Shown here: positions 1 through 42,028 of the stretch, one piece after another | How the letters are laid out: every line of letters starts with the position of its first letter | How positions within the stretch are numbered: position 1 is the first letter of the stretch | Origin: a virus | DNA: 42,028 bases | Strand: one strand, 5' to 3' | IMG/VR virus record: IMGVR_UViG_3300025072_000013 | Coordinates: 1 to 42,028 of that record | Translations under genes and position numbers: made by a program | Notes under the pieces: generated by a model | What the model saw: only the letters and a program-made list of their open reading frames with translations | The model's database searches: none | Told to the model about the DNA's origin: nothing

Positions 1-160
1 CTCACGGTCAGCCGTGTGAGGTTTATCCCGTTAGCTGCTTTTATCCAGCGGGTACTGGAGCCAAAGACAATTTTGACATCCATTGGATACTTAGTTTCAT
101 CGGTAGTAGTTAAGTCCCACCTACCGTTAGCGTCCGTAGTATCTGTCATCCCGGCGATAG
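1..160. repeat. Left copy of the 160-bp terminal overlap
   Basis: Bases 1-160 match 41869-42028. The inner 126 bases (35-160) are identical; mismatches occur at 3, 12, 27 and 34. The copies encode the same segment of the fibre in the same frame, so this is best read as an assembly overlap of a circular or circularly permuted genome, not as a genuine direct terminal repeat. Confidence 0.85.
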
Positions 161-269
161 CAGAGGTAGCGTTATCCGCACTTGTATAGGCGGTAACTGT
201 TGCGTCTTGGACAGCATTACCTGCATTGTCGTATACAAATCCTGATAGCGTTACAGATGTTGTTGTCAT
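1..269 (-). CDS. Tail fibre, N-terminal part (gene cut by contig ends)
   Basis: This is the true 5' end of the fibre gene whose body lies at 39477-42028. The ATG at 269 opens a frame that runs off the left edge, and bases 35-160 are identical to 41903-42028 in the same frame, so closing the circle gives a protein of about 886 residues. The first 60-70 residues alternate hydrophobic and polar positions and contain SGFVYDNAGNAVQDATV and TDANGRW, the pattern of a carboxypeptidase-regulatory-like (transthyretin/Ig-like) beta domain, common as a spacer or anchor in phage fibres. A TTAGG sequence lies 7-11 bases before the ATG. The nuclease-like gene ends 8 bases upstream, so both belong to the same late operon. 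The frame and circular join are seen directly; the domain name is inferred from pattern. Confidence 0.85.
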   Translation of the reverse strand, partial: MTTTSVTLSGFVYDNAGNAVQDATVTAYTSADNATSAIAGMTDTTDANGRWDLTTTDETKYPMDVKIVFGSSTRWIKAANGINLTRLTV

Positions 270-277
270 GTTGTTAC

Positions 278-670
278 CTAACTAAACCTAGATCGGTCTA
301 TTCCTGCAAGGGCATCGGCTACGATAGCCCTAGCATTTTCTATCAAGTCGTCCTCGTCCACGAATATAAGTTGTATTCCTAGTGTTGCTAGATATTCTCT
401 CGTAAGTATGTCTGACTGTCTAACGGCTGCGCCCTTTTCATAATGAAAGAATAACCCTTGTACATTTATTGCAATATCAGGTGGGTTATATATCTCAAAA
501 TCCACTACTCTCCCACCTTTTTGCATTCTGCCACCTGCTAACTGCGATTGATAACTAAAGTCTATATCAGGTTTTAATCCCAGTTTCAGCAGTGCCTGCC
601 AGCATAGGTATTCAGGCCCGGTACCGACCCACCATTCAGGGGTAGGGATTACTTCAACAGTCTCAGCCAT
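278..670 (-). CDS. Vsr/DUF559-like nuclease-fold protein, probably inactive
   Basis: A 130-residue protein. The core resembles the very-short-patch-repair/DUF559 endonuclease fold: a beta strand with D57 in VVDFEI, the strand IAINVQG (67-72) followed by H76, D87 in the next helix, then LGIQLIFVDEDDLIEN, the usual closing strand and helix. In active relatives the second strand normally carries an acidic residue, as in IEVDG; here that position is N69, so catalysis may be lost. The start overlaps the stop of the upstream beta-propeller-like gene as TAATG, and the fibre start follows 8 bases after its stop. Position in the virion operon suggests a structural or tail-associated role instead of host DNA degradation. 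Fold assignment is from motif pattern only. Confidence 0.5.
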   Translation of the reverse strand: MAETVEVIPTPEWWVGTGPEYLCWQALLKLGLKPDIDFSYQSQLAGGRMQKGGRVVDFEIYNPPDIAINVQGLFFHYEKGAAVRQSDILTREYLATLGIQLIFVDEDDLIENARAIVADALAGIDRSRFS

Positions 671-2565
671 TAGGTTTCAACCAGTTGTAGTTGTATTTGT
701 GCCCTTTCATCTAACCCGGTGAACTCAAACCCTGAAGCACTTACAAGGTCAACGTTATAAGTCCTGTCGGAATCGTCGTCCTTATAGGTAAACGCAACAA
801 GTGTATTTGTGTTAATAACAGTTGTTATATCCTCCATCATTTGCTTGGGGGTATTTCCTTTATACACCTTAGCTGCATCTACGCTTACACTGAAACCAAA
901 TTTCGGGGGTATTTTTTCTCTCCACCTTAATTCGATCAGGTTTAAGTCGGGGCTGTTATCAGCATCATTGCTTGTGAAGGTAAGCTTGAACTTAATAGAA
1001 GCGAACTCAACACCCACCCCAGAATTAAACTCATACTCATTCGTTCCGTTGGTTATGATATTGGTTATCAGGTTGGTGTAAGACTCAGTAAAGTCGGTAG
1101 CGTATTCTATTTTTATATGAATATCTGACGTACACCCTGATGTAACTGCGCGAAGGGCTAACGCAAGCTTATTTCCCGCTGCATCCCCGCCATCAAACCA
1201 AGGTGTCTCAAGAGTTCCGCTTAAAGCATATTGAAAGTCGGCTATCTCGTTAGGGTTTATAACGTCAGGGGATAAATCCATCTTATACATGGTTGAACCA
1301 ACAGCGAAAAAGAGCCGATAGTCCTTCAGGTATGGGCTACCCACAGCACCCGCTCTAAGCCCAAGGTTGTTTGGTGATGTCCACTTAACTTCCCAAGCCT
1401 GTTCGTTATAGCCTATTATCGCAGAAGTTCCCAAGCCACCAACTACAGGGGAATGGCCCCCAGTTCCCTCACTTGCGCCACCCTGTGCGGTATATGTAAC
1501 TTCAGCTATGTCAGCATTTACGCAAGCAAGCAAGTCGTTGTGCGTACCGATTAGTCTATTTATCTGACCCTGATAGGTACTTGGAACGCCGTGGTCTTTG
1601 TCGAATCCGACAAGGCTAACAACGGCTGTGTTTGCACCTGTCTGGTACTTGTAGATAGCGTTACCTACTGGAAAGTAAATCGACTCACGCCAAACTGTTG
1701 CACCTTGGCCTGACTTAATATGGAAGGGTGTCCTTAACTCTGTCTCCTCCCACCTATTATTAGTCTCGTCGAAAGCCCATAAACCCACCTTGGTCGTAGC
1801 GTAGATGATCGGGCTACCAGTAGCATCTCGATAAACAAGAAGCCCCGTTACATAACCATTAGGCAACGGTAGCTTTCCCTTATTTGTTGCTGTACTTTCA
1901 GGCCCTGATGCCCAGTTCTTTAGTGTCCCGTCCTCACTTATCCCCCAGAGAGTTCCATGCCAAATTGTGAAGTAAGCTACTCTATGTTGTGTGGTTGAAG
2001 TTCCGTCTGGACTTGTATAGCTTGATCCGTCTTTTGTCCACGTATACCCTTTATCTCCCCTAGCAAAAATCAGGTAGTTAACTCCGTCAGAGTGGGTAAA
2101 TGTAATAGCTTGCGAAGTGGGATTTGTCAGAGTTAATGACAAGTCTTCCCAAGCATCATTAGTATCAGCGTATCTATATACACCTCCGGGCCTAAATACG
2201 ACATAAAGGCTTTCTGAAGCCTCGCCAGTTACCTGATAAGGAGTGATGCTATTAATCTCACCCACATGATCGTTAGTAGCTGCCGTAGATGCCCTTGGGA
2301 GAAGTACGTGTCCCTTGAATCTGGTCTGGCAATTAGTCCACCAAGCCCTGTCAATAGACCCTGCATCTAATCCACGGTTCCAGCCTATACCGCCACGAAA
2401 GTCGTTCTGTGTGAGGATAGATGCCCTTGGGTCAGCACCTCGCTGGGTGTCACCGATGGTAAACCTTGGAGCAGCGATGCTTACAAGGGTCTTGCGTACA
2501 GGCCCAGCAATCTTGTACCGCTTGGTGTTAAGAAGGATTTCATTTTGACCGACAACAGAAGCCAT
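670..2565 (-). CDS. Virion structural protein, probable beta-propeller tail protein
   Basis: A 631-residue protein with repeated short blocks rich in aromatic residues, Gly and Asp that look like propeller blades, for example VYRYADTNDAWEDL, GLWAFDETNNRWEETEL and IYKYQTG, over roughly residues 120-430. The C-terminal 180 residues are beta-rich and polar. No signal peptide or membrane segment is seen. It lies in the late operon between a head/neck-like protein and the fibre genes, with TAATG overlaps on both sides, so it is most likely part of the tail tube, tail hub or adhesion apparatus. No named family is recognised with certainty. Confidence 0.6.
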   Translation of the reverse strand: MASVVGQNEILLNTKRYKIAGPVRKTLVSIAAPRFTIGDTQRGADPRASILTQNDFRGGIGWNRGLDAGSIDRAWWTNCQTRFKGHVLLPRASTAATNDHVGEINSITPYQVTGEASESLYVVFRPGGVYRYADTNDAWEDLSLTLTNPTSQAITFTHSDGVNYLIFARGDKGYTWTKDGSSYTSPDGTSTTQHRVAYFTIWHGTLWGISEDGTLKNWASGPESTATNKGKLPLPNGYVTGLLVYRDATGSPIIYATTKVGLWAFDETNNRWEETELRTPFHIKSGQGATVWRESIYFPVGNAIYKYQTGANTAVVSLVGFDKDHGVPSTYQGQINRLIGTHNDLLACVNADIAEVTYTAQGGASEGTGGHSPVVGGLGTSAIIGYNEQAWEVKWTSPNNLGLRAGAVGSPYLKDYRLFFAVGSTMYKMDLSPDVINPNEIADFQYALSGTLETPWFDGGDAAGNKLALALRAVTSGCTSDIHIKIEYATDFTESYTNLITNIITNGTNEYEFNSGVGVEFASIKFKLTFTSNDADNSPDLNLIELRWREKIPPKFGFSVSVDAAKVYKGNTPKQMMEDITTVINTNTLVAFTYKDDDSDRTYNVDLVSASGFEFTGLDERAQIQLQLVET

Positions 2566-3818
2566 TAGTCCACCATCTTTGTACCCGGTCTAAGGGCAGG
2601 TAGTGAACGCTCTGCCTGTGCAGCAACACCTTCAAAGAAGGCAGCACGCCTGTCACTATCATCAGGGTCTGTCGTCCTGCCTCTGGCAAGACTGAATAGC
2701 GACCTGCTTGTAGCGCGTGCAGCAATCAGGTCAGGGTCTAAGGTTGCCGTATCTGAGTCAGCCGTAAGCAGGGACGGTAGCTTGTACCCAATCAGGCGTA
2801 TAAGGCTATATCCCACCTCTGCCCTTGAATCTTCTTTAAGAAATACCTTGCGTGCTTCGCGCTCTATACGATAGGAACCGGGCCAAAGCCTACGGAATAC
2901 CGCTGACTCCGTATTCACAGCCTTGATGTCATTAATCCATATGTATCTTGTAGAGGTACCTGTAACAAACTTAAGTCCTACAGATACGATAGCTGAAAGC
3001 AACTCTGGGTTTACAAGGCTTACCCGCATGTAAGTCCATGTCCTTGCAGTAGCAGCAGGGATGTTGATGGTTTCCCTTGGAGTAGCAAGGGTAGAGCCTT
3101 CACCTAAAACAATCGTTAAGTCACCAGCCGCATGTGTTACAGAAGACTTAAACCAGAACTCAAGAGTGTCGTACCTGCGCAGGTCTAACGAAGTAACATC
3201 TTTATAGCCAACGGTTGCTGCGGATACTCCACTCAAATACATACGGGTAGAACTGCTGAATGCTTTATTATCTTCGGTGTCAGCAGTAATCGTTACGCTT
3301 GAGCCAGCAGTCCAAGCGGTACTCGCCTCATCAACCTTTTTACCAGAGTATTGGTAGCGGTAATCAACTCCTGCAACAGCGACCATAGCCGAAGGAATAT
3401 CATGGCGACTATCTGATGAGTGCCCGTGATTGGATATATCTTCGTCAGTTACTAAGCCGCGGGGAGTGCGCTGGATAAGTGCTTGATTAATAAATTCATG
3501 GATACGATCTGGCGGGTACTCAGACCTCCAAAATTCGTAGGTGTCATTCGTTGCCGTGGAAGCCGTAGCTGCTGGCTTGAAGGTAAGTGTACCCGTGCTG
3601 GTAGCGTAGTCGGTTACGCGACGGATAAGACCGTCATTGGTTCCAGATGTAAAGACAAGCCAGCCACCATTGAACTCGTCATCCCCGCCTATGTAGTTGG
3701 TATCAAGGAGTGTTGTTGTACTCCCATTTCCTGTTGCGGTACCTGATGGGGGCTGATCGAGATTAGCAGCAATAGATCGGCGTATTTGTTCTCTAGTTCT
3801 GCTTTGTATTGCAGCCAC
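2565..3818 (-). CDS. Virion structural protein, possible head-tail connector or neck protein
   Basis: A 417-residue protein starting with GTG at 3818, preceded by AGAGGT. The first 25 residues form a charged helix (MAAIQSRTREQIRRSIAANL), followed by a beta-rich Ser/Thr-rich region, a helix around EYPPDRIHEFINQAL, a long beta domain with carbohydrate-binding-like aromatic spacing (about residues 140-310), and a helical C-terminus. Placement after capsid-module genes and before the propeller-like tail protein suggests a neck, adaptor or tail role. The stop overlaps the next start. The family is not recognised, so the role is inferred from order. Confidence 0.5.
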   Translation of the reverse strand: MAAIQSRTREQIRRSIAANLDQPPSGTATGNGSTTTLLDTNYIGGDDEFNGGWLVFTSGTNDGLIRRVTDYATSTGTLTFKPAATASTATNDTYEFWRSEYPPDRIHEFINQALIQRTPRGLVTDEDISNHGHSSDSRHDIPSAMVAVAGVDYRYQYSGKKVDEASTAWTAGSSVTITADTEDNKAFSSSTRMYLSGVSAATVGYKDVTSLDLRRYDTLEFWFKSSVTHAAGDLTIVLGEGSTLATPRETINIPAATARTWTYMRVSLVNPELLSAIVSVGLKFVTGTSTRYIWINDIKAVNTESAVFRRLWPGSYRIEREARKVFLKEDSRAEVGYSLIRLIGYKLPSLLTADSDTATLDPDLIAARATSRSLFSLARGRTTDPDDSDRRAAFFEGVAAQAERSLPALRPGTKMVD

Positions 3819-3826
3819 GATAACCT

Positions 3827-4165
3827 CTACTTGTTGTTGCGCTTACCTTTGCGCCAGTCTGCTATAGACCTCAACGCCCCTTTAAGGTCATCCAATTTCT
3901 CTCTGCTTACAGATTGCGTCGGCTGTGCAGCCTTTGCTTCTGTCTCTGCTTGTTCGGCTGCCTTGTGAAGAATCTCATCGAGTTGATGCCCGGTGAGTCT
4001 GCTTGCGCCCGGAATGTACACAGGCTGCCCGTTAGGGCCGACGTTGAAAGTGTCTTCTTCCATCGTACCCATAACGCTCTTTAATTCTTCGGGAGGACTG
4101 ACTTGGCGAAGGTTACGTCTTTGGTTTCCTGCGGACACAGGAAGCCACAACTTTGCCTTTGCCAT
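3827..4165 (-). CDS. Small late protein, helical with a basic tail
   Basis: A 112-residue protein preceded by a perfect AGGAGG ribosome-binding site 6 bases before the ATG. After a basic start (MAKAKLWLPV) it contains a short loop-rich region, then about 55 residues of predicted helix rich in Ala, Glu, Gln and Lys, ending in DWRKGKRNNK. It sits between the probable head decoration protein and the 417-residue neck-like protein. No catalytic motif or membrane segment is visible. A head-completion or assembly role is possible, but no family is recognised. Confidence 0.55.
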   Translation of the reverse strand: MAKAKLWLPVSAGNQRRNLRQVSPPEELKSVMGTMEEDTFNVGPNGQPVYIPGASRLTGHQLDEILHKAAEQAETEAKAAQPTQSVSREKLDDLKGALRSIADWRKGKRNNK

Positions 4166-4182
4166 GCCAGTCCTCCTAAAAA

Positions 4183-4947
4183 CTAGAACTTGATTGAAAG
4201 ATCAATCAAAGCGTACTCAGTGTCCGCCGCAGCAGCAAGAACTCTTCCCACCTTGCACTCTACTGAGTTGTCAGCACCAGATGGATCTATTGCACCGTCA
4301 GTAGAAGTATAAGCTTCGTTACCAAGAACAAGAGTCCCGCCAGATAGTACGGCTGCGGGTCCTGCGGTTTGGTTCCAGAAGTATTCTCCCGATGCAATAT
4401 CGTGAGTTGGTACACCTAAAGCTGGACCGTCAATGTCCGATGCATCCCAAACTTCTACTGAATGTCCAACAGGCTTATGAAGACCTGCTTCCGAAGAAGT
4501 GGTAAGCGCAGTCTGAACTGTGTCGTTGTTGTAAAGGTCAATGGTTAAAGTTGCACTTGCAGCAGCACTACTGTGGTCTGCGATTTGGAAAATCTGACCC
4601 TCGCCAGCAGCGTCGTTAATGAAAACGTAGCCATCTACATAGTCGCCACGAGTTCTAAAGTCACCTGTGTACTTACCGCTACCTGTAATAGCAGTAGTTT
4701 GGTTAGTCAGCTTTATCTGGTTCGCACCAGCAGCAGCAGCTTCAGCAACAGGTATGTCTGTTAGATGCCCTGATGATGTTTGTGAACCCATCGTTACTTT
4801 ACCAGCCGTAATAGCTTCGGCTGCGTAAGAGTAGTAGAAGACCCGCCCATCGTTATAAGCCATCTTTGTGCCAAGACGATGCTTCTGCGTCGTAGTGGCG
4901 GTCTTGTCGTATCCGGGTGAACCAGATACTACAGTTGGAAATGCCAT
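4183..4947 (-). CDS. Probable head decoration or minor capsid protein
   Basis: A 254-residue protein rich in Ala, Gly, Thr and Asp with little Cys, as expected of a beta-structured capsid-surface protein. It begins MAFPTVVSGSPGYDKT and has alternating beta strands and Gly/Ala turns throughout. The stretch KYTGDFRTRGDYVDGYVFINDAAGEGQ resembles the beta-barrel cores of phage decoration proteins. GAGG lies 8 bases before the start. It is encoded two genes downstream of the major capsid gene, a usual place for decoration proteins. The role is inferred from composition and position. Confidence 0.5.
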   Translation of the reverse strand: MAFPTVVSGSPGYDKTATTTQKHRLGTKMAYNDGRVFYYSYAAEAITAGKVTMGSQTSSGHLTDIPVAEAAAAGANQIKLTNQTTAITGSGKYTGDFRTRGDYVDGYVFINDAAGEGQIFQIADHSSAAASATLTIDLYNNDTVQTALTTSSEAGLHKPVGHSVEVWDASDIDGPALGVPTHDIASGEYFWNQTAGPAAVLSGGTLVLGNEAYTSTDGAIDPSGADNSVECKVGRVLAAAADTEYALIDLSIKF

Positions 4948-4953
4948 GAGAAT

Positions 4954-5193
4954 TTACCTCGTATTTTTTACAGGCTCTTTAGTCCTGCGATTGCCGATGT
5001 TAGAGGACTCGGTTATCGTTACATCCTTTTTTTCAGGAGGACTCTTGCGGAAGCCTCGCTCTAAGTATACGTCTTCATACGAAACGGGGAGATTAGGACA
5101 TTCGACCCATTCATCCGAATCAGCTTCATATTTCCAGTAGGATCGTTTTGTAACCCCACCAACAGTCATACTTTGCAAGCCAGATTTAACCAC
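4954..5193 (-). CDS. Hypothetical protein in the capsid module
   Basis: A 79-residue protein using GTG, with a strong AGGAGG 5 bases before it. The sequence is polar, with WKYEADSDEWVECPNLPV and a charged, probably disordered C-terminal half (GFRKSPPEKKDVTITESSN). It lies directly between the major capsid gene and the decoration-like gene. No motif or family is recognised; a small head protein is the simplest guess. Confidence 0.55.
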   Translation of the reverse strand: MVKSGLQSMTVGGVTKRSYWKYEADSDEWVECPNLPVSYEDVYLERGFRKSPPEKKDVTITESSNIGNRRTKEPVKNTR

Positions 5194-5217
5194 AAGAGCC
5201 TCCTAATAAAAACTAAC

Positions 5218-6090
5218 TTATGCGCTAGTTGATGGGTTTCCGATTTCGTACTGGATTGCAGCACCACGGGTGTCATCAACTTCAAATACTGCGTAATCTT
5301 CAGTGACAACTACTTCAAACGCTCGCAGGGAAATGTCCCGCTCACGCTCTTCTCGCCTTGCCCTTGCAGCAAGATGACCCATAGCTGTCTTATCAGCGAT
5401 AACTCCATAACCAGAATTATCGGTTACGGTTTGAATGTTTCCATCCTCAAAGAACGGAACACCTGAAAGCTTAATGCCTGTCCAGTAATCTTTTACTGCT
5501 GGCTTGTTAAAAGCGTCAGGGAGTGGATAGGTAGCAAGAGTGTTACCTACATCAGTTGCCAACTTCCAAAGAGCATTAGGGTGGTGTACGACAAAAATGT
5601 CGGAACCAAACTGATCTGCCTTTGCGGTAGCAATAACTGCCGATGCGTTAGCAAGGGTAAAGTTTGCGTTGTCAGCACCAAGCTTTACAGCCCCGTTTAG
5701 GGTTGGAAACAAAGCAATGATGTCTGTGTCCTTTTTGCGCGCCATTGCATCACCCATCTGGCGACCAATGATCTTGAACACATCTTCGTTGTTCTGCTGG
5801 AGAAGAGTGTCGGTAACAATTACCTTCAGTCCTACTTCAGCGGTAGTAGCGGTGACAGTTGATACATCAATGTCCTCGCTGTCCACCATGTCACGACCTT
5901 CTACCAAGTCCTCAGCATCCATCTGGGCGACCTTGGGGATCGTGAGTTGATATTCACCTTTACCAAGGCTGAACTTTTCAATAAGTCCTACCATTGGCGC
6001 ATTATGCTCTTCGGTATACCTAGCCGAAGCAAGCATAATTCGTGACATATTTTGTAAATTACCAGTTGTACTGGTCTGTACAGAAGCCAT
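5218..6090 (-). CDS. Major capsid protein, HK97-type fold likely
   Basis: A 290-residue protein with features usual for phage coat proteins: an N-terminal helix, an extended strand (FSLGKGEYQLTIPKV), a long helix (EDVFKIIGRQMGDAMARKKDTDIIALF), a central domain with the strand DIFVVHHPNALWKL, and a closing strand carrying an acidic/basic pair near the end (ISLRAFEVVVTEDYAVFEVDD). These match the N-arm, E-loop, spine helix and P-domain order of the HK97-like coat family as known. It follows the scaffold gene with a 10-base gap, the usual scaffold-coat order, and is preceded by GAGG about 8 bases before the ATG. Confidence 0.85.
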   Translation of the reverse strand: MASVQTSTTGNLQNMSRIMLASARYTEEHNAPMVGLIEKFSLGKGEYQLTIPKVAQMDAEDLVEGRDMVDSEDIDVSTVTATTAEVGLKVIVTDTLLQQNNEDVFKIIGRQMGDAMARKKDTDIIALFPTLNGAVKLGADNANFTLANASAVIATAKADQFGSDIFVVHHPNALWKLATDVGNTLATYPLPDAFNKPAVKDYWTGIKLSGVPFFEDGNIQTVTDNSGYGVIADKTAMGHLAARARREERERDISLRAFEVVVTEDYAVFEVDDTRGAAIQYEIGNPSTSA

Positions 6091-6100
6091 TTCTTATACC

Positions 6101-6925
6101 TCAGCCAAAGATAGTCATGCCTAACCGCTGCGCGGCTGAACGTGCCATCTCAGTTGTTATTGCAGCATCACCTGCGTTGTATCTATCTAAAACGTCTTCG
6201 GCATTTGTGGGTGCTACGTCAGCAGAAGGTGCGCTACCTGCGAGTTGTTGGGGTGGAGTCACCTGTTGGATTCTCCCCTCCAAACCTTGAATCCTAGAAA
6301 GAGCCTTCGCGTGCCGTTCCATAGATACAGGGTCAGGAAAGTCCTGTAACTCTGCATATGGAACCTTGTACTGACTCGCTAACTCGTAAGCCTTGGCAAG
6401 TTGAGTCCTAGTATTTAGCTGGGCTTCAACTTCCCTTTGCTTCTGAGTAACATTCTGAGCCTCAAGTTTCGCCGTGTATGCTTCCTTCGCCATGTTTGCG
6501 TTCTGCTGTGCTATTTGCCCAGCGGTCACATCATCCATGCCTTGGTTGATATACGTCGTGCGAAGCTGCTGCTCATAAGCCTGAACTTCTTGGTTCAGGT
6601 TATCTAAGTTTGCGCGTTGTTCAGCTTGTACGCGTGCTGTTTCTGATTCTTGTAGCTTTCCTTCCAACTCAGCCATTCGCCTGTCGGTGGACGACTGATA
6701 CTTACGGAACTCCTCACTTGACTGTACTGGTGTCGATGCCTCAGACCGTGGTTGAGGTTCGGACTCTGCAACAACCTCGATAGATTCACTACTCTCAACC
6801 TCTGGCGTTGGCTGCTCAACTTGTTCTGTTACTGTCTCAGTTTCAGTCGGAGCAGGTGTATCCAAAGGAACTTCAGTAGTTTCCACCTGAGATTCTGTAC
6901 TTATGTCGTTACGCTCTGTAACCAT
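6101..6925 (-). CDS. Capsid scaffolding protein
   Basis: A 274-residue acidic, highly helical protein. The first 80 residues are Glu/Thr/Pro/Ser-rich and probably disordered; residues about 85-190 are a long coiled coil rich in Gln, Glu and Ala (MAELEGKLQESETARVQAEQ and following); the C-terminus holds a short basic helix (TEMARSAAQRLGMTIFG) of the kind that binds coat protein. It lies immediately upstream of the coat gene. I choose ATG 6925 because CGGAGA lies about 10 bases before it; an in-frame GTG at 6952 has no such site. Confidence 0.8.
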   Translation of the reverse strand: MVTERNDISTESQVETTEVPLDTPAPTETETVTEQVEQPTPEVESSESIEVVAESEPQPRSEASTPVQSSEEFRKYQSSTDRRMAELEGKLQESETARVQAEQRANLDNLNQEVQAYEQQLRTTYINQGMDDVTAGQIAQQNANMAKEAYTAKLEAQNVTQKQREVEAQLNTRTQLAKAYELASQYKVPYAELQDFPDPVSMERHAKALSRIQGLEGRIQQVTPPQQLAGSAPSADVAPTNAEDVLDRYNAGDAAITTEMARSAAQRLGMTIFG

Positions 6926-7002
6926 ATTTTCTTTGTCTCCGAGATATAACACCAGTTAGATGGCACATCTCACTTGTTTAGGTTTACAAATAATAAGGCA
7001 AG

Positions 7003-10000
7003 CTAGTTAGCTATGGCAACTTCCTGCGCGTACGTTTCCCCACCTATATTTCTCTGCATCTCGCGAGTCTCTTCATATAGTGAGGGATCAAAGGGCGCAG
7101 CTTCAAGGCCGTGCCTGCGAACGACCTTTGCCTGAAGTTCCCTTGCTTGGGTAACTCGTTTTACCCAGCCCGGAGATTCACCCGTTGTAGTTTTTAGGTC
7201 AAGCAACTCCATCGGCAAGGGGAGCATGTACATGTTTGCAAGAATATACTCACGCTCTATTTCAGTAAGACCGTCAAGGTATATCTGTTCAAGAAGTTCA
7301 GCATATTCATAGGCTGAGTTCGATCCTGCAAATGTTGCGGGATCATAAAGGCTGTCCTTGTACTCATAGAACTCCTGTTGGGAAACCCTTAACGGGTATT
7401 CATCCTCTCGCCCTTGGTCATCAGCACCGAAAGCTTGGAGTCTAATTCCTCGCTTCTCCTTGTTGAGATCGTGGTATCTCTTGGAAATCTGATAAGACTT
7501 CTGCGTATCGCTGATATTAGGGTTACTTAAAACCTTTTCCATCTCATCAAGGAACAACGAGTTAAGAGCGTAGTTGTTCTCCGAGTATTCACTTGGAGAG
7601 AATCTACTCTCTTCGTAGTAAAGCATGTCGATAGACTCCTGCTCAAAAGGCCATGCTTCCGTGTAGTTTCTACCAAGGGCTTCTAGTGCAAGATCATTCT
7701 TGTCGGGATATATTGCAACGTTCAAACCTGCAAGTGAAGGTAATAGTAGTGATGCTGCTGAACTTGTACCAAGCTGTTCTGCTGCATCACCTACTTCCTG
7801 TATCCATAGAGGTGCCCACTCTTGCAGGGTCTTAAGGTCAGTTGGGAGGAATGCTCGTTCAGCGTCTATATCTTCACCATAGAAGTTTCTACCCGTAACA
7901 AGCGTGTCTACAGTTCTCACGGCTGGGCTGAACTTCATGTTAAGGAAGTCTGATGAGACATCCCAAAGGTTCTTATCGTATTCAACGCCTGTGGCTGACA
8001 GAAGTTTACCGCGGAACGGCTCGCCTTCTGTTGCTCCTTGGAGAGATACGCTTCCCGCCCTGAATATAAACCTGAATACAGAACCCATTCCCGCAGTTAA
8101 GTCGATATTTGTCCTACCCTTAGTAAGCTTAAGGAAGTCTGACTTGCGGTGGTCGGTTCCTACTTGGAAGCCATTCAGCGAAAGCAATGTGGCTATCCCA
8201 CCTATAACCGTAGCGAAGCCCACCATGTCTTTTGCTATTTGCTTTGCAACAAGGTTGTTCTTTACAGGTCTGCCTGTTGTTCTGTTAATTGAGTAGCTGC
8301 CAAGTTCTTTTGCTACCGCAACAGGTACTTGGAATCTTGAGACAACCCATCGTGGGGCTAAGAAGATAGTGTTCAGCCCTGCTGTAAGTTCATTAGCCTT
8401 CCAGATATTACCTCTGCCAGTGCCTTTGTTTACCCAGTCAGCATAAGTTCTCATCTGCCTGTCTATATCTGCCTGCTTTGCGCCAGAGTTTTTGAAGACA
8501 AGGTAAGCACTCTGCATCATGTCGAACCTTAGCTTGTTAAGGAAGGCAACGTGGAACCGTTCAAATGCTTTATACATATGCCCTATGCCGGGGATTCTTC
8601 TAAGGTACTCTGATACGAACTGCTCTTCCCTGAGACTTAGCGGACTATTAAGGTCTGCAAAGTAAGCACCATACCCGCCTTCTCCGTTTACCCCCGACCT
8701 TACACCGGGCGGTGAGAAGAACTTCGCGAAATGCTGATGCCCTTCTATATCTCTCATCGCCTGTTCAAAGTTCCTCGGTATGGCAAATGATTTCAAGCCT
8801 TCAGCAGCAGCCTTCAGGTAGGCTTTAGGTCGCCCAGCAAACAGTAGCCCTTGGTTAAACAGTCCCCCAAAGTCTCCACCCAGCAAAAGGATTCTTGGAA
8901 TGTTTAGGAAGTCTACTAATGCTCTTAGTATCTTCTCCCTTGTGCGTAGCTGCCTGCTTCTTGTAGCAGCTAAAGCTGCAATATCAAAGCCGAATAACCG
9001 TTCAATCAACATGATTTCGTTGCGTTGAAGATGACGCGCTGCGAGTCCCGGCTCTACGCTTGGGTCAAAGGAATGCCCTGTAAGTTTCTCAAGGGCTATC
9101 TTTGCATTAACAACATCGAATGACCTTTCTCCTAATCGCTGCTGTGCATATGAAAGTAAAGCTGCAAACTCTTTAACATCCATAGACATAGGCTCAAAGC
9201 CCAAGGCAGTCATTTCGCCACGCAGGGCACCCATCTGGGCTATCGCTAACTGTCTTGGGTCAGATATTTGTTCTGCGAGTGAAGCTGATATGGCAGCTTT
9301 TCTTCTTCGGTTTGCTGCCAAGATTTCTTCGTTGACCTTAACTAACTCCCATGACTTCTCAAGGAGTTCAGGCATCTTGCGAATAATAGCCACTGCAATG
9401 CTGGCGTTGCCCTCATTAGTTATAGTGCCGTCTGCCAACCTAAGACCTTCAGATGGATCGGAAGCCAGAACTTCATCCAGTTCCCTTGGAACGATATTGT
9501 TCCAACGAGTAGGCTTACCTTTATAAATAGGCGGGTCTATATTAGCGTCAGTTACATCAAGGTTTGGTACAACATCTCCTTTTGATGCTTTCTTGTTAAG
9601 GTCTACTACGTCCGCTGCGCCACCTTGCCTAGAACTGCCAAGTATTTTTTTCTCCTTAAGTGCTTCTATCTGCTTGCGAATAACCTTTTCTAACTTAGCT
9701 TTGGCATCTGATAGTTTTTTCGTAGCTTCACTTGGGCTAAAGCTAAACTGCGAGGTTGAAAACATACTGGTCTTTTTTACGAAACGACCTGTTTTCTTAT
9801 CTCTTGTTGGTAGGCGTTCTGCTTTTCTTGGATACTCAAAGTTTGTTTCCAATCTAGCACTAGGGGCTTCTGGGCTTAAGTTCTCCCTTTTAACTAAATT
9901 GTTATTAATAACATCCTCATTCCCGACAAGCATGGCTAGTCTATGAGGTATCCCGGTGTTGCCTCCACCAATGAAAGTTAGTGCTTCTACGTTTGCTTCT

Positions 10001-13000
10001 CTGTAGAAAAGTTCAAGGTCTCTAAGTTCTCCTCCTGACCATTTTTGTACCACCTTACGCATGGTGCGTCCAAACTTATCTTCAGGCAGAAGCCACCCTT
10101 GACCAAGTCTAAATTGGTTAAGCAATTGACCGTTACTTATTTGACCTAACATCATTTGAGCAGCTTGATCCATGTCGTGTGGCAGCATCACTGAAAAGAA
10201 GTCATCTGCAAGTCCTCTGTAAGTTAGGAACTCCTCTGGTTCTATATGCTCCCCAACAGCTACTTTGTCTCCAGCGTACCTATATCCTCTAGTACCCGGA
10301 ATATCTGCTTCCTCAAATCCCTTCATAACATTCCACATTGAAGGAGATGTTCTTTGTATTATTCTGGCAATTAGCCCATTATTACTTCTTGCGTCTACCG
10401 AAGGGTTCGACATATCGCCGAAATACTTTGTGCCTCCCTCACGCATAGGGGTCATATCCGGTGTAAAATCTGCTTCCCAATATGTGTTATACAGATTTTC
10501 ACTAAACTCTTTTACTTCATCAAGTTCTTTTCTCAGCCTGCGCATCAGTGCTGCCCGTGTGCGCCAAAGTTCGTGGGGAGATCGGTGAGGAAAACCCCTT
10601 ATAGCCATTGGCGCACCTATTTCTCTTACTGCCCTTAAAGTGGCAACCATGGCAGCCATGTGAGTAAACATCATCCAAGAAGCGTTTGAACCGTTATAGG
10701 AATTAGCTACTCTCGCAGGGCCTTCCATAATGTCCATATTATTGTAGTCAAATTTTTCCGTTATCCTACCTGTGAAATGAGTAAGTGCCTCATTAAAGTT
10801 TGCATACCCATGCTGGGGCCATTGAGCAACTTCATCTAAGGCTTCACGGAAATAAGAGTTGGCTAAGGAAACTACTTCTGGGCCAAAGGTTGTTTCATAG
10901 TTTCTATCGTTTGTCCCAAGTCTCCCAAAAAGATTATTGAAGAACCTTGTGCCTACAGGATCAGACTTGCCAATACCATCAAGGCGCATAATATTCTCAG
11001 ACGGAACAGCGACATGGAATGCTTCTACTATTCCATTCCACTTAGTCTGATTAATAAGGGCACCACCCCACCTCTTTGTTGCATCTGTAACACCCGTTTT
11101 TGCTGATTGCAGAGAACTCACTCCATCCATGCCTGCAATTAATGCATGGTCGGTAAGGAGAAGCCCCGGCCCAAAAAGCGTGTTGTGTAGGGAGGTTGTT
11201 GTTTGAGAATGCCTGAATCTTCCTTGAGGCATAACACCTGCATGGAAGAAGAGGGTAGGCCCTTGCGGTCTTTCTCTTCGTATGCCTTGTATATTTCGTA
11301 CTGCCTGAGCAAGTTCTTCCTCAGTTGCGTCCCTCATTAACTCCCTGTATGCCTCTGAGTAAGGCCATGATGTTGCTACCTGATCGTATACATAGTTAAT
11401 GTTTTTCTGATTTGCGTCTAGTATCAGCTTTGCTTGGTCGATCTGTGCAGGAGTGCCTTCTCTGCGCGCCCTTTCCAGCAATGCTTCTGCCTGCAAGAAA
11501 TCATGTTTTATAGGCCAAACATCCTCAGCCGTAACAAATAGTCTCTCTCCTTGGTAAATTCCTACGCGCGGCCTAGACTGGTCACGTACCTCCGATTTAG
11601 CATTAATCATATCTTGAAGGGTAAACATCTCTTCAGGAGATTGAGGTTTGATAAATCTAAAACCACTCTGGTCAGCTTGGGCTGCCTGCATGGAAGTGAG
11701 TGGCTCTAAGTTATGATTCAAATAACTGGCTTCATACAAAGGTTCTAAACTATTTCTTTGAGCAAAAGATAACTGACCTATCTCTCTCAACAAAGCTTTT
11801 GACATGGATACACGGGTAGCCCATGCTTCTAGTGGCAATGCGTCAATCACCGAGTCATCCCACATTGCCCCTATATTTGAACCGCTTTCATCAAAGAAAG
11901 GAACATCTTCTCTTGGGTCTAATAACTTCCTCTCTTTAAGTACCCGCCAGATATGTCTTAGATGCTCTCCTGATGTAAGAGAAACTCCAAAGGGGGTAAG
12001 ATACTGCTGCGGGGATATTACATCAGTTAATAAAGTTCTTTGAACTTGGCGCATGCGCACATCGAATGGCGTGAACTCTTGCAGCATCGACTTCTCGTCA
12101 ATGGTGCCCGGCAAATCTATTCTCATTGCAAGCGGGAGTGTCTCAATAAGTTCGGTAGCGTCAAACCCTATTAATAGATTGGCAAGATTAACCCGAAGAA
12201 GGCTTGCCTCTTTCTCAGACAGGTAATCACCCACCCGTCGCTGAACTTTCGCTGCCATAAGCCTCTCAAGAAGGAGCCTATTACCACCCTGCTTGTTTGC
12301 TGGAACTAACATTTCGCCAGCCATAGGGACTGATAATGGTCGGAACTCTGCGTTTCTTACGTCATCAAGTAACTTTTCAACGCGATCCCACGTTTGTCCG
12401 TCTGCACCTCGCCAGCCCTCTGCCATGCCATGTGGCCCTGTTTTTGTATAGCGTTGCGCAGTAGGCCATCTAGCATGTTCGGGTGAGGGTATCCCATATC
12501 CTTCCTTGTCTATCGCCTTCAAGCCTCTTTCCCAATATGCCCTAAAGTCTCTCATTAGCTTCAGGAGCATTTCAGCCCACTTCCTGAACATGTCGTTCAT
12601 CCACTGGTCGCCGCGGGTTACTCCCAAGGCTGGGCGATAGTTTGGATTAGTAAGCATTTTATATATATACGACGAAAAGATTTCTGCGCCTGCTTCTGCT
12701 ACCTGACTATGCCAAGGATCAGTCTTTACTTTATCTCCCGTTACGGGATCGTAAATTTTAATAGCAAGTTGTTTGTAGTCATCGATTGCTGCGTCACCCG
12801 ATTTACGCCAAGCCCTTGACCCCGGAGAATCTCCTAATATATCTACTCTCTGTAGAAGATCAGGGTCGGCGTTGTACATAAACCGCGCGCCTCTCGGAAC
12901 GCCAGCTATCCACGATTCCCCAGCCTCGCCCGACAAGACCGCTGCTTTGACTGACGGTATATCCATCCATCTTGCTATTAAGTCGTTGTACTGGGAGTCA

Positions 13001-15459
13001 CTCAGGTTCCTTGCTTTTGCTAGGGCAGCCCTTCTAGTAACGCTTGAAGCCGAAATTATCTCTTCCACCAGTTCTGCATAGTCATCTGACTCATGGAGGG
13101 GGTAAAGTGTTTTTCGGGTAAAGGCAATCTGTTGTTTTATAAGATGACTAAATTCTTCGTATTGCTCCGGTGGTAATAATTGCACAAGGTTATTCATGAT
13201 TACATGGAAAAACTCATGAACCAATGTAACAACATTTCCCAACTCGTCCGTGCCTCTAGGCGATTCCCTCTCTCGCTGAAAGAGTGATATTAATGACTGC
13301 ATGGGAGCGAAATGTAAATCTGGGTTTACATCCATAGCACCTGATGCTCTTATCTTAGCCCAATGCGCTGCCGATAAATTTTGTGTTGGCAGACCGTGGG
13401 TAACTGCCAGTGCCCCTTTTAAATGCTCTGGGAGATCAGGGACGTCGAAGGCAGATTTGGCCTGTCTATCTGCGACACCGACAAGCATATTTTTTATTGC
13501 GTCTTCTTCACTTATCCCAAAGCCCTCTGCCAGAAACTGCATAAAGGGTCTTAAAAACCCAGCAATCTTCTCTTGGGATTGCCTGTCAACGCCATACATA
13601 TTGCCAACAGTTTTTACATAACTATCAACACTTTTTATCTCTGTGACTACTTCTATGCCTTTAGAGGTCGTTACCTTAAGGTTGCCAGTTTCGGCATCTA
13701 TTACACCGCGGGTTTTAAGGTCTGCAATCCTTCTACTAGGATCGCGAGCGTCTTCTAACGCTCTCTTAGTTTGCAAAGCCCAAGCTTCGTTTTCTTTAAT
13801 GTAGTCATCAATAACTTTAAGGGCGCGTTGTCCTGCGGTTCGGTCTAAATCTAAACCTCTCGTATGAATCCTCTCTGCTAGTTGAAGGGCTTCAAGCAGT
13901 GCCTCTTCGTCGGGGTCAGGAAAAGTTCTAATCCATTCAGCCTGTGCGTTAATTACCTGTCTGAAAAATTGAGCAGTACGTTGAGCGGACAGGGTGAGGG
14001 ATTCAGGAGCCAGTCGAGGTTCCAGTACGGTGCGTAGGTGAGTTCTGGCTTTCCTTAGTTTTCCAAATAAAGTGTCAGGGTCAATCTGAAGAGGAGACTT
14101 TCTTGTATCTTCAAGAATCTCATTGATTCTTCTGGCGACAGCCTCTACTTCTTCCATGCTGCCTAATCTAAAGGATTGCCCTATGCTCCCCTCAACCATC
14201 CCACCTGTAATTAAGTTCTCTTTAGTTATCCTAAATAATACTGGCGTTCCATTCGCCCTAACTCCATAAAAACCACTGAGTCCTTTAAAGCGCGTCCCAA
14301 CAGCTTTCATTTTCTCTAAGTCTCTTGGCTGTAAGGGAATTATTACCTCATCCCAAGGCTTATCTCCCGGCCCTACTTTCTTTAATGGCGTTGTCGTTGG
14401 GGTGTATTTTTCAGTAGCAAGTTTGTCATTCCAAAGTTTTGCATTATTTCTGATGATGTCCGGCAATGCTGGGTCGGGGTATGCTACGGCTTGAGGCCAA
14501 GTGCCCTCATCAATATCTATCTTTAAGAAGTCTTGAAGGTCTAAGCCCTTACTCATTGATTTGTTTTGGTTTCTGGCTATTGTAAACTCACCAATCATTG
14601 AGGTCGCTTCGTCCATATTCCTCGCGACAAAGAGGAACTCTGAAGCTTCTGGCAAAGCTGACGGTGGCACGTCTGACGGGAACTTAATGACCTCTTCCAT
14701 CTGCGCAGCGGTTCGGTTGCCATGGCTACCAAAGCGATCAATAGCTTTTTTCGCGCCCATTGCTGTACCTAAGAAAGCACCACCAGATGCCAGACCAATA
14801 GGGAGGGCAGCCCACATTGGGAGACCTTCTCTCTCTGCTGCACGTAAACCTGTTTCAGCAGCAAGCCCAGTACCTAACTCAAGACCTAATGCTCTTGCAA
14901 GTCCTGACTTAGTTCCGGTAGATGCAAGCGGTTCAACAAGGGCTGCTGCCCCTTTCGCGCCTAACTTTAATGCTTTGTTACGGCCTATTACTCCCGTACC
15001 TGCTGCTGCTCCTCTTAATCCTGCTGCTATCGGTGTCCCAAAACCCAGAGTTAGGGCTGTGATTCCAACATCAAATGGACTTGTAAGTTGTGCTGCACCC
15101 ATAGCTACATCTCTTGGGGTCACACTAAAGCCTTCCCAACCGATTCTAGGCTGATCTGGAGCCTGCATTGCCCAATGTTTAGCTAACGGCTGCATGTCAA
15201 ATAAAGTTTCTGGTAGCTGTAACGCCATTGGGAGTTTAGGCTCATCTGGAGATGGGCCACCTACATCTGCGCCAAATGTTCGGGCAAGCATTTTTGGCAG
15301 ATAGACAAGAGGATTCTGGTCAATCAGTAGGCGTTTTGCATAGGTTTTTGTGTAGTCGGCAGGAGAGAACCCCAGTTCATTTTTAACATTGAATCCGGTT
15401 TCTGCCTTGCCGAGACTTGTGACTTCTTTAAGAAAGTCATTAAAGGATGGAACTGCCAT
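7003..15459 (-). CDS. Giant multidomain virion protein with zinc-metallopeptidase motif (polyvalent-type)
   Basis: One unbroken frame of 2818 residues, a fifth of the genome. Features seen, in order: an Ala/Gly-rich hydrophobic stretch at about 120-240 that could contact membrane; a zincin motif HEFFH at 748-752 followed by an acidic helix (DYAELVEEIISASS), consistent with a gluzincin-like active site; FFHAG near 1405 and FGPGLLLTDH from 1429, resembling the start and the GxYLTD-like strand of ADP-ribosyltransferase-fold domains; long charged helical regions; and a C-terminal part with another hydrophobic segment near 2410-2430. Such multi-domain arrays are known as phage polyvalent proteins, thought to be ejected with DNA. 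It lies between the scaffold and portal-side genes. No tape-measure protein is evident elsewhere, so it may take that role or act as an internal ejection protein. The enzymatic domains are inferred. Confidence 0.75.
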   Translation of the reverse strand: MAVPSFNDFLKEVTSLGKAETGFNVKNELGFSPADYTKTYAKRLLIDQNPLVYLPKMLARTFGADVGGPSPDEPKLPMALQLPETLFDMQPLAKHWAMQAPDQPRIGWEGFSVTPRDVAMGAAQLTSPFDVGITALTLGFGTPIAAGLRGAAAGTGVIGRNKALKLGAKGAAALVEPLASTGTKSGLARALGLELGTGLAAETGLRAAEREGLPMWAALPIGLASGGAFLGTAMGAKKAIDRFGSHGNRTAAQMEEVIKFPSDVPPSALPEASEFLFVARNMDEATSMIGEFTIARNQNKSMSKGLDLQDFLKIDIDEGTWPQAVAYPDPALPDIIRNNAKLWNDKLATEKYTPTTTPLKKVGPGDKPWDEVIIPLQPRDLEKMKAVGTRFKGLSGFYGVRANGTPVLFRITKENLITGGMVEGSIGQSFRLGSMEEVEAVARRINEILEDTRKSPLQIDPDTLFGKLRKARTHLRTVLEPRLAPESLTLSAQRTAQFFRQVINAQAEWIRTFPDPDEEALLEALQLAERIHTRGLDLDRTAGQRALKVIDDYIKENEAWALQTKRALEDARDPSRRIADLKTRGVIDAETGNLKVTTSKGIEVVTEIKSVDSYVKTVGNMYGVDRQSQEKIAGFLRPFMQFLAEGFGISEEDAIKNMLVGVADRQAKSAFDVPDLPEHLKGALAVTHGLPTQNLSAAHWAKIRASGAMDVNPDLHFAPMQSLISLFQRERESPRGTDELGNVVTLVHEFFHVIMNNLVQLLPPEQYEEFSHLIKQQIAFTRKTLYPLHESDDYAELVEEIISASSVTRRAALAKARNLSDSQYNDLIARWMDIPSVKAAVLSGEAGESWIAGVPRGARFMYNADPDLLQRVDILGDSPGSRAWRKSGDAAIDDYKQLAIKIYDPVTGDKVKTDPWHSQVAEAGAEIFSSYIYKMLTNPNYRPALGVTRGDQWMNDMFRKWAEMLLKLMRDFRAYWERGLKAIDKEGYGIPSPEHARWPTAQRYTKTGPHGMAEGWRGADGQTWDRVEKLLDDVRNAEFRPLSVPMAGEMLVPANKQGGNRLLLERLMAAKVQRRVGDYLSEKEASLLRVNLANLLIGFDATELIETLPLAMRIDLPGTIDEKSMLQEFTPFDVRMRQVQRTLLTDVISPQQYLTPFGVSLTSGEHLRHIWRVLKERKLLDPREDVPFFDESGSNIGAMWDDSVIDALPLEAWATRVSMSKALLREIGQLSFAQRNSLEPLYEASYLNHNLEPLTSMQAAQADQSGFRFIKPQSPEEMFTLQDMINAKSEVRDQSRPRVGIYQGERLFVTAEDVWPIKHDFLQAEALLERARREGTPAQIDQAKLILDANQKNINYVYDQVATSWPYSEAYRELMRDATEEELAQAVRNIQGIRRERPQGPTLFFHAGVMPQGRFRHSQTTTSLHNTLFGPGLLLTDHALIAGMDGVSSLQSAKTGVTDATKRWGGALINQTKWNGIVEAFHVAVPSENIMRLDGIGKSDPVGTRFFNNLFGRLGTNDRNYETTFGPEVVSLANSYFREALDEVAQWPQHGYANFNEALTHFTGRITEKFDYNNMDIMEGPARVANSYNGSNASWMMFTHMAAMVATLRAVREIGAPMAIRGFPHRSPHELWRTRAALMRRLRKELDEVKEFSENLYNTYWEADFTPDMTPMREGGTKYFGDMSNPSVDARSNNGLIARIIQRTSPSMWNVMKGFEEADIPGTRGYRYAGDKVAVGEHIEPEEFLTYRGLADDFFSVMLPHDMDQAAQMMLGQISNGQLLNQFRLGQGWLLPEDKFGRTMRKVVQKWSGGELRDLELFYREANVEALTFIGGGNTGIPHRLAMLVGNEDVINNNLVKRENLSPEAPSARLETNFEYPRKAERLPTRDKKTGRFVKKTSMFSTSQFSFSPSEATKKLSDAKAKLEKVIRKQIEALKEKKILGSSRQGGAADVVDLNKKASKGDVVPNLDVTDANIDPPIYKGKPTRWNNIVPRELDEVLASDPSEGLRLADGTITNEGNASIAVAIIRKMPELLEKSWELVKVNEEILAANRRRKAAISASLAEQISDPRQLAIAQMGALRGEMTALGFEPMSMDVKEFAALLSYAQQRLGERSFDVVNAKIALEKLTGHSFDPSVEPGLAARHLQRNEIMLIERLFGFDIAALAATRSRQLRTREKILRALVDFLNIPRILLLGGDFGGLFNQGLLFAGRPKAYLKAAAEGLKSFAIPRNFEQAMRDIEGHQHFAKFFSPPGVRSGVNGEGGYGAYFADLNSPLSLREEQFVSEYLRRIPGIGHMYKAFERFHVAFLNKLRFDMMQSAYLVFKNSGAKQADIDRQMRTYADWVNKGTGRGNIWKANELTAGLNTIFLAPRWVVSRFQVPVAVAKELGSYSINRTTGRPVKNNLVAKQIAKDMVGFATVIGGIATLLSLNGFQVGTDHRKSDFLKLTKGRTNIDLTAGMGSVFRFIFRAGSVSLQGATEGEPFRGKLLSATGVEYDKNLWDVSSDFLNMKFSPAVRTVDTLVTGRNFYGEDIDAERAFLPTDLKTLQEWAPLWIQEVGDAAEQLGTSSAASLLLPSLAGLNVAIYPDKNDLALEALGRNYTEAWPFEQESIDMLYYEESRFSPSEYSENNYALNSLFLDEMEKVLSNPNISDTQKSYQISKRYHDLNKEKRGIRLQAFGADDQGREDEYPLRVSQQEFYEYKDSLYDPATFAGSNSAYEYAELLEQIYLDGLTEIEREYILANMYMLPLPMELLDLKTTTGESPGWVKRVTQARELQAKVVRRHGLEAAPFDPSLYEETREMQRNIGGETYAQEVAIAN

Positions 15460-15800
15460 TAGTAATAAAGGTGTCTGGTTCGTGGACGGTATCTACTTAG
15501 TTCGTTAAACTGCCTTCCTTGTTGCGCGAATCGTTCAGTAAAGGGCATATCCTGTAAGAACTCGGTGAACTTCATCGTAGGAGGCTGTCCTGACATTATC
15601 TGTTCACCAAGCTTTCCATAGAAGTCACCTAATGCCTGACCATAGATATCCTGCGCCTGTCTCCTACGTGCAGCCGTATCCTGAAACGCATCACTTGTTT
15701 TACTGGCTAAGGTTCCAAAGAAGGCAGCGCGGGGTTCTTCTTCAAGGAATCCTGAGAACGTTTCTTCCCAGCTTGGATTTTTAAAGTCTCCGATAGCCAT
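15459..15800 (-). CDS. Small structural or assembly protein next to the giant protein
   Basis: A 113-residue protein, TAATG-coupled at both ends to its neighbours. It is helical and Gln/Arg/Phe-rich, with GFLEEEPRAAFFGTLASK, then RRRQAQDIYGQALGDFYGKLGEQ, and an aromatic-basic end (RYRPRTRHLYY). The FxDM-like segment EFLQDMPFTERFAQQ resembles the C-terminus of the upstream 699-residue protein (NFYDFAASRF), hinting at a shared partner. No family is recognised. It is probably a minor virion protein or a chaperone for the giant protein. Confidence 0.55.
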   Translation of the reverse strand: MAIGDFKNPSWEETFSGFLEEEPRAAFFGTLASKTSDAFQDTAARRRQAQDIYGQALGDFYGKLGEQIMSGQPPTMKFTEFLQDMPFTERFAQQGRQFNELSRYRPRTRHLYY

Positions 15801-17899
15801 TAGAGACCAAACCTTGAAGCTGCAAAGTCATAGAAGTTCTGGGGCATAGCCTCTCCTAGCTGGGCACGTTCCTGATTCTGCAAAACGTAATCACCATATA
15901 AGTCTTCATAGCTTTGCGGTCGGAACATTCCGCTAACAAGCGGTGAGTATCTGCCCCTCTGTGCTGCGCCCATCAACCTAGCTGCCTGACCTACATCCTG
16001 TACGCTTTGAGGCGCAAAGTATTGCTGGGCTGCTACTGGAATATCTGCCTGTTGCATACCTCTAAAAGTATTTACATCCTGCAATGCTTGATTCCACACA
16101 GAGCCAAGACCACCCTCTGCTTGCTGTGCTTGTGAAAGAAAGTTTTGGAATGACTGCCCCGGCAATGCCATCCCTTCTGCATCTCCCGCACCAAGACCTA
16201 ATCCCGGTTGGGGATTAAGGAGATTCCTGATCGCGCCTCCTTGGAAGGCAGCGGTAAGAGGGTCTTGGAGTCCTTGGAGATAACCTCCAATCGGGCCTCT
16301 GCGACCAAATCCCTCCCCAAATACGTTGCCGAAGGCACGGCGATAGCCAGCAGTAGGAGATATTTCAAAGAGGCCACGGTTATCTACAATCCCTTGGGGG
16401 GAACCCAAGCCCATCATGTTTGCTTCAAAAGATAGATTAGGGTCAAAAGCACCCGGGCCACCCGGCCCACCCGGGCCACCTTCAGGGCCACCCGGAGGAG
16501 GAGGGGCACCACCCGGAGGAGGAGGGGCACCGCCGGGAGGAGGAACAACCGCAGGAGGAGCAGGCTTAAAAGTTGGTACGTCTGGAGGGAGAGTTACATC
16601 CGCGCCAACATCAGTGTCTATATCTTCTACAAAGCCTGTTTCATCTATCGGTTCCCATACTGCACCCGGCTGACCTGTTTCTTCCGCAAAGGTTTTAAAG
16701 TCATCTAAGTCATCATCTGGTTCAAATCCTGTCGGTGCAGGTTGTTCGACTGCATAAAATTGTTCTAAAGACTTAGCATCTGGTGCTAAGTTGCTTAGAA
16801 CTCTCGTCTGATCTTGCGAACTTAGGTTGGCGTATTCTCCGGGGCGTTGGTTCCAGTACGAAGGAAGATTATGGTTTGCAGCAGCTTCCCTCGCTTTACC
16901 AGTTAGCTTTTGATACTCGTCCCATCTGGTTTTCCAATAATCTGGAAGGTCGTCCCACGGGTCTCCCTGTTCAGTAACACCAACTTCAGGTTTTTTTTCT
17001 CTAACTTCCGCTTCCCTTACGCCAATAACATTTTTGAGAATGTCCTTCTGGTCAGCACTGTACTCCTCGGTTTGCCAGTCGCCTCTTTCAAATCGCTTAT
17101 CTACATACCTTGACATCAATTTGTGAGGATTTGCTTGGAGGAAATCCGTCAACTGACGCATAAAGCTATTCATGGCTCCCTGAAAGCCAGCCCGCCCTTC
17201 TGTTGCAGCGATATGCTCCATGACCTCTCTAATTTGAGGCGCATCAATTTTATTATTGGGGTTCTTGCTTCCCGCAGCTTCACCCCATCGGAACATATCT
17301 GAAGGAAGATAAACGTGCCAATCTTCAGCCCCCGGTGTACCTATAACATTTATATCTGCGACTCTCTCACCCCATGGGCGAATGGGGCCAATTAGGTTTT
17401 TGTTTTTCTGCGCAAGGTCTGCTCCTACTGACCCCATTACTTGCGACTGTGCCCCGCCGGGGCCTTGACCACCCATAAGATCAAACTTGTCAAAGCTTTC
17501 AGCCGGGGTCATATCCGCGCCTAGCGCAGATGGTTGTGCCATTCTAAATTCTGCTTGCTCTGCCTGTACCCGTGGGTCAAAGGCAAACCCCGTTCCCGTC
17601 ATTATTGCGCCTTCTGTTGGCCCTGACGTTCTTTGCTGCGCAAAACCACTACTACCGCCCATAGGATCAAAACCAGCTACACGGGTTGGGTCGCTAGTAG
17701 CCATTGGCGTAACGCCACCGGGCTGTTCTGCTGGTATATCAATACCAGTGCGAAACTGGAGGGGTGTTCCTGCCTGCATTCCCCACCCACCTGCTTCTTG
17801 TACTGCTCGCGACATTGCGATAGCTGCGCTAGGTGCAGTAACGGGATGCCAGAAAACTTCACCGTCTGGTGCTGTTAGAGGAACGTTATATCTTGGCAT
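15800..17899 (-). CDS. Large Pro/Gly-rich virion protein
   Basis: A 699-residue protein. The N-terminus (MPRYNVPLTAPDGEVFWHPV) resembles short domains that recur in aquatic phage structural proteins. The centre, about residues 450-486, is low-complexity PPPGGAPPPP-type sequence encoded by tandem 21-bp repeats. The C-terminal 200 residues are Gln/Ala/Gly-rich and helical, with repeated Phe and Tyr (NFLSQAQQAEGG, MPQNFYDFAASRFGL). It sits between portal and giant protein and is TAATG-coupled to the downstream gene. A flexible linker or internal virion role is plausible. No catalytic motif is visible. Confidence 0.6.
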   Translation of the reverse strand: MPRYNVPLTAPDGEVFWHPVTAPSAAIAMSRAVQEAGGWGMQAGTPLQFRTGIDIPAEQPGGVTPMATSDPTRVAGFDPMGGSSGFAQQRTSGPTEGAIMTGTGFAFDPRVQAEQAEFRMAQPSALGADMTPAESFDKFDLMGGQGPGGAQSQVMGSVGADLAQKNKNLIGPIRPWGERVADINVIGTPGAEDWHVYLPSDMFRWGEAAGSKNPNNKIDAPQIREVMEHIAATEGRAGFQGAMNSFMRQLTDFLQANPHKLMSRYVDKRFERGDWQTEEYSADQKDILKNVIGVREAEVREKKPEVGVTEQGDPWDDLPDYWKTRWDEYQKLTGKAREAAANHNLPSYWNQRPGEYANLSSQDQTRVLSNLAPDAKSLEQFYAVEQPAPTGFEPDDDLDDFKTFAEETGQPGAVWEPIDETGFVEDIDTDVGADVTLPPDVPTFKPAPPAVVPPPGGAPPPPGGAPPPPGGPEGGPGGPGGPGAFDPNLSFEANMMGLGSPQGIVDNRGLFEISPTAGYRRAFGNVFGEGFGRRGPIGGYLQGLQDPLTAAFQGGAIRNLLNPQPGLGLGAGDAEGMALPGQSFQNFLSQAQQAEGGLGSVWNQALQDVNTFRGMQQADIPVAAQQYFAPQSVQDVGQAARLMGAAQRGRYSPLVSGMFRPQSYEDLYGDYVLQNQERAQLGEAMPQNFYDFAASRFGL
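16488..16549. repeat. Tandem 21-bp repeats coding for Pro/Gly heptapeptides
   Basis: Two exact 21-bp copies at 16488-16508 and 16509-16529 are followed by a degenerate third. The unit encodes seven residues of Pro, Gly and Ala on the minus strand. A further GC-rich imperfect repeat (GGGCCACC/GGCCCACC) lies just to the left at 16456-16480. Such arrays expand and contract easily and may vary between strains. Confidence 0.85.
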
Positions 17900-17900
17900 C

Positions 17901-19772
17901 TTACATTCTTCCTACTGGATTAACCCTAGGGCCGGGGCCACCGGGCATTCCCGGTGGTGCTTGGTTAGGGTTGGGTGTTTGCGGGAAACCCTGCATCGGA
18001 GATGGCATGACCCCGCCAGCTACGCCGGGAGGCCCGGCTGTTCCGGGTGGTGGCCCCGGTGGTGGCCCGGCTCCTCCACCTTCTGGGGGAGGGGGCGCGC
18101 CCATCTGTTGCGCAGCCATAACCAGTTGCTGGAACTGAACATCCTGCGCAGCTTCCTGTTGCTGATCCTGCTTCAATGTTTTTCTTAGAAGGTCTAAGTA
18201 AATCATCGCTTTTTCCTGCTCGCCCGTCTGCATCAGACCCTCTATCAAGGTAAGCAGTAACGCCTTCGGCTCAGTAACGTGAGCCTGTTGTGCGCTAATA
18301 GCATTCTTGAATTGGTCAACATCATTTATCTGCATGACGTTTTCCCAAATCCACTCGTCAGGTGCCAGTGGCCTGTCACCGTCACGCATCATCTGTGCCA
18401 TTGTGACAAGTTGTGGCTCGTCCTGTGGCATTCGTACACCAAACTTTATATCAATAGCCCCGGCACCTTCAAGGTCTGCGGGCTTTATCTCTTCATTGAA
18501 GTAGTTGGAAATATCGTTATGCCGACCTCTTACGTCGAGAGCAGAGAATCCACCAGTCTCGTACTGCATGGATATGATCTCTGACATCTGTTTATAGCAG
18601 GAAGTCATCGCCTGTACGCGCGGTTCAATCTGGTGTGCTGACCCTTCCTGAAGAACCTTGGCTGCGAATCCTGAGATAGCAAACGGCAGTTCGCCATAAC
18701 TAACGTTAGATAATCCACCACGCTGAATCTCACCAGAGATTAAACCCACGAAGTTGCCCGTATCGAGAGGCATCGTGATCTCATCCATTAGCGAGATGTC
18801 AGTCCCGGCAGGGAGTGGGACTTCCGACCCGTCTTGCCAAGGGTCGGTATCCAGCGTGGTGGTTCCGTCAGGAGAAATAATCTTATAAGGTCGCCTGACA
18901 GCACGCCTTACCAGTGTCTTGTACGCACTCATTGCAAAGTTCAAGTCTTCGTAGAGTGTGCGGTTAGCAGAAAATATAGACTCGCCATAGTCACGGGCAG
19001 TGTCGTCACCGGAAAGATCATCCTGTATCCACGGTGCCGGGCCGACTGCTCCTAAGAATACGGGCGCGCAAGGGTTGCCATCCATATCCCTAACATTGTG
19101 CTTGGTTAGTCGTTTACCGTACTTGTTTTCATCTTTGTCGCCAACGACGATTACTGCGTTCTCTGTCCTTGAGTAGTAATCCCAGACAGTAACACCACCG
19201 CTTGTCTCGCCTTCTATTGTCGGCTCAACGTCTACGTTATAGCGAGTCTTTACTGATAAGGCTGACCGTTTAGATTTATGGGCAAGCCAGACAATACCTA
19301 GGTCATCCATCTCATAACAAACGTGTAATGGGTCGAACGGAGTTATGTCAACAAAGGTGGTGCCATCTTCACGCTTGTTAAGCATTGTGCGTCCTGCATA
19401 CCATCCACGAAGAACTATATGGAACGCTAGCTGCTCTCTTACACTGGGTTGCCCGAATCTTTGCATTCGTTCATCGGCAAGGTTAAGCGCACCGATAACA
19501 AACTTCTCTTTGGAGCTACCGCCCGCTCGATCTGCTACCTCTAAGCTAAGAGGAACACGCACCGACATCTGGGCGTTTGATAAATAAGACATTATCTTGT
19601 CGGCAAGTATCTTGGGGGCGTTAGAGGTATAACTCTGGTACCCGGTTCCTGCGTCATAAGGATTCATACGGTATAGACCGTAATCGTTTTCCATTCGGGT
19701 TCGGCGTGTTCGGAACCCCGGCGAGTCCCAGACTTCTTCGATCTGGTCTACTAGGTCGTCGATTTTTGCCAC
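17901..19772 (-). CDS. Portal protein
   Basis: A 623-residue protein encoded directly after the terminase gene, with the layout of phage portal proteins: an N-terminal alpha/beta region, a clip-like beta region (DNFVGLISGEI and surrounding), a long helical stem and crown (QAMTSCYKQMSEIISMQYE; NAISAQQAHVTEPKALLLTLIEGLMQTGEQEKAMIYLDLLRKTL, quoted here only as the helical block around residues 490-540), and a C-terminal tail from about residue 561 made almost only of Pro, Gly, Met and Asn. The tail composition is like that of the neighbouring 699-residue protein. The start is GTG at 19772, one base after the terminase stop. The portal forms the dodecameric DNA gate of the capsid. Confidence 0.85.
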   Translation of the reverse strand: MAKIDDLVDQIEEVWDSPGFRTRRTRMENDYGLYRMNPYDAGTGYQSYTSNAPKILADKIMSYLSNAQMSVRVPLSLEVADRAGGSSKEKFVIGALNLADERMQRFGQPSVREQLAFHIVLRGWYAGRTMLNKREDGTTFVDITPFDPLHVCYEMDDLGIVWLAHKSKRSALSVKTRYNVDVEPTIEGETSGGVTVWDYYSRTENAVIVVGDKDENKYGKRLTKHNVRDMDGNPCAPVFLGAVGPAPWIQDDLSGDDTARDYGESIFSANRTLYEDLNFAMSAYKTLVRRAVRRPYKIISPDGTTTLDTDPWQDGSEVPLPAGTDISLMDEITMPLDTGNFVGLISGEIQRGGLSNVSYGELPFAISGFAAKVLQEGSAHQIEPRVQAMTSCYKQMSEIISMQYETGGFSALDVRGRHNDISNYFNEEIKPADLEGAGAIDIKFGVRMPQDEPQLVTMAQMMRDGDRPLAPDEWIWENVMQINDVDQFKNAISAQQAHVTEPKALLLTLIEGLMQTGEQEKAMIYLDLLRKTLKQDQQQEAAQDVQFQQLVMAAQQMGAPPPPEGGGAGPPPGPPPGTAGPPGVAGGVMPSPMQGFPQTPNPNQAPPGMPGGPGPRVNPVGRM

Positions 19773-19773
19773 G

Positions 19774-21150
19774 TTACCACCTGTTTACAGTAATTATCTT
19801 GGTCGAGCCTACAGCCCTAGCGTAGCCATAGTTTACGACAAGTCCGTAGGTTATTGCTTTAATGCCGTGGTTGAAAGCATCTCTAGGCTCCCTTCCAACA
19901 GTATTACCTTCCCTGTCTGTACGCCAAGTATAAACATGAATCTGCTCGTCGAACGGGTTCGCACACCCGCCCAATTCAGAGATTACACCTTTTACCTTGG
20001 GGTTGAAAATTATATTCGGCTGCTTATTAACAGGGTTTTCTTTTAAGAATGTGTTGAACCTTTCAACACCATCAAGTATCCCGACTCTCTCTGATTGCAT
20101 ATACAGGCTGGCCTTTTCAAGCCAAGTATCTACAGGGCGGGATTCCCCTATATTATGGGCTGCAACATCAATTACTCCGTGTTGAACATCGGGCCACCAC
20201 GGGCGCATCTGGCAAATCTCTATGATCTCTTCAGTAATCTTCTCGCGTTCAAAGATTTCGTCGATAACCCTAACCTGTTCCCCAATAATTTGTACAGCCT
20301 CAACAGCATAGGCCGACTTTGTTACCTGTGAGTAGCCGGGGTCTACCCATAAATGAACTGGCTCACCCTTAATATATTCTGCCCTGTCCGATATATGTGA
20401 CTGAACATCAAACATGTTGTGTACAAGTCCCTTCGGGGGCGCAGGCTTGCCCGCTACACGTTCATTAAACCAGTCTTCGGAGTGCAATCGCTCCAATGCC
20501 AGTATCTCATCGTCTTCCCTGCCATCAGGGTAGACCGCTTGGTTAGTCCAAGAGGGTAATGAGAAGGAAATAGCGTCATCGTCAGGATTAAAGTACTGCC
20601 AAGCCTCCCATTGGGACGGATACCAGCCCAATGACATCTCAAATGTACCTTCCAAGAACAGATACCCACGCTTCTCAGCAATTCTGCCTCTAAGCCTAAG
20701 GAAACTTTCGTAGTCAATCTGAGATGCCTCGCAAGCTACCACCATTCGCGGTGCTTCCATCGCAAGACTACGGTAATCATTGGCAGATTTCGTCTTGATG
20801 GTAAAAATACCGGGGTCTTCCTGCGTACCACAGGCAACAGACATCTCTCCGGGGTCGATTCGCTTGGTTTGCTTGACCAGAAAGCCCAATCTGCCAAGAA
20901 TATCGGTCAGATAGTTCCATTCTGCACGGGTTCTCTCGTAGTCACGGGCTACAAGCCACACGATGTCGCCATTCTCGTACTCATCAAGGTGGTTGATGAT
21001 CGAAAGCGCACCTAAAAAGCTTTTACCCGCACGCTCCCCGCCAGCAACAAGCTTAATCCTAGCCTTGTGGTCAAGAATCTGTTCCTGTTCCCGCCATGTA
21101 CTGAACCCGGCAGCCTCAAGAATAGTATTCCGGTCTTCTGTAAGTAACAA
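19774..21150 (-). CDS. terL: Terminase large subunit (packaging ATPase-nuclease)
   Basis: Packages DNA into the prohead. From the chosen start, the Walker A motif GGERAGKS is at 37-44; a hydrophobic strand (DIVWLVARDY) and the segment IFTIKTKSANDYRS follow in the ATPase domain. The C-terminal part has the RNase H-like nuclease core: VHLWVDPGYSQ with the first acidic residue, then QVRVIDEIFE and HGVIDVAAHN with further acidic positions. I prefer TTG 21150 because AGGAGG lies just 4 bases upstream; a longer frame reaches TTG 21201 without a ribosome-binding site. It is the first gene of the late operon and is followed at once by the portal gene, the normal order. Confidence 0.9.
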   Translation of the reverse strand: MLLTEDRNTILEAAGFSTWREQEQILDHKARIKLVAGGERAGKSFLGALSIINHLDEYENGDIVWLVARDYERTRAEWNYLTDILGRLGFLVKQTKRIDPGEMSVACGTQEDPGIFTIKTKSANDYRSLAMEAPRMVVACEASQIDYESFLRLRGRIAEKRGYLFLEGTFEMSLGWYPSQWEAWQYFNPDDDAISFSLPSWTNQAVYPDGREDDEILALERLHSEDWFNERVAGKPAPPKGLVHNMFDVQSHISDRAEYIKGEPVHLWVDPGYSQVTKSAYAVEAVQIIGEQVRVIDEIFEREKITEEIIEICQMRPWWPDVQHGVIDVAAHNIGESRPVDTWLEKASLYMQSERVGILDGVERFNTFLKENPVNKQPNIIFNPKVKGVISELGGCANPFDEQIHVYTWRTDREGNTVGREPRDAFNHGIKAITYGLVVNYGYARAVGSTKIITVNRW

Positions 21151-21269
21151 ATCGCCTCCTAAAAGCGCAAGCCCTTGATACTGGAGGCGATTCCATACCA
21201 AGGGCTTGGCCCGCCAAACCCTAATAACTAATAACGCGTACCCGTTACCAGCGATTGTAACCCTAACGA

Positions 21270-21297
21270 GGCCCCGGAGGAGAAAGCAGGCCCCGGA
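21270..21297. repeat. 9-bp direct repeats GGCCCCGGA, 19-bp spacing
   Basis: Two exact copies, 21270-21278 and 21289-21297, start 19 bases apart just upstream of the terminase gene. They may be a protein-binding site for late-gene control; function is unknown. Confidence 0.6.
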
Positions 21298-21392
21298 TAC
21301 GACAATGGGATGGCAATAACAGTTATAACACGCGTTAATGGTGAAAAGAGAGAGGGAAGGGGGGGACTATAGGGGGGGTTAGGTGAGAGTTC

Positions 21393-21421
21393 AACTAACA
21401 ACCTCTTAGGGGTTGTTAGTT
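21393..21421. repeat. Inverted repeat, 11-bp stem
   Basis: AACTAACAACC (21393-21403) pairs perfectly with GGTTGTTAGTT (21411-21421) around a 7-base loop. It lies after a G-rich run in the divergent region, so on the minus strand it would be upstream of or in the late leader RNA. It is not followed by a T-run, so it is not a standard terminator. Confidence 0.7.
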
Positions 21422-21490
21422 AAACCCACCAGAGAGGGTTAGTGGGGCATTGTAGAAGGAAGGGACTCCAGCCAGAAAATAAGCTGTCAA

Positions 21491-21537
21491 GGGGGTACCT
21501 ACTACAACTATAACTACAACTACAACACCATACCCCC
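21491..21537. repeat. ACTACA hexamer repeats enclosed by an inverted repeat
   Basis: Four tandem hexamers (ACTACA, with one ACTATA) fill 21501-21524. They lie inside a 7-bp inverted repeat, GGGGGTA at 21491-21497 and TACCCCC at 21531-21537. This iteron-like layout in the divergent region could be an initiator or regulator binding site. Confidence 0.6.
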
Positions 21538-21778
21538 ACCTATTACCATCATTACCTTCCCACACCCCAATCACTCCCCACCTCCCATGGGTCGGATGCA
21601 TGAGTCAGTCAGCCCCTCAGCGTACGCGTCTACGCACTCACTGAGCCGAACTTGCAGCCTCCCCCACTTGCAAAGCAAGTGAGGGGTCTAGGCACTTTTG
21701 GGTCAGCCCAAGCGTAGCTTGGAGCCTCGTACGCGAGAAGGGCTGTCACAAGTGACAGATTCCAACTCACTGCTGTGA

Positions 21779-21806
21779 TTGACCCTCTAGCTAAAGCTAG
21801 GCTAAT
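21779..21806 (+). promoter_or_regulatory. Candidate early promoter
   Basis: TTGACC at 21779-21784 and GCTAAT at 21801-21806 are separated by 16 bases, resembling bacterial -35 and -10 boxes (5 of 6 and 4 of 6 consensus positions). The spacer is occupied by the hairpin with stem CTAGC and loop TAAA. It points toward the early genes starting at 22066. Weak evidence. Confidence 0.3.
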
Positions 21807-22065
21807 TTCAAAAACTGGATTTGACGCTCTCTCCGTGCGCAAGGGCTTCGCCCCGTGTGAGAGAGGGGAGGAGTTTTTGGCACTTTGGCTGCCTCGCGCC
21901 CACGGGACGACGCGCACCACCGTGGGCGTTTTGCGAAGCAAAACACGCAGTGGCAACGCCGTCGGGGAAAATCGACAGGTCGGCTGATAGGGTTTTTGGA
22001 GGTCGCTGCACCGCTCGCCACAGCGTCCTGCCTACATACCCAAGGCGAGCGAACAGGAGTCCGAA

Positions 22066-22584
22066 ATGCGAAGTCTACGACTTACCCCCAGCGAAGCTGA
22101 AGCCATGAGTCCTTCTCGACTTATGTCGAGAAAGATTCGACGTCCACTGCTTATAGCAGTGGCTATGAAGGCTGGTCTCACCAAAGGTGAGACCAAAGGT
22201 CTCGGAACCCGTCTTCTTCGAAGACGAATCGTCGATGCTTTAGCATCGTCCGATGGTCGCATTCCCAGCAAAGCTGGGAAGGTCAAAGTCACGTCAGGGT
22301 CTTTAGACCCTGCCATGATGCCAGCAGAGGGAATCTCCGATTCCCTCCTGCTGGACAGGAATGGCAATGCCCTAAAGGGCACTGCCAGACAAGCCAGAAT
22401 CGACAAGTTGGAGCGAAGCTCCAAGCCAGTGGGCAAGAAGAAGGCTGCTAAAGCAGCCAAGGCAGCCAAGGCAGCTAAAGCTGCCGAGGCTGGAAGCCTT
22501 GAGGCTCGCATCGTCAGAATCGAAGATTCTGTCGAGACCATGGCTAAAGCCATGGCAGCCCTCACCGCTGCATTTGCCAGCTAA
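22066..22584 (+). CDS. Ala/Lys-rich basic protein encoded inside the hairpin array
   Basis: A 172-residue frame whose ATG is preceded by AGGAGT 6 bases upstream, the same site used by nearly all following genes. Residues 1-80 are basic (RLMSRKIRRPLLIAVAMKAG, GLGTRLLRRRI); about 123-140 is a KAAKAAKAAK repeat as in histone-H1-like proteins; the last 30 residues (SLEARIVRIEDSVETMAKAM) look like a short coiled coil. A nucleic-acid-binding role is plausible. Sixteen or so hairpins lie inside it, so its codons are heavily constrained; GCTAAAGC, for example, reads Ala-Lys-Ala. The stop codon lies in the TAAA loop of the hairpin 22574-22593. A long antisense frame also exists but is Ala-rich and has no comparable ribosome site. 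It may be the first gene of the early operon or a by-product of the array. Confidence 0.5.
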   Translation: MRSLRLTPSEAEAMSPSRLMSRKIRRPLLIAVAMKAGLTKGETKGLGTRLLRRRIVDALASSDGRIPSKAGKVKVTSGSLDPAMMPAEGISDSLLLDRNGNALKGTARQARIDKLERSSKPVGKKKAAKAAKAAKAAKAAEAGSLEARIVRIEDSVETMAKAMAALTAAFAS

Positions 22585-22654
22585 AGCTGGCAAGTCGCCC
22601 CAACCGTGGGTGGGCACTTGCCCACCCACCCACCCAAGTAGCTAGGAGTGCGTA

Positions 22655-22795
22655 ATGAACTACTTCAAAATCCACTTAGTATGCCCAACTTGTGCCCGAT
22701 CAAGTTGGCGAGTCTTGCACTTAGGCAAGCGTACTGGCAAGTTGCAGTGCTGCGCTTGCAAGTGGATCGGCACACTTGCACAAGCTAGCAAGTAG
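22655..22795 (+). CDS. 46-residue zinc-ribbon-like protein
   Basis: A small protein with AGGAGT 7 bases before the ATG. It contains CPTC (10-13) and CCAC (32-35), a CxxC pair on each side of a basic hairpin-like region (RSSWRVLHLGKRTGK), the layout of a minimal zinc ribbon. Such proteins often bind nucleic acid or protein partners in early phage takeover. The upstream hairpin 22606-22629 (10-bp stem) precedes its ribosome site; within the gene another inverted repeat, CCAACTTG/CAAGTTGG, occupies 22685-22708. The function is unknown. Confidence 0.65.
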   Translation: MNYFKIHLVCPTCARSSWRVLHLGKRTGKLQCCACKWIGTLAQASK

Positions 22796-22895
22796 TCGAA
22801 ACGGCAACGAAGTTGCCGTCTGTGGGAACTGACCTACCCGCACTGACGAGATTGGTCACAACTAGCAGACGCTTTAGCGTCAACAGGAGTGAGTT
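22793..22895 (+). promoter_or_regulatory. Structured leader element, copy A
   Basis: Begins TAGTCGAAACG (22793-22803), overlapping a hairpin with stem ACGGCAAC and loop GAA (22801-22819), then a TGGGAACTGACC-like segment, then GGTCACAACTAGCA (22854-22867), then a second hairpin with stem GACGC and loop TTTA (22868-22881) and the AGGAGT site. Copy B at 23417-23500 shares the flanking words but has different stems, suggesting structure is conserved over sequence. Confidence 0.6.
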
Positions 22896-23177
22896 ATGGG
22901 TACAACTACGTTGTATAAATCCGACACGATTGGAACGCACTTGGAACCTGCCTACTCAGGCGTATTGACAACTTTGGAAGTTGCCGATATTCGGAAATTC
23001 TTACGCAAGTACGGGTGGTTACGAGTGTGGTGGGGATTTCACCGAAATGCGAAGCATTTCAGTGGTGCCAAGATCAGGCAAGTTGCCTTGTTCGGGCACC
23101 CAGACGACGCAAGTGAGAATCGCAAGATTGTCACTGGTCAAACACAGTGCGAGCAAGTTGCTTGCACACAGTCATAG
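22896..23177 (+). CDS. Hypothetical early protein, 93 residues
   Basis: Starts after CAACAGGAGTGAGTT, with the AGGAGT typical of this operon. The sequence is mixed alpha/beta with aromatic WLRVWWGFHRN in the centre and a Cys-containing polar tail (GQTQCEQVACTQS). A GAAATGC hairpin with a GAA loop lies inside the gene at 23044-23060. No family is recognised. Its position among small early genes suggests a host-interaction or regulatory role, which is inference only. Confidence 0.6.
   Translation: MGTTTLYKSDTIGTHLEPAYSGVLTTLEVADIRKFLRKYGWLRVWWGFHRNAKHFSGAKIRQVALFGHPDDASENRKIVTGQTQCEQVACTQS
23044..23060. repeat. Isolated GAA-loop hairpin inside a gene
   Basis: GAAATGC pairs with GCATTTC around GAA, with outer CAC/GTG pairing across one mismatch. 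It is the same loop type as in the main array about 450 bases to the left. Confidence 0.7.
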
Positions 23178-23189
23178 GAGTACGCAATT

Positions 23190-23411
23190 ATGAACAGCGA
23201 AACACTAGCTTTACACCTACTTTGGCAACAGGAGCGCGAGTTTGAACTCGCACTCACTGGGCAACTAGTCGGAAAGGAGTCCACGTTCGTACTCGACCCT
23301 GACGGGTTCGACACAGGAGTGGTCGCAACTGAGGACGGTTGCGAAGTTGAACCAGACGGTACTTGCCAACACGGGCAGGTATCCCCACTCGTACGATTGG
23401 GGCTTGTATAA
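23190..23411 (+). CDS. Hypothetical acidic early protein, 73 residues
   Basis: Begins 12 bases after the previous stop, after TAGGAGT. The N-terminus is a helix (LALHLLWQQEREFELALTG) followed by an acidic beta region (FVLDPDGFDTGVVATEDGC). No known domain. A hairpin GCAAG/CTTGC lies before its ribosome site. It is probably part of the small-gene early operon; the function is unknown. Confidence 0.6.
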   Translation: MNSETLALHLLWQQEREFELALTGQLVGKESTFVLDPDGFDTGVVATEDGCEVEPDGTCQHGQVSPLVRLGLV

Positions 23412-23416
23412 CCAAC

Positions 23417-23501
23417 TAGCCGAAACGCCGAGAGGCGTTCACTTGGGAGTGACCGCCCAAGTGCTGATGATGGCAGGTCACAAACTAGCATAGGAGTGGG
23501 T
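23417..23501 (+). promoter_or_regulatory. Structured leader element, copy B
   Basis: Begins TAGCCGAAACG (23417-23427), has a hairpin AACGCC/GGCGTT with loop GAGA (23424-23439), then CACTTGGG/CCCAAGTG with an 8-base loop (23440-23463), then GGTCACAAACTAGCA (23476-23490) and TAGGAGT. Flanking words match copy A at 22793-22895 while stem sequences differ. Confidence 0.6.
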
Positions 23502-23942
23502 ATGACTAACACAGGACTCGACCCGCGTTACGACGACGCGAACAATCCCGACTGGTATTGCGTACACGGGCAATACACTGGCAACTCGTGGGGGGCAGAT
23601 TTTCTCTGCGGTATGTGCGAGGACGGGTACACCGAACGCATAACGTGTGTTGACGAGTGCGGATTCTGGACTTGGGGGCTACATGGCGAGAAAGTTCTTG
23701 CATGTGTGCCTAACCCAGAACGCACTAAGCAAGCGCAAGAGTACCGCATTGTTCGCAATCGAGCAAGGTGGGAAGGCGAGTACGCGAACCTACACGCGCA
23801 CCTTCGGGAACTTGTAGCGTGGGAACAGGAGTACACACCCAAGCGCGTACACTGGTATCGACATCGTGACAGTCAATTCAACGACGTGTACACGTCGGGG
23901 AACATATACGAGCCATCGGGCAAGACATTCAAGCGCATATAG
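23502..23942 (+). CDS. Cys-rich early protein, possible zinc-binding
   Basis: A 146-residue protein. I choose ATG 23502, 5 bases after AGGAG, over an in-frame GTG at 23496 that overlaps the ribosome site. The N-terminal half carries Cys at 20, 36, 39, 49 and 53 plus H22, including CGMC, spaced like a small metal-binding domain. The C-terminal half is a charged, Trp/Tyr-rich helix region (EYANLHAHLRELVAWEQEY). No family is recognised. Confidence 0.65.
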   Translation: MTNTGLDPRYDDANNPDWYCVHGQYTGNSWGADFLCGMCEDGYTERITCVDECGFWTWGLHGEKVLACVPNPERTKQAQEYRIVRNRARWEGEYANLHAHLRELVAWEQEYTPKRVHWYRHRDSQFNDVYTSGNIYEPSGKTFKRI

Positions 23943-23952
23943 GAGGACACGT

Positions 23953-24243
23953 ATGTATACAGTTGTAGATGAAGTAGGCAAGCACCGCTACTACGGCACA
24001 AGTTTGCGAGATGCTTTTCAAGTGTGGAGCGACATCGCCAAACGCGAGTTGAACGATAGGCTTGAGCCAGATGGTAGCGGGAACGTGATGACGGACATGG
24101 ACTGTGGTGGGGGCAGCCAGTTGTATTTGGAAATCAGTGACCGAGTTTACGACTTGGTTTTCGACTCTGGTTGTGGTCGCTGCTGGGACTGCGAACCTGA
24201 GGACGAGTACAACCCAGCTACCAACAAGGCAGTGTTCCAATAG
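23953..24243 (+). CDS. Hypothetical early protein with CxxCxxC motif
   Basis: A 96-residue protein starting at ATG 23953 after AGGAGG. It contains a beta region around QLYLEISDRVYDLVFDSG followed directly by CGRCWDC, a possible metal site, and an acidic tail. The frame extends upstream to an ATG without a ribosome site inside the previous gene, so the short form is preferred. The function is unknown. Confidence 0.65.
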   Translation: MYTVVDEVGKHRYYGTSLRDAFQVWSDIAKRELNDRLEPDGSGNVMTDMDCGGGSQLYLEISDRVYDLVFDSGCGRCWDCEPEDEYNPATNKAVFQ

Positions 24244-24252
24244 GAGTACATG

Positions 24253-24501
24253 ATGAAAATGACTACCATACCAACGCCATACACTCGGATGGAAAACCTA
24301 ATTGACGCACTTGTGCAGTCTGGGGTAGACGTACGAGTAAAGTGCTACGACTACAAGCCCGAACTGTGGCACAACGGTATGTACCAACTAACCCACGATC
24401 TAACGAGTGCTTGCAATGTCAAGGAGATTGTTTCAGTGGGGTTCAGTGGGACTCTTGACGCTGATCTCAAGTGCGAAGGGGGTGATGCGCGAGAGGAATG
24501 A
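24253..24501 (+). CDS. Hypothetical early protein, 82 residues
   Basis: Two adjacent ATGs occur at 24250 and 24253; the second lies 6 bases after AGGAG and is preferred. The protein is acidic with a hydrophobic core (MENLIDALVQSGVDVRVKCYDYK; KEIVSVGFSGTLDADLKC, each a likely strand or helix). It is the last gene before the long AG-rich hairpin at 24514-24572. No family is recognised. Confidence 0.6.
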   Translation: MKMTTIPTPYTRMENLIDALVQSGVDVRVKCYDYKPELWHNGMYQLTHDLTSACNVKEIVSVGFSGTLDADLKCEGGDAREE

Positions 24502-24513
24502 TTTTGGTTATTA

Positions 24514-24572
24514 CCCCTTACCCTTTTCTCTCTTCTCTTTGAAAAAGAGAAGAAGAGAGAAAAGGGAAGGGG
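24514..24572 (+). terminator. Long AG/CT hairpin, terminator or RNase III-type site
   Basis: A CT-rich arm (24514-24540) pairs with an AG-rich arm (24544-24572) around GAA: about 26 bp interrupted by a 1-base and a 3-base bulge. It follows the stop at 24501. There is no T-run after it, so an RNA-processing hairpin is as likely as a terminator. The core is nearly the same as the hairpin at 27047-27104. Confidence 0.65.
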
Positions 24573-24627
24573 GGAGAAGATTTCGGTTTGATTTTTGGTT
24601 CGATAACAAGCACAAAAGGAGTGCATT

Positions 24628-24855
24628 ATGGCATCTCGATTTGAGAAGCGACTTATCCTAGCGACATTGCTCGACATCAAGGTGGACGGGCAACCCAAGC
24701 ACCAGCTTGAGGAGCAACTAGGTAAGCACAAGAACGCTGAACAGTTGCAAGTTGCTTATGTGGGTATCTCACGTAAGGTCAACGGCTTCAAAGGCAAGCC
24801 AGCTACTCGCGTAGCCAAGGCTGTCAAGGCGTTCGTGGCTGCTGAAAGCAAGTAG
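24628..24855 (+). CDS. Small basic early protein, 75 residues
   Basis: Starts after AAAGGAGT with TTGGTTCGATA about 20-30 bases upstream. It is a lysine-rich, mainly helical protein (FEKRLILATLLDIKVDG; KPATRVAKAVKAFVAAESK), suggesting nucleic-acid or protein binding. It lies between the AG-rich hairpin and the tRNA-like RNA, whose first base is 9 bases after its stop. No family is recognised. Confidence 0.65.
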   Translation: MASRFEKRLILATLLDIKVDGQPKHQLEEQLGKHKNAEQLQVAYVGISRKVNGFKGKPATRVAKAVKAFVAAESK

Positions 24856-24863
24856 TCACAAGT

Positions 24864-24943
24864 GGGGGCGAAGGGTTTAGCCTGTAACTAGAACCGCTTG
24901 CGGAAGTTGCAGTACGTGGGTTCGATTCCCACCGCCTCCACCA
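24864..24943 (+). ncRNA. tRNA/tmRNA-like RNA with alanine identity element and no normal anticodon arm
   Basis: The acceptor stem GGGGGCG (24864-24870) pairs fully with CGCCTCC (24933-24939), including a G-U at the third pair, followed by A and an encoded CCA. The T arm is perfect: GTGGG, TTCGATT, CCCAC (24916-24932). The middle 45 nt do not form a standard D arm or a 7-base anticodon loop; TGTAACT can pair with AGTTGCA around a 15-nt loop. G3-U70 with A73 is the known alanyl-tRNA synthetase signal, shared by tRNA-Ala and tmRNA, and the 3' end resembles tmRNA ends. It could be a reduced tmRNA-like domain, a degenerate tRNA or an attachment site. Confidence 0.6.
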
Positions 24944-24990
24944 AGCTAAACACACGAAAACGTTCCATTACAACTGGGCGTTCTCGTATG

Positions 24991-25026
24991 TGTTGCGGTG
25001 TTGCGGATAGTGTGACGGTGTGACGT
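24991..25026. repeat. Iteron-like 8-bp direct repeats
   Basis: TGTTGCGG occurs twice in tandem (24991-25006), then ATAG, then TGTGACGG and TGTGACGT in tandem (25011-25026). Two small inverted repeats follow, ACGTT/AACGT (25023-25037) and GTAAC/GTTAC (25056-25069), before the gene at 25101. This looks like a protein-binding or origin-type site. Confidence 0.65.
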
Positions 25027-25100
25027 TTACTTAACGTAACACTACTTTTCAGCGAGTAACACCTGTTACCCGTATACATAACAAGTGTGAAGGAGTTCAC

Positions 25101-25319
25101 ATGTTAGATAAATTGTGTGATAAGCACTGGGGCATAAGCCAAATAGGTGAGACTGCCAGTCACGTTGGAACAGGTCGTGACAGGCACGGCAGGTTCCTGT
25201 GCGATGTATGTGAGGTACTTGAGAGAGTAGCCAAACATGAACGCAAAGAACGTGCTGCTATAAAGCGAGCAGAACGACAGCATGGCTTGGTTGAGCCACC
25301 TAAGTCGATCAACCTGTAA
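25101..25319 (+). CDS. Small zinc-ribbon-like protein
   Basis: A 72-residue protein after GAAGGAGT. C6xxH9 near the N-terminus and C34xxC37 in RFLCDVCEVL could form one zinc site; the C-terminal half is a basic helix (RVAKHERKERAAIKRAERQ). This recalls small DNA-binding or regulator proteins of phages, though the family is not recognised. It follows the iteron-like repeats and starts a run of overlapping small genes. Confidence 0.65.
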   Translation: MLDKLCDKHWGISQIGETASHVGTGRDRHGRFLCDVCEVLERVAKHERKERAAIKRAERQHGLVEPPKSINL

Positions 25320-25459
25320 TGCAGCCCCAAATACCAGAGAACATCGAGTGGGAAACCGATGAAACAGGCAGCGAGCATTGGGTCGCAAGCCAACACATAG
25401 GCACATTTGTACACGTAACAGATGTGATTGACGACAAGGACGTACTAGATGACGAATAA
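25319..25459 (+). CDS. Hypothetical acidic protein, 46 residues
   Basis: The ATG overlaps the previous stop as TAATG and the gene ends 11 bases inside the next gene. The product is strongly acidic (VTDVIDDKDVLDDE at the end) with a short beta-like middle. Retained because of tight coupling on both sides; there is no similarity to a known family. Confidence 0.5.
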   Translation: MQPQIPENIEWETDETGSEHWVASQHIGTFVHVTDVIDDKDVLDDE

Positions 25460-25793
25460 ATATATACCCATGAACGAAGGTCAGTCGCAAGAGTATTACG
25501 ACGCACTGGAAATGATGGGTACCACAAGAGGTCTGTACATAATCGCACAGGCACTCTACCACGGCATCAAGGCACTTGATGCTGTCCCTGAACCCCATCG
25601 AGAAGGGTCAAACATCGAGGACATGCGACTGATGCAGGCGTTGTTCCCGTTCCCAGATGAACTGTTTGACTCGATTGTAAACACTTGTGAAGTTTGGTGC
25701 GATGGCAACCATGAGGAGCGATACCAACGCAACGATCAGGGCGACTTGATCGACATGGATAGTTTTGGAGACACAATCGAGGAGAGAAGCTAA
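25449..25793 (+). CDS. Hypothetical early protein, 114 residues
   Basis: A mostly helical acidic protein (YYDALEMMGTTRGLYIIAQALY; LMQALFPFPDELFDSIVNTC). The start at 25449 overlaps the previous gene by 11 bases; ATG 25470 is an alternative. It is coupled to the next gene by TAATG. No motif that allows a functional call was found. Confidence 0.6.
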   Translation: MTNKYIPMNEGQSQEYYDALEMMGTTRGLYIIAQALYHGIKALDAVPEPHREGSNIEDMRLMQALFPFPDELFDSIVNTCEVWCDGNHEERYQRNDQGDLIDMDSFGDTIEERS

Positions 25794-25936
25794 TGTGTAA
25801 ACGAGTAAGGGCATTTCAAGTGCCTAGAGCAATCATCGTCTGCTCCCACCCACATGACCGTGCGTATTGGAAGAACAAACGCAATCAAGGTGGGCGTGGC
25901 TGGGGCATGACTCGCAAGCCTAAGAAGAGTCGATAG
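25793..25936 (+). CDS. Hypothetical basic protein, 47 residues
   Basis: TAATG-coupled to the gene before and separated by only 2 bases from the gene after. Strongly basic, with 17 Lys, Arg or His-type residues and the end WGMTRKPKKSR. Two Cys at 2 and 17 are not spaced as a known zinc motif. It could bind nucleic acid; the function is unknown. Confidence 0.55.
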   Translation: MCKRVRAFQVPRAIIVCSHPHDRAYWKNKRNQGGRGWGMTRKPKKSR

Positions 25937-25938
25937 TA

Positions 25939-26067
25939 ATGTGTTCAATCACTAGCTGTTTCAATGATGCAGATACATGGGTAACTCGCACCATCACACT
26001 ACTAGGTGAACGCCTGTCGGCAACAATGCCGATATGTGAACACCATTTAGATGGGAAAAGACCCTAA
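25939..26067 (+). CDS. Hypothetical protein, 42 residues
   Basis: Starts 2 bases after the previous stop and ends 1 base before the next preferred start. It contains C2, C7 and C34, H36, H37 (MCSITSC and ICEHH), which might bind metal together. It is very short and supported mainly by tight gene packing. Confidence 0.45.
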   Translation: MCSITSCFNDADTWVTRTITLLGERLSATMPICEHHLDGKRP

Positions 26068-26068
26068 T

Positions 26069-26305
26069 ATGGCAAGCATAAACGATAAGGCTATCGTCGA
26101 TCAGATCACTAGCAACGAGGGGGTGTACGAAGTAGGTGGGGAAAGTGACCCACCTGTTACTCACATTATCGAGTACGGTAACATGTTCGACGGTCGAGTG
26201 ACCTACGCACTCGCGTGGAGCGAGCAAGAGCATGAACACCAGTGGCAGACAGGCTTCTTCGCATGGAAGAGGTTGTACTGGTCACTAGAAGGAGGATTCC
26301 ATTAA
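26069..26305 (+). CDS. Hypothetical early protein, 78 residues
   Basis: I choose ATG 26069, directly after the previous stop, over ATG 26051 inside the previous gene. The protein has a beta-rich middle (VTHIIEYGNMFDGRVTYALAW) and a Trp/His-rich end (EQEHEHQWQTGFFAWKRLYW). The stop overlaps the next ATG. No family is recognised. Confidence 0.55.
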   Translation: MASINDKAIVDQITSNEGVYEVGGESDPPVTHIIEYGNMFDGRVTYALAWSEQEHEHQWQTGFFAWKRLYWSLEGGFH

Positions 26306-26664
26306 TGGGAAGCAATAGAACTTGGGAAATCGTAGTGGAAACAGGTTGGTCGGAAACGTTTGAGGTAAAGGCAGGTTCACTTGCCGATGCACTTGAGTTG
26401 ATCGACAGTGATGAGGTTGACCCGCTGAGTTACGGCAAGGTGGGCGACCAGAAGTACAGCTTACGTGTTGGGACTCCCAACAGGGCTGCGTACAAGGAGA
26501 TCAAAGGCTACTTCGGTGGCGAGATTAGCTGTGACTGCGAGGGCAACTGTGAACAGGACGATTTGTGTCTCTGCAACAACCTTCCTTGCGAGGATGATGA
26601 GGGGATGTGCGAAGACACTAGAGGCTGCTTACATGGTGAGTGCAACTGTGAGTGTGAGTTTTAA
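26305..26664 (+). CDS. Early protein with cysteine-rich acidic tail
   Basis: A 119-residue protein with GGAGG before a TAATG-coupled start. Residues 1-70 look like a small alpha/beta domain (TWEIVVETGWSETFEVKAG). The last 45 residues hold 11 Cys with many Asp and Glu, in CDC, CLC and CNC patterns, which suggests metal binding. It is coupled to the following zinc-ribbon gene by TAATG. Confidence 0.6.
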   Translation: MGSNRTWEIVVETGWSETFEVKAGSLADALELIDSDEVDPLSYGKVGDQKYSLRVGTPNRAAYKEIKGYFGGEISCDCEGNCEQDDLCLCNNLPCEDDEGMCEDTRGCLHGECNCECEF

Positions 26665-27074
26665 TGAAGTGCCCTAAGTGTAGCGGGTGGGTCGCTGACC
26701 AGTACGGAGATGAGTTCTGTCTCAACTGTGGCTGGCGTGACATACCTGCAAATATATCCATGCCAATAGTCACAGTTGGCAATAGTGTATCTCGCGTGGA
26801 GATAAACCTAGACCCTGCCGACCCTGTTCACAAGAAGAGAATGAAAAAGATGCTCACTAAATGTGAAGGTTCGGGCAGGGCTGGGTACGAATACACTAAC
26901 AGGAACTCTATCGGGAAGGCACGTTGCAGAGTGTGTGACCAACGTGTGTTAACTGCGAAGGCAACTGCTGTTGAAGAACATAAACCAACTCGATTGATGT
27001 TGGAGCAGCTTACCTACGCACTTGCCCTTGATGAACAAAAACCAAACCAACCACCCTTTTCTCTCTCTCTTTGA
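26664..27074 (+). CDS. Zinc-ribbon protein, 136 residues
   Basis: CPKC (3-6) and CLNC (19-22) form a classic N-terminal zinc ribbon; a second set, C67, C88 and C91 (ARCRVC), may form another. The ribbon resembles those of RNA polymerase factors and DNA-binding proteins, but the rest of the protein is not recognised. The 3' end of the gene lies inside the hairpin 27047-27104, and the stop codon sits at the hairpin's loop. Confidence 0.65.
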   Translation: MKCPKCSGWVADQYGDEFCLNCGWRDIPANISMPIVTVGNSVSRVEINLDPADPVHKKRMKKMLTKCEGSGRAGYEYTNRNSIGKARCRVCDQRVLTAKATAVEEHKPTRLMLEQLTYALALDEQKPNQPPFSLSL

Positions 27075-27104
27075 AAAAGAGAAGAGAGAGAAAAGGGGGG
27101 TTGG
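27047..27104 (+). terminator. Long AG/CT hairpin overlapping a gene end
   Basis: CCAACC and CCCTTTTCTCTC-type sequence pair with an AG-rich arm ending GGGGGGTTGG, about 26 bp with a mismatch and small bulges. The stop codon TGA of the zinc-ribbon gene is at the loop (27072-27074). The core matches the hairpin at 24514-24572. No T-run follows. Confidence 0.65.
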
Positions 27105-27128
27105 GGTAAACCAGAAAAGGAGAAAATT

Positions 27129-27392
27129 TTGATTCGTGTTATAGATTATTCGACAGCACCAGTTCAGAGGATGGTTCCTGCGTTAAAGCGGTACGTTGAT
27201 GGACACATAAAGCCGGGCGGTTTTCTAACTGCCTTGCTTTCCAACAGCATGGACGCAATGGCACTTGCCGATGAGGAAAATGATGCGGTGCTTAAGGAGT
27301 GGGTTCAGTGGGTTCACAACGAGATGCCCGGCGACATGGCTGGGTCGAAAGAGATTGTGTCTGCGCATTTACAAAGGAGGCGTTTAAGCTAA
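27129..27392 (+). CDS. Hypothetical protein, 87 residues
   Basis: Uses TTG at 27129, 6 bases after AGGAG. The protein is helical, with VQRMVPALKRYVDGHIKPGGF and an acidic middle (ALADEENDAVLKEWVQWVHNE). It directly precedes the MoxR-type ATPase gene and may be part of that module. No known family. Confidence 0.6.
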   Translation: MIRVIDYSTAPVQRMVPALKRYVDGHIKPGGFLTALLSNSMDAMALADEENDAVLKEWVQWVHNEMPGDMAGSKEIVSAHLQRRRLS

Positions 27393-27434
27393 ACTTAAAA
27401 TCTTGGTTCGATACTAATTACAGGAGTGTTCAAC

Positions 27435-28460
27435 ATGGCAAAACTGCCAACTAAAAAGTACGAAAAGCACGGTGCGTATCTATCCAGCTACGGTGAGGAC
27501 ATCGTTGCGTCGCTAGATAAGCACAACCCTGACCCGTGTCTACTGGTTGGGGATACAGGATGGGGCAAGACCACAGTTCTCAAGGCTTATGCCAACGCTA
27601 ACAAGCGTGAGTTCACAGGAGTTAACTTCTATCCACGAATGAGCGTTGATACCTTGGTAGGTATGTGGCGACCTCAGAACGTAGACACCGGAGTCTCCGT
27701 TGAGTGGCAAGATGGACTGCTTACCCAAGCAGTACGATCAGGTCACATCTTCATGGGTGAGGAACTTACCCGTGCGCCCCGTGATCTAGCGGGTCGAATC
27801 TTAGGGCTACTTGATAGTGCCAACAGGTACTGGTCTATCCCTGAGGCTGGCGTGAACGAGATACCAGTCGATGAGAACTTCTGGTTTGTCGCAAGCGCAA
27901 ACCCAACGTCAGGGAACTACGCAACCGTGTCACTTGATGCTGCGTTGTTGCGAAGGTTCTCTTACGTTTGTGAGATTGAACAGCCGATTGCAGATGAAGA
28001 GAAAGTCATCACTGCTATGTCTGCTGGGGTAATCCAAAACCACGAAGACTTTACGGAACGTATGCTGAAGTGGGTTGCTGACCTTCGTGGTTCAAGAGAG
28101 TCTGCTATAAACACAGGCGACCTTGTTAGAGTCGTGGATGCGATGGTGCGTAAGCAGATCAAACCTGTTGATGCGCTGACTCACACGCTCAAGTTCAAGT
28201 ACCCACACTTTGCTGGAATCTTAACAGCTTTCGGTGCGCACCTTGAGACATTCGATCTTAAGTGGACTAGCGCAAAGGCAAAAGCTTCGGCACCTGCACC
28301 AACCCCCGACCCTGAGCCAGCACCTGACAGTGTAGCTGACGCTGAAGTTGAGGGAACAGGTAGCAAAGATGTCGTAACGGCACCTTCCACTGCTGGTGCG
28401 AAATCGGTTACTGATCTGATGTCGCAGCTTCAAAGCTTCATCGACCAGCAGGACAGCTAA
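27435..28460 (+). CDS. MoxR-type AAA+ ATPase (CobS-like)
   Basis: A 341-residue AAA+ ATPase. Walker A GDTGWGKTT is at 39-47; the Walker B strand reads HIFMGEEL (104-111), where the usual Asp before Glu is Gly; sensor 1 is FVASANPTSG; an arginine-finger LLRRF follows. About 65 C-terminal residues are Pro/Ala/Asp-rich linker (TPDPEPAPDSVADAEVEG) ending in a short helix. MoxR ATPases act with VWA-domain partners to remodel proteins or insert metal, and the next gene is such a partner. ATG 27435 is 8 bases after AGGAG; an upstream in-frame GTG overlaps that site. Confidence 0.85.
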   Translation: MAKLPTKKYEKHGAYLSSYGEDIVASLDKHNPDPCLLVGDTGWGKTTVLKAYANANKREFTGVNFYPRMSVDTLVGMWRPQNVDTGVSVEWQDGLLTQAVRSGHIFMGEELTRAPRDLAGRILGLLDSANRYWSIPEAGVNEIPVDENFWFVASANPTSGNYATVSLDAALLRRFSYVCEIEQPIADEEKVITAMSAGVIQNHEDFTERMLKWVADLRGSRESAINTGDLVRVVDAMVRKQIKPVDALTHTLKFKYPHFAGILTAFGAHLETFDLKWTSAKAKASAPAPTPDPEPAPDSVADAEVEGTGSKDVVTAPSTAGAKSVTDLMSQLQSFIDQQDS

Positions 28461-28516
28461 CAACAACTACATGGGGGCTGCGCATCCACAACGCAGATTA
28501 GTATAGGAGTTCGTCT

Positions 28517-30214
28517 ATGGTAAAGATTAACTACACAATGGGTGGCTTTGACGAGATGTTCAGAGTCACATCTGGAAACCCAGACATGCATGTGAGGCGG
28601 GGGTCTAAGGGCAGGAACAAAGCCCCGACGGGTATAGCTGGGCAGTTTACATCAAGTGGTGTCCACCTGAGAGGGCGGTCGAAGAAAGAGGACAACCTGC
28701 TTGTTGCAGGTCGTATGAAGTACCCTGCGTACTCTCTCGATTACAGGTCTATAGCAGACAGGCTTACTGCTGCGGTCACAGACATTCGTAAGGGTGATGT
28801 GCCGAAAGATGGTGAGTGGATGATAAACCCTTATGAAGTCGGAGACTTCATGAACGCTGTTGAGTATGCTCGTTCAGCATCGCTGTCTGCAAGTCACTAT
28901 GACAATCGGAAGATCGAGGATGCAGCAGTTGAGCAGCTTCAAAAGATCACACACAATCAGAACGCTGACGAGATAGCTGAACTTGTGTTAACAGGTAAGG
29001 TCAACAACCCCAACATGTACGGGCCTCTGGCTAGAGACTCTTACACTGCTAGGGCTGCTGCTCGCATGGGTGGCTTGACTGACAGGGAAAAGCAACCCGA
29101 TGGTGCAAAGGCTCTGTTCACACGGTCGTTAATGGAACTGCTTAAAGCAAAGCTTGAAGATGTGATCCAATCACCCGACATTACCCAGCCACCGCCACCA
29201 CCTACGGATGAGCCACCAACAGGTGACTTGTACAAAAACCCGAACGGGAACATTGGTATTCCAGAAACGTGCAAACAGCCAGAAAAAATGGAAGACCTTG
29301 TGCCTGAGCCTGACCCAGAGAAAAAGGGTACCCCTGATGACGGTGGTCAAAGCCAACTCAAGGACATCGACAAGCTTGTTGACTCAGCTATTGATGAGGG
29401 CAACAAGAAGCATGAAGCCAAGCAGGAGTCCGAGGAAATTAACGTTCAACCTGAAGCGAAGGCTGACCCTGAAAGGTTTGAGTCTGCTCGTAGAGTAGAG
29501 GATCAGGTACACGTTAGGCAGATATGGGGTGTGCAGGTTCCAGCAGAACCTATGGGAATAAGTATCCCAGACTCAGATGATGGGGCTGCTGAACGTGGCA
29601 AGATCGGGACTCCAACAAGCGACCTGTGGAAAGCCAGCTTCGGTGACATGAGGGTGTTCGATTCAACAGGGCAGACTGCCCCACGTACATTGACCATCCT
29701 TGTTGACTGCTCAGGCTCTACTATCGGAAGAAAGTGGCAGAACGGGCGACCATTCCAAGCGTTAGGCTGGTCGATAGCAGCGCAACTGCTGAAGCTTTCG
29801 CCTCAGTCGGAAAGCTTTGGGTTTAGTACCCGAAACGGAATGACCCTGTACTCAGGACAAAAGCCGGGACTTATCCCTGATGGTGTTCAAGGTGGCGGTG
29901 GAACTCCTACTGCCTCAGCCTTGGTCTGGGCATATGAGCGAGCGCACGGTAACGATACCAGCGTGGTGCTTATAACTGACGATGACCCTGATTACCATGC
30001 TGCTCCCGTAGCTGCTGAACTGCGGAACCGTGGAGTAACATTGGGAATCATTGGACACCCCAACTACCCGCCACAGTACGACGGGTACAACCAAGCTGCT
30101 CAGAACCGGAAACGTTTCCACGCTATCGGATTCCCAGCAGACTTGAGTGTCTACTTCTCAGGTACAAACGACGTTCATCTGTTGAACGAATTGTTCGACA
30201 ACATCATGGCTTAG
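28517..30214 (+). CDS. VWA-domain protein, partner of the MoxR ATPase (CobT-like)
   Basis: A 565-residue protein preceded by TAGGAGT. The C-terminal third is a von Willebrand factor A domain: TLTILVDCSGST carries the MIDAS D397-x-S399-x-S401, GGGGTPTASAL supplies the conserved Thr near 458, and LITDDDPD near 487 the final acidic site. The N-terminal 250 residues are basic then helical; residues about 225-340 are a charged Pro/Glu-rich linker. This is the CobT/MoxR-partner layout. With the adjacent ATPase it likely forms a chaperone or chelatase-like machine; the substrate is unknown. Confidence 0.85.
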   Translation: MVKINYTMGGFDEMFRVTSGNPDMHVRRGSKGRNKAPTGIAGQFTSSGVHLRGRSKKEDNLLVAGRMKYPAYSLDYRSIADRLTAAVTDIRKGDVPKDGEWMINPYEVGDFMNAVEYARSASLSASHYDNRKIEDAAVEQLQKITHNQNADEIAELVLTGKVNNPNMYGPLARDSYTARAAARMGGLTDREKQPDGAKALFTRSLMELLKAKLEDVIQSPDITQPPPPPTDEPPTGDLYKNPNGNIGIPETCKQPEKMEDLVPEPDPEKKGTPDDGGQSQLKDIDKLVDSAIDEGNKKHEAKQESEEINVQPEAKADPERFESARRVEDQVHVRQIWGVQVPAEPMGISIPDSDDGAAERGKIGTPTSDLWKASFGDMRVFDSTGQTAPRTLTILVDCSGSTIGRKWQNGRPFQALGWSIAAQLLKLSPQSESFGFSTRNGMTLYSGQKPGLIPDGVQGGGGTPTASALVWAYERAHGNDTSVVLITDDDPDYHAAPVAAELRNRGVTLGIIGHPNYPPQYDGYNQAAQNRKRFHAIGFPADLSVYFSGTNDVHLLNELFDNIMA

Positions 30215-30223
30215 GGGCAGGTA

Positions 30224-30634
30224 ATGCAAGACAGTACACCTGACGGGGAGATGTCCGACTACGTTGAGTACCTTCAAAGAGCCTTTGAAGGTTCCAACAA
30301 GGACGGGGTGAACCTGAGTGAACTATTCAACGAGGATGTGTCTGACTCCAACTGGAAGCAGACTGAGATACTCCTCTCAAAACTAGAGCATGAAGATACT
30401 CGATCTGTAATCGAGTATCTAATGCGAACGCCTATCGGCAGGTTGTCGATGGCGCGCATGAGTGCTAGGGCACAAGAGTACATCGAAGACGCAATAGAAC
30501 CAAATGCAGAGAGGATAACGATGGAACAGCGTATAAAGCTGTCTGCAATCTTGAACATATTGTGTGAGATGTTCGCGTGGCTTGGTGCCAACAAAGACTT
30601 CTTTGAGAAAGGAGAAGAACATGGAACAAACTGA
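30224..30634 (+). CDS. Hypothetical acidic helical protein after the VWA gene
   Basis: A 136-residue acidic, helical protein (MSDYVEYLQRAFEG; LLSKLEHEDTRSVIEYLMRT; IKLSAILNILCEMFAWLG). It starts 9 bases after the VWA stop, with GGGGCAGG upstream, and overlaps the following gene by 14 bases. Position suggests it could be an accessory subunit of the MoxR-VWA system, but this is inference from order alone. Confidence 0.6.
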   Translation: MQDSTPDGEMSDYVEYLQRAFEGSNKDGVNLSELFNEDVSDSNWKQTEILLSKLEHEDTRSVIEYLMRTPIGRLSMARMSARAQEYIEDAIEPNAERITMEQRIKLSAILNILCEMFAWLGANKDFFEKGEEHGTN

Positions 30635-31034
30635 ACTACAAGAAAAATGTAGGGAGTTTGCTGAGTTACAACGAGCAAAGCAGGAGATAACTCAACGGCA
30701 CGCTGAGATACAGCAGGAGATTTTCTATCTTGCTGGGCGCGAAGAGGCTGAAGAGATTATCTTCGTGGATAACAATGGCGTGGTACAGACAGCAGCGATA
30801 AAGCTGCAAGCCAAGTACGACGTTACTGAACTATCCAAAGTGTACGAACTTTTACCTGAGGTACAGGTAGATGCAGGTAGGCAATTAATACGGAAGGAAG
30901 AGGCGATTACCCAGAAAGTAGACGGGCTACGAGCCAAGCAACTTGAGAAGTTGGGTGGCAATGTGGCTATAGTAGTGCGTAAAGCACGCGACATTGCAAG
31001 CAGAAAATACATCAGCATAAAGGAGTCCAAGTAA
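30621..31034 (+). CDS. Hypothetical coiled-coil protein, 137 residues
   Basis: The start ATG 30621 follows AAAGGAG and lies inside the end of the previous gene; an upstream in-frame ATG has no ribosome site. Residues 1-40 form a Gln/Glu/Lys-rich coiled coil (LQEKCREFAELQRAKQEI); the rest is mixed alpha/beta with a basic end (VRKARDIASRKYISIKESK). TAATG-coupled to the next gene. The function is unknown. Confidence 0.6.
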   Translation: MEQTELQEKCREFAELQRAKQEITQRHAEIQQEIFYLAGREEAEEIIFVDNNGVVQTAAIKLQAKYDVTELSKVYELLPEVQVDAGRQLIRKEEAITQKVDGLRAKQLEKLGGNVAIVVRKARDIASRKYISIKESK

Positions 31035-31813
31035 TGGGACTTGTTAGTGACATATGGCCTTACAGCGTAACGGCTATGAATGACAAAGGGCGAACGACCT
31101 TCGCCAAAAAAGAACTGACTATCGACAGGGTGTTCGACAAGTACGGTATCGGTTACACGTTTGAAGAGGACACCCAAGACCCTAGTGCGATCTGGAACAT
31201 GCAGGGTGAGTGGGATGACACTGCTAACAACGGCAGAGGTGGTCGTCTTGATTACACTGGTGATCGCTACGATGAGGGCGACGCTGTTGAAGCTGTCCTT
31301 GTACACCGAACGTACAAGAAGCGGGACGGTACTGATGGTGAGGCAAGAGATGTGAAGTGGATTCGCAAGCTTGCAACACCCAGTGTGCAGCAGCCCAGAG
31401 GTGAAGACCCCGAATCAGCAGTTACCCCTGACGTAACACCTGTTACGAAGAGGGATAAGTGGGAGATCAAGGACGAAACTATTCGTCGGGGTCAAGCAGT
31501 CAACGTGCTGATGGAACTTGCCAAGCAAGTACCTCTGCTTGAGGCTACGTTAGGCAAGGAGTTTCCAATCGCTGCCGTGCTACGGCATGAGATCGGTCGG
31601 CTGGCTAACTCTGAACCCGTTGACCTGTCGTACCTCCAAGGGTTAATCGACAAGGCAACCCTGCCCACCATCGCTGAGTTGATTGCTTCTCCTGTTGCCG
31701 AAGAAGAAGCTGAAGACTACGAATCAAGTGACGTTGATTACGGTGACGCTGCCGATGACATTCAAGTAAACGAAGACGGTGAGCAAGTAGAGACACTTAA
31801 GTGGGAGGACTAG
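31034..31813 (+). CDS. Replication-module protein with acidic tail, possible ssDNA-binding
   Basis: A 259-residue protein directly upstream of the primase-helicase. Residues 1-115 are beta-rich with basic and aromatic residues (WPYSVTAMNDKGRTTFAKKE; AVLVHRTYKKRDG), compatible with an OB-like nucleic-acid fold; the centre is helical; the last 45 residues are extremely acidic, ending ETLKWED. Acidic tails like this are known in phage single-strand-binding proteins as docking sites. No clear family match, so the role is inferred from context and composition. Confidence 0.5.
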   Translation: MGLVSDIWPYSVTAMNDKGRTTFAKKELTIDRVFDKYGIGYTFEEDTQDPSAIWNMQGEWDDTANNGRGGRLDYTGDRYDEGDAVEAVLVHRTYKKRDGTDGEARDVKWIRKLATPSVQQPRGEDPESAVTPDVTPVTKRDKWEIKDETIRRGQAVNVLMELAKQVPLLEATLGKEFPIAAVLRHEIGRLANSEPVDLSYLQGLIDKATLPTIAELIASPVAEEEAEDYESSDVDYGDAADDIQVNEDGEQVETLKWED

Positions 31814-33853
31814 ATGCCTAAGTTACTTGACGCTGCATTAGCATATGCAGCAAGGGGCATGAGTGTTATACCACTCAAGCCCCAAGACAAACGACCTCTG
31901 CTTACAAGTTGGAAGGACTACCAGAGCAAGCGCATGGGAGTGGGGGACATGCGCGGGTTCTGGAAAGAACAGCCCGATGCCAACATAGGTCTAGTCACAG
32001 GTGCGATCTCAGGTATGACAGTTGTTGATGTGGATGGTGACGAAGGAGTAAAGTCCTTGCAGGATGCAGGCATCCTGTTGCCAGAGACATACACGGTGGA
32101 AACCCCGAAGGGTTTCCACTACTACTACAAGTACAACAACCTGTTCAAAACAGGTGCTGGGTTTCTTAAGAACGTTGACGTTCGCAACGATAAGGGTTAC
32201 GTGGTTGCGCCTCCGAGTGAGGTAGACAGCACTGCGTACTCTGTTATCGCTGATAACGGCGGTGAGTTTGCGGAGTTCGGTGTTGTACCAGAGCAATTCT
32301 TGAGTAGCAAGAAGGGCGTAGTGTCCGACGACGGGATGATTAGCCAGCCTAACAGCAACGCTATGGAACCGTGGATTGCTCAGGCGATTACGAACGGTGC
32401 GCCCGAAGGACAGCGTGACGAGACTGCGATTAGGTTGGCAGGATACTTCTGGTCAAGAGGTGTACCCGAAGACATAATCAAGGCAACTGTTACACAGTTC
32501 GCTAACAACTGTACCCCACCCATGTCAGCGCAAGATGTGGCAAGGATTGTTCGGTCAGCTACAGGCTACGAGCAGACAAAGGTGCGTAACTTTACAGAGG
32601 GAAAGATTCCTGACCCGCTATGTAAAATCTCACCTGTCGGTGACGTAGAGATTGTATGGCCTGACAACGGGGTTACGATAGCGTTCAACCAGATATACAA
32701 GACGAAGGAACGTCTTGCATGTCAGATACAAGTCAGCACCTACAACAGTGGTGTGTTGCTTGGGCCTGTTGCGTTTGACATGGTGTCCATGAGCAGACGC
32801 AAGGAAGCAGTGATGATGCTGAAGGACAGGCAAGCCGAGGATTGGTCGGCAATCCTTGATGTAGCTTGCAGGATTGCAAGGGATGCGCAAGAAGATACGT
32901 CTGATTTCGTTGACCTACGTGAAGGCACCGCACAAAAGAGCGTTAGCCCTTGGCTAATAGATAACTTCCTTGCCGAAGGCAAGCCAACCATCATCTATGG
33001 AGATGGTGGTACAGGTAAGTCCATGATGGGCATAGCTACAGCTATGGCAATAGCCGCGTCGATTGAAGTGGTTGAAGGATTAAAACCTAACACCACTGGC
33101 AACGTCTTGTACCTTGATTGGGAAACAGACGACCAAGAAATCAAAACGCGAATGGACTGGATCGTTAAGGGCATCAACCAGAGAGGGCTTTACAGCTACG
33201 AGATGGATCGCTGGGATTTCCCGGTGGAATACATGCGCTGTACGGCTCCGCTAGTGTCCTTGCAACCGAAGATAAGCAAGAAGATAGAGGAGATGGGTTG
33301 CCCCTTGGTGATCGTTGACTCTCTTGTACCTTCGCTTGACGGTGACGCTAACGATAGCATCACTGCCACACGGCTAATGAATACGCTTCGGTCGTTTGGC
33401 ACAGCTTCACTCATCATCAGCCACGTTAGCAAAGAGGGCAAGATGTTCGGCTCTCAGTTCTGGAAGAACATGGCACGGAATGTGTGGAGAGTAGAGAAAC
33501 AACAGGACTTAGGGCAGGCGTACTTAGACCTGTCTATGGTTCAAGAGAAATCCAATAACTCAGGCTTATCTAAACCAGTAGGGATACGGATGAGCATTGA
33601 GAACGAGACCGCGTCGTTTAAGAAGTTGGCAATCGCTGATCTTAATGCGACACTGGCTAAGTCAATACCTATCAAGACTCGCATCATAGATGAGTTGAGA
33701 ACAGGTGCAGCCCAAACAGTTAAAGACCTATCTGACACGTTACAGGAGACCCCATCAGCAGTGAGCATGGCCCTAACGCGTGGCAAGGGAACAACATTCG
33801 TTGAGATAACTGATGCAGCAGGGAAAAAGACTTGGGGCTTATTGGTTAAGTAG
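31814..33853 (+). CDS. Primase-polymerase/helicase replication protein
   Basis: A 679-residue two-domain protein. Residues 1-170 match the bifunctional primase/polymerase N-terminal domain: the start AYAARGMSVIPL, the metal site VVDVDGDEG (70-78) and TPKGFHYYYK with H102. Residues 390-600 are a RecA/RepA-like helicase ATPase with Walker A GDGGTGKS (396-403), LYLDWETDD, and LVIVDSLVPSL as Walker B, followed by SLIISHVSK. A short C-terminal helix-turn-helix-like segment (QTVKDLSDTLQETPSAVSMAL) may bind DNA. It probably initiates replication and unwinds and primes the genome. The start directly follows the previous stop, with GGAGG upstream. Confidence 0.88.
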   Translation: MPKLLDAALAYAARGMSVIPLKPQDKRPLLTSWKDYQSKRMGVGDMRGFWKEQPDANIGLVTGAISGMTVVDVDGDEGVKSLQDAGILLPETYTVETPKGFHYYYKYNNLFKTGAGFLKNVDVRNDKGYVVAPPSEVDSTAYSVIADNGGEFAEFGVVPEQFLSSKKGVVSDDGMISQPNSNAMEPWIAQAITNGAPEGQRDETAIRLAGYFWSRGVPEDIIKATVTQFANNCTPPMSAQDVARIVRSATGYEQTKVRNFTEGKIPDPLCKISPVGDVEIVWPDNGVTIAFNQIYKTKERLACQIQVSTYNSGVLLGPVAFDMVSMSRRKEAVMMLKDRQAEDWSAILDVACRIARDAQEDTSDFVDLREGTAQKSVSPWLIDNFLAEGKPTIIYGDGGTGKSMMGIATAMAIAASIEVVEGLKPNTTGNVLYLDWETDDQEIKTRMDWIVKGINQRGLYSYEMDRWDFPVEYMRCTAPLVSLQPKISKKIEEMGCPLVIVDSLVPSLDGDANDSITATRLMNTLRSFGTASLIISHVSKEGKMFGSQFWKNMARNVWRVEKQQDLGQAYLDLSMVQEKSNNSGLSKPVGIRMSIENETASFKKLAIADLNATLAKSIPIKTRIIDELRTGAAQTVKDLSDTLQETPSAVSMALTRGKGTTFVEITDAAGKKTWGLLVK

Positions 33854-33858
33854 ACATG

Positions 33859-33901
33859 GGGGATAACAACTCTCTCTCTTAAGAGAGAGTGTTGTTACCC
33901 C
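33859..33901 (+). terminator. Hairpin after the primase-helicase gene
   Basis: GGGG..TAACAAC..CTCTCTCTT pairs with AAGAGAGAG..GTTGTTA..CCCC across one bulge and one mismatch, giving about 20 bp. It lies 6 bases after the stop at 33853 and before the AGGAGT of the next gene. No T-run follows, so processing or partial termination are both possible. Confidence 0.65.
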
Positions 33902-33921
33902 ACTAACAAAAGGAGTGAGAA

Positions 33922-34998
33922 ATGGGTACTAGGAAAGAAGCACTTGGAAAAACAACGAGTGCATTAAAGGAACTAGTCAGCACGCTTGTAGGTTGGCCTT
34001 GGATAAAGAGGCAACCGAAGCAGTTGAACATGTTTGACAGGGAGTATGCCGAGTACGTTCGTACTAATGAGCAGAGGTTCTCAGCTTGGCGACAGGTTAT
34101 GAACGATGTCTCTAAGAAGGTAGCGCATGCTCAGGATGGGATTGCCGAAGTAAGGGAACTCGTAAAAGAACTACAGGTCTCCGACAAATTCGGCAGGGTT
34201 GCAGCTTCAAGCACCGACAAAAAAGTAGAGGCGTTAGAAGCACAGCTTGCCTCACTGCGAACGAACGTGAAAGAAAAGCCAACCTCTGTTGAAGACCACA
34301 CAGAGAAGGCAAGGGAAGCGCGGGCTACGTCCCCAAAGAATGAACCGTCACACGAAGGGATGAGGGTAACACCTGTTGGTGAACGACCTACACACCATCT
34401 CTTGTGGGCAGTACAGGACTCAACCAAGGACGAGATTGTTGAGTACGCAAATTGGGCAAGGGATGCTGGGGAGTTTACGCCGAACGTAGCCACTGCTGAT
34501 AGCCCTATGCTTGGGTGGTCTAACGGGAAACGCTCCCGAATGTTCAGGCACATGATCGACTTGAGGTTGATAAGGGTCACTGATAGGGGCGGTTACGGTG
34601 GGCCAAAGAAGGCTATCTTTATAGGCACCCTGAAGAAGTGGAAGTACACCGTAGTTTCGATTGAAAAGCTTTCTTCTCGCCTGTTTAAGCAGGGTATAGG
34701 CAAGTGGTCTGAACCTGACAGAGAAGAAGCCCCTGTTCGACCAGCAGAAGACCCTTCCCTAGAAGAACTTGAGCAACAAGCCTACGAGTCTGACGATCCA
34801 GACTTGGCTGAAGAACTGTACGACCGTGCTGTCGAGTTAGACAACCAAGCAAATGGGGTTGTCACTGTGCTGGAAGAGTACAAGGACGAAGGCGCAGAAC
34901 AGAAACCCTATCATGTCGGTGCGACCAAGACTGATCTCGGTGATGACTGGTCTGCCAAGTACAGAGATGACAGGCGCGGAAACAGGGAGCATTCCTAA
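33922..34998 (+). CDS. Hypothetical protein with coiled coil and winged-helix-like region
   Basis: A 358-residue protein after AAAAGGAGT. Residues 1-115 are basic then coiled coil (NDVSKKVAHAQDGIAEVRELVKE; VEALEAQLASLRTN); about 160-245 contains helices followed by LIRVTDRGGYGGPKKAIFIG, a wing-like hairpin; the last 110 residues are acidic with a repeated EELEQQAYES / EELYDRAVEL pattern. It could act in replication or as a transcription factor, given its place after the primase-helicase. TAATG-coupled to the nuclease gene. The family is not recognised. Confidence 0.55.
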   Translation: MGTRKEALGKTTSALKELVSTLVGWPWIKRQPKQLNMFDREYAEYVRTNEQRFSAWRQVMNDVSKKVAHAQDGIAEVRELVKELQVSDKFGRVAASSTDKKVEALEAQLASLRTNVKEKPTSVEDHTEKAREARATSPKNEPSHEGMRVTPVGERPTHHLLWAVQDSTKDEIVEYANWARDAGEFTPNVATADSPMLGWSNGKRSRMFRHMIDLRLIRVTDRGGYGGPKKAIFIGTLKKWKYTVVSIEKLSSRLFKQGIGKWSEPDREEAPVRPAEDPSLEELEQQAYESDDPDLAEELYDRAVELDNQANGVVTVLEEYKDEGAEQKPYHVGATKTDLGDDWSAKYRDDRRGNREHS

Positions 34999-35327
34999 TG
35001 ACAGCTAGAGCAACATGGAAGGCATCCGAGCGACGCATAGCAGCGATACTCGGCGGTGAACGTGTGCCAGTGACGGGGCGAGAGCGTGGCTCTGCCCCTG
35101 ATGTGGAGCATGAGGTGTTTGCAATCGAACACAAGTACGGTAAAGTTCTGTCGTCACGTTTTCAAACAGCGATTGAGCAAGCGCAAGCAGCAGCGGAAGG
35201 GACTGACAAGCTGCCACTTGTTACGTTTGAACATGCTAGGGGTGGAAACGTTGGCAACATCATCGGGGTCGCCATGCTCATGGATGACTTCGTAAAGCTG
35301 ATACTTAAGCTGGAAGAGGACAGCTAG
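34998..35327 (+). CDS. PD-(D/E)XK nuclease, possibly Holliday-junction resolvase
   Basis: A 109-residue protein. APDV with D35 and FAIEHKYGK with E44 and K46 give the PD-(D/E)XK active-site spacing, preceded by an N-terminal helix with R/K (WKASERRIAAILGGERVP) that would hold the first acidic residue, and followed by a helix with Gln residues (FQTAIEQAQAAAEG) as in the family. Small proteins of this type in phage replication modules are usually junction resolvases or nucleases resolving replication intermediates. The start overlaps the previous stop. Confidence 0.7.
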   Translation: MTARATWKASERRIAAILGGERVPVTGRERGSAPDVEHEVFAIEHKYGKVLSSRFQTAIEQAQAAAEGTDKLPLVTFEHARGGNVGNIIGVAMLMDDFVKLILKLEEDS

Positions 35328-35328
35328 T

Positions 35329-35445
35329 ATGGGTGAGAAACGCCTGTTTACTAGGCCCAAGTGTGAGTACTTACGTCACATGTTGGGTCGTACTTGGCGG
35401 GTACTGCTTGATATAGCCCGCGAAGTGCCACGCAAGTGGGAGTAA
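35329..35445 (+). CDS. Small basic protein, 38 residues
   Basis: Starts 1 base after the nuclease stop. It is a compact basic sequence (MGEKRLFTRPKCEYLRHMLG and a Trp/Arg-rich end). It is the last gene of the main early operon. No family is recognised; it is supported by tight spacing and clean frame. Confidence 0.5.
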   Translation: MGEKRLFTRPKCEYLRHMLGRTWRVLLDIAREVPRKWE

Positions 35446-35691
35446 AATAGTGTATCTATCCGTTCAGCAAAGGGGTGTTAAACAGAACCGTCCGTGGGCT
35501 TCGTTTCTTAGCCTATGGGTTACGGTGAGGCAGTACCTTCTTGGGATAAGACAGTTGACTACGCTGACTCCTTCTGTCTCAAACACAACAGCTTTAAGTA
35601 GTTAAGGATTAGGGAGTCTTCATATGCCCCCTCTTCGCATGGACTAGGTGTAAGGGTGGTGAGACCCCACTCTCCTATCGCTGAACATTCA
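35446..35691 (+). other. Non-coding stretch upstream of a terminator, possible structured RNA
   Basis: No frame with a start and ribosome site is visible. The stretch has RNA-foldable segments, including CCGTGGGCT (35492-35500) pairing with AGCCTATGG (35510-35518) through two G-U pairs, and GTGG/CCAC near 35657-35671. It ends in the strong hairpin 35692-35720. It may be a 3' UTR or a small phage RNA. Confidence 0.45.
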
Positions 35692-35720
35692 AAGCCCCCG
35701 GTTCTTACGAGCCGGGGGCT
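35692..35720 (+). terminator. Rho-independent terminator
   Basis: AAGCCCCCGGTTC pairs with GAGCCGGGGGCTT (13 bp, one G-U) around TTAC, followed by a T-containing tail (TCTTGTT). It ends the early operon before the VTT-domain gene. Confidence 0.8.
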
Positions 35721-35809
35721 TCTTGTTCCAAACTCGACTGGAGTTTGAATTTGGAACGTCCAATAGGGGACAGTTTCCACGCGTACGGTTTAGAATTATC
35801 TTACTAAAG

Positions 35810-36376
35810 ATGGATGATTCTAACTACCGACAACATTGGTTACACCAACACCAGAAATTCCTAACACGCGTTAGCCCGCTGGCTATAAGCGCAGCCTTCA
35901 TTGCGACAGGGCTAGTGCTATGGGCTACTGGCACATTCAATATCGAAACTGCTGGCTATACCAGCATCTGGTTCCTCGCCTTCATAGGCGCAGCACTGAT
36001 ATTCCTACCAGTCAGTTCCCTAGCAGCAGTCTGCGTAGCCGCGGCTGTTGACTTGAACCCTTTCCTGCTCGCAGTTGTAGCAGCATCAGCAGAGGCTGTC
36101 GGAGAGTTGACAGGCTATCTTGCTGGCATGGGTGGTAAGTCCTTCTTTGAACACAACCGCTTCTACCTGCGATTCAAGAACTTATTCTTAAAATACGCTG
36201 CTCTTACATTATTCTTTGGCAGCATCATTCCTAACCCACTGTTCGACATCATGGGCGTAGCTGCTGGCAGCATACTCTATCCTGTCCGCAAGTTCCTACT
36301 GCTGGTCTTCATCGGCAAGGTGGTTAAGTTCAGTTGGGTTTCGTTAGGCTGCTACTACGGGATGACATGGTTCTAA
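35810..36376 (+). CDS. DedA/VTT-family-like membrane protein
   Basis: A 188-residue membrane protein. Hydrophobic segments lie near residues 22-40, 50-85, 125-150 and 165-185. GELTGYLAGMGGKSFF matches the Gly-rich re-entrant region of the VTT (DedA/SNARE-associated) family, and FFGSIIPNPLFDIMGVAAGSILYP its second conserved loop (YqaA-like Pro-Asn-Pro). Family members are thought to move lipids across membranes. No ribosome site is visible before ATG 35810; a leaderless message or another start is possible. It has its own position after the terminator and converges with tatC. It may be an auxiliary gene affecting the host membrane or lysis. Confidence 0.75.
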   Translation: MDDSNYRQHWLHQHQKFLTRVSPLAISAAFIATGLVLWATGTFNIETAGYTSIWFLAFIGAALIFLPVSSLAAVCVAAAVDLNPFLLAVVAASAEAVGELTGYLAGMGGKSFFEHNRFYLRFKNLFLKYAALTLFFGSIIPNPLFDIMGVAAGSILYPVRKFLLLVFIGKVVKFSWVSLGCYYGMTWF

Positions 36377-36477
36377 CTGCTCTCTAGTCCAAACGCCCCC
36401 CGCCAGACTAAGCCGACGAGGGGCGCAAGAGGGCGGTCGCCCTGAAACCAGAGATAACAGAACGACCAACAAATAAC
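36377..36477. terminator. Convergence region with two hairpins
   Basis: CGCCCC (36394-36399) can pair with GGGGCG (36420-36425), and AGGGCG (36430-36435) with CGCCCT (36438-36443). They lie between the convergent stops of the VTT gene and tatC, and could terminate both transcripts. No T-run on either side. Confidence 0.4.
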
Positions 36478-37338
36478 TTACCACCACCAACCCAGCCCGT
36501 ACTTTACAAGAGTTCGTTCTACTCTGCGAATAAAAGCAAGAGGTCTACGCACAACCCACGCTAGAAGCAGTCGCCCCTTTTGCACCATAGGCAGGTCAGC
36601 AAAGTAGTTGTCACCGTCTGGGTGAGTGAGCCACCCTGCTATCAGTCCTATCTCGTACAACAGGAGCATGGGCAGGGCAACCAAAAATGTGAGCGTCCCG
36701 TCCAGTGACGGAGTAATAAGGGCAGCGAAGATGAACGCTGTCGGAACAATCCACTTGCGTAAGTTCTTGGCTTTTGAGTAAGGAACAAGTCTGAACTTAG
36801 CCAGTAACTGCATAACTACAGGCAACTCAAAGACTATCCCTATCCAGAACAACAGGCTCAATAACAAAGCCATGTAAGAAGTAAGAAGTATTACAGCTTG
36901 GGCAATATCCGCACCAAACGTGAGCAGGAAGTTAAGGCTCACAGGCATCATCACATAGAACACGAATGATGCGCCCAGTGCGAACATCCCAATGGATATC
37001 GCTGAGTATGTTGTTACGAACAGCCAGAAGCGTTGTGGGACAAAGGGCTTGAGCATTGTTAGCGTACCCACGATAAGCACAGGGAACGCCACGAACTGAC
37101 CACCCTTCATGGACAGGCTCAGGGTAGACCCGAACATGTCTTGGGGTGCTGTGAAAACAGGTCGCCCATCAAAAGGCGACAGCATCTCTTCTGCGGGGGC
37201 AAGCAGGAAAGCGAACACCTCTGGGTGCCACCAGAAGGTAGCCCCTGCTCCAATACTCCATGCCAAGATGCACAGGAGTACGGTGTTCCTAAACTGCTGA
37301 CCGAACCTGAACCCCCGCTCGTAAGCGGAGAGAGTCAA
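36478..37338 (-). CDS. tatC: TatC-family protein (twin-arginine translocase subunit)
   Basis: A 286-residue six-helix membrane protein. The C-terminal two thirds follow TatC closely: ISIGMFALGASFVFYVMMP, then SYMALLLSLLFWIGIVFELP with the conserved E of FE-P, then RKWIVPTAFIFAALITPSLD and FLVALPMLLLYEIGL, matching E. coli TatC segments as I recall them. The signal-binding residues are not evident: the N-terminal HLxELRxR is missing (SAYERGFRFGQQFRN instead), and the loop that carries Glu103 in E. coli reads PFVPQRFW. The start is TTG, 3 bases after the stop of a small membrane gene. It is the last gene of the late operon. TatC normally exports folded proteins; a phage role in lysis, envelope change or blocking host Tat is open. 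Confidence 0.85.
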   Translation of the reverse strand: MTLSAYERGFRFGQQFRNTVLLCILAWSIGAGATFWWHPEVFAFLLAPAEEMLSPFDGRPVFTAPQDMFGSTLSLSMKGGQFVAFPVLIVGTLTMLKPFVPQRFWLFVTTYSAISIGMFALGASFVFYVMMPVSLNFLLTFGADIAQAVILLTSYMALLLSLLFWIGIVFELPVVMQLLAKFRLVPYSKAKNLRKWIVPTAFIFAALITPSLDGTLTFLVALPMLLLYEIGLIAGWLTHPDGDNYFADLPMVQKGRLLLAWVVRRPLAFIRRVERTLVKYGLGWWW

Positions 37339-37341
37339 AGG

Positions 37342-37467
37342 CTACGCGCCTTTGTTGGTCTTGTCTTTACTACTCTTGCTATTGCTCAACATTCCGTTGA
37401 TTGCTGTGTAGCCTAGAACAGCTATTGCAATAACGGCGATGCCGATAATGATTGGGTCGTTTGGCAT
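37342..37467 (-). CDS. 41-residue single-span membrane protein upstream of tatC
   Basis: MPNDP, then a hydrophobic helix (IIIGIAVIAIAVLGYTAI), then a charged tail (SNSKSSKDKTNKGA). The topology resembles TatA, which is an N-terminal helix followed by an amphipathic one, but the FG hinge and amphipathic helix are absent. AGAGGG precedes the start. It is separated from tatC by 3 bases, so the two are probably translationally coupled. It could be a TatA substitute, a holin-like protein or a TatC partner. Confidence 0.65.
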   Translation of the reverse strand: MPNDPIIIGIAVIAIAVLGYTAINGMLSNSKSSKDKTNKGA

Positions 37468-37476
37468 GTTGCCCTC

Positions 37477-37581
37477 TTATTTCCTCTTGGTATTCCCGAA
37501 GTTGAGAATACCTAACTTGTTTATTTTACCGAAAACATTTCGGCGGAATCCAGTAATAGAACTGTCGAAGCTACTCATCAT
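37477..37581 (-). CDS. Possible 34-residue basic protein
   Basis: A short frame starting MMSSFDSSITGFRRN and ending NFGNTKRK. It overlaps the end of the upstream membrane-protein gene by 11 bases and ends 9 bases before the next start, so it fills an otherwise empty gap in the operon. Two consecutive ATGs follow AGAGG. Low-information sequence; function unknown. Confidence 0.4.
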   Translation of the reverse strand: MMSSFDSSITGFRRNVFGKINKLGILNFGNTKRK

Positions 37582-37738
37582 CCCTCTTGTATTTATCAGG
37601 GTGAATACCAAGACGAAAGATGAAGCCCTCAACAGTGTTCCCCAATTCAAACTTAGCGATCCTTACAGCTTGAACAACTGTGGCTGCGCCAACAATCGAG
37701 CCGATAAAGTATTTGAACATCCAACTAAGCGGGTGCAT
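37571..37738 (-). CDS. Small membrane protein, 55 residues
   Basis: MHPLSWMFKY precedes a hydrophobic helix (FIGSIVGAATVVQAV), followed by a polar C-terminal part ending in DKYKRDDE. Single-span topology and late position would suit a holin, spanin or virion membrane protein. The start overlaps the previous stop as TAATG. No family match. Confidence 0.55.
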   Translation of the reverse strand: MHPLSWMFKYFIGSIVGAATVVQAVRIAKFELGNTVEGFIFRLGIHPDKYKRDDE

Positions 37739-38028
37739 TAGTCGTCCCTGCGCTTACGACTGAGAAGACCAGAGAAGGCTCCGCTAATCGTGTCCCTTAT
37801 TGTCTGGGATAAAGAACCAACAACTGCCACAGCAGGTTCAACAACTGCGTTTATTACCTCTTGCTTGGCTTGAACACCCTGCTCCTTGAGTTCCTCAATA
37901 GTTAGAGGTGGAGGTGGTGCTACTGTTCTAGCAGGTCGCTTACGTCGTGTGCTTTTTGCAGTCGTAGACTTGGCTTTCGCCCTGCGCTTCGTTGGTTTTT
38001 CTGCTGACTGTTCTGGTTTACTTACCAT
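37738..38028 (-). CDS. Late protein with basic N-terminus and amphipathic C-terminus
   Basis: A 96-residue protein. Residues 1-40 are Lys/Arg/Thr/Pro-rich (RRAKAKSTTAKSTRRKRPARTV), with PPPPLT at the domain boundary; residues 45-90 form a helix with alternating hydrophobic faces (QEVINAVVEPAVAVVGSLSQTI), ending in basic RKRRDD. This could bind DNA or the membrane. GAGGGTAAC lies before the ATG. Function unknown. Confidence 0.55.
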   Translation of the reverse strand: MVSKPEQSAEKPTKRRAKAKSTTAKSTRRKRPARTVAPPPPLTIEELKEQGVQAKQEVINAVVEPAVAVVGSLSQTIRDTISGAFSGLLSRKRRDD

Positions 38029-38038
38029 AGTTACCCTC

Positions 38039-38341
38039 CTAAATGGTTATCGCTAGATAGTTAACGACATCCCCGTTATGACCAAAGTGTACATAAAAAT
38101 CTGCGAGGTCGCCGGGAGCCTCTTTGACATCATGCCTGAAAGTAAACTCTCTGGGCGTACCTTTGGCTAAGACAGGAGCGTTGTTGTTGGCTACCGTGGA
38201 ACCACCAATATAAACATCGCCTTTGTTTTCAGACGGTACTTCTAACAATAGGTACTTAATAGGAGTTGGAACCGTAACGAACTGGATTGGTTCGCGCCCT
38301 TTAGAGGACGCTGTTACTCTTCCGTGAATAATGCCTGCCAT
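38039..38341 (-). CDS. Beta-rich small structural protein
   Basis: A 100-residue protein with beta-strand patterning throughout (GIIHGRVTASSKGREPIQFVTVP; KYLLLEVPSENKGDVYIGGSTV; DFYVHFGHNGDVVNYLAITI). It resembles small beta-barrel head-tail or decoration proteins of phages, but no family is certain. The start is TAATG-coupled to the upstream 38-residue gene. No cysteine and no membrane segment. Probably in the virion. Confidence 0.55.
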   Translation of the reverse strand: MAGIIHGRVTASSKGREPIQFVTVPTPIKYLLLEVPSENKGDVYIGGSTVANNNAPVLAKGTPREFTFRHDVKEAPGDLADFYVHFGHNGDVVNYLAITI

Positions 38342-38457
38342 TAGTATTTCCGTTTACGCTTAGTGGTCATCTTCTTGCCAGTACGCTTTGCTGCTTTCTT
38401 CGCGGCAGCCTTACCCTTGGCAGTATACGCGTAATGACGTTTACCCACTTTCGGCAT
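38341..38457 (-). CDS. 38-residue highly basic protein
   Basis: MPKVGKRHYAYTAKGKAAAK and so on to KRKRKY: about half the residues are Lys or Arg with Ala spacers, as in histone-like or DNA-condensing peptides. It overlaps the upstream gene by 17 bases and is TAATG-coupled to the next. It is likely to bind the packaged DNA or RNA. Such peptides occur in aquatic phage genomes, from memory, without an assigned function. Confidence 0.6.
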   Translation of the reverse strand: MPKVGKRHYAYTAKGKAAAKKAAKRTGKKMTTKRKRKY

Positions 38458-38926
38458 CAGCCTTCTCCTTATTAACAACTGTTACAGGTAGTTCTAACGG
38501 TTGTAGTTCTTCTTCATGTGCAATAGCTCTATTGCGTAGGGTATCAAGAATCGACACGGCAGGTGCAAGTTGTGCGGTAAGTGTAACTTGCGGTGCCCAT
38601 CGCTCGCGTGAAGGCCCGCGTTCCAGCAGCCATGCCTTGGCTCGCCAGTCTGATTCCCTTTGCAGGTCACTTACAAGCTGTACTTCTGCTTTTGAGATTG
38701 CCCGCTCTACATCTTTAGCAAAGCTGGCATATGGCTCAATCGCATCCTTGCCGGGCATCTCACCCTTACCTCTTTGTATCCACCTCATCACTGAACGTTG
38801 GCTTACACCCGCTGCTTGCGCAGAGGTTGTTAGCCAGTTGCCCTCACTCAACTTCTTGATGATGCTTTTGTGTACGGCGGGAGTTAGTGAGGGTGGTCGC
38901 CCACTTAAGTTTGCGGGTAAAGTCAT
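38441..38926 (-). CDS. Probable terminase small subunit
   Basis: A 161-residue protein with an N-terminal helix-turn-helix (GNWLTTSAQAAGVSQRSVMRW) like the homeodomain-type DNA-binding domain of small terminase subunits, and a helical core containing DWRAKAWLLERGPSRERW, a pattern (DxRAAxWLLER..ERW) I associate with terminase small subunits and related DNA-binding proteins. The small subunit recognises packaging sites. It sits far from terL within the late operon, which is unusual. ATGA-coupled to the 54-residue gene upstream. Confidence 0.65.
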   Translation of the reverse strand: MTLPANLSGRPPSLTPAVHKSIIKKLSEGNWLTTSAQAAGVSQRSVMRWIQRGKGEMPGKDAIEPYASFAKDVERAISKAEVQLVSDLQRESDWRAKAWLLERGPSRERWAPQVTLTAQLAPAVSILDTLRNRAIAHEEELQPLELPVTVVNKEKADAESG

Positions 38927-39087
38927 TTGCCCTTTGCCTTCGTAGCTTCCTTCTCGATGTTCTGAGTTAGCTCAGCCCGCCTTCTCGATTCAGCAGCAAT
39001 AAGTAGTAGCTGCTTGAACTGAGGATTTGTAGCCATCACTACATCTACGTCCTGCATTGTTATCGTTATGTTGTTCTCTGTGGTCAT
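38923..39087 (-). CDS. Hypothetical protein, 54 residues
   Basis: A short, mainly helical protein: an acidic N-terminus (MTTENNITITMQDVDVVMAT) is followed by a helix with basic face (LLLIAAESRRRAELTQNIEKE). It overlaps the next start by ATGA. The short regulator-like layout and position before the small-terminase candidate may imply a packaging role. Not recognised. Confidence 0.55.
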   Translation of the reverse strand: MTTENNITITMQDVDVVMATNPQFKQLLLIAAESRRRAELTQNIEKEATKAKGK

Positions 39088-39100
39088 GTTAGTCCTGTCG

Positions 39101-39475
39101 CTATTTAGGGTTATCTGTTCTAACTTTATTGTAAGCGATTACATACGCATCCCACTTCGTAGAGTCCCCACCGATTTCCTTTTCGGTATAAGCCTCCATG
39201 AAAGTATGTGCATCTGGATATTCCATAATACGTTTACGAGCATAAGCCTTCGCATCCCAATCTGCTTGCGCCGCAGCTAAGTCACTGTTCAGCGAAGATT
39301 CTGATGGTTTACTATATGAAACCGATTCACCGTTAACAACATCACGGATTACAAGATTCGCATATATTTTGTTCTTGGTATCGCTCCAAGTGAACCATGA
39401 GCCGGGATGAAGAGGCACTAAAATATCTTCAATATGGCTAGGTCTTTCACTCACAGGATTCGTATAATCTGCCAT
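39101..39475 (-). CDS. Late protein after the fibre, possible fibre assembly factor
   Basis: A 124-residue protein starting at ATG 39475, one base after the fibre stop; an in-frame ATG at 39487 lies inside the fibre gene and directly abuts the AGGGG. The N-terminal half has beta and aromatic residues (PLHPGSWFTWSDTKNK), the C-terminal half is helical (AAAQADWDAKAYARKRIME; DSTKWDAYVIAYNKVR). The EYP..xxKWDxYV pattern recalls small tail assembly proteins of aquatic phages. No certain family. Confidence 0.5.
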   Translation of the reverse strand: MADYTNPVSERPSHIEDILVPLHPGSWFTWSDTKNKIYANLVIRDVVNGESVSYSKPSESSLNSDLAAAQADWDAKAYARKRIMEYPDAHTFMEAYTEKEIGGDSTKWDAYVIAYNKVRTDNPK

Positions 39476-39476
39476 T

Positions 39477-42028
39477 TTATGATGCATCCCCTAATCTTAT
39501 GAACACAACGGTTGAATAACTAGTACTAGTACTACCGTTCATTTGCCCTGAAGAATAGAAAGTACCCATTGTAAATTTAACCTTGTCATTACTTGTATTA
39601 GTCACGTCGAATAAATAAACAGCGTGTGCGACTCCGTAAGTAATGTTTGTGATGGCAGAGGAAAAACCTGATGCAGAGACTGTCGCATACGCATCATCAT
39701 CTTGGGTAGTTTGAATATCTACAGCACCCGCCCCACCAGTACCACCAAAAGATGCCGATACTTCTATCTGCCACACCCCTGTGTCAGGAAACGTAAATAT
39801 CCCAGAACTTAATGCCATACCCGCATCAATTTGACCGTATCCAGCAGTATCATCAATCTCCCAATTTTCAATAAGGATGCCGCTCTGTGCATTGGAAGCT
39901 AAAGCCGTGTGAAGTCTCCACTGTTCAGCCACCTCTATGCCCCCACCGCCACCAGCAGCTTCCCACCCAACACCACTACCAGTAGAAGTTAGTACTTCCC
40001 CATCACTACCCTGTGCGCCAGCAATAGTTAGGTTGTCTACTTCTAGAGTACCTTTTATGTCACCGCCAGCCTCAATATCTAAGGTGTTTCCATCTACCTC
40101 ACCTGTAACTGTGATTGAGTCTACAAACGCATCCTTCCACCTAACCCCTGTCGTACCTAGATCAACATCGCTATCAGTTATAGGCTGAAGAACTCCATCT
40201 ACTAACTTAACTTGCTGCGTTCCATCAATGTCAAGAATGATTGCATTATCAGTTGAGAAATCAATGTTGGCATGGGAAGCCCCGTACCCTACAGCCAGAC
40301 TAGCGTTATAAACACTTGTAATGCCTGTCTGAGCAGCATCGACCGTAAAGGTCATGTCATAAGGGTCAGCGTCTGTGCCATTGTCAGTATCAGTCCAGTT
40401 AGTAGTTATACCTGAACCGATCAACTTGATCTCGTTGGCATTGTTTATGGTGACTTCAGTACCATCGTCATCTTCCAACTGGAAGGAACTCATCGAACCT
40501 TCAGCAACTATATAAGCACTAAGTTGCGAAGCATTAATGTACTTAGTCGTACCGTCATCGTCTATTAGAAACTTGTCCCCATCAACGACTATAATGCCTG
40601 TACCGTCAGTACCGCTGTCAACTTGAATAGCCCCACCTGCAACCTTATCTGCTGTAGATATAGTTGCCAGCTTACTGTCAGCAATAGCTGCACTTGAATT
40701 AACATCTGCGTTAACAATCGAGTTGGAAGCTATTGAGGTAACGCCAGCGTTTGTTATCGCAATGTCACCGCTTATTGCTACAGGGTTGTAGTTAGTTCCA
40801 TCTGCTATAAGCATGTAAGCGTCTGTGTTCGTACCCATAAACAGGTCATCACCAGACACCGTTAGGTCGCCTGTCACTACAACATTACCTGCGAATGTGG
40901 CTTTACCAGCATCCGACATATCGAAGACAAGGGCGTTTACATTAGCCCCACCGTCGTTACCTGCGATAGTAAAGTCAGCATCTGATGTTCCGGTCTTAAG
41001 AACCCAACTACCCGATGAGTTGGTAAAGGCTAGTCCTGTGCTATCACCTGATCCTGCCTTGAATGTAATGTCATCACCGTCAGCGTCAAGAACAATATCT
41101 CCCGCTACGTCAATAGTAAGGTCGCCTGATGACAGGTCTATTTCCGTGCCATCTATGGTGATGTTATCTACAACCACACCAGCGTTAGCTGTGATCTGGC
41201 TGCTAAAGGCATCTATCTCGCCTTCCATGTAGGTGGCAAGAGTCTCAACGGTGGTCATCTTCATCGTGCCATCGTCGTTAATAAGAACTCCGTCACCGTC
41301 ACCTATCGCATCCGTGCCTCTGGCAGTACCACCGTCGATCAGGTTTAACTCTGCTGGAGTTGCAGTAATAGCTGTGTCGCTGTCTGCTGCAAGAACTGCA
41401 AGCGTACCTCCCACATCAGGGATAACGACTGTACGATCTGCTGTCGGGTCTTCGATTGTCAGCGTTGTCTCGTTACCGTCTGCCGTTGCACCTTCAAAGA
41501 CGATAGCGTTTGCTGCGTTCATCGTCACAGTGTCAACTATTGTCTGCGTTCCGCTAACAGTAAGATCACCAGTAACAGTCAGGTTGTCAGCAACGGTTAC
41601 TTCTGAGGTGGAATGACCAATCGTTACAGCGATACCGCTTGTTTCAGTAGCTAGCTTTAGCGCGCCAGTTGCGTTGGTGATATAAGAGTTAGAGCCGTCG
41701 TGGTAGAGAATCATGTCGCCAGCAGCGAGTGATCCGATCTTTAGTTCTGTGTTGTCGTTAAGTTGCAGGGCATCTTCCGACTCATCCCATAGCAGGTATC
41801 TGCCAGAGGTGGCACCGTACATCGTAACGTCTACGCCCGTGTCATCTTCACCGAAGACAGCATCACCGCTTACGGTCAGGCGTGTGAGGTTTATTCCGTT
41901 ACCTGCTTTTATCCAGCGGGTACTGGAGCCAAAGACAATTTTGACATCCATTGGATACTTAGTTTCATCGGTAGTAGTTAAGTCCCACCTACCGTTAGCG
42001 TCCGTAGTATCTGTCATCCCGGCGATAG
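39477..42028 (-). CDS. Tail fibre body, continuing from 1-269 across the contig ends
   Basis: This part encodes over 840 residues; with the 5' end at 1-269 the whole fibre is about 886. The middle is repeated beta-structured sequence typical of aquatic phage fibres (NLTVTGDLTVSGTQTIV; ATPAELNLIDGG; DGDGVLINDDGTMKM and the related VDGDKFLIDDDGTTKY), which suggests a trimeric beta-solenoid shaft. Near the end a Gly-rich hinge (AGGGGGIEV) leads to a globular domain of about 155 residues with WQIEVSASFGG and NDKVKFTMGTFYSSG, resembling a C1q/TNF-like jelly-roll receptor-binding tip. It is followed in the operon by a small assembly-like protein. The internal ATG at 42017 is not the start; the frame is open to the window's edge. 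Confidence 0.85.
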   Translation of the reverse strand, partial: IAGMTDTTDANGRWDLTTTDETKYPMDVKIVFGSSTRWIKAGNGINLTRLTVSGDAVFGEDDTGVDVTMYGATSGRYLLWDESEDALQLNDNTELKIGSLAAGDMILYHDGSNSYITNATGALKLATETSGIAVTIGHSTSEVTVADNLTVTGDLTVSGTQTIVDTVTMNAANAIVFEGATADGNETTLTIEDPTADRTVVIPDVGGTLAVLAADSDTAITATPAELNLIDGGTARGTDAIGDGDGVLINDDGTMKMTTVETLATYMEGEIDAFSSQITANAGVVVDNITIDGTEIDLSSGDLTIDVAGDIVLDADGDDITFKAGSGDSTGLAFTNSSGSWVLKTGTSDADFTIAGNDGGANVNALVFDMSDAGKATFAGNVVVTGDLTVSGDDLFMGTNTDAYMLIADGTNYNPVAISGDIAITNAGVTSIASNSIVNADVNSSAAIADSKLATISTADKVAGGAIQVDSGTDGTGIIVVDGDKFLIDDDGTTKYINASQLSAYIVAEGSMSSFQLEDDDGTEVTINNANEIKLIGSGITTNWTDTDNGTDADPYDMTFTVDAAQTGITSVYNASLAVGYGASHANIDFSTDNAIILDIDGTQQVKLVDGVLQPITDSDVDLGTTGVRWKDAFVDSITVTGEVDGNTLDIEAGGDIKGTLEVDNLTIAGAQGSDGEVLTSTGSGVGWEAAGGGGGIEVAEQWRLHTALASNAQSGILIENWEIDDTAGYGQIDAGMALSSGIFTFPDTGVWQIEVSASFGGTGGAGAVDIQTTQDDDAYATVSASGFSSAITNITYGVAHAVYLFDVTNTSNDKVKFTMGTFYSSGQMNGSTSTSYSTVVFIRLGDAS
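41869..42028. repeat. Right copy of the 160-bp terminal overlap
   Basis: Equivalent to bases 1-160, with mismatches at 41871, 41880, 41895 and 41902. One changes Gly to Ala in the fibre; the other three are synonymous. Confidence 0.85.

Follow-up and report, generated by a model that had tools for sequence, protein, structure and literature searches.

The window analysed here is the whole of the virus record IMGVR_UViG_3300025072_000013, a stretch of 42,028 bases, and near-identical contigs are present in other samples. Its late genes run leftward and its early genes rightward (among the latter an AAA ATPase and a Prim-Pol primase at 31814-33853). An array of short hairpins lies where the two modules diverge and the rightward early region begins. 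The features that the following text refers to are:

19774..21201, minus strand: terminase large subunit, the fixed landmark adjoining the array in all relatives
21661..22629, no strand assigned: mini-hairpin array, sparse on the left and dense from 22113, with 19 perfect stems of at least 6 bp
22066..22584, plus strand: P0001, a 172-aa basic helical ORF that hosts most of the hairpins
22113..22629, no strand assigned: dense core, whose 15 perfect hairpins mostly start 23-46 nt apart
22173..22195, no strand assigned: hairpin TGGTCTCACC-AAA-GGTGAGACCA, 10 bp
22515..22531, no strand assigned: hairpin CAGAATC-GAA-GATTCTG, 7 bp, with a C(GAA)G loop
22574..22593, no strand assigned: hairpin TTGCCAGC-TAAA-GCTGGCAA, spanning the stop codon of the 172-aa ORF
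22606..22629, no strand assigned: final hairpin of the array, GTGGGTGGGC-ACTT-GCCCACCCAC
22794..22860, plus strand: type II hammerhead ribozyme downstream of the array (Rfam RF02276, 26.8 bits, below gathering)
23418..23482, plus strand: second type II hammerhead ribozyme, between early genes (RF02276, 39.7 bits, gathering 37)
34998..35327, plus strand: 109-aa Holliday-junction-resolvase-like nuclease (phrog_2002, E 8.7e-5; invariant E11, D35 and E44-x-K46)

We counted hairpins strictly, as non-overlapping perfect Watson-Crick stems with a loop of 3-8 nt, and compared the counts with 300 dinucleotide shuffles of 21661-22629. This region holds 19 stems of at least 6 bp against 1.5 ± 1.2 in the shuffles (maximum 5), 14 of at least 7 bp against 0.45 (maximum 3) and 24 of at least 5 bp against 5.1 (maximum 12), and other 969-nt stretches of the window never have more than 12 stems of at least 5 bp. 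The shuffles reject a chance origin, and the array is confirmed as real. The original prediction, which proposed shuffled controls as a check, had spoken of about 27 mini-hairpins; the figure of 27 is a looser count, and the density itself is far above that of the shuffles. The hairpins are unevenly distributed, four of the 19 lying in 21661-22060 and 15 in 22113-22629, and the fold of 22060-22634 is 12-13 SD more stable than its shuffles with both RNA and DNA parameters. The stems are unrelated in sequence and the array contains no long direct repeat family, which bears out the earlier claim that it is not a CRISPR and not a family of repeats by sequence. A CRISPR or TIGR-like repeat array is rejected because a unit of conserved sequence is absent. 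No covariance model of Rfam 15 matches within the array itself. Intrinsic terminators are likewise rejected, since a T-run follows the stem in 0 of the window's 19 hairpins and in 8 of the 200 examined from relatives.

What the hairpins have in common is their geometry. Loops of 3 or 4 nt are found in 96 of the 101 hairpins of the first six arrays, compared to 46% of 568 background hairpins, and a 5'C..G3' pair closes 81 of the 101, compared to 21% of the same background. Stem lengths in dense stretches peak at 7 bp, with 31 stems of 6 bp, 54 of 7 bp, 34 of 8 bp and 14 of 9 bp (2.5, 0.5, 0.1 and 0.1 in shuffles), and 4-bp stems are depleted there. The gaps between hairpins are mostly 5-20 nt and are shorter than 5 nt in 4.6% of cases, versus 24% under random placement, and the hairpins repeat at an interval of ~30 nt across arrays. 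TAAA, TTTA, GAA and AAA are the dominant array loops. The original prediction of few loop classes inside GC closing pairs is correct for the window, where the closing pairs are nearly all 5'C..G3' and the loops mostly TAAA/TTTA, GAA/TTC and AAA, but it does not extend to the relatives, in which loops are more varied, with a constant loop length (3-4 nt) and stem length (~7 bp); in the wider array set C-G closing is 60%. The arrays are defined by this geometry (a stem of ~7 bp, a loop of 3-4 nt, a gap of at least ~5 nt and a repeat of ~30 nt) and not by sequence. C(GNA)G triloops have a particularly high stability in DNA. GNA or its complement accounts for half of the triloops of the first six arrays, but not in all phages, so that this share is no more than supporting evidence. 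Loop energies calculated with standard DNA and RNA parameters were not discriminating, and a strand bias towards A-rich loops, considered as a sign of RNA, largely reflects base composition (A 34% versus T 19% outside hairpins).

The P0001 ORF makes up about half of the array region, and the densest hairpins lie inside and after it. The protein has no Pfam or PHROG match, and its predicted structure is helical (pTM 0.36) with no matching fold in the PDB. Its motif VTSGS.D is conserved, relatives having VTGG.ID. Isolated phages give no DNA match to the window and P0001 matches at chance level only; an iterated P0001 profile became contaminated by long unrelated proteins in L066-L069, and those matches were discarded. 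Shuffling of synonymous codons in the ORF reduces the 13 real hairpins to 1.5, so the amino acids of P0001 do not explain the hairpins, and an origin as a by-product of the protein sequence is rejected. Tuning to codon phase, an impression gained from L010 and L011, is gone in the pooled set, where the three phases hold 55, 49 and 43 hairpins without preference. Hairpins are also present in non-coding leader DNA. P0001 orthologues host the arrays in L010, L011, L106, L111 and L126. L051 and L053 have a hairpin-free orthologue downstream of the array, and other ORFs host the hairpins, which implies that the array belongs to the place and not to one gene and rules out a tie to the P0001 protein. 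Host ORFs of arrays are fast-evolving. The GC skew changes sign at the array; this is compatible with a replication origin, and divergent transcription also gives such a flip.

Several further features were recorded in the neighbourhood. A recurring CTAG-rich sequence associated with AGGAG-type starts lies ahead of early genes at 22640-23510. Two long near-perfect pyrimidine/purine palindromes between genes, at 24508-24579 and 27040-27108, are mutually inverted copies (pieces 82-96% identical), and AT-rich long palindromes lie between early genes in L049, L051 and L053. A tRNA-Ala(TGC) at 24864-24943, with a similar one in L096, has ends that also match the tmRNA model; it may be a tmRNA-like tRNA or mark an attachment site. 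On the plus strand, 27426-30214 encodes a MoxR-like AAA ATPase beside a 565-aa protein that looks VWA-type by sequence, both in the early region. The phage contig also carries a VTT-domain membrane protein (35723-36376, plus strand) and a TatC homologue (36478-37338, minus strand).

Relatives were gathered by a terminase scan (57 loci) and then by a profile scan (80 loci). Arrays occupy the same place upstream of the terminase in L010, L011, L012, L051, L053, L125, L123, L111, L128, L106, L126, L104, L107, L122, L142, L140, L137/L138, L139 and L148, and in this marine phage family an array has about 10-25 hairpins per genome. The array genomes mapped first (the window, G001, G002, G003 and G004) have one array each, and G022, G023 and G024 again show one dense hairpin locus. 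G025 (L195, 1-20000) has a moderately raised hairpin density across ~8 kb of the early region and not one 1-kb array. Arrays of different contigs have no sequence in common, and their host ORFs differ. Mapping of G006, G007 and G010 revealed no array, and arrays are absent in other relatives with terminases 81-84% identical and in relatives in three MAG contigs with terminases of 38-43% identity. The nearest assembly terminases (38-43%; L175, L176 and L177) come from Chloroflexota/Dehalococcoidia MAGs, a weak host lead. On the terminase tree the array label, found in several deep clades, needs 5 changes compared to a shuffled mean of 11.4, which implies that the array was gained or lost several times or travelled with the early module. 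The late genes of the window are mostly nearest those of the array-less G007, and this combination of G007-like late genes with an array fits module exchange. The 109-aa nuclease gene is found after the primase or in the early region in the window, G001, G002, G003, G022, G023 and G025 and is missing from the array-less G006, G007 and G010. Distant homologues occur in G017, which has no array, and in G020, which has a mildly raised hairpin density. The co-occurrence of nuclease and array may just reflect shared ancestry of the early module.

Covariation of the stems was analysed in three independent close pairs of relatives (L011/L012, L111/L126 and L125/L123). Between L011 and L012 all 14 orthologous hairpins are kept, and their interior pairs comprise 14 Watson-Crick double changes, 80 unchanged pairs and none broken. 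One of these stems has changed at four adjacent pairs, from TTAGAAAC-GAA-GTTTCTAA to TTACTTCC-GAA-GGAAGTAA, and the protein read from the sequence changes there from LETKFL to LLPKEV. Over the three close pairs 269 interior stem pairs are the same, 24 are Watson-Crick-to-Watson-Crick doubles and 5 are broken, compared to an expectation of ~99 changed pairs and 3.7 doubles under independent change at spacer rates. Interior pairs are thus broken in ~1-2% of cases, versus spacer differences of 8-23%. The double changes are often transversions and often alter amino acids. These are the compensatory changes expected of a structured RNA under selection, and they strongly bear out the earlier claim of maintenance at the level of pairing: related phages keep the pairing while the primary sequence changes, and not the reverse. 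The accompanying statement that loop conservation implies selection for structure was too strong, as loops are only partly conserved and templated fold-back copying can maintain perfect stems with no selection acting on individual pairs.

The kinds of mismatch are informative about what keeps the stems perfect. Selection on RNA tolerates G.U far better than A.C, and no such tolerance is seen in the stems. Overlapping counts over all close pairs give 124 doubles versus 11 G.T, 15 A.C and 28 other mismatches, many of the last at stem ends, and among stems with a single inner mismatch there are 9 G.T and 10 A.C. This parity argues against selection on RNA as the upkeep of perfect stems, and a DNA-type structure fits better than an RNA one, as G.T intermediates are not favoured over A.C. 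Changes of several pairs from one Watson-Crick state to another without intermediates are those expected of template switching. Stem pairs change at 0.1-0.7 of the spacer rate, and this lower rate implies that some selection also acts. Spacer (loop) inversions, a further mark of template switching, were not seen by eye between close relatives.

The best account of these observations, which we hold tentatively, is one of DNA-level hairpins with templated upkeep. The array would consist of DNA mini-hairpins placed where the early region begins and the late and early modules diverge. A strand would fold back and the DNA polymerase switch template, so that one arm is copied onto the other in a single event, and the whole-pair stem changes would arise from this arm-to-arm copying. 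Copying would occur at a place of repeated exposure of single-stranded DNA, most likely the phage's replication origin or early-entry region, and the array would probably have a cis-acting role there, for example in initiating synthesis, in loading proteins or in extrusion driven by supercoiling. A switch of template during DNA replication is documented to generate perfect stems, and compensatory changes of several bases, in one event (PMC8794818), also in coding DNA with amino-acid replacement (PMC8604942). Those hairpins are scattered single events (PMC8794818, PMC8604942), whereas the array is dense, regular, confined to a single locus and kept across deep divergence. Single-event arm copying explains both the G.T/A.C parity and the scarcity of broken pairs. 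A redundant array of 10-25 hairpins should let pairs decay, so that its near-perfect upkeep is hard to achieve by selection alone, and the narrow range of its stem and loop lengths and the lower limit on its gaps argue that more than a blind process shapes it. The analysis establishes the array, its position, its geometry and the covariation of its pairs; we infer the DNA level and the templated copying with fair support, and the replication origin and cis role weakly. Several observations count against this account: no origin, promoter or protein site was identified, the skew flip is also a consequence of divergent transcription, no spacer inversions were seen by eye between close relatives, the reduced rate of pair change points to some selection, and the hammerheads beside the array hint at a role in RNA. 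It is possible, though doubtful, that the array represents a new class of phage element, made of sequence-free, geometry-defined DNA hairpins that serve in cis as an origin or early-entry platform, laid over a protein gene and kept by dedicated fold-back copying, perhaps with the Prim-Pol and the Holliday-junction-resolvase-like nuclease.

The hammerheads were surveyed with a purpose-written scanner for core and stems that gives 0 matches in shuffled genomes. It recovers the core and stems at 22794-22860 and finds hammerheads directly after the array gene in L010, L125, L111, L128, L123, L106, L126 and L127, and in L049 it places one behind the P0001 orthologue; inspection of the sequences revealed further ones in L011, L137 and L142. 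Type III hammerheads occupy the same place in L125, L111, L128, L123, L106 and L126. In most array phages a hammerhead thus follows closely on the array gene, and the scanned genomes without an array yielded none, which speaks for hairpins that act in RNA. The first early transcript would then be studded with 7-bp hairpins and trimmed by the hammerheads, and would gain protection from nucleases, Rho, antisense RNA or an RNA-targeting defence. The early strand is the coding strand, and the RNA fold of 22060-22634, taken alone, is 12 SD more stable than its shuffles. We nevertheless consider this explanation somewhat unlikely, because G.U is not enriched over A.C in the stems, super-stable RNA loops of the UUCG type are absent from the arrays and GNRA loops rare, T-runs follow just 8 of the 200 hairpins outside the window, and the arrays of L051 and L053 have no detected hammerhead.

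A mutational hot spot without function, in which fold-back copying makes and perfects hairpins over a dispensable, fast-evolving gene, would account for the whole-pair changes, the unbiased codon phase, the overwritten amino acids in fast-evolving host ORFs and the single locus per genome. It is unlikely in view of the narrow stem length, the 3-4-nt loops and the avoidance of short gaps, which look designed, and of the recurrence of the array at one fixed position across several deep clades of the terminase tree. A blind process would also need a fixed copy length of ~7 nt.

No known family fits the array. Single-strand initiation and lagging-strand origins have clustered hairpins that act in single-stranded DNA. 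Such origins share the clustering with the array but usually have few hairpins and conserved sequence blocks and lie outside genes. The early promoters of phage N4 are short DNA hairpins; the loop and its closing pair govern their extrusion, and their variable stem bases count for pairing alone (PMC4496689). They resemble the array in their short stems (7 bp in one solved complex), C(GNA)G three-base loops, free stem bases and position at the start of the early region, but N4 has three of them, whose conserved bases the polymerase reads (PMC4496689), whereas the array has 10-25 hairpins without consensus. Hairpin promoters of the N4 virion-RNA-polymerase type are very improbable here, since the stems are free, the loops vary, and the candidate polymerase, a 2818-aa ORF at 7003-15459 on the minus strand, has no regular-expression polymerase motif or family match and has giant counterparts in non-array phages. 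This ORF carries an HEFFH motif and is a possible metalloprotease; its versions in relatives are 2000-3500 aa long and poorly conserved. Targets of diversity-generating DGR systems contain one hairpin/cruciform with a 7-10-bp stem of free sequence and a 4-nt loop, which forms in supercoiled DNA (PMC3240598). Here too structure matters rather than sequence and the stem size is similar, but the DGR hairpin stands alone next to a variable repeat and has a GRNA loop (PMC3240598), and the array has many hairpins with other loops. The GRNA tetraloop is not the array's loop type, no reverse transcriptase was found among the proteins scanned, and there is no template/variable repeat pair near the array. 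The array matches parts of the N4 and DGR hairpins and fails the defining features of both.

Provisionally, and judged against the open-access papers that were searched, the array looks like a structure-defined genetic element that has not been described previously. An inverted-repeat survey of 118,019 genomes counted only arms of at least 10 bp (PMC13155455), and arrays with 7-bp stems would therefore have been missed. Base pairing appears to outrank protein sequence at this locus, pairing being kept across amino-acid changes. If there is a real function, the element is recognised by shape and spacing alone and is invisible to sequence-based searches. A purely mutational array would be an unusually clear example from nature of template switching that makes and maintains hairpins, and of a mutational process that rewrites a gene. 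Either way, the manner in which compensatory changes come about without intermediates becomes testable in phage populations.
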